Source of the DNA: Quercus robur
Taxonomy: Eukaryota > Streptophyta > Magnoliopsida > Fagales > Fagaceae
Assembly: GCF_932294415.1 (NCBI RefSeq)
Contig: NC_065545.1
Location: 42,198,327 to 42,262,326, forward strand
DNA length: 64,000 bases
Direction of reading: 5' to 3'
The notes under the pieces were generated by a model. The model saw nothing but the letters and a program-made list of their open reading frames with translations. It was not told where the DNA came from and did no database searches. Shown one piece after another: positions 1-64,000 of the stretch. Each line of letters opens with the position of its first letter. The stretch's first letter is position 1. Both the position numbers and the translations under genes were made by a program.

Positions 1-297
1 TTGTTTTGTTATATTTGTTTATTTACGGAATCAAAACCAACCAATGCATGGTTGTATACCCAAGTTGGGACATGGAAATGCCATCAACGAGTTTGGACTT
101 TGGATTAGAAAAGATGACTTTATAAAATACTTAAAAGTCTCCCATCGATGATTCATATTAAAAAAAATTCATCTTCTTACTTTAATATATGATTTCATTT
201 TTGTAAATATTTATTTTCCCCTTCCACATAACGCATTAATAACAATTAATGTTACTACCAGACTTGCATAATAAAGTAATTAATAATGAGCTCATTT

Positions 298-760
298 TAT
301 TTATTTATTTATTTTGAGAAGGAATAATTGGAATTTTCATTAAAAATTAGCCGAAATTAGTACAGAGAAAAGGTGTGGAGGAACATCCTCCATCCACACT
401 GAAAAACCTCTAACATGTTTAGCATGTTTCGCTAGGTTGTGGGTAACAGAATTACCAAGCCTACAAAAGTGAGAGAAAGAAATGTAGCAGCTGGACTTTA
501 TTTTTTCTTTAGCCTAGTCTAGAATGTGGCCAAAAGGGGAGAGAAAAGCATCATCGCTCTTAAGGCTCCTAATCACTACCTCAGAATCGCCTTCAAGGAT
601 AAAGGGGAGAGAAAAGCATCATCGCTCGTGCCGCTGCCAAAGCTTCGACAATGTCCGATGTGTGTGGGAGAGGAACTTTGATAATGAGCTCATTTGGGGG
701 AAAAGCATGTTCATCGCATTCGCATATGCCTTTAAAATGTGCTTTGGTAAAAAAAAGAAA
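298..760 (-). mobile_element. LINE 3' fragment (RNase H end)
   Basis: Read on the minus strand, this stretch resembles the C-terminal RNase H-like region and tail of plant L1-type LINEs. It has an EALAAARAM-like helix, a GDSEVV-like turn and a WMEDVPPHLF-like end, followed by a short 3' leader and a degenerate A-rich tail (seen as T/ATTT repeats at about 298-316). The reading frame is broken by stops, and a 27-base piece is directly repeated (about 532-559 and 600-628). The 5' side is truncated near 760 with no sharp boundary. It is a dead copy. The family assignment comes from motif memory, not from a search. Confidence 0.55.
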
Positions 761-853
761 AAGCCAACCTTGCGTGTGGTACCAATGTTAATCCACCTGA
801 GCTCTATGGTTTTAGCCTTTTAGGCTTTTGAGTTGTCAACGCTTGTCAATAAC

Positions 854-907
854 ATAAATTGAACTTTTTTTTTTTTTTTTTTTTTTTGAGAAGAATAAAT
901 TGAACTT
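854..907 (-). repeat. Poly(T) mini-insertion with 12-13 bp flanking repeats
   Basis: The 12-13-base sequence beginning ATAAATTGAACT occurs at 854-866 and again at 895-907. Between the copies is a run of T followed by GAGAAGA. This is the expected outcome of a retroposon (LINE or SINE) that copied little more than its poly(A) tail on the minus strand. Only about 30 bases were inserted, so the parent element cannot be named. Confidence 0.5.
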
Positions 908-3000
908 AAAAGAAGAAGAAAGGTTCTTGAAATAGCACGTGGGGTCACTAAATTTGTTAACCCACCAGTACCACTAAGCAAATTAAGATTATTAGCATGA
1001 TTGAAAGTACAACATTAATTGACAAATAAGGTAAAGATTCGGTGCAAATTAATTAAGTTCTAGAAGTGTTGTTTTGATATTGGACTGATTCAATTAACCC
1101 CAATATGAGGTTCAATTTGGTTTCTGCCTAACAGCATCACTATCATATCATATTGAATTCTAGTCAAAGCCGAAGAAGGGTCAGCATTTTAGACCGTCCC
1201 TTCTCGTCCTATTACACCTTAATTTGAATTAATCCACTCCTGGTGGTCCAATATAATTTGGGGCCTAAGGTGAAATATTTATGCAGGCTTTTAATATGTA
1301 AATATTAATTAAACAAAATTATTTAATATTAATTAAATTAAGGTTAATTTGATACATTATATATATAATTTGATGAATAATGCCAACTAAACTAATGTTA
1401 AAATTCATCAATTTAATTAATGAATGTTTAAATCACTTTTTTGTGATTAGTAACATGGAAATCTGTAAGCTAATAGTAAAATTTATAGTATCCTTAACAT
1501 CACTAATAAAAAAATGCACAATTTTTAAAATATATATAATTTTATAAAAAATTGGATCTTTAATCAGGGGATGTGGGGCTTTTTCTCTAAGGTGATTTTT
1601 TTTTTTTTTTTGGATGGGGCCTTAGGCCTAGGCCTAACTTGCCTAGGCCTTGGGCCGGCCTTGATCCACTCACTCTTTAACTTTTTATTGGAACCCAACC
1701 AATATTTTTTTTGACATTCAGAAGTTTAAACAAAATAAGAAGCAGAACCTTAAGTGGCAGTCATTAATTAACGAGTCATACTTAAAAAAAAAATTAAGTT
1801 GTTAGGGCTTCTACTAAATCGGTTCTTTAATTAGAAAACATATACACTTAACATTAAAAAAATAACAAAAACAAAAAACTATAGATATCCCAGGTTAAAT
1901 GGATTGACTTATAGCGGATTTGGGTTTAGGGATGACAATATGTACAGTGACTTATAGCAGATTTGGTTCATTGTGATGTTATATTATACTGTAATTTTAC
2001 ATTAATATAATCTCAATACAAGAGTACGACATTACATTGTTTAGGAAGGTGATGAAATTAAGGTTATGTGATATATTTTGTAATTTTAGATTATGATGGT
2101 AATTTTAGAAAAAATAAAATAAACCAAAACTCTTAATGTCATCTTATCGTAATGTGCATCATATCAAAAGTACAATACAATGAACCAAAAGCTGGCCCCT
2201 TAATTCAATACAAGGACGATGGAGGGAAAATTAGTTACTATCACATGCACATTATAGATTTTAGGAAGTAATTAGAAGTAGAAGTCATATACTTTATTAT
2301 ATTTGCATGTGATTAATATGTTATAATTGTACGTAATTGGCATGTGATAAATATCCACTTTGAGATTGAGAGTTAGTTATGGATGATGATACCAAAAATG
2401 GTGCAAACAAATCTAAATCTAAAGCGAGCAGTAATGGAAGTAAATTGAAGGCAAAGTTGCGTAGAAGCTCAAGAAAAATCAACAACTCTTCAAGAGTAAT
2501 CTCTTGAAAGATAGCATTTTAGGCTAAATCTGTATCAGCATATTCCCGAAACTCAGTAAAATTAATGGTACATCTAAGATTCTAAGGCTATATATACTTG
2601 CCTTGCTCTTGCACTAACTTGTAACTGTTACAAAAAGCCCTAGCTAATTTTAGCTATTACAAAAGGAACTAATTGTTACTAAATTTGAATTACAACACAA
2701 ATCTCTACTTCCAGCTCCTGCCTCAATAAATTGCACCTGGCCGTTTTACACTAATGTTGCGTTTAGGATTTGAGAAAATGTTAGCTTATTTTACTTTTTT
2801 GCTTAGTTTTGCTCTTAAAGTGGGTCCTATTACTTCAAAAGTCAGTTTTTAGTTTTCTTTTTGCATATTTTTAGCAAATAGTTTTCAGTTTCAACAAAAT
2901 GAGCAATTTTTAAATGGACCCTAAGTCTATAAGCTGCTGCTGTTACTTGTCTTAATTTTTGGGAGATTTTTTTTTTTTTTTAAAAAATTTTTTAATTTAA
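908..3000. other. Non-coding AT-rich stretch
   Basis: No supported gene. At 1560-1670 there is a cluster of short palindromic GGCCTAGGCC-type words beside a poly(T) run. A similar GGGGCCTAAGG word at about 1260 suggests a decayed element with inverted ends, but no target duplication could be fixed. Confidence 0.4.
2757..2930. mobile_element. MITE-like relic
   Basis: It starts TTGCGTTTAGGATTTGAG and ends in AAATGGACCCTAAG, and its interior (AGCTTATTTTACTTTTTTGC) resembles the non-autonomous elements at 24.4, 25.9 and 58.8 kb. The ends are degenerate and no target duplication is visible. Confidence 0.3.
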
Positions 3001-4920
3001 AATTTTAGGGCGGGTAGTAGAGAAAGGATGGAGGATGGCACGACAATGCTATTCAATAGGATTTTAGATGCGGAAAAGGGTTTTTCGACTTTCAAGAAAA
3101 GTTGAATGTTAAGATCTCGACAATGTTGGAGACTTGTGATTGTGGACAACCAAATCAAGCTTTTTTTACACCTCGAAGTGGACAATACTAATCTCCCTGG
3201 CTTATATTTGTGTGTGTATATATATAATTTTAGGTTAGCATGACTTTCAAAATATATATGGATGAGAGTTTGGGATGGAGTTTTTTAAAAAATTGGTAGG
3301 GATTGGTATGTATGTAATATGTTAAGAGGGCTTCAGTTTGGAAAATATTTTTTAGTACCAAACTCATTTTCAAAGTCCAAAACCAATAGTCAAGCTCTCC
3401 CTTATTAGGAAGATCAAAATTTCATTGACCTATCCAGCATTGTTGTAACTATGAAAAAAAAAGGGTCCAAAACCTCCCAGGCCACCTCTCAAGTCACAAA
3501 CATATTACCGTTTGGGGAACTATCATATTGACACTTAGATTGAAATTTTAAAGCATCTCTATTAGAATTATTATTGCCATGATGTTTTATGACAGTATGA
3601 CACGTTATTTAGAAAGCTAATGACGCTTTGAGTGCATTTTTATTTCTTAATTTGGCTAACATTTGACCTAAAATACAGTTAAGCTATACCAAAATTCCCA
3701 GAACCAAAGAACAAATAGATTAACCTATTATTTCAAATCTATAATCACAATGTGTGGACTTTGTGGTTAGTAGTTAGACTATTCATTTCAATTTTGAGTT
3801 GAAATGGTCCCGACCCAAAACAAGAATATTCGATAAGGTGTCTAATTCAACCAATGGATAGAACTTAATGTACTGATTTTATAGTCTCTCCTTTTATTGG
3901 ATATTTCAACTTTAATTTTTTTTTTTTATGTTTTAGTGAAGCATAACTAATTAGTATAATCAATTTGGCATATTGGGGTCCTGTTAAATTAAGCTCCCCA
4001 TCGCACCAACCCAAAAAAATAAAAGAAAAAGCAAAGAAGAACTAGACACATGGATCATGGATGTATGCCATTTGATAATTTAATTTTGATGCAAAGTTTA
4101 GCAATTTTTTAATCACGACCTGATAACATGACGCCTACTAATTAAGATTGGTCCTAGAAAACATGAACTCTGCTATAGCGCTAGATAGGCCGTGTCTATC
4201 AATTTCTTTTTGTACCTAAACTCTAATAAATCACAAATAACATTCGCATGCAGCACACATAGGTACCTTTTAAGTATTGTCATTTGTCGAAGCATCAAGA
4301 AAGTCTAAGAATTAAGGGTTTGCAACTTTGCATGGGTCCGGTTGGAGGGGTTTTTTAACCCAACCCAACCTAATTCACGTGGGTCGAGTTGGGTTGAGTT
4401 GGTGAGTTATGCCTGCATGTTTTATGCCTTGTAAAATTTTGGATTTCAACAATTATTTAAACTTTTTCTAATAAATTATTACAATTATATAATATGTTTA
4501 AATTATATTCTAAATTCAAAATTTATTAAAAGTAATTCTTAAAATACCAAAATCAATCAAATTTTAAAAAATAAAATAAAATAAATTGATGCTTCGTCTG
4601 TTTAACTGTAAAATGGACATGGTGAGGTTTATGCTCAATCAATCATGCTTACTTGAATTTCTAGCTGAGGCCAGGATTTGAAACTGCAACACACATTCTT
4701 TAATCAAGTGTCAAGCAAGTCGATGCCTAAGATCCTTTTGAGCTTTGGTCTGGAAGGGGGCCTAGATTGTGTTGAGTCCCAAATAATATTATCACAAATA
4801 TTAACAATCTAAAATAGCAATCACACATAAGAACACAAATATTTACGTAGAAAACCTTTCTCTTTGAAGGGAAAAACCACAGGATAAATTCCGAATAATT
4901 TTCACTATTATCAAATCTGA
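3001..4920. other. Non-coding stretch
   Basis: Only short chance reading frames are present. At about 4330-4400 there is a GGTTGGGTT/AACCCAACCC-rich word cluster, like those at 27.4, 28.4, 43.6 and 44.4 kb, which probably belongs to a dispersed repeat family. Nothing else could be supported. Confidence 0.4.
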
Positions 4921-5722
4921 TGATGCTGAAAATATCACCAGTAAGCCACACGGTCCTCGCGCGCTCCAAACAGCACCTGCACAGCAAAAAGAAAGGACCT
5001 AGTAGAGAGCACCGGTGTGGTGCCGGCCAAATACCCTCCGAAGGTTAAGTCAGAACTATTCTCACAACTCTAGAGTGCTAGAGAGGGTAAATTATGCGTA
5101 CCTTGGTTATCTGCTAGGGGTAATCGCCTACCACTACGGACAATGTGATAGCGCCCAGGGGGAATACCCGGATCCCTCCAAAACCTACGAGCGGGGCATT
5201 TGTCGGAATCAATCGCTTCCTGTCGATCCTTATCTACTAGAACGCCGGGTAGTATAGAATATCTACTGAACTGTCGTTGTCGACCAACACCCGGTGCATG
5301 TTGTAGTCTTCTACCCGTAAGCTGACAACGAGCGCATCGTCATATGGATGGTGAAGGCGTCGCGCATCCTTTTTTGAGAACCCGATAATGGGGCCTTCTC
5401 TTCGCGCTATCTTTGGCACGGCTCCCGTCAGCTGAACATTTTGTACCATTCGAAGGTAGGTTTTGCGGGCCTTTTTGGATGACCCGGCGGCAGCTGTTCC
5501 TCCTACGATCATCCTTATGTCCCCTATCGGGGGTCTCGGCCGCTCATTATCCCGTCGGGGGTGTTGGTCTTGTGGGGGTAGATCTGTTTTCTCCTTGCTA
5601 ACGAATTTCTGTAGTTTTCCTTGTCTAATAAGGGCCTCGATTTGCTGCTTCAGGTCATAGCAATCGGCTATATCATGACCATGGTCACGGTGGAAGCGGC
5701 AATACTTATCCTTCTTGATCTG
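4921..5722 (-). repeat. Left inverted arm of the retroelement fossil
   Basis: This is the inverted counterpart of 6884-7676. It holds the knuckle/protease-like region and the LTR end, read on the minus strand. Confidence 0.75.
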
Positions 5723-6883
5723 CTCCTTGGTTGTCCGGTGCTGCGTTTTTCTGGCGCATCTGTTCTTCCAGGTCACGATTTTTCCTGGTGAGGCGTTCCA
5801 CGGCAGCAGCGAGAGTTTTAACTTGCTTCTTGAGGGCGGTCGTGGGTGGTTCCTCTTCTTGAATGTCGTTAGCGGTTGCCATTGAGCGGGTGAGCACCAT
5901 GCAACTTTTGTCCGGGAAGCGGTAATATGACTTTACACTACACGTTCCCCACAGACGGCGCCAGAATGTGAGCCTCCCTTCCCTCGTAGATACGGGTCCG
6001 CCACCTATTATCGCAGAGATGCAGACGATGAAGGAACAAATGGAAGTTATGATGAACGCTCTCAAGAGACGAGTGTCCAGCGATCTTGACGACCTCGTTA
6101 ACCGAACTGACTCACTGTTCACTGCGCCCATCAACTCCTTCCCTCTGCCAAGTAAGTTCCACATGCCACAGATAGATAGTTATGACGGAGTTAGGGATCC
6201 TCTAGACCACCTAGAAACCTTTAAAACCCTGATGCATCTTCAAGGAGTAGCATACGCGATCATGTGTAGGGCCTTCCCCATGACGCTGAAGGGTGCGGCA
6301 AGAATTTGGTTCAGCCGGTTGACACGCAACTCCATTAGCACCTTCAAGGAGTTAAGCGCTCAATTTACTGCACACTTTATCGGAGGACATCGGTACAAAA
6401 AGTCTACGGCTTGCTTGATGAGTATCAAGCAGCGAGAGGAGGAAACGTTAAGGGCTTACATATCCCGCTTCAATAAGGAGGTACTTTCGATCGACGAAGC
6501 CGACGATAAGATACTTGTCGCATCATTCACGAATGGGCTGAAGAAAGGTAAGTTTTTGTTCTTCTTGTACAAAAACGACTTGAAGACCATGTTGGAAGTG
6601 TTTTATAAGGCCACCAAGTATATGAACACCGAGGACGCGCTGTTGGCCCGAGAAGAGAGGCCCAAGAAAAGAGAAAGGCAAGAAAACACTCGGCAGGACC
6701 AAGGCCGGAAGAAGGCAAGGACGGGAGACCGAAGGGATGAGAGACACCCTAAGCCCCTAGGGGGAAGATTCACAAGCTTCACTCCGTTGACCGCCCCGAT
6801 AGATCAAGTTCTAATGCAAATCAAGGACGAGGAGGCTCTGACGTTCCCTTGAAAGCTGAAGAGTGATCCCAACAAACGTTCTA

Positions 6884-7676
6884 GGGATAAGTATTGCCCC
6901 TTCCACTGTGACCATGGTCACGATATGGCCGATTGCTATGACCTGAAGCAGCAGATCGAGGCCCCTTATCAGACAAGGAAAACTGCAGAAGTTCGTTAGC
7001 AAGGAGAAAACAGATCCACCCCCACAAGACCAACACCCCCGACGGGATAATGAGCGGCCGAGACCCCCGATAGGGGACATAAGAATGACCGTAGGAGGAA
7101 TAGCTGCCGTCGGGTCATCTAAAAAGGCCTGCAAAACCTACATTCGGATGGCATAAAATGTTCAGCTGACGGGAGCCGTGCCAAAGATAGTGCGAAGAGA
7201 AGGCCCCATTATCGGGTTCTCAGAAGGGGATGCGCGACACCTTCACCATCCACATGACGATGTGCTCGTCGTCAGCTTACGGGTAGAAGACTACAACATG
7301 CACCTGGTGTTGGTCGACAACGGCAGTTTAGCAGATATTCTATACTACCCGGCGTTCCAGTAGATGAGGATCGACAGGGAACGATTGATTCCGACAAATG
7401 CCCCGCTTGTGGGTTTTGGAGGGAGCCGGGTATTCCCCCTGGGCACGGTCACATTGTCCGTAGTGGTAGACGATTACCCCCAGCAGATAACCAAGGTACG
7501 CATAATTTACCCTCTCTAGCACTCTAGAGTTGTGAGAATAGTTCTGACTTGACCTTCGGAGGGTATTTGACTGGTACCACACCGGTGCTCTCTGCTAGGT
7601 CCTTTCATTTTGCTGTGCAGGTGCTGTTTGGAGCGCGCGAGGACCGTGTGGCTTACTCGTGATATTTTCGGCATCA
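6884..7676 (+). repeat. Right inverted arm of the retroelement fossil
   Basis: This is the inverted counterpart of 4921-5722, read on the plus strand, with the same transition from the protease-like region into LTR-like sequence. The shared transition shows that both arms descend from the same shortened parent. Confidence 0.75.
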
Positions 7677-9500
7677 TCAAAATCAATTATAATAATTCTT
7701 ATATATACCTTACAGTTAAAGAAAAAAAAATCTCTCTTATTTTTCTTTGCTCTCACACATACAAATCATCTTTCTCAAAAGTAGCAATCCTTTTTCTCTA
7801 TTCTTTTTCTTTTTCACTGTGCGGCACTTTTCTCTTTTCTTTTCTTCTTTTCACTATGCGGCATACCAATTCAGCACAAACAATATTTATATATAACCTA
7901 GCCTCACATCACAATCCCAAATCCCAATACCAATACGAGTCAAATAAGGAGTCTTTCAACCAATAGCCACGGACTCTTATTTCAAACAGGATTAGTTCTT
8001 TTGCTTTCCTAGGAGTTCACTGACTCCTAATTCTACTTGAAGTAGAATTCTTGATACAAACCCATTGAATGGGCTATCACGTGGGCTGGACCCACAACAG
8101 ATTGCACCATTTTGAAGTAAGGCCTTATAATCCACAATTAAGGAAACCTGACCCTAAGACTCTGAATGGATATTTTGTAGGCTATTGCATTGCTTCAAGG
8201 GCATCTAGATTCTATCGACCTTTCATCTAAATAGATTTGGGTTGCCTCTCTCTCTCTCTCTCTCTTGCTTTTAAAAAAAAGTTTGACATCATTTTTAATA
8301 AGAATATATAAGTAAATTTATACAAACTTTATTTTTTATCTTCCGATTTTTATCTCAAGCAAATAAAAACGTTTTCTATCTTTTAACTTTTCTACCTTAC
8401 CAACTAAATAGAAACAAGGAAAATTAAAACCTCTTCTATCCTCTTTCCATTTTCTATTCTCCCAACTAAATGGACCTTAAGGGCCTCAACCTTTAAGGCC
8501 TATAGTGATTGACAATCTCTTGCCCCCTTTTTGTCCAAGGCTAATAGGCCCTAATTGAGTTATGCCTCAAGAATCTCCGTCTGGATGCAAGAAGGGAATT
8601 AGAAAGATTGGGAAATTAAGAAGATCTAAACTAAGCAGGAGAGATGTGTTAAGTGACATATCTGGGGAAAGAAAATAGGACTAGGCCAATTTCCTACCCC
8701 TAGGATCGGCGGGAATAACTAGTGATCCCCCCTCCCCCATGTTCTCCCTTCCTTGGGATTTCACTCTATTCCCCTATAAATACTACTCTCAAAATGGGAA
8801 GAGGGGTGTGTGAAACTAGAGAGAGAGAGAGCTTTGCTTGGTTCTAATTTCTGCCCACCACATGCAATTTCCATAGGACTCACCACATTTCTGCCATTGA
8901 TCATGATCTTCAATATTAATTCAAGCTTGCGAGTCCTGCTCCTTCCCCCTAAAATAGTTTACTCCAGTCAAGGTTTGGCTTATTTTTGGGCTGGGCCTGA
9001 GAAGATAATAGCCCGAGTCCAATAGCTCCTACCTAACTTGTGGGCCATTCCTCATCAAAACTTCTATAGTCCCCTACTGCATTTTGACTCACAAATCACA
9101 TCCTTTTGATCCTTCAACGTTACCCTAAGCAGTCACATGAACCTAGGCCTTTAAGGATGAAATAATCTAGAGGCCGAGAGAGGTAAATTGAAAACTAGCA
9201 AACTACATCCAAAAAAAAAAAAGCAGCTCTGGCTTTTGAAACAAATCCTTTAGTAATTCTAACACTAAAATCCTAGAAAAATGAGGAAATTCTTGAGAAA
9301 TCACAAAGAAATGCCTAAGAATCGCAAGAACTCCCGTGGTGCACAAATGCCCATAACGTTGGTTCAACCGAAACTCCATTTTTGTGAATAAATAAACTCC
9401 AAACTTTGTAGGAAAATTCTAAAGATAATGTACAGATTTTATTCTATATAGAAATTACAAATTAATGAGGTAATGAATATAATGGTTGAATTTCAATAAC
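7677..9500. other. Non-coding stretch
   Basis: No supported gene. A (CT)n tract lies at about 8250-8267, and a GA tract occurs near 8818. The 8330-8480 interval has the A/T-rich composition and ACTAAATGGACC-like end of a decayed MITE. Confidence 0.35.
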
Positions 9501-9506
9501 ATCTTT

Positions 9507-9695
9507 AAATTACTTTTTTTGTGATTGGTAAGTGGTAACACATCAATTAGTAGAGGTTAGATAGTGAAATCAATAACATCTTTAACATCACTCAACTTTA
9601 TTTAAATTACTTTTTTTTAATTGGTAAGTGGTAACACATCAATTAGTAGAGGTTAGATAGTAAAATCTATAACATCTTTAACATCACTCAACTTT
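9507..9695. repeat. 97-bp tandem duplication
   Basis: The block beginning AAATTACTTTTTTT and containing GGTAAGTGGTAACACATC occurs at 9507 and again at 9604. The copies are nearly identical, so the duplication is fairly recent. Confidence 0.7.
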
Positions 9696-10073
9696 GTATC
9701 ATGTCTTGAAAAAGAAGATAAAAACTAAAAGTTAACTTATTTTTTAAAAAGTGAAAGTTACAGAGTATTTGAAAATGTACAGCAAATAGCAATAGCAATT
9801 AACGAGTCATGCTTATGCAAGCTCTCGTACGTGCCTTTAATAAATACTCCACAGACACTACCAATCACAAGAGCATAACATCACTCAACTTTGTATCATG
9901 TCTTGAAAAAGAAGATAAAAACTAAAAGTTAACTTATTTTTTAAACAGTGAAAGTTAAAGAGTATTTGAAAATGTACAGCAAATAGCAATAGCAATTAAC
10001 GAGTCATGCTTATGCAAGCTCTCGTACGTGCCTTTATTAAATACTCCACAGACACTACCAATCACAAGAGCAA
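9681..10073. repeat. 197-bp tandem duplication
   Basis: The unit starting ACATCACTCAACTTTGTATC is present at 9681-9877 and 9878-10073, with only a few mismatches. It begins inside the end of the preceding 97-bp duplication, so two rounds of local duplication share a junction sequence (ACATCACTCAAC). Confidence 0.8.
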
Positions 10074-10160
10074 GCAAAAAATCGTACCCAGGTGACCAAA
10101 AATGAAAGCATTTCAAAAAATTGTCAGGAAAGGGAGTAACATCAATTCAAACACACGAGT

Positions 10161-10163
10161 GAC

Positions 10164-10196
<33 letters not shown>
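10161..10196. repeat. (GA)n microsatellite
   Basis: Dinucleotide GA tract, slightly interrupted, about 450 bp beyond the 3' end of the homeodomain gene. Confidence 0.8.
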
Positions 10197-10639
10197 AATA
10201 ACAAACAATTAATGAGTAAAACAATTGAAAAAGATAGCATTGAATTCATCAAAAACAAAAAAGGCCTACAGACAAGAAGAAGTCAATACCCGAACCACCA
10301 CCCTTGCTGACTGGTGAGGACCATCTTGTATTTTTTTTAAGCCCTAACCAGAAATCAAGGGTTATAGCTGGTGCGCTCTTGACTCCCCCTCTGGCCTTTA
10401 CCATCAACACATATAGTTTTTGACTTTTTTTTCCCACTCCCACATTGATTAATGTTGCACTACAGATCTCTCTTATCATCATAACTCCCAACTCCCCCCC
10501 ACCCCACCTAACAATTAAGTCCAAAACCTACTTCACCTATTTTTATTTCACATTTCTACCCCTTGCGTTCCCACTGAATTATCCAAAAAAGATAGATGAA
10601 TAGTTGAGTACCCTTGGGAACTTAAGAGCTATTGAGATG

Positions 10640-13600
10640 CTATTGCTTGGGTGATGGAGCAATTGCAGTCTCAGTGCAAGAGCCTACAACACTAACATTG
10701 TCAGGGCAGCTTGTGGTGGTACTACTACTAAGAGCAGCATTAATTTGATGCACCGTGTTACACAAGTGGTTGTTGATGGCGGTCACGCTAGAGAGGTTGA
10801 GCTTTGCTGATGGGATTGTGCTTGCAACAACTTGGAGTACCACTGTGAGTAGACAGCCTGCAGGAGAAGAAGTAGTAGATGCATTCCCTTCTTCGGATGA
10901 TGGCATTGGGTTGCCATCACCAGAAGCGGTATTAGTGATGTCAGTGGTGGGCTCAAATGGAATTATGACGAACCCAATTGGTAGGAGCGGAATGCAGGAG
11001 GGGTCCTCGCTACTCATTGCGAGCTGGATGGAGTCCACGTCGACAGTCGTGTACACAACAAGGCTGCCGGACTGGTCAGTGCAGCTCTCTTGCAGCATTA
11101 GCTCTACATGCTGGGATGAGTTGCTGGCTACCTGCATGCATGCAGATAAAGATTCGCAGCTTAATACCTTAAATCATTTTCGGTATTACGGAGATGGGGC
11201 AAAAAGAAAAACAAAAATGAAAGCATGTAGTATGAATCAATAATGTGACATATATTTTGCAACAATAGTGAAATCCTTACACCTATAGGCACCTAATCGT
11301 TGAATTTCCATCTTGGAAAATTGGAATAGGGGAAGTTGATTGCAGCAGCATTGATGTAATTTGGTTGTATTTAGTTTAAAATGCAACGAATTTCCTAAAT
11401 TGATTTAGTTGGAGTTCCCTTGACTTACATTTTATGTGTTCTTAAAGCTTCAAGCACTATGGTAATGAGGTTTGATTCTCTCCTCTAGAGGAGAGAATCA
11501 AACCTCATTACCATAGTCAAATCCAAATGCAAACTGAAATAATTTTGTTGGAAATAGTTGAAGAAAAATAATCAGTTACCAAATATACTTTGGTGGCTAA
11601 ATTATGTCACATACAAATTAATAATGTTGATAAATAGGAGGATAATATAAAACAAGAAGCTTATGCACAGAATTCATTTTGACAGACATAATTAGTTTTA
11701 AAAAATATTGCTTTTTGTTTTTATTTTTTATTTTTTATCTTAGTTTGTTTGTAAATAATTTAATTTTTAGTTTATTTTTTGAGAATAAACTAGTTTTTAA
11801 CTTTTTGTTACATATTTAATATAAAATTTTCAAAAAAATTATATCTTTTGATAAACACTATGCAAATAAGTTACTAAAAATAAGCAAAATCTAAACAAAC
11901 TAATAATTTTGATATTTTAGATTATGAATCTAAATCAAATGTTTATTTAGAAAGGCATATTTTCACTATAACAGTATAATTATATAGGTATAAAGACACC
12001 ACATTAAAGCTTTTTTAGGGTTTTGCATTTTAATTTTCTCAAAACATTTTGCAATTCAATTTGACTATTTTACTTAGACTTGACTAGAGTTACTTATTTT
12101 GAGTTTTGAAGTTTTGGCCATTTGTCTAAACTTGAAATACAGCTCAAATGGAGTATGAGGGCTTGGGTTTAGGATAAGTTTGGTAGTACGGAAAATGAGA
12201 ATGAAAACCCAATAAAATCGAGAAAAAAAAAAAAAAAAAAAGGAGATAGAGGCATCTTGTGACTTGTTAGGGTTTGGGTTTGGGTTTTGGTTTTTCTGGT
12301 TTTTTTTTTTTTAATAACTTTTAATAGGTGAAAAAAAATAAATAAAGATGCTACCCATTAATACTTATTTAATTGGTTACCAATTTAACTCTTTACCTAT
12401 TTAACCCAAATCTTAGTAAAAATTCACTTAAAATAAGTCGGTCATGGGCGGATTAATGAGTTTTGGGTAAAACTTGCCACTTTCATTTGTAGCTTGTAAG
12501 CGTGATAGAACAATAATCATAGTTATAAGAAGAAAAAAAAAAATGCTTACATTGATGCGAAGAAGAGAAATGCAATTTCCTGGATGAGAGCCGTTTGCAA
12601 TGTGAGCCACCTCATGTAACGAATTCCCATTAGAGAGTACCTCAAGCTGCATAATACAGTGAATAATTCATCTTCCAGAACAAGCTAGTTTGAATTTATA
12701 TTGGTGTATAAAACAATAAAAGAGTTGCAGTTTGTAAGGCTTGTTGTTGTTGTAAAGATATAACCTGAGATCTACGGCGTTCATCTCTCAAGAGATCAAA
12801 GACATGGCCATGAGGGTATGGCAGCCAAGTAGTGGACACAGCACAGAGTATGAGACCACTTGGTTGGCCAGGCTCTGAGATTTTCCTTGTAGTAATTCTA
12901 ACAGTGTCATCAGGGGAATCTGATAAAGCCGTCCACATCAGACCACTGGAGCTGCTGATGTTAACGCAGAATGTTCTTATCATTCTTTGGGCCAATCTCA
13001 TCAAGTTCCTTCGTGCTTCTGGAGAGGGTAGAACTGCACGTAGATTGAACCATAAAATACGTTGAATTAGATAATCAAAAGTTAGAAGAGTGAATAAGAT
13101 TCTAAAATAATAGATCAAAAGTTAAAAGAATTATTATCAGACACATTGCACACATACGGAGACAAATAGAAAAAAAAAATTAACCTTTGTATAATCTTAT
13201 GGACAATGATACTAATGTGGAGATTTATGTAGATATTTTTGTATCAATTATGAATACTGATGTATAACCGTGGATATAAACAAGTGTAAAAATTATTTCT
13301 GCCTTGTAAGATCCTGTATGTAAGGATGAAAAATGCATGGTTCTAATGATTGAAATGACACATCCATTTTGTTTTTGTCAACTCATTCTATTCACCTGTA
13401 TGAACATATGTTCAAGTTGCATTGATTATTTGAATAAGTTGATTAAAAAAAGGACGCAATTGTGGAATATAATAACATTCACGTATGCAGGCGAATAAAA
13501 TGTCATACCTGCACACATAAATCATTGAAGCGGAAGCATTATTAGAAGAGTAAGACTATACGTGTGTTTAGCATAAGCTTATTTTAACTTTTTGCTGATT

Positions 13601-16003
13601 GCTTTTTGTTAAAGTGTGTTAAAATATAATTGTATTTTGAAATATAAAAAATGTGAGGTTTAAAAAATTTGTACATAAAAGCATAAAGCTAAAAATTAAC
13701 CAAATAAGTAAAAAACAAACAAACAATATATGACAAATTTTACTTCATTAATTAGTTTTACAAACTTTTTTTTAATATAGGTACATCAGCCTACAAACTT
13801 GTTACTAATTACTTAAAAAGTTATTCAAATATTTATTTATTATTGAATCAAATTTGTCATTTCAATTTATAAATCTTTTGTAGTAAAATTAGTAATTCTT
13901 TTTAGCATATTTCATTTAAAAAAACAGCATAAGCCATCTATTTTCAGTTTCTTTTTTTTCTTTTTTTTTGCATGCAAACCTACCGTATGCTTTTTTTGTA
14001 GTGTTTTTAAACTTTAACAAAATCACATTACTTAAGAAAAATTCATTATTGCAATAACATGTTATGATTGTCCTAATAAAAGTATTGAATAAAATTGTGA
14101 CGTTGATTCAATCACATCTTGTTATGTCAACAATTGTGAAATATGTTATTCCTAACATTACTTTGTTATATTTATATGATTATAACATACTTGCTTTCTT
14201 GATGCACCTGGAGAGAGAAAGAGAATGTAAGTGTAAACTCAAAAAGTAAAAACAGAAGGAAAGAGGAAAATAAATAAATAAATAAAGAACCTCCAAGGTC
14301 CGATATATTTCTTGCCATGAGGCTTGCAACTCTCTCGCACTGTCGCTGCAAGACAGCTAACCAGCGCTGTGCTCCAAATGCCATACCATTACAGACATAG
14401 TCACTAAATATCTGATGGACTGGTTTCTCCTCTACCTCTGCATGTTCTACCCATGTAACCTGCATAGAAAGCCTTCCGGTCTTAGATTTCATGACATATT
14501 GCTCTAAGTAGAACTAGGAAGGTGTAATATATGATATACCTACACAAGAAATTTAGTAGAAAATTTAGCAATGAGAAATTAGATTTTACATAATTATAAA
14601 GTTGAACACACCCTTGAGTAGCCATTTGGCATGTCTTGAATAAGACATCCAGAGGGCCATCTCTTGTATCTGGGAAAGGAAGGCTGAAGGTTGTCATGGA
14701 AGCTATCAATCGGAAAATCAACAATAGCCCATGTCCCCTCCTCGGCATTCTGCTGGCAATAACGAAGGAAATGAACCTCTCGAGTTGGTACCAATGGAGA
14801 AAGAACTTGCAATTCTGCATACATCTGCCCAAACAAGTAGCCAACATATAAATATCACCCTATGATGGAAACCATTAAGGCCTATGAAATTTTGTAGCCC
14901 TACATAAATTCAAAACATAAGGTACAATAACAAATGTAAAAGATAAAAGAAGTTCTAGAACTTTATAATGCATACCAATTGAAAAGAACCACTTGCTTGA
15001 CCAGAATCGCCTGGTGATATAACTTGAACAGTTTTTGCTCTGGAAACAATCGAAGGAAACAATTCCACCCACTTGTTCTGAAATTGAAGAGAAAACAAAT
15101 TCATTTTAAATGAGATTGAGATTAACTGGCATAATAAGTTAGAAGACTTCTAAATAAGAGTCCAAATTATGCATTCTAATATATACTTCTTTTTTTGATA
15201 TATTTTAAATGGGACATGGTAATTTCAATTTTAAACATCTTCATTGAAAATATTAAAAAGTATTAGGTGATCAAAAAGTTATTGACATTATAATTTGCTT
15301 CTTCAGAAGTTGTGAATATATCCATCTTTTGTTAAAAAAAAAAAAAAAAAAGAAAAAGAAAAGAAAGGGAACTTACAGCATCAAGGAAGGCATCGACCAA
15401 GTTGATGCTATTCATTATAACTACAGCACAATCACGGCTGGCTTCTGTCCTGAACTCACTGGAATTTTGCTTGAGGTTCATTGGCCATGGAAACATCCTT
15501 GCATGCTCTTCAAGATTAAGCACCTCTCTTCCATTTTCATTGTTTCGGATCCAAAGAGGCTCAGTTCCTTGACACATCTTCACAAGTTCATTTATGGACG
15601 AAGCAGCAAGCTCCAATGCAATTGACTTCTCCTCTTCCAACAACAGACCACCTTCAGGGAAGTGGGAAGTTTCTGGAGGCAACATAGGAACAGGAATCAT
15701 TTCTGTGCAAGAAGCCATGGGGTCTGGGAAATGCCTTGAATACATATTCATATCCAAATCCAATGACGGAGGCATAAGATGAGGAGCTGGTGACATTAAT
15801 TCGATTGGCCGGCCAGCATATCGTGAGGCGATACAACAAACACGTTCTAGCTGTAAAAAATTTCAATTAATCTTTAAATTCTACTTTAATCTTCAACTTA
15901 TTCATAGCACCAAACTTGCGTTTAGACAGCAAACAAGTGAAGTTAATCCTGTAAGTGAGTTTGGTATACTAAAAAGATTAATCAGCTTATTTTAATTAGT
16001 CTA

Positions 16004-16041
<38 letters not shown>

Positions 16042-17442
16042 GATTTAAGCAAAAATCATGATTCATTTCTGAACATTAAAGGACTGTAAATCTTTTATAG
16101 TGACCAAATTTTCGTGAACATGATGTTAGTTTCGAACACATTGCTGAATAAAATTTGGGTTCATAAAAATAAAATAAAAGAATAACCAAATTTTCTTGTG
16201 CATTTAGAGGTGCCTAACAAAACAACATACGTATACTATACCTCATCTCTCAGCCTGGCATTTTCAAGGTGAATTTGCTGTTCATCCAAGCCCATCCCCC
16301 CTCCTATCACACACGGACCTCCACAATTAGGGCAGACAACATTGCGTAACGCAGTTTGTAGCCGGTAATTCTCATTCCTTAGATTATCATTCTCTGCCTT
16401 AAGTATAGCGTTATCCGACCGATCTTGTTGTGCCTACCAATAAGTCATAAATCAAGAAAAAGTAAAGATTGAAATAAAAGCCATTTTGATAGATACCCTT
16501 TTTGCACAATAATGTTGTTATCTTATCCCTTGCAAAGTGCAAACACTAATGACTGAACCTTGAGGTAGAGAATGAGCTAAGTTCCCCTACAAAGGCTACA
16601 ATAAAGTCTAAACTTTGAATGGCATAGCATTTATTCTTTTGCATTTTTTGGGAAGCACATATGCAGGTAGATATTAATGGTGTACATTAATGGGAAACAG
16701 ATTGTACAAAAAAACTAGAAGCAAAAAAGTGTGCTAGAGTAAATGAGATTCTTCTTTTAGCCGTTTAGGGCTTCAAATGTAGCATGATACGGATAATGGA
16801 ACGCGTTTTCCTTGAGAAGCGTGAGTGTGAGGCTGAAGTAAATTCATTAAGGATTCGTACATGTTAGGGTTTCCATTGAAAATGAAAGCTTAAATTTGAG
16901 ATTTTGAGGACTGCTACAATTAATACCTTCATCTGGGTTCGTCGGTTTTGGAACCAAAACTTGACCTGGCGTGGTTTGAGGCCAAGTTCTTGGCTCAGTT
17001 TTTGCCTTTGCTTGTCATCTGGGTGTGGACATTCCTTAAACAAACTGTCCAATAAACATGAATATTGTGAGAAGGTTATGAATGAAAATTATACCACTTT
17101 TCTATAGGAAATATTTTGTGCTAATGGCTTCTTTTTTTTCTTTTTTTTTTTTAAATTCAATACTTAATAAAGAGAGAGATTTGGAGTCAAAGCATCTCAG
17201 TTAGAATACAGAGAGGTCAATATTGTACGTACGCTTCCATTTCTTGGATCTGGCGAGCGGTGTGCCTGTGATAGCGTTTCTTTTTGGGAGGTTGTTCACT
17301 CTCTTGCTCAGTCGCTGACTTTTCTTCAACTTGTTCACTCCCAGACCCACTCTCCATCTCATCCTTTCCTCTAAGGAACCCATTTTCTTCTTTCTGAAAC
17401 AAAATTTGCACCAAACTCATATAAGAGAAATGCAAAGAAGAT

Positions 17443-17493
<51 letters not shown>

Positions 17494-17657
17494 GTTAAGA
17501 TGAGAAAACTTACAGCAATCATGGAAGGGAAAGGCTGGAAAGGCATGCTAGACATGAAGTTGTAGTTAGAGTTTTGGATCGGTGGCGACGAAAAGAGGGT
17601 TTCTGAGGAAACTACGTTCCCTCCCATGGTTGGCATTACTTGACAATCCCCATACAT
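10640..17657 (-). CDS. HDG5: HD-ZIP class IV homeodomain-START transcription factor, HDG5/ROC3 type
   Basis: Predicted DNA-binding regulator of epidermal (L1-layer) gene expression. Eleven coding exons, all with GT-AG borders and keeping one open frame: 17657-17514, 17393-17233, 17044-16927, 16433-16242, 15850-15377, 15077-14976, 14824-14612, 14459-14291, 13033-12765, 12646-12551 and 11131-10640. The product is 809 residues; Arabidopsis HDG5 is about 826. In order it shows an N-terminus MYGDCQVM, an acidic linker, a homeodomain (about 85-141, with KKKRYHRHT and VKFWFQNRR), a zipper-loop-zipper with CPNCGG (about 175-180), a START domain (about 277-515) and the C-terminal HD-SAD region ([23 protein letters not shown]). 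The N-terminus MYGDCQV and the linker point to the HDG5/ROC3 subclade, not to GL2, ANL2 or PDF2. The gene looks intact. Exon borders were read by eye. Confidence 0.93.
11456..11517. repeat. 62-bp perfect palindrome in the last intron of the HDG5-like gene
   Basis: Two 31-base arms are exact reverse complements and meet with no spacer at CTCT|AGAG (between 11486 and 11487). It lies in the intron between exons 10 and 11, so it would be transcribed as a perfect hairpin. The flanking bases (11455 and 11518) do not pair, so the limit is sharp. Confidence 0.95.
17450..17487. repeat. (AC)n(AT)n compound microsatellite
   Basis: ACACAC followed by ATATAT, inside intron 1 of the HDG5-like gene. Confidence 0.85.
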
Positions 17658-18369
17658 TGTCGCTCACTTCTCAAATATTTTATATACTAGTACTTAGAAG
17701 GTACTATAAAATATTTGTCACAAACCTTTTTGGCTAGTCTTTTTACTACTCCAAAGCCGACCTATTTTGTCACCAAAAAATAAAAAATAAACACCGAAAA
17801 ATTTTCAAGATCAGAATTTTGGTGGAAATTACACCAGAAATTCGAGACACAAGATATTACACAAAGTGCTAAAAATAAATTAACCCTAAGCAAATATTAG
17901 CATGCAGTTTATGAACAGGAAAACCCCTAGTAAAACAAGACCAAAACCTAGTGAAAAGGGCTCTAGATTTTGAAAGATAAAGCTTCAAAATTTGTGAATA
18001 GAAGAACAAAAAGATAGAAGCAGTGCTCGTAGGTCAAAAGAAAATGTATCAACACAAAATAAAAATCAGGGAAATTTTGTTTTGAGTTCCAAAACCGCCT
18101 TGAAATATTAAAAAATATCAAAAAAAAAAAAAGAAATGAAACTTGAGAAAATTAGAGAAGAAGAAGAAGAAAAAGGTTAAGAGTGAATACCACAACCACA
18201 ACCACACCCACCAGTGTCGGTGGTTTTTGGAGCACAAGAAACTTTGTAGAGAAAGAAAGAAAGAAAGAAAGAAAAACCCTGTAATAATAATAATGAATTT
18301 AACCTCTTGATCTTTCTCTTCTTTCTCTTTCAGACAGCCCAACCCAGCCAAGCAGTACACACATAACAC

Positions 18370-18393
18370 TCTCTCTCTCTCTCTCTCTCTCTA
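18370..18393. repeat. (CT)n / (GA)n tract in the HDG5-like 5' region
   Basis: Uninterrupted CT repeat, of a kind common near plant transcription starts. Confidence 0.75.
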
Positions 18394-18430
18394 GAATTGC
18401 ACACAAAATTTATTGTTTTACTGTGCGTGG

Positions 18431-18438
18431 TAAATGCA
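18431..18438 (+). promoter_or_regulatory. L1-box TAAATGCA
   Basis: Exact match to the TAAATG(C/T)A element that HD-ZIP IV proteins bind in epidermis-specific promoters. It lies about 775 bp upstream of the ATG of an HD-ZIP IV gene, just beyond the CT tract. Self- or cross-regulation by this family is the natural reading. An 8-mer can occur by chance. Confidence 0.5.
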
Positions 18439-21036
18439 AATTGACAAAAAACCGACCAAACGCCTCTTACTCACTTTAGGTTTAGGCTGTTTTCTCTAAC
18501 ACGTGCCCGTTTCTCTATGGAAATAAGCGTTTCTTTTTTAGCCCACACCCAAAGTCAAACATTTACTTCACCATGTTCACGCTCTTCATCTATCCGTCAA
18601 CTACACGCTGTTCTTTAACTCGTTAGTGCGCTCCACTCGCTGTTGCTTTCTGTGTATGTGTGTTTAAACATAGACGGTAAGATCATCGGGAGCGAGGTTT
18701 ACGGTAATTTTGATTCTCCCCTCATTCATTCATAATCATAGCATAGGAAAGGAGAGAAATTCAGAACTAGAAAAGGGTCTCATTTATAAAGAAATCTTGG
18801 CCGTCCCTTTATGGCTTATGGGTCCCATGTCAAATCTATATTTTTTTTTTTGTCTAATTTTCATCATATTTTTTTCAAATTTATTAAGTTGACAAGATCT
18901 ATCATCTATCTTTCTTTTCAAACCCTTTTGTAGGGTATTCTAGTTATATAATATATTATAAGTCTGTTTAAAAAATTCTATATATTAATTTTGTGTTCAT
19001 GTGTTTTAATAAATATTACTGTTTAAAAAAAAAAAAAAAAACTTTCTTTCTTCCCAAACCCAAAAAAAAAAAACACTAATTGATAATATTTTATGGGTCC
19101 GGTTAACGTGTGCTTTTAGGACACAAATTAATTATCCATTTTTAAGAAACCTTTTATTGAAAATTGAAAAAATTGCCAAAAAAATTAATCACTTTCTCAT
19201 AAAAAATTTTCTAAAATAGTTTATTAATATATGCCACATAAAAGTATACACTAATAAAATCCATATTTTATTAGTTTTTATTTTTGATAATTTTAGCGGA
19301 AATGAGAAAATTGAGCCTTGGATGTTATGAATGTATTAAAGATTGTCAATCAACTCACCTAGGAAGTTCTTTGCAATCTTTTACTAGTTCTGAGTTTGAA
19401 CTCAACATTAACATCTTTTTTTTTTTTTTTTAACCTATTAGTAATAGCTTATTATTTCTGGACTATCTTGAAATTTTTGTGTCTCTAATATGGTTGTATG
19501 TCACAATTCACATTTATATACTATGTGGTCATTTTAATGGGGTTAGACTCCTGTAGTTAGAGTAAAACGAAGGGTGTGAATTCCCCTTGGGATACTTCTT
19601 AAAAACCAAAACACAAAGGACCACCTTTTTAATTGATTGAAATTGTACGGGCCGGATTTGGAGCAAGACTTTATTGTCTGGAAATTTATATGGGAAAGGA
19701 AAGTGGAAGTTGTTGAGCAAGATTTTAGGTTATGTTTGGTTCTTAATATATCAATTTTATTATGTTTGTCAAATTTCTTTATGACCTTAGGATTAGTTGT
19801 GAACGCACGCGTGATATGTGATCTTAGATATGACATGTCACATGTAAGATCCATTCATTATTAGCAAAAATGTAGAATATTTGTGAGGGAGAGCAGCGTG
19901 TGATTGTGTAATATAATTTGGGTTGCTTGTGAGATTTATAGGTAATGGCTGAATAATTGTGAGAAAGCATGTTCAAAGTCAAAAATTATTCGCTACACCC
20001 AGTATATGCGCTGAATAACTTCACCTAAAAGACTAAAAGCAACTTTTGCTCCCAAAAAAAAAAAAAAAATAATAAAAGAAAAAGATTATATTAGGACTCA
20101 CCACAACTTAAATTTAACAATGGTGTGGTGAATATATCTTGCGATTTTGTTATGCACTTAGCTCTATCTAATTCTTCCTATAAATAAATTCTATATTCTA
20201 GTTTACCTAGACTTGATCAGGGATTTCATTAGTACATATCTTTTTATTTTTATAATTTTATAGTTATAAAACTTTTGGCTATCACATATTAGTATCACAT
20301 ATAATGTATATTTTATGCAAATTTGAAACTTAATAATTTAACAAAGAGTTTTGTAACTCAACTAGTACATCCAGATGTTTCTAATGAAGTTATTTAGGGT
20401 TCAAATTAGTGAATAATAATTTTGTAACATAGTGATACTCCTTTTCTTTTATGATATTTTGATAGTTGAAGAAATGAAATTTGAATCCTAGATATTTTCC
20501 AATTTATGTCTTTTGGCAATTCTTTTCTAATTTAGGCGGATGGCTTTAGGATTCAACCCATGTAGGCTCAAATTTTGTAACCATACTTGTAAATGGAGAG
20601 ATAAAAAAGGGGGTAAAAAGGAAAAAAAATTCTCTTTCTTTTCTAGTGTGAGTAAATTATTTCACTATATTGTGCTATTACTTTATTGATTCATTATCAT
20701 TTTCTTCTCCAAACATGTATTATTTGGATTGAAAGTTAAGTAAAAAAAATTTAAAATGGATCTTGCTCTCTTTATCTCTCTTTCTTTTTTTTTTTTACTT
20801 TCTTTTATAGCCAAGCAATGAAAATAAAACTACCGTTTTGGCTCAAAAAAAAACAATGAAAATAAAACAATTTTATTTTCTTCAATTTATTATGTTGTAA
20901 ATTGTGAATTCATAAAAAGTGCATTTTTTTTTCTTTTTAAGATAGGTAGAAATAATGGGGAGATGAGAGGTGGGGTTTGAAACTTTGACATAGGACACTG
21001 AAAATGATGTCGGTACCACTAAGCTATATATTACTC

Positions 21037-21069
<33 letters not shown>

Positions 21070-22432
21070 TTACACTCTAATTGACTAATTCACGACTTTA
21101 ATAAAATATTTTTTTAATAAAAAAATCAATAAGAAAATTGTCATATATATTCTCACCGAATAAGCACTCCTGTTATATAAATACATCAAGGATCAAACAT
21201 AGACATGGGCGCTCCAACCTCATTCTAAGATTTTTGGGTCGGACTCGGATTGATTTTATAATAGACCCTTACCTAAGAGAAGGTTCTCTAGACAAGGTGA
21301 GAGTGTGAACAATTCCATCTTTCTGCTAATTTTGTTTGATTATAGTAAATCATTGTCAATCTAATTATTCATTCTTAGAAGAAAGAAACTAACTCCAAAG
21401 AGAGGTTACTGGTTCAAATCCTTTCCTCCATCTCCCTCTCTCTCCTACGGCTAAGTTCATTAATAAATAAAATAAATAAAATGAAGAAGTAGAAATTGTT
21501 GTATTTGTCAAAAGCCTATAACTCAACTAATACTTTCGAATATTTTCAACAAAGATGTATATGATTCAAATCTCACCTCTTCCAATATTGTAACTATCTT
21601 GATTTATAAATAAATAAATAAATTGTTGTAATTGATTTTAATGTGTAAATGACTATATAACAAATAAGAAAAAAAGCTAAATCTACTTTAAAAGACAGCA
21701 CATTTCGTTGAGATTTGTCTTTATGGTTCGGCAGTTGGTAATTTGAATTTTTCTTCTTCTTTTTTCCTCTCTTGAAAATTAAAATTAAACTCATCCATAT
21801 ATAAGAAATAAGGACAATGTCAAAGATGTTATCAATTTTGAAACAAAATAATTACAAAAGTGACGTGACAACTTATGTGATGATGCCGTGTTAACATAAT
21901 AAATAAATTTTTAATTTTTTTGTGTGTTTAAATTGAGACATCAATTTGTAAAATATAGCTTTCTCAAAAAAAAAAAATTGTAAAATATATAATAATATTT
22001 TGTTGCTCATGACATTCCTACAAACCTAAATAAATAAAAATAAGAATTTATTATATTTGACGTGTCCTTGAGAGTGAGAGTGAGAGTGAGAAATAAATAA
22101 GGAATTGATGAAGACATAAATTCCGTTTAGTAGTAGAAGAAGTGATAAAGATCAGCTTCTACTTATTAGCTATTACTATCACATCCCAATACGTGAAGGA
22201 ATATAATCTCATACTGTCCTACTCTATGGGTTGTTGGTGAAGTTGAGATATGCTTAAGAGTTAAGAATCTTAAAATCATCATAAATTGTAGTAAAATTCA
22301 AACTGTACAATGTTTTGGCTTCATGCTTTTACTTAAGTTATTTAAAAGTGCAACAGCTTTAATGTGACCCTGCCACAATATCATACTATCAATGTGGCAC
22401 AAAATTACTAGAACTTTAATAGAGTGTATATA

Positions 22433-22833
22433 TTGGCGGAGCCTCACACAACGGTGGCCCCCCAAAATTAAAAAAAAAATTATTTTATAGTATATAGGTA
22501 TATTATTTACATTTAAAAAATATAGCTTGTAAAAATTGAAGTTGGCCCTCCAAATTTTGAGTCATTTCAATGGTGCTCTTTCAAAAAAAGTGAAATTATA
22601 TTTAAAAATCATATAATTAATTTAAGAGGTTTAACAATAAATTATGTAGAAAATGATAAATTTTTGTACATATCTAATATAAGAAATACACGAATTTTAT
22701 ATACTTATTAAAATTTAGAAGATGATAAATTCTCTAAGTAAATTGATTTTTATATGTGTGTGTGGAGGTTTATCTTAACTAATATATTAGTATTATAACT
22801 TGGCCCCCTCAAACTAAAATTATAGGCTCCATC

Positions 22834-22838
<5 letters not shown>
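22433..22838. mobile_element. Possible decayed element with GGCGGAGCC / GGCTCC ends
   Basis: The left end reads TTGGCGGAGCC with GGTGGCCCCCC; the right end reads GGCCCCCTC ... TAGGCTCCATCCCT. The inverted relation is partial and no target duplication was seen, so this is only a suggestion of a short non-autonomous DNA element. An (AT)n tract follows directly. Confidence 0.3.

Positions 22839-22877
<39 letters not shown>
22839..22877. repeat. (AT)n microsatellite
   Basis: About 19 AT units with no interruption. Confidence 0.9.
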
Positions 22878-22880
<3 letters not shown>

Positions 22881-23688
22881 GGCTTTTTTTTTTCCCCCAT
22901 AACTATCAGTAAGGCACAAAATGACTATAATTTTTTATTATTTTATTATTATATAGATAAGTTTAATAGTATCGATTAACTGTAATTTGCCTTTTTTTTC
23001 TTTTTTTTCCTTACAATAAGTGGAGTACGAAAATTCAAACATAAGTTCCTCAAATGAGAAGAATCGGATGATGCTTCCGAAATCACAAGAATCACATACT
23101 TTTAATAGTTATAATTCACTTTCATGCATGTTTCGAAAAATTGATTTAGAATCCTTTAGCAAGCATAGAATATATACTACTTTAGAAAAATCCTTTCAAA
23201 CCCAAGCAGAATGGCACACAAAATTAACATATCTATTATATATTATAAAAGTTGGATCCTAAAACTAGTAGATGTACACTATAATGACATGTATTTTTTT
23301 TTTCAAATCATACTACAATGATATATGACAACTTCCTACATTTTGTTGGTATTATATGGACAAACAGTGTTATATGTCAAAAAATTATTTGTACAAGCCA
23401 TTATGTTTGCTCTCTCTCTCTACATATATATATATATATATATATATAAAAGTTGGATCCCAAAACTGGTGAATATACATTACAAAAGTCGGATTCCATA
23501 ACTGACTTAGATGCCTCATATTTTGAGGAAAAGTAGTTGGATGTAAGGAGCATACATGAGACATAAGTGTCTCTTTCCTTATAATTGGTTTCCAATGTTG
23601 TTGTTAGTTGCTCATGGTCTATTGTTTACTTTGACTTAAAAGGGTAGTGAGTGAATGCCTTGTTAGCCCCTCTCTCTCTCTCTCTCTT

Positions 23689-23723
<35 letters not shown>

Positions 23724-24428
23724 TATATGTATTTCTCTTGGTCTTATGTTTTAGTCTAGAATTTGTACCAATGTTGTCAATATTGTACCATATTAGTTGA
23801 TATGACTGGTATACTTAAAATATTGATCGACCAACTTGTAAAAAGAAAAAGAAAAAAAAAACTTCCATGAAATAAACCACTTCAAATACTATTCAATGTC
23901 AAACTTTTTGGGTTGAAATTGATCCCGGTTCAATTAACCAATTACCTCAGTTGATCAATTAAGTCCAATTATGTAATGGTCTAGTCCAATTAATCAAGAC
24001 ACAACCACATCACTAAACTAGAGTTCATGCAGCGAAATAATAAATTTGAACACAGGCAATATGGTCATGATGTGGAAAACCTTGACGTAAAAGAACCCCT
24101 TATGGGCGGTTTAAAGGCAGCCACAAAACTTGAAGAATACACTATAAAGATTTAAGTTACAAGTACAGGAAATATACCCTAAATTGCCTATCTATAGAAA
24201 TACTTACTAAACTATCCTAGTGCAGCTCCAACCCAGTTGGAATACTAGTAATGTTTGGTGCATGGATATTCAATCTGTGACTCACTTCACACAATCACAC
24301 TACACAATCACACTATGATTGTTGAAGGTAGTAAGGGTAGCAATCTTGACTGGGACATTTAGTAGCTCTAGAAAAACTCAGCTTGGCGCAAAACTCAAGG
24401 CATACAACATCGCAACCTATTGGATCCG

Positions 24429-24722
24429 TTTGGATTAAGCTTATTTTTACTAAAACTGAAAACTGAAACTGAAAACACTGTAGCAAAATAATTTTTAAAT
24501 GTGTGAATAGTACCGTGGGATCCATTTTTAATATTTTTTTTTCTGAATAAAGTGGCTATGAGTCCCATGAATAGTGTGAAAACAGTACCAGAATAGTGTG
24601 TGAACAGTGACATTTATCTCATGAACAGTAAATTTTGTCTCCCCCTAAAACGCGAGAAAAAAAAAAAAAAAAAAAGAGAAAAACGCAACATAGGATTCAG
24701 TGAAAACATTGAATCCAAACGA
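24429..24722. mobile_element. MITE, CCGTTTGGATT-end family
   Basis: Starts CCGTTTGGATTAAGC and ends TTGAATCCAAACGAC, forming inverted ends. The interior has several AACAGT and CATGAATAGTG words and an A-run followed by AACGCAA near the right end. The same layout recurs at 58.76-58.97 kb and, more decayed, at 25.9 kb. The element is non-coding. No clean target duplication was seen. Confidence 0.55.
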
Positions 24723-25908
24723 CATCATTATCCAATATAGAGTACTCCAGATCTAAAAAAATCTCTCTATGATGTCACAAAGGGGTACTATTTAAGTCAT
24801 CTAGGAACCTTAGTGCACGAATTCCAAGGTTTCATCGGACACAAAACAAAACAATCAAGATTCACAAAATCAACTTGATAAATCGGCTAGTGTTCAGCTA
24901 GGGGTTGAGAAAATGACACTATCTTGAGCATATTCTTGGGCTATTTTCTTGTGTCTTCAAATTTAATTCTTCAACAACTTATAGACACTCAAGATTAAGA
25001 CTCAAATACATTAAAAATGCATTTTAGCTTGGATTTGCCAAACATATACAATATTTGACTCTAACAGAACTATACCAGGCGAACCATGAAATATCAACTA
25101 GTAAATTGAAATTGGCTAGTACAAGATGATTTAGCTCGTAGCATTCCCCACTTCTTCTTCCACACATCTCTGATGTCATCCAACTCTCTCTTTCTCTTTC
25201 TCTTTCTCTTTCTTAGTTTTTACATTTTTAATAGACAGGGAAATCAGTGCCTACTCGATCCCTCTGAGTTTCTTTTCCCTCTATATTATAATACACAAAA
25301 ATGATTTTCAATACAATATTGACAATATTGCTATGTACTCTTTCATTTAATTACCCTAAAAAAAATCTCTATAAACAAGAAACAAAAAACGGGATTGGGC
25401 CTGCCATAGGATATTTAGCAAGAGACTAAATTCAATAAATACTCGGTATAAAACCCCTTATTTGGTTACACTCTCAAATAAAATTGTGACATATCATATG
25501 TATTCAAGTAAAATAATAGAATAAAAATTAACTCTCAAAAAAAGGTAAAAGAATAGAAATTAATACGCACAATCACAATCCATTAAATACATATATATTC
25601 CACCAATATATATGTGGGAATTTACTTATTCAAAAAATAAAAAAATAAATTTTTTTGATGAACTAATAAGAATAATTTCTATGAGAAACAAGTTGATTTG
25701 AATTGCTTCATTAATTTTATTCGCGGAGCTTACAATTGATTTTGTAATTACGTCATTAAATTCTGATATTAATACTTTAATTTTTAAATTTTTTTTTAAA
25801 AAAAAATTTTAATCTGTGCAGGATGTGAAGTACCATGGTTGCTTCAACAATTAATTTCCAGCAAAAAATCAGCACAAGTGGCAAGATTTTTAATGAGAAT
25901 GGGATTGT

Positions 25909-26135
25909 GAGTCTGTTTGGGAATAGATTATTTAACTGAAATTGAAAACTTTTTGGTAAAAATATTGTAGATAAAGCTAAAAACAAGTTGAAATAGCATA
26001 GTGAGACTCATAAATAGTACCAAAAAGTGTAATGAGACCCATGAATAATACCAAAAATAAGCTAAATAGTCGCAAAAATAAGTAAAATAGTAAAAAAGCT
26101 ACATTTTTCAGCCGATACCAAACGCAACCTACATC
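25909..26135. mobile_element. Decayed MITE of the same family
   Basis: Left end GTCTGTTTGGGAATAG and right end CCGATACCAAACGCAACC. It shares CATGAATA and AGCTAAA words with the element at 24.4 kb. Confidence 0.45.
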
Positions 26136-27360
26136 TATTATTTTCGACCTAACCGGTAATTAAAGTTTATTATTCTTGAAATAAAGTGCATAAGTTCAAA
26201 TATATCGTGCTTATACCAAAATCCAATTCTTGTTTAGACATGATAATAAAGATGCCATTGGTTCAAATTATCTATATTAGATAACCCATGTGAGTCATGC
26301 AAGCAAGAAGCAGAAACAATCATTCATGTATACGCTAGAGAGAGGTTCTTGGTACAAGCATGGCTGTAATAGCACTAATGAAACCGTGTGATATATAGTG
26401 GGCCGCTCCTGCCCTCTCAAATCTTGAACCCTTAAGCTAGGGCATATTTATTGAAGGTCACTACAGCTCGTTGATCACAGCATTAAACTGTGTCAACTCA
26501 CTGAACTCATAACTGGTTATATTGTGTCACTCTTTTATTGGATGGTATGATTAAGGGTTTTTAAATTGAATCCTTTTTTAATTTAATTTCATTTAGCTAA
26601 CCAAACCATAATTGTACAACATAATTCCCGAATTTTGCTTATAATACACATACTCACACACACAAAACTTCAAGCAAAAACACACTAAATCATCCATGCG
26701 TTTTTCATTTTTCAATTAACCTCTCCATTATTAAAAGGAAAAAAAAATAAAAAAAATAAAAGTTGTCCTCAATTTTCAAAGGTCTTATTTTTGAGGGATT
26801 TGAAAGAGACAATTGCTAGGAAATTCTACCCTCAATATTTTGTGAGACTAATTTTCTGACTTGAACTTGTAACTTGTCACTTTCAAACAAACTCTATAAA
26901 GATTATTATTTTCCTGGATCTTATGAAGAACCAAAATCAAAACACAAGCTACAGAATTGGAATTGCAATCAATGAGTACCTTGTAGGATTTATGGGGTTG
27001 TGTAAGAAAAGAGAAATAGAGAGAATACAAAAGTGAGCTTCATTTGAGATTAGAAGTTGGTGTGAGTGTGTTCACTAGTTCTTGATTTGAAAATTTAAAA
27101 CCAAATTCGTGGGTGTGTGTGTGAGTGGGTCACACATTTCTTTTCGTTCTTTTAACTTAACTATATATGTTTTGGCATAAAAAAAGAAATCAAAAGTATA
27201 ATTAAAAACCAAAAATTCAAAAAGCTAAATTACAAAAAAAAAAATGATAATTTCTTGTACACTTCTCCAATGGTTTTCAATTGCCCATTTGCCAACATGA
27301 AGCCAATCTCATGTCAGTTTGTAATAAGAAAGGTAACATAGTTTTGGAGTAATTATTCAC

Positions 27361-27469
27361 CTCAACCCGAAACCCAACCCGCAAAACATTAGGGTCAGGT
27401 TTGGGTATTAGTAATACCCATCTCGAACTCAAACTCAGACCCGACTTGTGTAGACTAAAAGTAAAATTA

Positions 27470-27526
<57 letters not shown>

Positions 27527-28470
27527 CTATAACAAAACCTTAACTCTAACATAATGATCAATTCTCTCTCAACCTACCCGCCCCTCACCTCACCCTCACT
27601 CACTCTCACTCTCATTTTCTCTTAATTCTTCTCTTAGAAGCCCTCACCCAGTCACCCTCACCCCCACTCTCATTCACTCACCAACCCACCTTCACCCTTA
27701 CTCTCATCATGTGGTGGTTGCTGTTTGTTACGAAGAAGCACAGAGGTTACATTAGAGGGAGATGTGTGAGGTTTAGGTTGAGACAAGTAGAGAAGCCCTT
27801 TGGTGATGATCAGAGGAGCATTTGGTCTTGTTGAGGTTAGGCTTGGGTTTCGGCCTAAAGGTGGGATTGATGGCTGAAACCACCACTGATGGTGGTGACA
27901 ATGATCGGAGATAGAGCCTTGGTGGTCTAAGATAGAGAGAGGCCTAGTAGGAGAAAGAGATAAAGCTTAGAGAGGGAGAGCTGAGGTCGATAGTTCCTTT
28001 TTTTTTGGTGGGGGGGGGGGGTTCATTTGATCATTTCCTCTCTCAAGGCTATGAATCTCAAGGTTTTACTTTTTTTATTATTTTAATTTCATTAATGAAT
28101 GTTTATTATTTACAATTTATTTCATTGTTAAATGTGAGTTTGTGTTTATATTTGTGTTTGTGATAGGATTTGTGTTTGTGTTTGTGTTTGTGAATTTGAA
28201 AGAGAAAATCATAAATCTAAAACTATTGTATGAGAAATCAGGAAAACATAAAATTGATTTTTTTTTTTTTTTTAAAGATTGAGTCATGGATTGGGCCACA
28301 AATTAAGGGCTTTAGATTAGGCCCTAAAGTGGCATGGTGGGGCTCGCAGGGGCCCGATGAAGTGGGTTTAGGGGTTTTAAAAAAACGTTTAGTTAACGGG
28401 GTGGGTGGCGGGTTGGGTTCAATCATAAAAAAACCTGCCCTAAACTTACCCGACCCATTGCCATTCTTAT
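27361..28470. repeat. Repeat region bounded by AACCC/GGGTT-rich words
   Basis: Begins near CAACCCGAAACCCAACCCGC and ends near CCCGACCCATTGCCATTC, words typical of a dispersed plant repeat. The interior holds CT/CACC-rich sequence, a poly(G) run at 28010-28021 and a (GTGTTT)n block. The true ends were not established. Confidence 0.35.
27474..27523. repeat. (AT)n microsatellite
   Basis: About 50 bases of pure AT repeat. Confidence 0.9.
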
Positions 28471-29597
28471 TATTCACTTTCTAGATATAAAATCAAATCA
28501 TCAATTGTATTTCTGTTGACAAACAAACCACAAAAGATATCCAATTTTATAATCAAGCAATAATAAACCAAAAACTCAATTAATTAAAATAAATTCTAAG
28601 TCATGAGAAAAACATGATTGAACTCAAATTTAGAATTCTATCTTAGTCAACCAATATGAAGCAAGAACAAATAAAATACTAAGCGTTAGAAAGAAATAAT
28701 CATAATACTGTCATGGAGAAAAGCTACAGAAGCTAGAAAAACCATTTACGACTGCCTCTACATACTACACGTTGAGCCCTAGCCTCTATTTTCTCTAAAT
28801 TCTTTTACAAACTGACCTAGAGGTTTTTATACAAGAGAAGCCGTCTAGTACTAGCATGGTCCAAATACAATACGAAAAAGGACTTGTAATGTTTGTAAGC
28901 CACACGCTAACTTGTGCCCGTTTGCTTTTACCAACCGAAACCAAAGTGGCCCAAAAGAGAAGCCCAAGTTAACAAAAAGCAATTAAAACCACAAGCCCAC
29001 TGTATATCTCTTAGTCCCACGAAAGCACTTCTACTGTTATTTTATTTTATTTTTTTCTTTTTCTTTTGCTTTTCTAACTTCACGCCTGGACCTCTTTTCT
29101 TTCATTATCTTTGCTTCACATATGTGATCTCTCGAATTGGCAGGACTCAGTTGGCCTAGATCCACCTTGGGGCATTCAACTTTCTTGTGGATGTCATGTG
29201 TACATGAAGGATGATAACTTGATCACATTTTTTTTTTCATTCTTTTTCTTCCACCAATTCTCATTAGCATATAAATTTTTTATTACCTATAAAACAAGAA
29301 CAACTTATAATTAGTCACAAAATAGTATAAAAGCGAGGCTAAAAATACAAATATGAGAGTACTTTATTGTACATCATTGACAATCATTACAATTACGTAA
29401 AAGAATACATAAAAAAAAAATAAAATAAAATGACAGTAATCAATTGTTTTGAATATGCATCGTGAATTGCTTAGGAAATTTTAAATAACAAGAAAGAGAG
29501 AGAGAGAGAGTACAAAGACAAAGAGACTACAAGAATCAATTTTTTTTTTTGTTAAAGGAACTTTATTCTTTTGAATATGTATTGCTTACAAAACAAT

Positions 29598-29598
<1 letters not shown>

Positions 29599-29628
<30 letters not shown>
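29599..29628. repeat. (AG)n microsatellite
   Basis: Pure AG tract that ends directly at the stop codon of the LEA_2-like gene, so it would fall in its 3' untranslated region. Confidence 0.85.
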
Positions 29629-30279
29629 CTACCAATCAATATGGCAATGCAAATCATGACCAAAAAACCTCCCAACCGTTGTATCCATAAAATCAAGTCT
29701 TATGTTAGAGCAAGAAGGATTTAGACTCAAATCCCATCTGTCTATTCCTTTATGATATTCTCCATGATCCATATGCATGTCCAAACTCACATGCATCGCA
29801 CCTTTCGTTTTCTCATCCCAAAGTTCTTTGAGAACCTTCGTCCCTAACTCCAAATCAATATCATAGGGCTGCTTCTGCTTTCCCCAACAATCAGTCCTAT
29901 TGAACTCTACCAATACCCTTTTCTGCCTTCTCTGTTTAAGCTGTATTGGTTCGATCGAAGCACATGACACAGCGTAACGTTCTTTGTAGTGCACAAAAGT
30001 ATGAAAGCGATTGATGTAAATTTCAAAATCTTTATCTCGATTCATAAATGTCATTTCTGCTACCCATTCAGCTCTCAAATCTGAGGGGTTAGTGCTGAAG
30101 TTTGATACAGATAATGAGTTCAGGAGGATCACCAAAGGTTGTCTTGTTTGTGGGCTATTCTCTGACACATATTTGTACGTGAATACTAAACCCGGAACCA
30201 AGAGCACGAGGATAAAAATGACGATAAGAATTAAGTCTTGGTGGCGAGCTATGTACTCCTTCCAGCTTGAAGAAATCAT
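29629..30279 (-). CDS. NDR1/HIN1-like (LEA_2) single-pass membrane protein
   Basis: One-exon gene of 216 codons. A short basic N-terminus (WKEYIARHQD) is followed by a hydrophobic helix at about residues 17-37 (LILIVIFILVLLVPGLVF), then an extracytoplasmic beta-rich domain. LSVSNFS, the FMNRDKDFEIYINRF strand (where NHL proteins have RNPNKKF-type sequence) and YKERYAV fit the LEA_2 fold of the NHL family. That family includes plasma-membrane proteins linked to defence and abiotic stress. The C-terminus is rich in Asp and His and ends HCHIDW, with no GPI signal obvious. The ATG used is the first before the helix. Sequence divergence from classic NHL proteins is high, so a specific member is not named. 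Confidence 0.72.
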   Translation of the reverse strand: MISSSWKEYIARHQDLILIVIFILVLLVPGLVFTYKYVSENSPQTRQPLVILLNSLSVSNFSTNPSDLRAEWVAEMTFMNRDKDFEIYINRFHTFVHYKERYAVSCASIEPIQLKQRRQKRVLVEFNRTDCWGKQKQPYDIDLELGTKVLKELWDEKTKGAMHVSLDMHMDHGEYHKGIDRWDLSLNPSCSNIRLDFMDTTVGRFFGHDLHCHIDW

Positions 30280-31540
30280 AGTTTTGCTTTATGGTAAATA
30301 ATGTCGGGTTTTGTTTTCTTAATTAAGCAGGCAGCGCAGCATAGATAGCTAGCCCTGCCTGCCTTCTTCGCTAATCCTTCTTGGGATGTATAATTATGTA
30401 GAACACAATTCCCATTTGGCCATGGAGATTATTGTGAGCCGCTAAAGGTTTTCTTATCAGTTTTAAGCATTGAATCCCCTAATATCAAGCATGTTTTAAA
30501 CGAAGTAGTTTAAAAATAAATAAATAAACCAATTACTACAATGTTGTAAGATTTGTAATTAAGTTTGTAACTACTAGCAGAAAATAGGGGGTGGCAAAGA
30601 GACCACCGTTACTACCTCTAACCAAATTATATGAACTCAATATTACTTGAGGCCCTTGATTTGCCAATCAAAACTGTCTCAACCAAATCTGAATTTTACG
30701 CGCAAGAGGGAATTACAAGGTTTACAACAATAAGCTCGCTAATTTTAAAGTCATGAGATTAATTTGAGTGGTGCTAAATGTGTCAAGTAGTTAAGTATTC
30801 CGCCTCCTCTAACTGCATATATATTCTTTTCAAATGACAAAACTATGCCAGACCATGCATGGATGTAATGTTCCTGCCCATTAACATGTTTGATGTCAGA
30901 CACCAGGGAAAATAAGGGGGGCTGGGAAGTAAAAAAGACATGTAGAAATTACTGTCTACACTAAAAATTGATTGGTGTCTTGGTCTGATAATAAAGAGTT
31001 ATTTTTAGGAGTGGACGTCATAAGTTGAAACTATTTCAAAAAAAAAAAAAAAAGAGGCTGTTATATGACAAATAGATTCTTTTTTTCCCTTCTGTTGGAA
31101 ACTAGTTATTAAATATTGCAACCAAAGACTTTTGTTTTTCAAAAGTATTGAGAGCAATACCAAAATTCTTAATGAAATAGATATGGCATTCTTGTAATGA
31201 TTCCCCAGATAGATGAACAAACATATTCGATTATAGGTTTGATTTACTTCCAGTACTTTTTTAACTGGAATCTCATTTTGTTTTAATGAGAAATTGTTAT
31301 ATTATCCACTCACTAAATAAAAGATAGAGATTAAAACTCACTATCGCTTGTTATAATATATTTAAAATAAAATGACATGTCTAGTTAAAAAAGTCTGGAG
31401 ATAAGCTACACCCTTCAATTATTGCTATATAACGATGAATTAGTAAACAATTAGTAATTTAAATTAAACGATATAAATTGTCTTCATCATAAAATTTGTA
31501 ATAAGATTTAAGTTCAATACATATTTCAATGTTCATTGAT
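30280..31540. other. Upstream region of the LEA_2-like gene and intergenic sequence
   Basis: No gene seen. The first few hundred bases should contain the minus-strand promoter, but no convincing TATA box or leader could be fixed. Confidence 0.35.
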
Positions 31541-32230
31541 AGTTTTTTTTTTCTTTCACTTGGACTACCTAAAATGTATATGGGGGAAGAAATTTTTTTC
31601 TTCATTGTGAAATTTATAATTAGATTTATACTCAATACATATTATTATGTTCATATTCATTGCTTTGCATGAGTTTCATATATTTGTAAATTTATAAAAA
31701 TTTGTGATTAAAGATATTTTAAGAAGTAATAGGAATAATAGCAAAATTTGTTAGGTAATAAACATATATCCTTGTTCATGGTATGTTTTTTTTCTTGGGA
31801 TTACCAAATTTTATGGGGGAGGAATTAATTGTTTCCATTTTCATAGTCATTTTTTATTTTATTTTATAAATTTGACTACCAAAAAAATTTTATGTGAGGA
31901 GAAATTGATTACCTCACCATGGAAAAAATAATTAGATTCTAATTGTCATTTAAAAAAAAAAAAAAAAAACTTGTACCACCAAATACATTAGTTAAAATTT
32001 TGAAATGAAACAATATTTTATTTCATGTTAGTTCATATTTTCATGTTCATTTTAATTTTAATTTTAATTTTTTTTACTTGGACTACCAAAAATGTATATG
32101 AAAAAATTGTCATGAGGATTTATAATTAGATTTATTTTTTTATTGGAATACCAAAAAAATTAACTGTTTTAATGTTCATTGTCTTTTTTTTTTTTTTTTA
32201 CTTGGATTACCAAAAATGTTTGAGATCACA
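31541..32230. repeat. Cluster of degenerate TTGGACTACCAAAAATGTATATG-like words
   Basis: The word T(n)ACTTGGA(C/T)TACC(A)n...TATATGGGGGA recurs at about 31558, 31794, 31870, 32078, 32143 and 32198, and again in the second copy of the tandem duplication. Spacing is irregular (about 50-240 bp). It looks like an old degenerate array or a repeat-rich element end. Confidence 0.45.
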
Positions 32231-33078
32231 AAATTATGAACCAAAAAAAAAAAAAATACAAACACAAATGTGATACTCTATATAAAAAGAGTAATGCTAC
32301 AAACACAAACTATTTTACAGTATTTTTACAAACTGCTGATGTGGCTTTAATAATTTCCAAATAGTTATTGTAAGTAAAATGTGATGTTAGTGATGGGCCC
32401 ATATTAGAATTAGTAAGAATTTGCCACATCAGCAGTTTGTAAAAATATTGTAAAGTAATTTGTGTCTGTAGCATTATTCATATAAAAGTAGTAAAGTACT
32501 AACAGATTTGGCATATATATGGTTATTCATTGAGAAAATAGCACAACATATAACTAACATAGAACATCACTAAAACAAATATTAGGCAAAATCACATACC
32601 GCAAAAAGAAATCAAATTCAATTACATAGAAATTCTCTGAAAGGAATAAAAATACCTTCAAATATATTATAAAGTTATATGAAAATGAAAAACCAATACT
32701 AAAAATTAAATAGACAGTTTCAAATAGAATGCATTCTTGAAATTAAAAGTTAAGTAAAAAGAAAAGCTAACCTTTAGATAACAGAATACATGAAATCTCC
32801 ACATTAACAACCTCCCAACTTAAACGAATACATAGAAAAGTGGGAGAATAGAAAATATTTTAGTTTTATCTCATAGTGTGAGGGATGGAAAAGTGGAGGG
32901 GTATAAAACTCATTTGTTTGGTTGAGAAGAAAAATAAGAAGTTAGAAAATGTAATTTGTATAAGTTTACTCCTATGCCCTTATTACATAATATAATAAAT
33001 AATTTTTTCGTAATTATTAAATAATAAAAAAATTATTTTCCATTATATATATGTATGTGTGTGTAAAAGCCACCGTTC

Positions 33079-33112
<34 letters not shown>

Positions 33113-33614
33113 AACATTGATTAAAAAAAAAAGAAGTCACATTGACAAAAACAAAAAACTGGAGGGTTTTTTTTTTTTTTTTTAGAGGGGAAAAAAAAAA
33201 ACCACTAGTTTGATTCCACAAACAAATTGAACAAATGGATGAGTAAGGAAAAGACAAAAGAAAGGTGAAAATCAGAGGCAAAAAGAAGAAAACAACAGTC
33301 ATTGAATTATGCACAGGAGGGCAATGTTCTAGTTTTCTCTTTAGTTTTCTCCCCATTTTAGGGAGAAAACATTTGGTGGATCTGGGAAGAAAACACTTAA
33401 GCCTCATCACTTTTTTTTTTCCCTTCCTCCTTTTCCAACCAAACACCCACTAAAAATACTTTTTCTCCACTTTTCTCCCCTCAATTTTTCATCATTCCTA
33501 AAATCCCTTCAAACTAACATACCCTAAGGATTTTGATCTCACTCAATTAAGGATTCTAATAGCTAGCCAATGTTAGGGATAGGTTTTAGGTTTAATGGTA
33601 AAGGAGGATTTTGC
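31912..33614. repeat. Tandem duplication, copy 1 (1703 bp)
   Basis: Begins near CCTCACCATGGAAAAAATAATT and runs to the AAGGAGGATTTTG word at 33601-33613. Without its MITE it is about 1.5 kb and matches copy 2 closely throughout, including the minus-strand low-complexity stretch at 33.08-33.45 kb. Confidence 0.8.
32289..32479. mobile_element. hAT-like MITE (191 bp)
   Basis: Long inverted ends of about 55 bp: GAGTAATGCTACAAACACAA at the left and the reverse complement of GAATAATGCTACAGACACAA at the right, both running on through ACAAACTGCTGATGTGGC. It is flanked by TATAAAAA (32281-32288) and ATATAAAA (32480-32487), a near-perfect 7-8 bp duplication that fits the hAT superfamily. The second copy of the surrounding duplication lacks it. 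Non-coding. Confidence 0.85.
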
Positions 33615-34085
33615 CTTCACCATGGAAAAAATAATTAGTTTCTAATTGTCATTTTAAAAAACTTGTACTACCAAATACATTAGTTAAATTTTGAAATGAA
33701 ACAATATTATATTTTCTGTTAGTCCATATTTTCATGTTCATTTTAATTTTTTTTACTTGAACTACCAAAAATGTATATGAAAAAATTGGCATGAAGATTT
33801 ATAATTAGATTTTTTTTATCGGAATACCAAAAAAAATAATTTTTTTAATGTTCGTTGTCATTTTTTTTACTTGGATTACCAAAAAAATGTTTGAGATCAC
33901 AAAATTATGAACCAAAAAAAAAAAAAAAAAAAAAAAAAACAAATGTGATACTCTATAAAAAAATAGTAAAGTACTAACAGATTTGGCATATATATGGTTA
34001 TTCATTGAGAAAATAGCACAATTTTCATATAACTAAGATAGAACATCAGTAAAACAAATATTAGGCAAAATCACATACCGTAAAA

Positions 34086-34098
34086 AGAAATCAAATTC
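34086..34098. repeat. LINE target-site duplication, left copy
   Basis: AGAAATCAAATTC, repeated exactly at 36086-36098. Confidence 0.9.
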
Positions 34099-36085
34099 TT
34101 TTTTTTATTTTTTTGATACCAAACAAAGGAAGAGTTCATACAAAGTTACATAGAGCAGGATTATACCACCTGTAATACAAGGGTGTGTTCACAGCCTATT
34201 TAGCAAAACACCACACAGCCTTAACAACTACATGAGGGACAACCAAAATATTACAAAATAAACCATTTTGAGAGAGAAAGTTTAGATCAGCTATCCTATT
34301 ACTATCCAACCAATCTGTGCTTTTCCTTAATTTGAAAACTTGATGGAGATTGACCCTGTTAGTTAAGAACAAAACATGCTGAAATCCATAGTTTTTAGCT
34401 ATGATACCAGCTTCCACCATTGCTTCAAGTAGAGCTCCTATTGCTGTGTTGGCAAGACTGCAATTAACCCCTGAAAACACTTCCGCTCCTTGCATATTTA
34501 CAGCTACAAAAGCGTATGCTCTCCTTTGTGGCTTTGTTCTTCTTGCTTCAGCTACTTTGATGATGAGCTGATATTTCCCTGCAGCTGTGAGATGTCCTGA
34601 CTTGGCTGTTCTAAGCTCTCTAGTAGGATGGTATGGGCCTGCATAAGCCTTCCTGTACCTGCAAGATAAAGTTTTGGCTGTTAGAATAACTTCTAGGGGA
34701 TTCGGGGTCAAGCCTTGGTGAAGCACTTTGTTTCTGTGATTCCAAATTAACCACAAAACTGTAAACATTGATTGAAGGATGACCGAGCTTTGATCTTTAT
34801 TATTTAAGTAAGAGCTGATATAGTCTTTTAACCAAAACTGAACAGACACATTGGTGATGTCAGAAGTATGCAGACCAAGATCTAAACCAAACCAACAAGC
34901 TCTAGAAAAGCTACAAAGGAGAAATAGATGTGTAGGAGTCTCTTCTTCAACATTACATAAGGGACAAGTGACATCATTACTGATGCCTCTGCTATGTAGA
35001 GTGGTCAAAGTAGGTAGACTGTCATGGAGAAGTTTCCACACAAAATTAATAATTCTTAAGGGAACATGGGCTTTCCAAATTGCAGTCCATATCTTCCTTT
35101 CCTACTGGAATTGTTGTGACTCTAAAGAGTCTTCAGTTAACAACTCATAAGCTCTCTTGGTACTATAATTCCCATCCCTTGAGTATTTCCACATAAGCCT
35201 ATCCTTATAATCATTGATTTTGGAAATGGGCATTTGCAAAATGTTGTCCGCTTTAGGGTGATGGTATAAGCTCCTAATTAAATCCACTTTCCAACTTCTA
35301 GAATTATGATCAATAAGATCTCCTACTGTGCCGGTTTGCAAAAAGGGAAACGAAGAACTATCTCTTAAGTTTGGCGACCAATCAGGATGAGTAAGGTGTA
35401 TATCAAAACCATCTCCAACCAACCACCTGCCTTCTCGAAGGATAGGATCACCTTGCTGAACAATGTTTTTCCAAATCCAAGAATGGTGTGCTTTCGGTGT
35501 GTGGCCTTGCAATGATTCATTAGGATGGTACTTAGCCTTAAAAGTTCTAGCTAAGAGGGATTGGGGACAGTTAATAAGCCTCCAATATTGTTTTGCCAAC
35601 AAAGCTTGACTCATAGGGCTAAACTTCTTAATGCCAAGACCCCCCCCCCCATCTTTTAGGCTTGCAGATTTTATTCCAATTGAGCAAATGAAGTTTTTTC
35701 TCTCCAATTTCATGACCCCACCAAAAAGACCTCACAATAGAATCCATCTTGTTGCAAATAGATTCAGGAACTTTAAAACAAGAGAATGTGTATAAAGGAA
35801 GAAATTGGAGTACAGAAGAGATGAGGGTGGTTCTGCCAGCCTGTGAAAGAAGTCTAGATTTCCAGCCCTGCAGCTTAGAATGAAGCTTGTCAATCAGAAA
35901 ATGAAAATCAACAATACGATTCCCTCTCAACTTAATATTGATACTAAGGTATTTGCTGGGGTGTTGGACAAGGTTCACATTCAAACTTCTAGCTATGGAT
36001 ACTTGACATTCCTTGGCCATGTTTGGGGAGCAAAAAAGGTTAGATTTGGATAAATTTATTTTTTGGCCCGAGATAGAGCAGTGCC
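34099..36085 (-). mobile_element. 5'-truncated L1-type LINE
   Basis: Non-LTR retrotransposon on the minus strand. Its A-rich tail appears as a T-run directly after 34098, and exact 13-bp target duplications AGAAATCAAATTC flank it (34086-34098, 36086-36098). In coding order it shows the reverse-transcriptase C-terminal part (QKINLSKS, GWKSRLLSQAGRTTLI, FWWGHE), then a zf-RVT zinc-finger (CPLCNVEEETPTHLFLLC, near 34.96 kb), then an RNase H-like end. The catalytic RT core and ORF1 are missing by 5' truncation. At least two frame breaks occur, near 35.63-35.71 kb and 35.04-35.10 kb, so it is inactive. Well-preserved ends and target duplication suggest a fairly young insertion. Confidence 0.93.
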
Positions 36086-36098
36086 AGAAATCAAATTC
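36086..36098. repeat. LINE target-site duplication, right copy
   Basis: AGAAATCAAATTC, identical to 34086-34098. Confidence 0.9.
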
Positions 36099-37094
36099 AA
36101 TTGCATAGAAATTCTCTAAAAGGAATAAAAATACCTTCAAATATATTATAAAGTTATATGAAAATGAAAAACCAATACTAAAAACTAAATAGGCACTTTC
36201 AAATAGAATGCATTCTCGAAATTAAAAGTTAAAGTGAAAAAGAAAAAGAAAAAAGCTAACCTTTAGATAATAGAATACATGAAATCTCCACATTAACAAC
36301 CTCCCAACTTAAACGAATAGATAAGAAAGTGAGAGGAAAAAAAATATTTTAGTTTTCTCTCATAGTGTGAAGGATGGAAAAGTGGAGGGGTATGAAACTC
36401 ATTTGTCTGATTGAGAAGAAAAATAAGAAGTTAGAAAATGTAATTTGTATAAGTTTACTCCTATGCCCCTATTACATAATATAATAAATAATTTTTTTGT
36501 AATTATTAAATAAAAAAAATTATTTTCCATTGTATATATATGTGTGTGTGAAAGCCACTGTTCAATTAAAAAAAAAAAAAACTCCAACATTGATTATAAA
36601 AAAAGAAGTCACGTTGACAAAAACAAAAACAAACAAAAAGATAGAGTGTTTTTTTTTTCTTTTTTTTTGGAGAAAGAAAAAAAAACCACCAATTTGATTC
36701 CACAAACAAATTGAACAAATGGATGAGTAAGAAAAATACATAAGAAAGGTGAAAATCAAAGGCAAAAAGAAGAAAACGACAGTCATTGAATTATGCACAG
36801 GAGAGCGATGTTCTAGTTTTCTCTTCAATTTTCTCCCCATTTTGGGGAGAAAATATTTGGTGGGTCCGAGAAGAAAACACTTGGACCTCACCAATTTTTT
36901 TCCGTTCCTCATTTTCCAACCAAACACCCACTAAAAATACTTTCTCTCCATTTTTCTCCCCTTAATTTTTCATCGTTCCTAAAATCCCTTCAAACAAACA
37001 TACCCTAAAGATTTTGATCTCACTCAATTAAGGATTCTAATAGCTAGCCAATGTTAGGAATAGGTTTGAGGTTTAACGATAAGGGATGATTTTG

Positions 37095-37511
37095 GTATTT
37101 AGGCATTGAAAAATGTTAAATGAATATCAAATTTTAAACTCTTTTCTTTTCGCAACTGATTAAAGATGATGAGATTTAAGAAAAACATTACCTTTATGAG
37201 ACAAATAATAAGAATGGTTGTGAAAAATGAAAAGAAAAAAAAAATCCTACATGTATCTATAAGATCAAGTGTGAAATTTTCCTTTTTTTTTTTTTTGCTC
37301 ATTAGCAGATTTTTCTAACAAAACATAAATTGATACAGAAATTTAAAATATAGCATGTCACAAAGAAAATCATAAAAAATAGATAAAGACAAAAAAAAAA
37401 AAAAAAAATGATGATATCAAATATCAATTTGTTGCCTCTCCATACAAAACATGTACAACACACACACACACTCTCTCTCTATCTCTCTCTCTCTTGTGGA
37501 AGAAAATCAAA
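37095..37511 (+). promoter_or_regulatory. Upstream region and leader of the fibrillin gene
   Basis: An AT-rich stretch is followed by ACACAC and a (CT)n run at about 37467-37494, a common plant leader feature. An ATG at 37409 opens an out-of-frame reading frame that overlaps the main start. It would be an upstream ORF only if transcription begins before it. Confidence 0.4.
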
Positions 37512-40500
37512 ATGTCTCTTCTCTTCACCTCCGCCTCTTCACTCTTCACCAAAACCTTTAACCCCAATATTCACAGAAATAATAATAATAATAAACCATC
37601 ACCTCTTCCTCTTCTCTCTTGCACAAAACCTAAAAGTAAAACCCATTTCCTCCAAGTCACCCACTCCTCTCTCTCCGACTCCGACCCCACTCCCAAACCC
37701 CGGGTCTCCGACGACAAGGGTGAGCCATCCGACTCCGACTCCGAAACCGAACCGGAGCCCGAACCCGAGTCCCCTCCAGACCCACCTAAGAGCGAAGATG
37801 AGCGGGGCCCAGACGACGCTACTCCAAAACTAAATGCTGCTTCTTCTTCTGTTACAGAGGTAAAAGAAGAAGAGGTAGCGAAGTATGCTACCATCGATGA
37901 AGGTAACAACGCTGCCTTTACGGCCAAGCCTGACGTGTCTCCCGAGGAAGATAAGCTTGCGGAGCTGAAGCGCTGTTTAGTTGATACTTTTTACGGGACC
38001 GAATTCGGGTTCCGGGCCAGCCCGGAGGTTCGGGCCGAAGTCTCTGAGCTTGTCAATCAATTGGAGGCCGCTAACCCGACTCCGGCCCCGACCCAGTCCA
38101 CTGAACTTCTTCAAGGCAACTGGGTTTTGCTGTAAGTTCATTGCCCTTTGCATTTTTTAGCTAGATTTAAAGCTTTGCTGATTTTAGTTCTATAATCTTA
38201 ATATGCAAAATTTATTTTATTGGCAAGTTGGGTATGCATCTAGTTGATCATGTAAGAGGTTTTGAATTCATTTGGTGTTCTTTGAATTTCCAATGAGGTC
38301 TAGCTCAAATGTGATTTCTCTTTCTATAATAATGGGATGGAGGGTGAGGTCATGAGTTTAAGATCCACTAGGCTTATGTATAAGTATTTGATAATTCAAT
38401 AGCTACTGCGTCTATTTGAACCCTGAACTTTTTGCATCAATTGAGCTATAAGGCTCTTTTGTAGTCATCCACAGCATCCCCTTATATGGCTGCTTTTTTT
38501 CAAAAATAGTTAGTGTTCTTAATATAAGAGTATAAGTAAAACCAAAGTTGAATCAAATCTTGATTTTGTGAGTTTGCCAGTTCCGCTTTCAATTTCAGAT
38601 CTATTATGTATAGTTGGGTTTGGATGCTGATCCTGCTTGGTCTTCACCGACCGCCCCATTGGTGTCCCTATAGGGGAGGAGGATACTTAGTTTTTTTCAA
38701 GTCTAGAAAGACTATATTGGCAATTCAAGCAGTAAAGGACTATTAGCGCTTTGTGGATAGAAGATTTGATGATAGTTGTTAAATCCAACTTAAATTGAAA
38801 TACTTTTGGATAGCGAGTTCATTGAACTTGGTTGTCAAGCCATTTGAAATTACCATTAGTAAATGGGATAAAATATACTACTAAAAAAGAGGGATAGATT
38901 TATGAGGCTCATATGTCATGTAAGTTTGATTATACATGGTTTTACAAACTTGAAGGCAATGGTCTAGAATCTTGGTTTAGTTTTCAAATTAATTTAAATA
39001 AAGAAGATCATCTTTGATTAAATCTGTGTGCATTCATGGGGTTTCAATAAAAATTTATGGGAATTATATCATGTCTTAGTAGTGTCCACATGTAGTTGCT
39101 CTAGTACTTGGAAAAGGATCAGGAAGGAATGCCTTTCCTCTATACTTCTTTTTGCTATTGACTTGAGTTTGTCAATAATATCATTTCAACTATTTAGGTG
39201 CCTTTGCAGAAACCATCACTTAGTGTGGACTGTACTTTATAACATGAGAAATAGAAGTTTACCCAAAATAATAATAAGAACATGTGAGAGGGTGTGTTTG
39301 CCTGTTCTTGTGCCAATTATTATTTTTAACTCTAAAAGGTCAACGTCATCTGTTTTATATGGAGTAGTCTTAATAGCATTGGATTCCAACACATTGAATA
39401 TGCCAGAACAGAGGATAAGATCTTTCTGATTAAAAGAAAGATAAAAGAAGAAGAAGACTTTCAAAATATTATTTTTAATAGAAGTGCATCACTTCCAAGA
39501 AAACAAGCTCTGGAACCTAGTCCATGCAAATGGGAGATTTCTGAGCTACCATGTTTGCTTATGTTATATTGGAGAAATCACTTGTTCATATCAACCAGTC
39601 ATTGTTTTGTTAAGAGAATAGTACTACATTGTATGACTATAACATACTTTTTATGTCATTTTTGGTAAATCTAATCCTACTTTAAGCTCTCATTTTTTTA
39701 TTTGAGGATCATTTCCATTTGAGTGTTTTAATTCAATACATGTCAGCCAATAAATGGATGATTGTTATATTTCTGACTAATTTGCATTTGCCACATGAAT
39801 TTGTGTTACCCCATCTTTGTCTCAACAAAGCTTTTAGTTATTCATGGCTGCTGTTTTTGGGCTAATTTTATTGTCATTAATACTCATTAGTGTCTTTGAT
39901 ATATGCCATGTCTTGACCAAGGTCAGTGATCAGAGGAAAAATTGACTGAACTTGACTAGATCCTTGTTATAGAAGCTTGAAATTATATCACTATAAGTGG
40001 AATCAATCATATTTAGGCCTGCATTCATGTTCATTTCAGTCATTGACTCTACCGTGTGGCATGTATATAAGAATGTGAATTCAGTAGAAGCATGATGTAG
40101 ATGTCACAGACAATGCTATATGATTATATTTGTTTCTAGTGTCATCTATAATATATATAAAACTAAGCTATTTGACTTTTGGTTGACCTCATAATGTTGT
40201 GCCACATAACATTTGAGGTCTCACAATTTTACACGCCATTATTTTAATATATATTTTTAATTAAATTTAAATTCTGTTCTATATTTAAACACTCCATTAG
40301 AATCTTGGCACATACATTCTCTTTAAGTGCTAGATTATATAGTTCCCTCTACAAATACAATCAAATTATCAAATTTCATATCTAGACCAAAAAAGAAAAA
40401 GGAGGAGAAAAAATCATATAATGTTAAACCTTATTATGCATTTGCATGGGTTACCGACTACTTTGGATAAATGAAACAATGTGGAGAGCACAGCCCGGTG

Positions 40501-41416
40501 AAAGTTGATGAAACTGACTATTATTATTATTGTTTTGTTTTTACCAGTGCTTCTTACTTGGTGCACTGTTCCCTATTTGCTCACTACTTTATTTTCCAAC
40601 TAATCAGGTACACTGCATTTTCTGAGCTTTTGCCACTTCTCGCATTAGGCGCAACACCTTTGTTAAAAGTGAAGGAGATTCGCCAAGTAATTGACACTGG
40701 CAATCTTACCATTGTGAACTCTACTACGTTATCTGGCCCATTTGCTACTTTCTCTTTCAGTGCAACTGCAACTTTTGAGGTTCAAAGTCCTACAAGAATA
40801 AAGGTACTTTTATGAGCCGTAAGTATATGACTGAATATAATATTTTCCCAACGAAATGGAATGTTTTTTCTTATTTAAAAAAAAAAATAGTATAAACAAC
40901 AGTAATGATATAAAATATTAATAAAAAAAAAAAAATCATTATCTCCATTTTTATACAATAGAGCTCTACCAGATGATTGCATTGTAACAAATATGTAGTT
41001 TTTACTTGGCGTGCCCAAACAATTCTTACCAGAACCATGTCTTGTACACTTTCAATGCAATGGACAGGATTACAAAATCTTACTAGCCTACACGTCAATA
41101 TGTTCAGGTTGCATTTAAGGAAGGTACCTTTCAGCCTCCAGAGATAAAGACCAGTATTGATCTCCCAGAAAATGTGGATGTTTTTGGGCAGCAAATCAAT
41201 CTGTTGCCTGTGCAGCAAACTCTCAGTCCACTGCAGGACACAGTGGCAAGTATATCACGAGTCATTTCTGGTCAGCCACCTCTTAAGGTTCCCATTCCAG
41301 GTGACCGGACTAGTTCTTGGCTTCTTGTTACATACCTTGATGATGATCTTCGAATCTCAAGGGGAGATGGTGGTCTTTTTGTGCTCGCCAAAGAAGGGAG
41401 TCCCCTTCTTGATTAG
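37512..41416 (+). CDS. FBN2: Plastid-lipid-associated protein / fibrillin, PAP3 (FBN2) type
   Basis: Predicted structural protein of plastoglobules and thylakoid-associated lipid bodies in the chloroplast. Three exons with GT-AG borders: 37512-38131, 40608-40803 and 41108-41416. The frame is open across them and gives 374 residues, close to the 376 of Arabidopsis PAP3. Residues 1 to about 50 are Ser/Thr- and Asn-rich with basic residues, as in a transit peptide. Residues about 55-140 are an acidic Pro/Glu/Ser linker. The PAP_fibrillin domain follows, with DKLAELKRCLVDTFYGTEFG, NWVLLYTAFSELLPLL, a lipocalin-like FATFSFSATATFEV and a C-terminal SSWLLVTYLDDDLRISRGDG. The start was chosen as the first in-frame ATG after the CT-rich leader. 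Intron 1 is long (2476 bp) and its 3' part carries AT-rich repeat-like sequence. Nothing suggests damage. Confidence 0.93.
40145..40185 (+). mobile_element. Possible Helitron 5' terminus in fibrillin intron 1
   Basis: A|TCTATAATATATATAAAACTAAGC resembles plant Helitron 5' ends (TCTATATATAA...). No matching hairpin plus CTRR 3' end was found downstream inside the intron, so this is weak. Confidence 0.2.
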
Positions 41417-41999
41417 TAGCAAGATACATGTTGCGATGAGTTACTTATGAAAAGAATATACCTACCTACACCTTTTCCCCCCATTGTTCACCTTTGCTTG
41501 AATAGAAGGGGGAAAAACAGTTATATTGTTGCCCTTCTTTATATCTATGGTGGGGTCTTTTTTTTAAAAAAAAAATGGCAAAGATTGCTTTCCCCCTAGT
41601 TATTGTGTTCCTTTTCGGTTGCTAAGAGGGTGAAGCAGAAGAAATAGGAACCATTGCTATCTTACACGGCTTCTAGATCCCAACATTTGACATTTCTGTC
41701 ATCTAGGAGTGCGCTTGGTGAATACCGCTATTAACAATGTCTGTCTAATTTTGGTGTTGATCTGTCATTCTGTCAAATCTAAGTATCTAAAATTATAGGC
41801 AAAAATACTACTTCGGTCATTTCCATTTTAGAGTTATAGTTGATTTGGTTCATGCAATTTAGAAGTAGACAATTTGTTTTTTTTTTTTTTTTAAATTGCA
41901 GTCAATTTTGTCCTTATTATTAATTGGTATACTTGATGCTTATATGACTACTAAAATAACGATAGTGTAGTCAATTTGGTCCCTACTATTAATCTCACA
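41417..41999. other. Fibrillin 3' region and intergenic sequence
   Basis: The first few hundred bases should hold the 3' untranslated region. From about 41800 the sequence (GGCAAAAATACTACTTCGGTC ... TTTGGTCCCTACTATTAAT) resembles the end of a dispersed repeat into which the following Helitron inserted. Confidence 0.35.
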
Positions 42000-43516
42000 C
42001 TAGTATGTAGTCCTATGCGGTAGCACGGGAATGGATATATTATTAATCATGAGTTTATTCATGTTTAAAAGGCTCAGTTAAGTCTAAATTCATATTATTA
42101 ACCAGAAAACTTTATTAACAAAACTTAGCAGTATATATATTTTGCACAGAAAGATGAACCTTGGTGACAATGTTTATCTAAAAGATTCATTCACGCTTTT
42201 GAATCTTTAATCTCTATTGGTGATTGAAATTTTTGCAGCTTAAAAAATTTTAAATTAAAAAAAAAAAACTTTCAGAGTTGTACTCATTTTGTAGTTTTAC
42301 GATGGGTCATTTTGTAACATGATGGGCATTTATGTGAAGAAAAAACCTCTGAAATTCTATGGCTGATAAAAGAAATTCTCTCCAATCTCTTTTTATAGAG
42401 AGAGAGGTTTGTGCGTGTTTTTATACATCCTTCATAGTTGTATTATCACGAAGCAGGTCCAATGGATTTAGATTGATACTACCGATTTCCAAAGCATGAG
42501 TGTTTAATGTGTTATTAATTTCATCTCATTAGCTTCTACACATGACAGCAAAATTAAAAATAATTAGATTGTAGACGTGTATAGTAAAATTGGACTCCAA
42601 TTTCAGATTCTAATTGAACAATTGGAATGATAATATATGATAGTAACAACAATAGAAAAATTCAAATAAAATTTCGAATTAAATTGTAACAATCTGAATA
42701 AAAAATTCCAGTAGAAAGACAGGGTGGAGTGATCTACTCCAAGAAGGCGACCAAACTTGCGTAAATATAGAATAATAAATATCTCTTCGGAAAATTTACA
42801 TTGTTCATAACCTTTACCTTCACTGAACATTTTAAAAACATAGTGATTCACATCTGCCATCCAAACATCTACAGCTGGGCCCTCTCCAATTCGCGTGAGA
42901 TTCCATTGATCACTAAGTTCTAAGTTCCTTTGCAGCCTGCAAAAAGTATCATCCATCGGTCCACAGCAATGTTTTCTTCATTGTTATAGGTGCCAAACTT
43001 GAACAAAAAGCCAAATATAAGGATAGTGAATTTTAGGCATAATGTGCATCTAATCACATATTAGCAATTTATAACAAATGTAAAGATGCAAACTTTGTAA
43101 GTGAATAGTAAACAAAACTCAGTGTCAGAACCAAGAAGAAAGCACTTTAATCCGAAACTCAGTGTAAATGTAAAGATGCAAACTTTGTAAGCAATTTATA
43201 ACAAAGATGCAAACTCTGGCTTTGCTATCTTTTTGGAAATTATGCAATGTACTCAAACCAAGTTCTTATCACCAATATTAATCTCTTTGGGTTTCACGTT
43301 TGACTACAAAATCAAGAAAAAACTTAATTAGCACAATAACTCACTTGACCCGATACATAGAAGTGGTTTTAATGAGAATGAACCCACATACATTTAGCCA
43401 CATGATGCAAAATTCAACTTCAATTTCAAATTCTAGACACATGGCACAAAATTAGAGTTCTAATTTGAAATTCAATTTCACACTCTCTCTGCTTCACCTA
43501 TTATTTTATATATAGA
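42000..43516 (-). mobile_element. Non-autonomous Helitron carrying a gene fragment
   Basis: On the minus strand it starts TCTATATATAAAATAATAGG at 43516, preceded by host A, and ends CTAG at 42000, followed by host T. That is the A^T insertion pattern of Helitrons, which make no target duplication. Seven bases before CTAG is a hairpin, TCCCGTGC-TACC-GCATAGGA, with one mismatch and one wobble, at the place expected for the Helitron terminator. The interior of 1517 bp has no Rep/helicase sequence but carries an exon-like piece (42818-42936) and short internal repeats (AAATGTAAAGATGCAAAC near 43075 and 43165). The assignment rests on both ends agreeing. Confidence 0.75.
42818..42936 (-). pseudogene. 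Exon-like fragment inside the Helitron
   Basis: A 119-bp open segment on the minus strand is bounded by an acceptor (TTTTTGCAG|G) and a donor (GAAG|GTAAAG). It encodes about 39 residues including QRNLELSDQWNLTRIGEGP and VDVWMADVNHYVF. Its codon-like composition stands out from the AT-rich surroundings. The parent gene was not recognised. It is most simply read as a host exon captured by the element. Confidence 0.5.
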
Positions 43517-44627
43517 TTAGTCTAACTCAATGTGTCTTACACACCAACAAATCAACTAGATGTCTAATAATTAGACGGGTTGGGTCGTTTGGGTTTGAGT
43601 TCAACTTGGTCGGGTTTAGATCAAAACACTAAAAAATAAATGTTATATAATACATAAAATCTTAAATTCGCACAATCCAAATTAAAAATGCATAATAAAT
43701 ACTTAAGATAATACATTATAGAGTTGTACACTAATCTTATCATCGTCGTAAAAGAATTAAAAGAAATTCATATCACATTGTCAACCTCTTCAAGTGCTCA
43801 TGTTACATGTAAAATATAAATGAAGTTAGATTGTCTAAAATGACATGTAAATAAAATTCTAAGAATAAAACATAAAATGTTAGGTAAAGAAAAATAATTA
43901 AATAATTAATGTGAATTGCATCTCAATCGAATCAATGTAGATCTAGTAGTGAAGTTATTCATACTTAAGAAATTCACATCAAGTTGGCAAGTAATTTTAT
44001 TGGTATTTTTATTTACAAAACAAAATTTTAATAGAACTTTAGTATGCATTGAAAATGGGTTAAAAAAATAATTAAAATTTTATAACTATGACCTACGAAT
44101 ATGACTTTTAAGACAAATGCTTTAGTGGTGACTGAAGTTCTAGCTAATCAGCCTCACAAAGTGTCTTTGAGTGTAAGAGTGTAGATTTGCAAAATAAAAT
44201 ATATGCGTGTGAAAAATGAGATGAGAATTGAGCTCACTACACTTAAAAATTGAGAAGGAAAAAAAAATTATCAAAGGAAATAAGAGAAGAAAATTACCTA
44301 ACTACTATAAGAAAGTGAGAAGAAAAGAAAGAGAAAAACATGCAACATGAAAATTCAATGGGTTAAAAAGTGATTGGACTCGTGTGACTTGCGGGTCAAC
44401 CCAACATTACCCAAACTTTTATGAGTTTGGGTCGACCCATTTTTTCATGATCCCAAAAAATATACGCATACCCATATTTTTTTTCTTTGGGTTTGGGTAG
44501 GCTAACAAGTTTAGATCCAATTTTGCTAGGCTTAGAGATTATTAGGCATTGCAATGAGAGCTAACTTCAACTTATTAGAGTGGAACAAGTTGGTATACAT
44601 AAAACTTTGATTTCATTGATTAGTTTA
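43517..44627. other. Intergenic repeat relics
   Basis: GGGTTGGGT-type words occur at 43575-43620 and the inverted AACCCAAC/GGGTCGACCC words at 44390-44440, suggesting an old element of about 0.9 kb between them. No target duplication or coding sequence was found. Confidence 0.3.
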
Positions 44628-44636
44628 TTTAAAATA
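44628..44636. repeat. 9-bp target-site duplication, left
   Basis: TTTAAAATA, repeated exactly at 46157-46165. Confidence 0.9.
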
Positions 44637-44926
44637 GGCAAAAATGCAAAACTGACCTTCTGACTTTCACTTTTCTTCATTTCAGTCCTCTAACTTTCAA
44701 TTTTGTCAATTCATTCCTCTAACTTTTAATTTTTTTTCAATGCAGTATTCCGTTACACTCCAGTTATGGCTGCCGCTAACCTTTTTTTTTTTTGGAACTA
44801 AAAGAAAAAAAAAATCTGTAAAAAAAAAAAAAAAAACATTTAAAGAGATTGAGACCCAAATCCCAAACGTACTAAGAGCTTGGAGTTTTCGAAGGAGATC
44901 TTGAGGGTGCAGTTGGAGGAGTCGTG

Positions 44927-45043
44927 AATTTGGACGTTGGGGTTGGTGATTTTGAGCTCGTCGGCTATGGCGACTGCAGGATATATGTGGCCACCAGTGC
45001 CTCCAGCGGCAAAGACCACATGGAGAGTGTCAATGGCATCATT
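44927..45043 (-). pseudogene. MURG: Captured MurG-like glycosyltransferase fragment
   Basis: Thirty-nine codons in frame on the minus strand include HVVFAAGGTGGHIYPAVAIA followed by DELKITNPNVQI. This is the N-terminal GGTGGH nucleotide-sugar-transferase motif of MurG (UDP-GlcNAc transferase of peptidoglycan synthesis, kept in plants as a plastid protein). A stop lies immediately upstream in this frame. Upstream sequence resembles the Ser-rich transit region behind an acceptor-like TTTCAG|GTCCC near 45.13 kb. Downstream of NPNVQI the sequence no longer matches what I know of MurG. It is a fragment, not a working gene. It keeps intron-like context, so it was captured from genomic DNA. Confidence 0.8.
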
Positions 45044-45485
45044 TTACGTGGTGGGTATTTGCTCATTTGGTTGTTGGTGTTTGAGGAAGAGACAGCAGAG
45101 GAGCTTGAGGGACCTGAAATGGAAAAAAAACAGAGAGAGATCAATAAACTCTATGTGTCAAAGAGAGAAAGAGAGAGAGAGAGATGCAGAGTTTGCTTGG
45201 ATTTGGGTTTAAGTGGTAGAGTGAGAGAAAAGGAGAAGGTTAGAGAAGAGTAGAATGGTAAGTATGGGGGTTTTGGAGAAATGGTAATGGCCATTAGAGC
45301 TGGGGAAGAAGGAATTTTGATGGGTCATTAGAGCTCCCGTCTTTTTGGAGAAATGGAAATGGCCATTAGAGCTCCTGTCTTCTTGGATTTCTTGCTTTTG
45401 TTGTGACATCTTTGCTTTTGTTTTTGCTCTTAGTACGTTAGGATTTGGGTCTCAGTGTTTCTTTGTGATTTCAGGATTTGAGTAA

Positions 45486-45972
45486 GCGTACGTTTGGTAC
45501 ACTAAATGAGAATTACGATAGAAATTGTAATATTTATTACTAGGAATAAAATGTATTGTAATGTAATAACTAAACATATTCATTAGTTTGGTTGTGAGTT
45601 ATAATATTAGAATAAAACTTAACATTTATTTTAGGAAATTTCTTACTCAAACAATTATATCTCCTTAAAAATTGTTATTTTTAAATTTAAAAGAGATATG
45701 TGTTATTTTTTATGATTTTTTATTTTTATAATTGTTAGATGTATATGGAAAGTTTGTTTATTTGGAAATATATTAAATTTTGAAATAATTGCTTTTACTA
45801 AGGAATAACAAATACAACCTTTTAAAGATGAATAGTTATTCCTCATTTTGAAGAATAACTATTCATAAAGAATAATTATTCCTTGTAATAAAAATATAAC
45901 CAAACTAAAGAATAACTAAACCATAGGAATAATTATTACATTATAGCGCCTATTACAGTCTACCAAACATGC
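45486..45972. mobile_element. Nested MITE-like element inside the right Pack-MULE arm
   Basis: Left end GCGTACGTTTGGTACACTAA; the right end is the reverse complement of GCATGTTTGGTAGACTGTAA. The interior is AT-rich with repeated GGAATAA and AATAATTATTCC words. It interrupts the right inverted arm of the Pack-MULE, so it came later. No clear target duplication was seen. Confidence 0.5.
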
Positions 45973-46156
45973 TCTAAATGTTTTTTTTTTTTTTTAATTC
46001 CCAAAAAAAAAAAGTTAACGGCAGCCATAACTGGAGTGTAACGGAATACTGCATTGACAAAAATTGAAAGTTAGAGAATTTAATTGACAAAACTGAAAGT
46101 TAGAAAACTAAAATGAAAAAGAGTAAAAGTTAGAGGGTCAGTTTTGCATTTTTACC

Positions 46157-46165
46157 TTTAAAATA
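46157..46165. repeat. 9-bp target-site duplication, right
   Basis: TTTAAAATA, identical to 44628-44636. Confidence 0.9.
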
Positions 46166-48146
46166 AGTTAATTCAGCTAATAAAGTTTCTTGTTAATTCA
46201 TTATTGGTGTCTTTCGCTAATTATAAAAATCAATTATCAAGAATCAAACTTTTATATATGGAATTGCTACGCAAGCTTCATATTTATTTGTGAACATATA
46301 AAGATGAATAGGTTGAGATTAAAGTGAAAATAACAATGTTGTATATATATTTTAGTTTTGGAATAATTTTCATAATCATCATCCATGCATATATATATAT
46401 ATTTTTCCCTCTGTGCTATTATATCTTTTTAATAAATCAAATTAAGTTTTCTTTCTAATTGGTTGGTGTTCTGCAGCTTCTGCTAGTTAATGTGGAAGAT
46501 GCTCCTCACCACATTGCAGTTGAGAGAAATGGATAGTTACGGCAAATATGTCTAATACACCAAGTATGAAGTACCAACTCTTTATCTTTACCTAAAGATT
46601 GCAGCTAGTGCGATACATACTCCCAACCTATCTATGGTGGTGACAACCACTTTTTTATAAGTACAACAATACTTTAGGGCTATAAACTTGTTTTCCCATC
46701 TTATAAGCAATCCTGAATTAGTGAGCTTTTGGTGGATAATGACTCCTGAGCTTGAGTTGTCAATAATGAAAATTTTGAATTAATTCAAGAAGCAAGTTGG
46801 CTTCTTTTCTATATATATACTACAAGTTTAGAACTAATCTTAGACAAACCCTTAATAGATATTACCTTACCTCCAGTATGTGTATAGTTTATCAAGAATA
46901 ATAGGCCTAAACATTTGTCATGCTGGATTTGGATGAGTTTGTCTGAAACTTCATTTCCATACTCCCCAATCATTCCCTATAATTTAATTTTAGTCAAGCC
47001 AGATGATTCAAGACATGCAGCAACACCTGTCCTCTCTCGATCGGTGAATGTACCAACTTCTAACATTTCATTTTTCATTTTTTTTTTTATTAGTTCATTA
47101 ATTTAAATATAAAATTTTTAGTTTCAATTGATGTTTTAGTATGATGATAAAAAACTATCATAAAAAACAGACATCATAGGTTGAAACTCTTAAAAAAAAA
47201 TTATATTATCTTTTATCTCCGATCCCACCTACTTACTATTTCACCAATTATATAATTAAAGACAAATCTCAGTATTTATAAAATTATTATTTAAACAATG
47301 AGAAGTGACACAACACCCAATATATTTTCTTTTTGACTAAATGGCACAACATTATTGGCTTCACAGCCAAATGCGACATTCTCATAAATTTCACAAACTC
47401 AAGCACTTAAAAAAAAAAAAAAAACAGTTGACGAAGTCCTATTATTGCTATTCACGGAATTCCCGCCTATTTTCACGCAATTTCCTTTTTCAACTTTATC
47501 TTTTTCTTAATTAAAAAAAAGAAAAGAAAAAAAGAAACAGAGACATGGAAGAAAATGAAAAAATAAATAAATTTTTGATGAAGGTTCCAAGATAATTATC
47601 CAAAACTTTTCATCATACTCGTCCCTGTTTTTGGTGTTGACCTTTAATCAAACTGATTATTTTATTATTCAAAAAGATAATTTTTTTTTAAATATATATA
47701 AAAATAAACATAGTACCAAGTTCTTCTCTTTGGCCTTTTGTTCAAATCCTTATTCTTGATCTCTGTTCTGCCGGATCCGATAATTTGGTTGAGTTTCTGC
47801 TGGTAATTAGGAAAACCCATCAAAAGAAGAAAACGAAATCCAAGGAAATCTCTCATCTATCCAAATCTGAATTCATCAAACATTTCAGCCTCAGGTACAC
47901 AAAGTTAGAGTCGGTGTTTGTTAGGTGATTTCTATAATTCTATGCGGATAATAATAAGAAACATCAACGCAAAAGCGGTATGGTATGATCTGAATCCACA
48001 ACTTGAATTTTCATTTCTCTTCATATATTGGTTTAGAATATCGTTATTCAATTGTTCTAGGTGATGAGTTTGAATTATTAGTGGGGGGTTAAAAACCAAA
48101 AACAGAAACCTTTGGTTAGAGAAACATATTTGGATTAGTTGTTGAC
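46166..48146. other. Intergenic sequence and CML18-like gene upstream region
   Basis: No supported gene. A short open piece after an acceptor-like CTGCAG at about 46475 is too short to call. The final few hundred bases before 48147 should contain the promoter and leader of the calmodulin-like gene. A possible leader donor (CCTCAG|GTACAC) lies near 47895. Confidence 0.35.
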
Positions 48147-48638
48147 ATGAGCAACAAGCAACCAATTGAGCTTGACGATGATCAAATCGCTGAGCTGCGT
48201 GAAATATTTCGTTCATTTGATCGGAACAATGATGGGAGTTTGACACAACTTGAGCTAGGATCTCTCTTGAGATCACTTGGTCTAAAACCAAGCCCGGAAC
48301 AGCTTGAAACCTTGATTCAAAAGACTGATACGAACAGCAACGGTCTGATTGAGTTTTCGGAGTTTATAACACTTGTGGCACCTGACCTCCTTCCAGCTAA
48401 GTCTCCATATACAGAAGACCAGCTGAGGCAGTTGTTTAGGCTTTTTGATAGAGATGGAAATGGGTTTATAACCGCGGCCGAGTTGGCCCATTCTATGGCC
48501 AAGTTGGGGCATGCGCTTACTGCAGAGGAGTTGACCGGGATGATCAAGGAGGCTGATTTGGATGGAGATGGGACAATTAATTTTGAGGAGTTCTCCCTAG
48601 CAATAAATTCCGCAGCATTTGATAATTCATGGTCTTGA
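48147..48638 (+). CDS. CML18: Calmodulin-like protein, CML18 type
   Basis: Predicted calcium sensor, one exon, 163 residues. Four EF-hands each have a full 12-residue loop with Asp at position 1 and Glu at position 12: residues 25-36 (DRNNDGSLTQLE), 61-72 (DTNSNGLIEFSE), 101-112 (DRDGNGFITAAE) and 137-148 (DLDGDGTINFEE). All four loops should therefore bind Ca2+. LAHSMAKLGHALTAEELTGM and the C-terminal INSAAFDN match Arabidopsis CML18, known to bind the tail of the vacuolar Na+/H+ antiporter NHX1. Whether this protein has that partner is inference. The start is the first ATG of the frame and gives the family's usual length. The gene is intact. Confidence 0.93.
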   Translation: MSNKQPIELDDDQIAELREIFRSFDRNNDGSLTQLELGSLLRSLGLKPSPEQLETLIQKTDTNSNGLIEFSEFITLVAPDLLPAKSPYTEDQLRQLFRLFDRDGNGFITAAELAHSMAKLGHALTAEELTGMIKEADLDGDGTINFEEFSLAINSAAFDNSWS

Positions 48639-51600
48639 AACCAAACATGGGGATTTCATTTTGGTATGCTTTACTCTCTCTCTCTTTCTTTGTGCTTTTG
48701 TTTTTGTTTTCTTAATTTGCTCTGTTCTTTTTTCTTAGCATTTGATATTGTGGTTGTTGAAATTGCTTAAAATAAGAGTGGTTTCATTTCGGAGACTTGT
48801 TGCTCAAGATCTAATTTGTAGTATTAGCACTCAAGGTTTGTGATCTTCAATCTGTTGTACATGGAATTAGAAGAGAGAACAAAGGTTAACAGAATTGTTT
48901 GTATTAAGAGAGCTAATATTGAATAATGAACAACTCGTTTCCTTTTAACTCAACAGAGCTTAATGATCAGGATCTAAACAAGCATAATCTATATATATAT
49001 ATATAATATGTTCTACTAGAGGTTACATATTGAGATCTTAACATCCGTATACAATATTTGACAATCTGAATAATAAGGATGCTGATTTACATATATGATA
49101 GGTACAGTTGGCCACTATCTAGGCTGTAGAAGACTGGATTTGTTTGCATCAAATAACCTACTTAGGAGTCTTGCACATCAAAATTCTGTACAGTTCAAGG
49201 TGAATTTCTAAAGTACTTTTATAATTGCCAAGCTTCCATTGTTTTATCATGTATCCAAACACCTGAATGATTTTATTTGATCGGTTGACAATGCAATAGA
49301 CTCAGTTAGTTCTTGTTTAGTCAACAGTAACTTTGAAGCTAATTTTTATTTCTATATTATTATTGTTATTTTTGGATATGGGTACATCTCAATTGGCACA
49401 ACTACAGCGAGATTAAGAGGCTGCTTGCTTTCTGTTCATTCAAATTTTCTTTCTCCTTACTTTTGATGCTTCTGCAATCATCAAAAATTTCTTTTGACAC
49501 TAACTTTGAATCTCAGCATTAATTATATTAGTAGTGTTTCAGACTTACAGTCAACAATTCTCCAATAGGATTTTTATTAGGTCAAGAACATATGTATGAC
49601 ATGCTTATTAGGCTTAACTTAAAGCAGGCTGCAGAGGAGCTCCTGTTTCAATTCTTGTTTGTAAAACATCAGTTTGCTACATTTTAAAGTCTGTAGGTTT
49701 CAATTTTAGTCCTCTTCATAAGCTATAAAGCTTAGGTTGTTTTAAAGTTTTTCAATAATCAAAATTCTGCTTTCAAAGCACAGCTCATGGTGACACAAAT
49801 TCCAAAAATTTATTGCTGTTTTTGTTTCTTGCAGGTAAGACAAATCTCCATTCCAGCAGGTTGATCTAATCCCACATGCCCACAGCTCTATGATTATTGG
49901 ATTATGCAGGGGCTGATACGTTTCATCCATGAACGTTCGGCAAAGTGAACGTGGCACAGACATTCCCTTTTGATGTTCTAATTTAGTATGTTGGGTGAGT
50001 CAAGAAGTTTGTATTTGCTTCAATGTCCCCATTTCTTGGTAAATGACATTAAATCAGTAAGATCTGTTAGCTTTTTGTTTTGAATAATTTCATGCCCTTA
50101 GGTTTGAAATATTGTTCATGTTGCAATGTATTGATCATAAGCGTTTGCATTGACACTCAAATATTACTACTGATGAGTAACTTAAATTTCTTCCCTTTGT
50201 TGAATAGAAACGTTCTGGACACTTTGTGTAACTAGGACTAGGGTGATCAATGGCCTTATGTATGGCTTTTGTTGAGAATCATTGCAATAGTTTTCCTAAC
50301 TTAATGATCTTACCATGTATATAAAGCAAGAGTGAAAAAACGATTGGCCCGAACTGATTGACTAGAGAAAGGACAACTTGCACTACCCATAGCTTGAACA
50401 TTATAAAAAGAATGAGAAATGTTTTCTCACAATGCTTTCCACTTGATGGTGTGAGAGGCAAAGCTTGAGCTCCAGAACAAAATTAACAAACTATGTATTA
50501 ATATAATTCGACCTTATACAGTATAATTCCAACTAAACTGTTATTCAATTCTAAGGTAACAATGCGTAGCAATATTGTTGTATGCGCATGCACAGACCAA
50601 TTTGTTTATGTAATGAAAATTGTAAGCATTTCCTTCACATCACATTTCATGAGTTCAATGAATCTTTTGTTACTTCAAGACATAAATGAAGTCCTTTTAA
50701 ACTAAAATTTGATGTTTATTTTCTTGCAACATTGTTATTGATTATGTTTATGAAATAACTCATGTCAAGTAATAATGATTTTCTGATCAAATAATTCCTC
50801 TTTCCGGTCAAATTCTCTGTAATTTGTAATGAGAATGATGCCATGGATCTTATTAATCCACATGGACTGTGATTTTCTATAGAAGTGTCTATGAAGAACA
50901 ATGTTCAGAGCATATACGGAGATGTAACGGTAAACTCTAGTTAATACTTAATATATCCCTCTGATGCCATTAGCCTTTTTTAAGGGGGAAGATTTCTTTG
51001 TCTTTCCAGGGGAAAGTAAAGAAAGATTTGCATGGTGAGTTTTATCTCAACCTATAACGTTCATTTCATAATAATTGTTTTTTATTATGAGATCAAGACA
51101 TTAATTGATTTTTTATGTTAGCGGGATTCAAGCCCTTGATCTCTTATTCAATGATAAAATAAAAAATAAAAATAAAAAGTTTTATTAGTTGAGTTAATTA
51201 GAAACTACATGATTTACCAATGGCTCTCATCAAAGTTTCAAAATAATTCTACTATACTAAGGATTTTGAGTTGTTTGATTTAGAACAAAGTTTGGCTCCA
51301 AACATGTTTGGAGTCAAACTTTTTCCTTCAATTTACTGGGTATTGGTGAATTAACAAATTGTTGAGTATCTCCTTCCCTTTTCTTTTTTTTTTTTCTTTT
51401 TTTTCAACCGCAATTAAGCATCAAAGCCCAGGCCTAATAAGGAAGAGATGAGACCCACTTTTAAGCAAATGGATGAATAAATAAAGGGATAATCAATTTG
51501 ATACAACCCAAGATGACATGGGTGAACTAGTTGGATAATAAGAATCTAATACCCAATTTTTCGGTGTTACGTTAAGGAAAGATCATCTCATGAGACTTCC

Positions 51601-53002
51601 TTCTCACAATAAATGAGACCCATACATATAGGACTCATATCCACATATGAAAGAGAGGACTCGTGAGGTCTCATGAGACACTTTCTCCTTTCCAAGGCAA
51701 GTTATCTTGATTTACAAACTTGTTAAGAGACAAAACCTAACCTATTTTCCCTTATAACTAAAATGAAATCATCTGGCCAAACTTTGTTTCAACCGTGAAA
51801 GATGAGCAATCAGCCATTGACGATATTACACAGTCGACCAATGCAAAAACAAGATATTGACTTCATAATGGGATATTAGCAGTTTTCAACAAAATCAAAG
51901 CTAATCTCCACTATAAAATGGGGGGAGAAGTCCACACCAAAAAAGAATAAAGACACATAGCAATGTCATTATGCTCTCCCTCTCTCTCAAACAACGTGTC
52001 TTATCTTATCACAAAGCAATATTAGCATGCACCAACTACTACCCTCTTTTGGATTTCGTTCTTTTACTTGTAGATCGCCGATCGCATCAAATTTTCCTAA
52101 AATTGAATAGAAATTTTCTTTCTAATTTATTATTTCATAACACTATTCCTGCACTAATCGGACTTCATCGTTGAAAATTTTTATTAGGTGTTGGACACAA
52201 AAAGTGAGCTAGCTGAACGGCCCCATTCAGCAGAGAAAATTCTTGTAGTGACTCGTGGCCAAGAAAAAAAATAATTTCATGTATATAGATATACTTAAAA
52301 GATATATATTAAAATACATAGTATAATTCTTACATATATAATTGAAATATTATTAATAGTCATTCTTATATTTTTTTTTAGCTCTTTAAAAAGTTTAGTT
52401 ATTCTTATATTTTTTTTAACTCTTTAAAAAGTTTTGTAAGAATATTATTAGGTAGAAAATGTAAATTGTCTATTTTTTTTTTAATTTTTTATGTTCATTA
52501 ATTCTAGACTTTTTGATTTTTGTATACAATAACTTGCTTGGATGGATATTTATGATGTGATCTCACATTTGACTGCAAAATTAAAAAATAAAACTCTCTA
52601 AAAATAAATAATTTAGGACACATGGCATAAATATATGACACTACTTGAAAAGACCTAATTTACCCATCTTCTTAATCCTTTAAAAAGTAAGTGATAAATT
52701 AATCACCATAAAATATACTCTAAATTATACTTTGCACCCTAAACTTTGAATTTTCGTCCAAGTTAATAATAAAGTTAAGGTCAAAGTGCAAAGTGTTAAC
52801 AATTGTCATAATTTATGGTGCAAAACGTACATTTGAAAATTTTAAAATACAAAGTATATAATTTAAGATGGTGAAGTGTAATTTTCCCCTTCTTTTGATG
52901 ATACAAAAATTTATGTTCGCACTTGGCCTCATTGCAATCAAAACCCACGGAATAAACCTTATCTGTGGGGAAAATTTTACTACCTCGTCCTACATCTGTG
53001 GA
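48639..53002. other. Intergenic region
   Basis: It begins with the 3' end of the CML18-like gene. No other gene is supported. Acceptor-like and donor-like words occur near 48664 and 49853, so a 3' leader intron of that gene is possible but unproven. An (AT)n tract lies at about 48991-49007. Confidence 0.35.
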
Positions 53003-53408
53003 GATGCCATTTAAGCTATAACTCATAAGAAAACATGGATGCTACATCTACAAAAACAACTTTTTACAAACTAAAGTGGCTTGAAGTTAAGACACTGATG
53101 CAACAGTGGTACCAAAAACACTGAGCGCAGTGTGCCCAGCAAAGGAATGCAGTACGTAGAGAGATAACAACCATACCAAAATGCAGTAAATGCGGTAGTC
53201 ATTTTAGCCCTAAGATAATAGACTGAAATGTGAGCTTCCAATAGTATTAGAAATGATACCGATATACAAAATCTGCAAGCTGCAGCAAATTCAAAACTAA
53301 ACAATCATCCAGACTAGAAAATGTGTTGGGGGAGGAAAAACAAACAAGGAAAATAAGTAAATTTCTAAGTTACCCTCCGAACAAGTGAAAAATGGAAGAA
53401 ATTTTGCA

Positions 53409-53682
53409 TCAAGCCTTCTTCTTTTTGGATCTGAGCATCACTAATCCAATAAACACACATAAGAAACAGAGACTCACCGCACTGGTAAAAACAGGTACTA
53501 GTATAGCATATTCTTGTGGTATAAAATCCTTGTGGATGAAGTGATCGCTATCTACAAATGGCTGAAAAATCACAAGATAGGAATCAAACGTCAATAGGTA
53601 GCTTATACAGCATTTTTTCCCCTTTTATCTTTTTGGTTGGGGGTTAAAGTAAACTGACCAAGAATGATGATCCAGAAAGTAC
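53409..53682 (-). pseudogene. DPM2: DPM2 truncated copy
   Basis: Exon 2 is intact (53561-53409, 50 residues plus stop; PFVDSDHFIH ... SKKKKA). Of exon 1 only the last few codons remain (TFWIIIL, about 53660-53681), with one extra base before the donor compared with the intact copy at 61.6 kb. The ATG and the first transmembrane helix are missing, and the sequence upstream joins directly to what is intergenic sequence in the other copy. It is a pseudogene by deletion, although exon 2 carries no stop. Confidence 0.85.
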
Positions 53683-53761
53683 ACATGTAGTAGCAGACAC
53701 TTTGATCAAACATTAATAAATATCATAATATCAAAGAAAAATGGGCAAATGTAAACAATCT

Positions 53762-53781
53762 CCCCCCCCCCCCCCCCCCCC
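53762..53781. repeat. Poly(C) run
   Basis: Twenty consecutive C followed by a TTC-rich tract. The homologous place in copy B (about 62177-62200) is only a broken C-rich stretch. Confidence 0.85.
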
Positions 53782-53960
53782 ACCCCTCTCTTCTTCTTCT
53801 TCTTCTTCACCCACAAAATTTTAAAACAACAAGAGAACCCTCAAGGTTGCATGGAATCAAAGCCTTGAAATTGGATATCTAGTCCCTTTGTACATAAACG
53901 AGCTTCAAACTGAATCAAAATTGTACGTGGTACAAAAACATTTCATTGCTAAAGTAAACT

Positions 53961-55113
53961 TTGAACTTTAAAGTACAAACACTGCTTATAGCTTCAATTC
54001 TGAGCACCCAAATGACTGAATGAGGCTTCAATTAATAAGCCATGGCAGAAAGAGGAGGGAACCTCCCAGTCCCAGCCATAAATTAATACCTAGTGCAGAC
54101 ACAGGTAACACATATCTGGGTGACATAATATTCATTGTGAAAGGGAAAAAATGGAGACAAAAGAGGGAAAAGCATCCAAGAACTAAAGCACATGCATATG
54201 TAAATTTATACTAGAGTAGGGAAACTTTCTCACGATCATATATTCAATTATCAATGCCAACAACAATTTTCAGTTCTTTTAGCTTTAGAAAGTATTCAAG
54301 CATCCATAACCATTAACAGGGTTTGACAATAAACCCCCCACCACCACCCCACCCCCCAAAATTAACGAATGTCACCACTACTTTTTTTAAAGCTTCTATC
54401 AATCATGACAGAACCCCCATGCCCAACTCTCCTTCCCCAACTTCTCCCCTACCTCCCTCCCCTCTCTAAAGAATAGATCCTTCAAAAAGACCTAATAATC
54501 CCTCTTCATGAAGTTCACATATTTAGCACCTATAACTACATGTGTATACCAACAGGTTGACTAAAATGATATCTACAGTGAAAAAACTTTGTTAATTCTA
54601 CAAAATTCAGTAATTATCAATACTACAGTTCTTTTTACCGTGAAAAGCAATCTGCACTCACAATGACATTTCCAAAAGCACAGTCAAACACTAAAATCTC
54701 ATCTTCAAATTTCTAAGATTATCCATAAAGTTCAGGTCCCCACAAAATACTTTTACAACGTGTTTGGAAGTTTGGAGAGTGGTGAGAAGAGAGGGGAGGG
54801 GAATGGTTATCCTTTCCCCTTGTTTTGATATTTTAAAAATTAAGTAGGAGGAAGAGGAATTAATATACCTTCTCTATAATAGGATGTTTAAAAAAATTAA
54901 GGCAAGGAAAGGGTAGGGCAATGGTCATATAAATTGACAATTATGACTATCTTTTGCTTTTTTTTTAATTATTTATTTTAAGAAATAGATATAAATTGAA
55001 ACGAGGGGATAGGAGTAAGATTCCTAACATCTCTATTCATTATTAAGAAAATATCAATGAAAGCGAAAAAACAAAATAAGCATTGCTATTAACATTTTAA
55101 AATTTTAACTCAC
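53961..55113. other. Intergenic region downstream of the hAT-derived gene
   Basis: No gene seen. 54770-55020 is G/A-rich (GTGTTTGGAAGTTTGGAGAG ...) and resembles a decayed MITE. The hAT-derived transcript probably continues into this interval. Confidence 0.35.
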
Positions 55114-55120
55114 CTGTCTA

Positions 55121-57118
55121 TCAAAATGGAACTCGACGTTCTTTGAAATCTTGAAAATCATCGATGATTGATTCTAAACTAAATTTTGCAGCAGTCTCCC
55201 TCTCCATATACAAAATCAAAGAGTCCGCCAGAAAATCATCTTGCACTTTGTCTACAAGCCAAGTTTTGACAATATTCATGGCTGAAAATGCTCGCTCCGT
55301 AGTTGCAATAGAAATTGGAAGAGTAAGCACAAGTATAACCACTCTATAAACAAGATGGTAGTCTATTGATTTTCTAGTTTTTACCAACCATTGGCACAAT
55401 TCAGAAATAGTTGACAGCTTTTTGAAGTCCGGATGCCGAACTACATCATGCTCATAATGATCAAGTTCCACTTTCAGTTGTTGCTTTTCATGGTCTGTGA
55501 AGTCTTGTGGATAAAACTTGTTTACCAACAATAAAATATCTTCGATTCTAAAAGATTCACATGCTTCTCTAGGATCAAGAGCTGAGCTAAGACGAAGTAG
55601 TTCCACTACATGCTCACTAAACCGACGATTTAATTCTTGAACTATAGAATCTATTGTAGCATTAAAAATATTTACTCGGTAATGATGCTCAATTGTAAAG
55701 TAATCTTTTTGATGACGAGCTACACCTCGAAACCGAACATAACGAGCATTCATATCTGGGACATCTATGTTGCATGCCTTACAAAATGATTTCACAGTGG
55801 TAAGTAAGCCATCCCATCCATCATCTCTGAATTTTTGGATAAGTACTTTAGTGAATGAAACAAAATGCAAGACATTTAAAATGTTTGGAGACTGGCATTG
55901 CAAAGCTTGACAAAACGAATTAGTGATCTCCATAACTTCTTTCATTAGATGCAAAATGAACACAAATTCAAATGATGTCAATTCCTCATAAGCTAAGTCT
56001 GCCTCTCCTCGTTGGGAACTAGTTCCGTCATCAATGACCTCAAGTAAAATTTCACAGATTGGATTGAATATTTTTATCAAGCTAGAAAACGATTTCAAGT
56101 GAGAACTCCGACGAGTATCTCCAGCCCATTGCAAAGTGCTAATCTCATCAAATCCCCTTCCAGATTCAAGCTCAACCATGTCAATCATATGTGCAATTTC
56201 AGCAGCATAAGAACTTTTTAGTTTCTCATTACACTCACCAACAACATTGACAACAGAAGTTAATTTCATGAAAAAACTTTGAACAGGGATAACGTTCTTT
56301 GATGCTGCCGCTATCGCTAATTGCATGCAATGTACAAAACAATGGACATGGTAAGCATATGGACAATCATTTGAAACTAAAGCTTGTAATCCACTCCACT
56401 CCCCTCTCATATTACTTGCCCTATTATACCCCTGTCCTCGAATATTTTGGATATTTAGACAATGATGAGACAAAACAGAATATATCCCATCTTTTAGGGT
56501 TAATGCCGAAAAGTTAGAGACACGAACTAACCCAAAAAAACGTTCCTGCACAAAGCCGTCTTTGTCTACAAACCTTAAAACAATAGCAATTATATCATTC
56601 CATGACACATCATAAAATTTATCAACAATTATGCAAAACTTTGCATCACCAATTTCTTCACGAATTGCCTTTCTCACCTTGTTTGAAAAAACATGTAAAA
56701 TTTCTTTTTGGATATCAGGTGATTTGTAACACGCATTCTCAGGAGCTCTATTCATCACTTCAGTAACCTTTTCATTAAATGATGCCACCATATCCAAAAG
56801 TGAACGGAATTTTTCGTGACTGATTAAACCAGTGAAATCATCAAACAGAAGACCTTGGAATGCAAGCAATTTGACAACATCAATGGTGACCTTTAATAGC
56901 AGCCGGTCATTTGCAATTTGTTCAGAAGTGAAATTGTCAAGCACTTGATCATCCTCACATGAGCTCTCCAAAACTCTATGAAATGAGTTGGGATTTTCAG
57001 AAATTGGGACATCATCAACACTGGCACTCGGCAACGTGGGATCATCAGTTTTGGCTTCTAAATTATCTGTTTTTTGTCTTTTGAAATAATCAAACATTGT
57101 AGTTGACTTTCCCATGAT
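55121..57118 (-). CDS. hAT-transposase-derived protein (DUF4371/TTF-type, C-terminal dimerisation domain)
   Basis: Single coding exon of 664 codons, ATG at 57115-57113. After an N-terminal TTMFDYFKRQ come the RNase H-like core (CIIVDKFYDV near residue 161; GQGYNRASNMRGE near 228; YHVHCFVHCMQLA near 255) and the hAT C-terminal dimerisation segment (LPISIATTERAFSAMN near 610). Compared with relatives as I know them, the TTF zinc-finger block is absent, the usual GQGYDGASNM has Asn-Arg in place of Asp-Gly, and the usual GDTRW has Arg for Trp. An upstream splice pair (donor GAG|GTATGC at 57407/57406, acceptor TTGTAG|ATCATGG ending at 57119) suggests a 5' untranslated exon. A donor GTGAGT lies 7 bases after the stop. 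No terminal inverted repeats were found. It is either a domesticated transposase gene or a recently immobilised copy. Confidence 0.8.
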   Translation of the reverse strand: MMGKSTTMFDYFKRQKTDNLEAKTDDPTLPSASVDDVPISENPNSFHRVLESSCEDDQVLDNFTSEQIANDRLLLKVTIDVVKLLAFQGLLFDDFTGLISHEKFRSLLDMVASFNEKVTEVMNRAPENACYKSPDIQKEILHVFSNKVRKAIREEIGDAKFCIIVDKFYDVSWNDIIAIVLRFVDKDGFVQERFFGLVRVSNFSALTLKDGIYSVLSHHCLNIQNIRGQGYNRASNMRGEWSGLQALVSNDCPYAYHVHCFVHCMQLAIAAASKNVIPVQSFFMKLTSVVNVVGECNEKLKSSYAAEIAHMIDMVELESGRGFDEISTLQWAGDTRRSSHLKSFSSLIKIFNPICEILLEVIDDGTSSQRGEADLAYEELTSFEFVFILHLMKEVMEITNSFCQALQCQSPNILNVLHFVSFTKVLIQKFRDDGWDGLLTTVKSFCKACNIDVPDMNARYVRFRGVARHQKDYFTIEHHYRVNIFNATIDSIVQELNRRFSEHVVELLRLSSALDPREACESFRIEDILLLVNKFYPQDFTDHEKQQLKVELDHYEHDVVRHPDFKKLSTISELCQWLVKTRKSIDYHLVYRVVILVLTLPISIATTERAFSAMNIVKTWLVDKVQDDFLADSLILYMERETAAKFSLESIIDDFQDFKERRVPF

Positions 57119-57640
57119 CTACAAGTCAAATAAAATTCATATTAATTAATCATATTATAGGGATTTGTATGGATTTATCCTACATAAAAAAATTTTCATT
57201 CCGTTAACAGCATATCTAGATATACACACACACTACACTACTAGTCAATGACCACTCAACTCAATATTATTTCATTAGAGTATTATTAAAGGCAGAGAGA
57301 GAGAGAGAGCAGTCAATTTTTCACACTTATCAGTTACGACAGTTCAGAGATAAACAGAGACAGAGACAGAGACCAAAAAGGAGAGATGAGAGATTCATGA
57401 GCATACCTCGACTGGAGAGGTGGAGACGCCAACGGCGGTGACACGGTGGAGTGAGCGAGAGAGTGATATTTGGGTTTTCTGATTTGTTTTGGTAGGGTTT
57501 TGTGATTTGCTTTGTTTTTTTTTTTTTTGGTTTTAGACCGAATTTGCAATTTGTTTCGCGGGCATTGTCCAGTGGTTTTCCTTGTTTATTTGGGGGGTGA
57601 TGGCCAAAAGGGTTGGGGCGCACGTGTATCACTGTCACAT
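57119..57640 (-). promoter_or_regulatory. Predicted leader intron and 5' untranslated exon of the hAT-derived gene
   Basis: Intron 57406-57119 (288 bp, GTATGC ... TTGTAG). The presumed untranslated exon lies upstream from 57407 to roughly 57500-57640, with GC-rich CCACCGTGTCACCGCCG-type sequence. GA repeats lie at 57296-57310. The transcription start is unknown. Confidence 0.45.
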
Positions 57641-58756
57641 ATCATATATGTCATATATGTAGGCTAATTTGTAAATTTTTAAGGGAAGGAGGCCAATAAT
57701 ATTATATATATATATATATATATCTTGGCACTAAATTTTAAATTTTTTGTCTATATATCAACAACGCTACTTACATACATAATTAGTTTCATAATTTATT
57801 TGAAATAAATTGTGATTAGTATAGCATTTTTTTCAATCACCACTTATATAACTTTTATTGTGCATCAATCATAACTTATCACATCAATAGATGAAATTCA
57901 TTGTCTTTAAACTTATTATTATAATTATATATATACATATATGTGCTAGTTATTTGCAGGGGAAAAAAATGGGAGGGATGGCCCCAAAGTCTCTTAAGGC
58001 TAGAGTAAAAAAAAAAATCATTAAATGTGTTAGTAGTCACTAAGGTGGTGAGTTATAAATGGTAGACAATAAATTTGTCAAGTAGTAGGCCTAAATAAGA
58101 ATTAATAACAATTTAGATGTTGTGAAATTTTTGGTATATGTAGTATTGCTCTTGGGTTCAGTTTTGACTCAAACCTTTAATGGAAGAAATGGCCATAATA
58201 AACAGTAGAATATTTTTATATCTATATGTATTGTAGCCAAAAAAAAATTTGAGACCTCTCAACCAACAATAAATAAATAAATAAGGCTTCCTTTGTTGAC
58301 AAAAAGAATATAATGTCTATGTGTCCCTAAGTGTAAAAATTTAATCAAAACCAAAAATTTTAAACCAAAAAAAAAAAAGAAAAAAAAGTTAAGGCCTTCT
58401 TTATTGACAAATGGAATGCACGGTTTATTTGTCTCAAAGTGTAAAAAAAATTTAATTAAAACAAAAAATTATCGTCTTCTCAAATGGTGTTCACTCTATT
58501 AATGTGTTTTACTTTTTTTGCAACAATTTAACAGTAAAAATTTCCAATTTTCTAAACACATAGAAAGTGATCAAGCTCTTCATTTCTCTCGCCATCAAAA
58601 TTAATAGTTGCCAATAAAAATCATTACTGAAATCCAACCTTCATTAATTGATAGCTACTTAAATAAGGGGGCGTTATTCCACAAATTTATCATCAATAGT
58701 TAAATTTATATTATTTAATAATATTTAAATATACGAAGAAAAAAAAAACATATTAA
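57641..58756. other. Intergenic sequence
   Basis: AT-rich, with (AT)n at about 57701-57722. No gene seen. Confidence 0.4.
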
Positions 58757-58965
58757 GTGTTTGTTTGGATATTGCTTATTTTACTGAAAACTAAAAACTT
58801 ATTGCTGAAAACAATAAAAAAAATAATTTCTAATTACTGTTCACTGCTGAAAACACTGTAGTTTTGCCTTAATGCGTTATTCATGTCCATGAACAGTGCA
58901 AGAGGCGTTGGTAAAAAAAAAAAAAAGGCAAAAACGCAAGCATACAGAAGTGATCCAAACGGAGC
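58757..58965. mobile_element. MITE, same family as the element at 24.4 kb
   Basis: Left end TTAAGTGTTTGTTTGGATAT and right end GTGATCCAAACGGAGC form inverted ends. The interior shares CACTGTAG, CATGAACAGTG and an A-run followed by AAAAACGCAA with the 24.4-kb element. Confidence 0.55.
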
Positions 58966-59326
58966 TTAAAGCCCCAAAATTGGCCCTGTTTAGGTTTGTC
59001 CCTACATATAGGGTTCATGAAACCCACCCCTCCCTTTACTCTTCTTTCTTGCTTCTTCGTCCGTCCAAACAAATTGTTAGTAATCCCTTTCAAAAAAACA
59101 CATAGCTTTAATAAAAACACCCAGCCACACTTTTCATCTAATGGAAGGCAACATAGAGTTTGTATTAGCTCTGGAGGTCCAATTTTGATTATGATCTTTC
59201 TCAACTCAAAAAGTCTAATTCCACAACAAGTGGCACAATTTTTGCCACAACTTACTCACGTGACGAGTTAAGAGTGGTGGAACTTTCATGTTAGGTTGGG
59301 GGTGGTAAAAGAGAATTCTCATTTTC

Positions 59327-59358
<32 letters not shown>

Positions 59359-59694
59359 TTTTTTTTTTTTTTCAATTACATCTTGTCCAAATCACTCATT
59401 CAACTAAAGAGAGTGTTTATTACACAGTTGTGTGGATCCATGCAAGTAATAGATTTTATCCTTCAACTAAAGCATGAGCATGCTCTTTCATTCCAGTTCC
59501 GTGAGTGTCTGTCCTTGTTAGGATTTTTGTCCCTCATTGGCATATGTCAAAAACATCTCCACTAGTGGGATGCACCACCATTAATTTGAGCCTACTCTAA
59601 ATAATTTTATTCGTATATACTAGTTTTTAATCACAATCTTGTAATTTGTTAACTTTATCATTCTCAAAATGTATTGCATTCCCCCCACCCCCAC

Positions 59695-59725
<31 letters not shown>

Positions 59726-60849
59726 AAAAAAAAAAGAGAAAGAAAGAGAAGGAAAATGGGAGGAAAGAAGTGTGCAAAAAAAAAAAAAATTGCTTGCATT
59801 CCTATACCATACCATAATTTTAATATGCCCCAAGTAATTACAATAATTTAGGCTTACATTCTTTAAATTCTAATTTTATTTATTTATTGTTAAGTCATAA
59901 CCTTACACTCCACTCTTTCTTATGAGAGGAGGAAATGCCACTTAAACTAGAGCTCATTAAAAACCTAAGAATAAAAAAATTTAATTCATTTTTTTTTAAA
60001 TGAGAATAATTGTCAAGAAATAAATTACTTGACTTTCTGAAGACAAAAGCCAATAAAATTGCAATATAAGATGGAAAATGTTAGCTACATTGTAGAAAAC
60101 CACCTAAAACCAAAATAACCTACAATCTTAAATTCTTCTTAATTCAACCTACAAATCATAACTTAATTGAAATTGAAGAATAAAATTTTACCATTACAAA
60201 TCACGTAGCGAGTATAAAATTTTAATCCCAATAAAGATTTGATTTACATCCTTAACCTCATGTATCATTATGTAAAATTGTGTAACCATGCAAACGAACT
60301 GACCATGACAAAGCCCAAGAAGAGTTCAAAATTTTTTTTTTTTTGAAAGGCTAATGAATTTGATTTCTGTGAAGAGAAAGTCAAATCTACTTACATGAAT
60401 AAATAACACACTATTAACAACTCTCAAGTCCTAGGGTTCCTGTCTATAAAACAAGTATATGATTCAAAAATCCTATTTTTTTGCAAATCAATCTAGTTGA
60501 AGATCACCTATTTAGGCTGATTGGGAGAAAGTTGTTAGAAAAGTTTCTATTTTATTTACCAGAAGAATTGGTTTAAAGATTCGAACATGGATTTGATTTT
60601 CCTTTTCCAGTTTCACTGTTTGCACTTTTCTAAATGAATGACAACCCAAGAGTTTCAAGGTTTGGCCAGGGGTTTAGTTATATATATTAAGAAAAGTTAA
60701 AATTTTTATTAAGATGATTAAATTTATAGTTACATCATCTATCACAATGGACTTGTACCTCTGCGAAATCCTTACCTTTTTTGTTTATTGGAAAACTTAT
60801 AAATGAACCCAATGGGAGCCTACCTTCCACCCTTTCTTACAGTAGAAGG
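58966..60849. other. Intergenic sequence with homopolymer tracts
   Basis: (CTT)n followed by a long T run at 59328-59372. A 22-base C run at 59694-59715 passes directly into an A run. No gene seen. Confidence 0.4.
59694..59715. repeat. Poly(C) run followed by poly(A)
   Basis: Twenty-two C then about 20 A. Such tracts are unstable and often miscounted in assemblies. Confidence 0.85.
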
Positions 60850-61044
60850 AGATGCCATTTAAGCTAAAACTTTTTGACAAAATCCTCCTATACAGGTATC
60901 TTAAATCCTAAACCAAATAAAAAATTCTTACTAACTTTATCATCCTCATTTGTCACCACTAGTTTTGCATCCTTTATCTTGTTAAGAAGTGCCCAAAAAA
61001 ATCATGGAAACTAATACAGTTTCAACATGAACTATAAGAGAGAA

Positions 61045-61064
61045 GGGGGGGGGGGGGGGGGGGG
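61045..61064. repeat. Poly(G) run
   Basis: Twenty consecutive G, inside the downstream part of copy B. Confidence 0.85.
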
Positions 61065-61644
61065 TGAATTTTTAATTCAACAGTTACAACATTGGGGAGG
61101 GGAAGTTGAACCCGTAAATGTTCCTGTTGAAAACATCATGAGGAGCAAGTTGAGTTACAAAACTTATCAACAAATGCATACTTTCAGCACTCTATCCTAG
61201 GCAAGTAGGATGTCATTAACTAACAACGGGAGTCCATACCATAAAAAGGAGGGGGGAAATAAATTAAACTAAAGTGGTCTGTAGTGGTGTTATGTTAAGT
61301 CACTTGCATAACATGTGGTAGCAGTACCAAACAATGAGCAAAGTATGCCAAGGAATGCAGTAGTGCCATAACAACCACGGACAAATTATAGGCAACATGC
61401 AGTAAATTTGGTAATAGACTCAATTTTCCAAAATAAGTTTAGGCCCTAAGGTAATAGACTAATATATGAGCTTCTAATAGTATTAGAAATGATACAGATA
61501 TACAAAACCTGCAAGTTTCAACAAATCCAAAATTAAAACACTCCTTCAGATCAGAAAATGTGTAGAGAGGTAAAAAAACAAACAAGAAAATAAGAACTCT
61601 AAGTTACTCTCAAAGATTTTTTTTTAAAGGCAGAACTAATTGTA

Positions 61645-62033
61645 TCAAGCCTTCTTCTTTTTGGATTTGAGCATCACAAATCCAATAAATACACACAAGA
61701 AACAGATAAGCACCACACCGGCAAATAGAGGTACTAGTATGGCGTATTCTTGTGGTAGGAAATACTCGTGGATGAAGTGATCACTGTCTACAAATGGCTG
61801 AAAGATCACAAGATATGAATAAAACATCAATAGGTTACGCATACAGTATTCATTTCCTTTTTTTTTTTTTTTTTTTGGGAATTTGAAGAGGGGGCTAGGG
61901 GTTGTAAAAGGAAGAGATTAAATTAAATTGGAAGTAAACTGACCAGAATGATGACCCAGAAGGTATAATACGTGAATATGGATAAGCTGATAAAAGATAA
62001 CAGAAACCCAACTGCTCTGTCTGCTAATTCCAT
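61645..62033 (-). CDS. DPM2: Dolichol-phosphate mannosyltransferase subunit 2
   Basis: Small membrane subunit that anchors and stabilises the DPM1 catalytic subunit of dolichol-phosphate-mannose synthase in the ER. That enzyme supplies mannose for N-glycan, GPI and O-mannose synthesis. Two coding exons: 62033-61944 (30 codons, MELADRAVGF ... FWVIIL) and 61797-61645 (PFVDSDHFIHEYFLPQEYAI ... KSKKKKA, stop). They join in phase to give exactly 80 residues, the length of Arabidopsis DPM2. Two hydrophobic helices (about 10-30 and 50-70) flank the PFVDSDHF loop, and the tail is lysine-rich. An acceptor TTACAG|GTAGTG about 20 bases before the ATG suggests an untranslated first exon further upstream. 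A truncated sister copy lies at 53.4 kb. Confidence 0.93.
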
Positions 62034-62592
62034 CCTGATATTGATGGCTTTCACTACCTGTAATGCAAGTATAAAGAAGACAAATCAGCAACTGCGCACA
62101 TAGTAGCTGACACTTTGATCAAACATTAACAAGTATCATAATGTGCATCACATACAAACAAGCTACCATAAACAACCCCCCTCTCCCCCCCAACCCCACT
62201 CTCCCTCTTTCCTCTTCTTCACCCACAAAAAGTATAATAACAAGAAGAGAATTCTCAGGGTTGCATGGAATCAAAGCATTGGAATTGGATATCTAGTCCC
62301 TCGGTATGTAAATGAGCTTCAAATTGAATCAAATTTGTAAGGTAGTACAAAGAAATTTCACTGCAAATGTCACAGCCCCAAACCCAACTACATGAATTTG
62401 GTGTTCAGTACTATTTCTGTCAACTTTAATATGCAAATAAAGCGCTAAAATCTCCACAATATAATCATATAAAGTAAACCCAAAGAATGACATTCACGAG
62501 TGAAAATCAAAATCCTTCACAGTTTTCGAATTGCCAGAGCACAAGCCACCTCAAGCTTAGAGCTCAGATCCCTCCACCTCTTCCTTCAAAAT

Positions 62593-63246
62593 GGTGAAAG
62601 TTCGTAGCTGACGGAGTTTTCTACGCCGAGCTGAACAAGGTACAGACCCATGAGCTCACTGAGGACGGTTACTCCGGCGTCGACGTTAGGGTTACCCGAT
62701 GCAAACCAAGATCATCATCAGAGCCGCACAAACACCAAACATTCTCAGTGAGAAGGGAAGAAGGATCAGAGCGCTGACCTAGGTGGTACAGAAAAGGTTC
62801 AAGTTTCCAGAGAACAGCATAGAGCTTTACGCTGAGAAAGTTAACAACAGAGAGCTTTGCGCTATTGCTCAGGCCAAGTCTCTCTGATACAAGCTTCTCG
62901 GAGGTCTCGCTGTAAGGAGGGCTTGCTATGGTGTACTGAGATTTGTCATGGAAAGCGAGGCAAAGGGATGTGAGGTGATTGTTAGTGGAAAGCTTGGGGC
63001 ACATCGTGCAAAGGCCATGAAGTTCAAGGATGGATATGTGATTTCTTCTGGTCAGCCAGTCAATGAATATATTGACTCTGCCGTTAGACATGTTCAAGGT
63101 CAAGATAATGCTTAATTGGGATCCCCACGGCAAGATGGGCCCAAAAGTCCCTTACCTGATCTGGTCACGATCCACACTCCAAAGGAGGAGGATCATTTCC
63201 GGTCGCCTGCAGTGGCAACAGATATTGAAGTCCTCCCTATGGCGTA
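62593..63246 (+). pseudogene. RPS3: Processed pseudogene of 40S ribosomal protein S3
   Basis: Intronless copy of RPS3 mRNA. It keeps part of the leader, [14 protein letters not shown], then in shifting frames [81 protein letters not shown] and [15 protein letters not shown]. Defects are a shortened N-terminus (the MATQMSKKRK stretch is mostly lost), a frameshift near 62698, stops near 62781 and 62887, and a deletion after DSAVRHV (about 63092). A 3' untranslated region and an A-run at 63440-63455 follow, as expected for a LINE-mediated copy. Good preservation suggests moderate age. Confidence 0.92.
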
Positions 63247-63455
63247 AAGCTTCATGGTTATTACTCTAATGAACTAGTAATCCAAGCGGTACTTTTGAGT
63301 ATCTGAGTTCTGTAGTTGTTGCTTATTGCCAATATTGGGTACAAGGACTTTTAATGTGTTCTACCTTTTTTATTGTGTGGAAGATTTCAAATTTTGAATT
63401 ATAGTTAATTAATCATTAAATTTGTTTCTTATTTATCCAAAAAAAAAAAAAAAAC
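63247..63455 (+). pseudogene. 3' untranslated region and poly(A) of the RPS3 copy
   Basis: mRNA-like tail sequence runs from the last codon to a 15-16 base A run. A target duplication could not be matched with confidence. Confidence 0.7.
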
Positions 63456-64000
63456 AATTAAAATCATGTAGCCCTCAAAGGTAGAAAACATAAAGAATAA
63501 AAAAAAAATTATTCAGGAATATTTCTAATTCCAACTGAAATCCTTGGACAAGAAAACTGCCTCCAGCTTCACAAGAGTACCCACAATGTGCTAAACCTCT
63601 ATTGTATCAAACTTGATCTGAAAAAAAAGAAAAATATATATGTGTGTGTGTATGAAAAGGATGAGCTTAACAGCCTAGTAAGTAGAAATACAAAATATTC
63701 ACAAGACTGGGTGTCTAGTAAGGACAGAGATTATACACACACACACACACTCTCGTAAGTGATTTCAGTATAACAATTTATAGTCTCTTTGTAAGAAAAT
63801 AAAACTCACTTAAAAACAGATATGCCTTGAGATGCTCATGAAAAGTGTAAACAGTGATAATGACAAATAGAGATATCATAAGTTAATTAGCTCTAAATAG
63901 TAAGAACATAATTTTCAATCAGTGACATATAGAAAATTTATTATTATTTTTAAGGTAAAACTGATACGTTTAGCTACAGGTATGGGATTGAACCACATGT
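63456..64000. other. Intergenic sequence
   Basis: Contains (TG)n near 63640-63650 and (AC)n at about 63733-63749. No gene seen before the window ends. Confidence 0.4.

Follow-up and report, generated by a model that had tools for sequence, protein, structure and literature searches.

How a piece of MurG came to lie between long inverted repeats in the genome of Quercus robur, and whether it acts on anything there, is the question raised by positions 44637-46156 of the 64,000-nucleotide stretch of DNA analysed here (hereafter the window). The sequence-only reading had placed a Mutator-like element at these coordinates, bounded by exact 9-bp target duplications, and both the coordinates and the duplications proved right to the base. 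The ends of the element and its arms comprise the following features:

44628-44636, no strand: left target site duplication TTTAAAATA, 9 bp identical to 46157-46165
44637-44814, plus strand: uninterrupted outer stretch of the left terminal inverted repeat, sharing 157/178 columns with 45981-46156 in inverted orientation
44850-44879, plus strand: inner end of the left arm, matching 45426-45454 in inverted orientation at 93% across 30 columns
45426-45454, minus strand: inner end of the right arm, 93% over 30 columns to 44850-44879
45981-46156, minus strand: uninterrupted outer stretch of the right terminal inverted repeat, sharing 157/178 columns with the left arm
46157-46165, no strand: right target site duplication TTTAAAATA, 9 bp identical to 44628-44636

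The two copies of the target duplication agree in 9/9 bases and sit exactly at the ends set by the inverted repeats, while extension of the match to 10-13 bases fails. As a chance control, 9-bp matches were counted at the same spacing across the window, where they occurred at 12 of 62,462 positions, namely the duplication itself and two overlapping runs of 6 and 5 positions; at random spacings they occurred 235 times in 3,501,000. A 9-bp match of this kind is rare by chance even in an AT-rich window; the duplication is AT-rich itself and so less informative than a random 9-mer.

The terminal inverted repeats pair 44637-44814 with 46156-45981 at 88% identity, with 2 gap columns. With its inner piece the left arm spans 44637-44879, or 243 bp, so the arms of about 245 bp given in the sequence-only reading stand on the left; on the right that length is reached only by allowing for a nested insertion at 45486-45974, which was absent from that reading. 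Toward the interior the arms match irregularly: 31 bp of the right one, lying between this insertion and the inner repeat, have no clear counterpart on the left. No second copy of the arms lies within the 64-kb window, and patterns made from them gave 0 matches each in viral contigs and in prokaryote genomes, as expected for plant DNA. Between the arms, 15 transitions and 4 transversions were counted in 176 compared sites (K2P 0.119). Substitution rates of 1.3e-8 to 2e-9 would place the insertion some 5-30 million years ago, provided that the arms were identical at insertion; on the same proviso, the element is an old, decaying copy.

The interruption of the right arm has a character of its own:

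45486-45974, no strand: nested candidate for a Tourist-like MITE, flanked by TAA left and right, with GCGTACGTTTGGTA / GAGCATGTTTGGTA at its ends

This insertion measures 489 bp and is AT-rich (GC 0.215). Tourist-like MITEs typically show a TAA or TTA target duplication, short terminal inverted repeats, a length of a few hundred base pairs and no coding capacity. The insertion shares with them its TAA flanks, its AT-rich composition and short, imperfect terminal repeats with GTTTGGTA, whereas its ends agree in only 11/14 bases. It looks like a Tourist-type MITE and as such may belong with the PIF/Harbinger group. Without this candidate MITE and one TAA, the element is 1,028 bp long, which falls within the size class of 1000-1200 bp described as the commonest among tomato Pack-MULEs (PMC3310237).

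Between the arms, on the minus strand, lies the captured gene fragment:

44927-45043, minus strand: captured MurG fragment of 39 codons, NDAIDTLHVVFAAGGTGGHIYPAVAIADELKITNPNVQI, recognised by PF03033, TIGR01133 and our own profile, with residues 5-39 homologous
45044-45046, minus strand: in-frame stop TAA directly upstream of the fragment in the translation, the stop-to-stop frame starting at 45043

A MurG fragment with GGTGGHIYPA had been proposed here from the letters, and the protein search of the 44927-45043 translation that was to decide the matter returned MurG by every route taken. Pfam matched the frame to PF03033 above its cut-off (E=4e-9; profile positions 1-30 of 139), and the fragment thus holds the beginning of the N-terminal glycosyltransferase family 28 domain with its GGTGGHxxPA motif. 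NCBIfam returned TIGR01133 (murG) at E=2e-6 over positions 7-31 of 353, with 27.1 bits, which lies below the whole-protein cut-off of 250.25, as the score of any fragment must. In a phmmer search of PDB, the top three matches were MurG sequences (E 3.4e-4, 0.0029 and 0.011). Sirtuins gave weaker matches in NCBIfam and PDB, the best at E 0.043 and 0.096, far below MurG. Of 521 relatives, the best 80, all of them bacterial MurG loci, went into our own profile, which matched over positions 4-38 of 369 at E=1.9e-15. The comparison with individual MurG loci was thus one with bacterial sequences. MGDG synthase, a relative of MurG (PMC12681378), was considered as the source of the fragment and rejected, the Pfam family being PF03033 and the NCBIfam family murG.

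The recognisable MurG sequence amounts to about 35 codons. In 67 of the 80 listed loci, the 64-aa query shows similarity up to its residue 38 or 39, near position 44927; the similarity stops earlier (31-37) in 8/80 and later (44-62) in 5/80, these end points having been counted by eye. The five later-ending matches reach their residues 44-62 at 40-61% identity. Pfam stretched PF03033 to residue 49 on the 64-aa frame, with two further chance matches below cut-off, and extended its match to 68 profile positions on the read-through frame. We read these longer Pfam and bacterial matches as alignments that probably run into unrelated sequence; they nevertheless make the position of the breakpoint uncertain by some residues. 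A hydrophobic-hydrophobic-G-[TSG] motif found 19-21 residues past the loop in 64/80 bacterial MurGs (a looser version used in place of a stricter one, which fitted 25/80) does not occur in the fragment or in any of the three minus-strand frames there. When the window was searched as 3,556 six-frame fragments of at least 12 residues, no further significant MurG match appeared, the remaining matches having E 1.3 and 2.6; neither the rest of the N-terminal domain nor the C-terminal UDP-GlcNAc domain gave a significant match on either strand of the 64 kb. The piece is a scrap of one gene and not a gene, and it could not give rise to an enzyme.

Plant MurG is probably the donor family. The fragment shares with it, as judged on bacterial MurGs, the GGTGGHIYPA loop and the next helix, and differs from it in having about 35/369 profile positions and an in-frame stop upstream; the Arabidopsis representative is At1g73740 (PMC9954125). 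GC content is 0.521 in the MurG piece and 0.445 in the interior, against 0.336 in the window, in line with the preference of Pack-MULEs for GC-rich sequence described in rice and maize, GC content varying less in dicots (PMC3310237).

The remainder of the interior is less easily assigned:

44880-44926, minus strand: 47 bp separating the inner arm end from the MurG fragment, whose reading frame stays open across them, our own profile ending at residue 39
45047-45425, minus strand: remaining interior, with a T-rich 3'-splice-site-like stretch and a 47-codon ATG frame in its sequence
45271-45373, no strand: internal direct duplication of 31 nt at 97%, with copies at 45271-45301 and 45343-45373

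The 47 bp next to the arm are possibly a second captured piece or filler. The in-frame peptide of 44852-44926 gave 0 PDB matches up to E 10, and a peptide in another frame (44850-44933) gave none below E 1.2. On the other side of the fragment, the minus-strand interior carries the T-rich stretch with TTTCAG at 45114-45130, and the 47-codon frame starts from an ATG at 45294 and is rich in S, L, P and K, a composition that might be expected of a plastid protein's leader. Pfam gave no match up to E 1 on 45154-45294 and 45046-45150, and PDB searches of the two open interior frames returned nothing significant (best E 0.51 and 0.5). The stretch 45047-45425 may be the transit-peptide or leader part of the same parent MurG gene. 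Across the window, an Rfam scan at gathering thresholds returned 0 families and ARAGORN 0 tRNAs.

Taken as a whole, 44637-46156 has all the defining features of MULEs and Pack-MULEs that were assessed. MULEs are described as having inverted repeats of at least 100 bp with at least 80% similarity, intact ends and a target duplication of 9-11 bp (PMC3310237), or of 8-11 bp in another account (PMC6446971). Here the duplication is 9 bp long and exact at both ends, the inverted repeats extend over 178 columns at 88% from the first base of the element, and the gene fragment that distinguishes a Pack-MULE lies between them, the MurG donor being presumably the host's own gene. Both structure and sequence thus bear out the view that the locus is a Pack-MULE with a MurG fragment. 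No transposase domain came up in Pfam scans in three frames per strand (plus strand 38100-47101, minus strand 40100-49101, E up to 1), which recovered the upstream fibrillin gene and the MurG piece, plus a single match at chance level (E=0.1).

Like other Pack-MULEs, the element combines long terminal inverted repeats, a 9-bp target duplication, a non-autonomous constitution, a host gene fragment and a length of about 1 kb without the MITE; it differs from them only in having MurG as its donor, and it also holds a nested MITE candidate in one arm. A close comparison is with PM-ZIBP of tomato (PMC3310237), likewise a Pack-MULE of a dicot with a fragment of one gene, whose single-TIR copy measures 944 bp. 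PM-ZIBP differs in its donor gene and in having tandem-TIR derivatives as well (PMC3310237), whereas the inner arm repeat described here is a short inward extension and not a second TIR.

Pack-MULEs of rice were reportedly described by Jiang et al. in 2004. MULEs are described as picking up pieces of host genes routinely, rice alone having more than 3,000 Pack-MULEs with fragments of over 1,000 genes (PMC13317346). MurG, for its part, is counted as one of four homologues of its pathway that every sequenced plant genome contains (PMC9954125), and in the gymnosperm Gnetum only part of MurG is reported as found (PMC12681378). Because MurG is present across sequenced plant genomes, it is unremarkable as a Pack-MULE donor, one among those available, and the suggestion that its capture is unusual does not hold. 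Pack-MULEs and MurG were not found together in open-licence main texts, donor lists being usually placed in supplements; a Cyanophora genome paper has MurG alongside transposable element, chloroplast and peptidoglycan.

These features are best explained, with a probability of roughly 0.92, by a non-autonomous Pack-MULE that captured a piece of host MurG, transposed to this site, later took up a Tourist-like MITE and has since been decaying. In such a course, a Mutator-like element would have taken up part of the host's own nuclear MurG gene between its arms. Since the Pfam scans show no transposase, one encoded elsewhere would presumably have mobilised the element, acting in trans on the terminal inverted repeats and leaving the 9-bp duplication. 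The Tourist-like MITE would have entered the right arm afterwards, and the element, decaying since insertion, would be functionless today. As for the capture itself, gap filling and template switching are put forward for MULEs (PMC8277862), and fusion of neighbouring insertions is proposed for other Pack-TYPE elements (PMC8903248); the present sequence evidence does not choose among these mechanisms.

On another view there was no capture: a MurG gene or pseudogene would have decayed where it stood, and the inverted repeats or MITEs around it would be a coincidence. The fragment and the possible leader do stand in natural order on the minus strand, as such an origin would have it, yet of the 369 profile positions just 4-38 are represented, neither strand of the 64 kb shows a further MurG exon, and the resemblance to MurG coding sequence ceases near 44927, still 47 bp short of the inner arm end. 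The whole unit is moreover enclosed by terminal inverted repeats with an exact 9-bp duplication, which makes a gene in place very improbable. Exceedingly unlikely is a role for the fragment in a new chimeric peptide or a transcript of its own. A 67-codon stop-to-stop frame does cover the MurG piece and the DNA that follows it; this frame, however, begins right after a stop, the 64-codon part tested has no ATG, and past its MurG part it draws only matches below the family cut-offs.

A further proposal is that the element acts as a functional silencer, its antisense transcript or the siRNA made from it lowering expression of the parental MurG gene. The claim that MurG lies antisense to plus-strand read-through is in keeping with the neighbouring genes, which are both on the plus strand:

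37494 (approximately) to the stop codon at 41414-41416, plus strand: PAP/fibrillin gene (Pfam PAP_fibrillin), which speaks for a plant host
48147-48638, plus strand: EF-hand protein (Pfam)

These are the nearest recognised genes on either side, the plus strand between them having been scanned with Pfam as far as 47101, and read-through on that strand would be antisense to MurG. Elsewhere, transcription is claimed for 40% of Pack-MULEs, which may also encode small RNAs (PMC8277862), and gene copies captured by transposable elements in maize are described as siRNA reservoirs (PMC13317346). The ratio of 15 transitions to 4 transversions between the arms is what methylated DNA would lead one to expect, as would ordinary drift. 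In a predicted fold of the plus strand, 86/117 MurG positions find partners nearby, in 64 cases inside the MurG piece, so that some structure is conceivable there; on the minus strand, 54/117 are paired, mostly locally. The same folds, which are single minimum-energy predicted structures computed without a shuffled control, nevertheless pair 163/176 (plus) and 155/176 (minus) of the right-arm positions with the left arm, and 0/117 MurG positions with an arm on either strand. Since the arms pair together and MurG pairs with neither, siRNA from such a long hairpin should come mainly from the arms. Against silencing also speak the roughly 3.2 kb that separate the fibrillin stop codon from the start of the element, the shortness of the MurG-similar stretch, and the view that purifying selection may eliminate cases in which an essential donor is silenced (PMC13317346). 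A functional silencer is accordingly very improbable, and there is as slim a chance that a plus-strand transcript, arising by fibrillin read-through or from the element's own TIR, gives rise to MurG siRNA or RNA-directed methylation and so tunes a relic step of plastid peptidoglycan synthesis. Silencing of the parental MurG by the element is possible and not supported, and the decaying Pack-MULE described above is retained as the reading of this locus.

The surroundings contain further repeats and frames that resemble parts of mobile elements. Just downstream of the element, 46471-46536 (plus strand) looks exon-like by eye, with CTGCAG followed by a short open frame to TAG; the Pfam scan recognised no gene there. 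At 55121-57115 (minus strand), a 664-codon frame without internal stops carries DUF4371 and hAT dimerisation domains and resembles a hAT-type transposase. It is flanked by direct repeats at 53203-53953 and 61438-62367, which match at 80-81% in two pieces and may go back to an old duplication in this region or simply be related repeats. A direct repeat of about 1 kb at 89% (32607-33613 and 36086-37094) flanks a zf-RVT frame at 34196-35041, and an inverted pair (4918-5711 and 6885-7679; 93% over 795 bp) flanks a gag-like frame at 5968-6852 (plus strand). A perfect palindrome of 62 nt lies at 11456-11517.

The element seems to be an unexceptional product of a widespread process and, as it stands, is of little importance beyond adding one more donor gene to the list of those sampled by Pack-MULEs. 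The role of MurG in angiosperm plastids is treated as open in the literature (PMC9954125, PMC12681378), and if the silencing of its parental gene were true, the locus would provide natural variation with which to study the function of MurG there.
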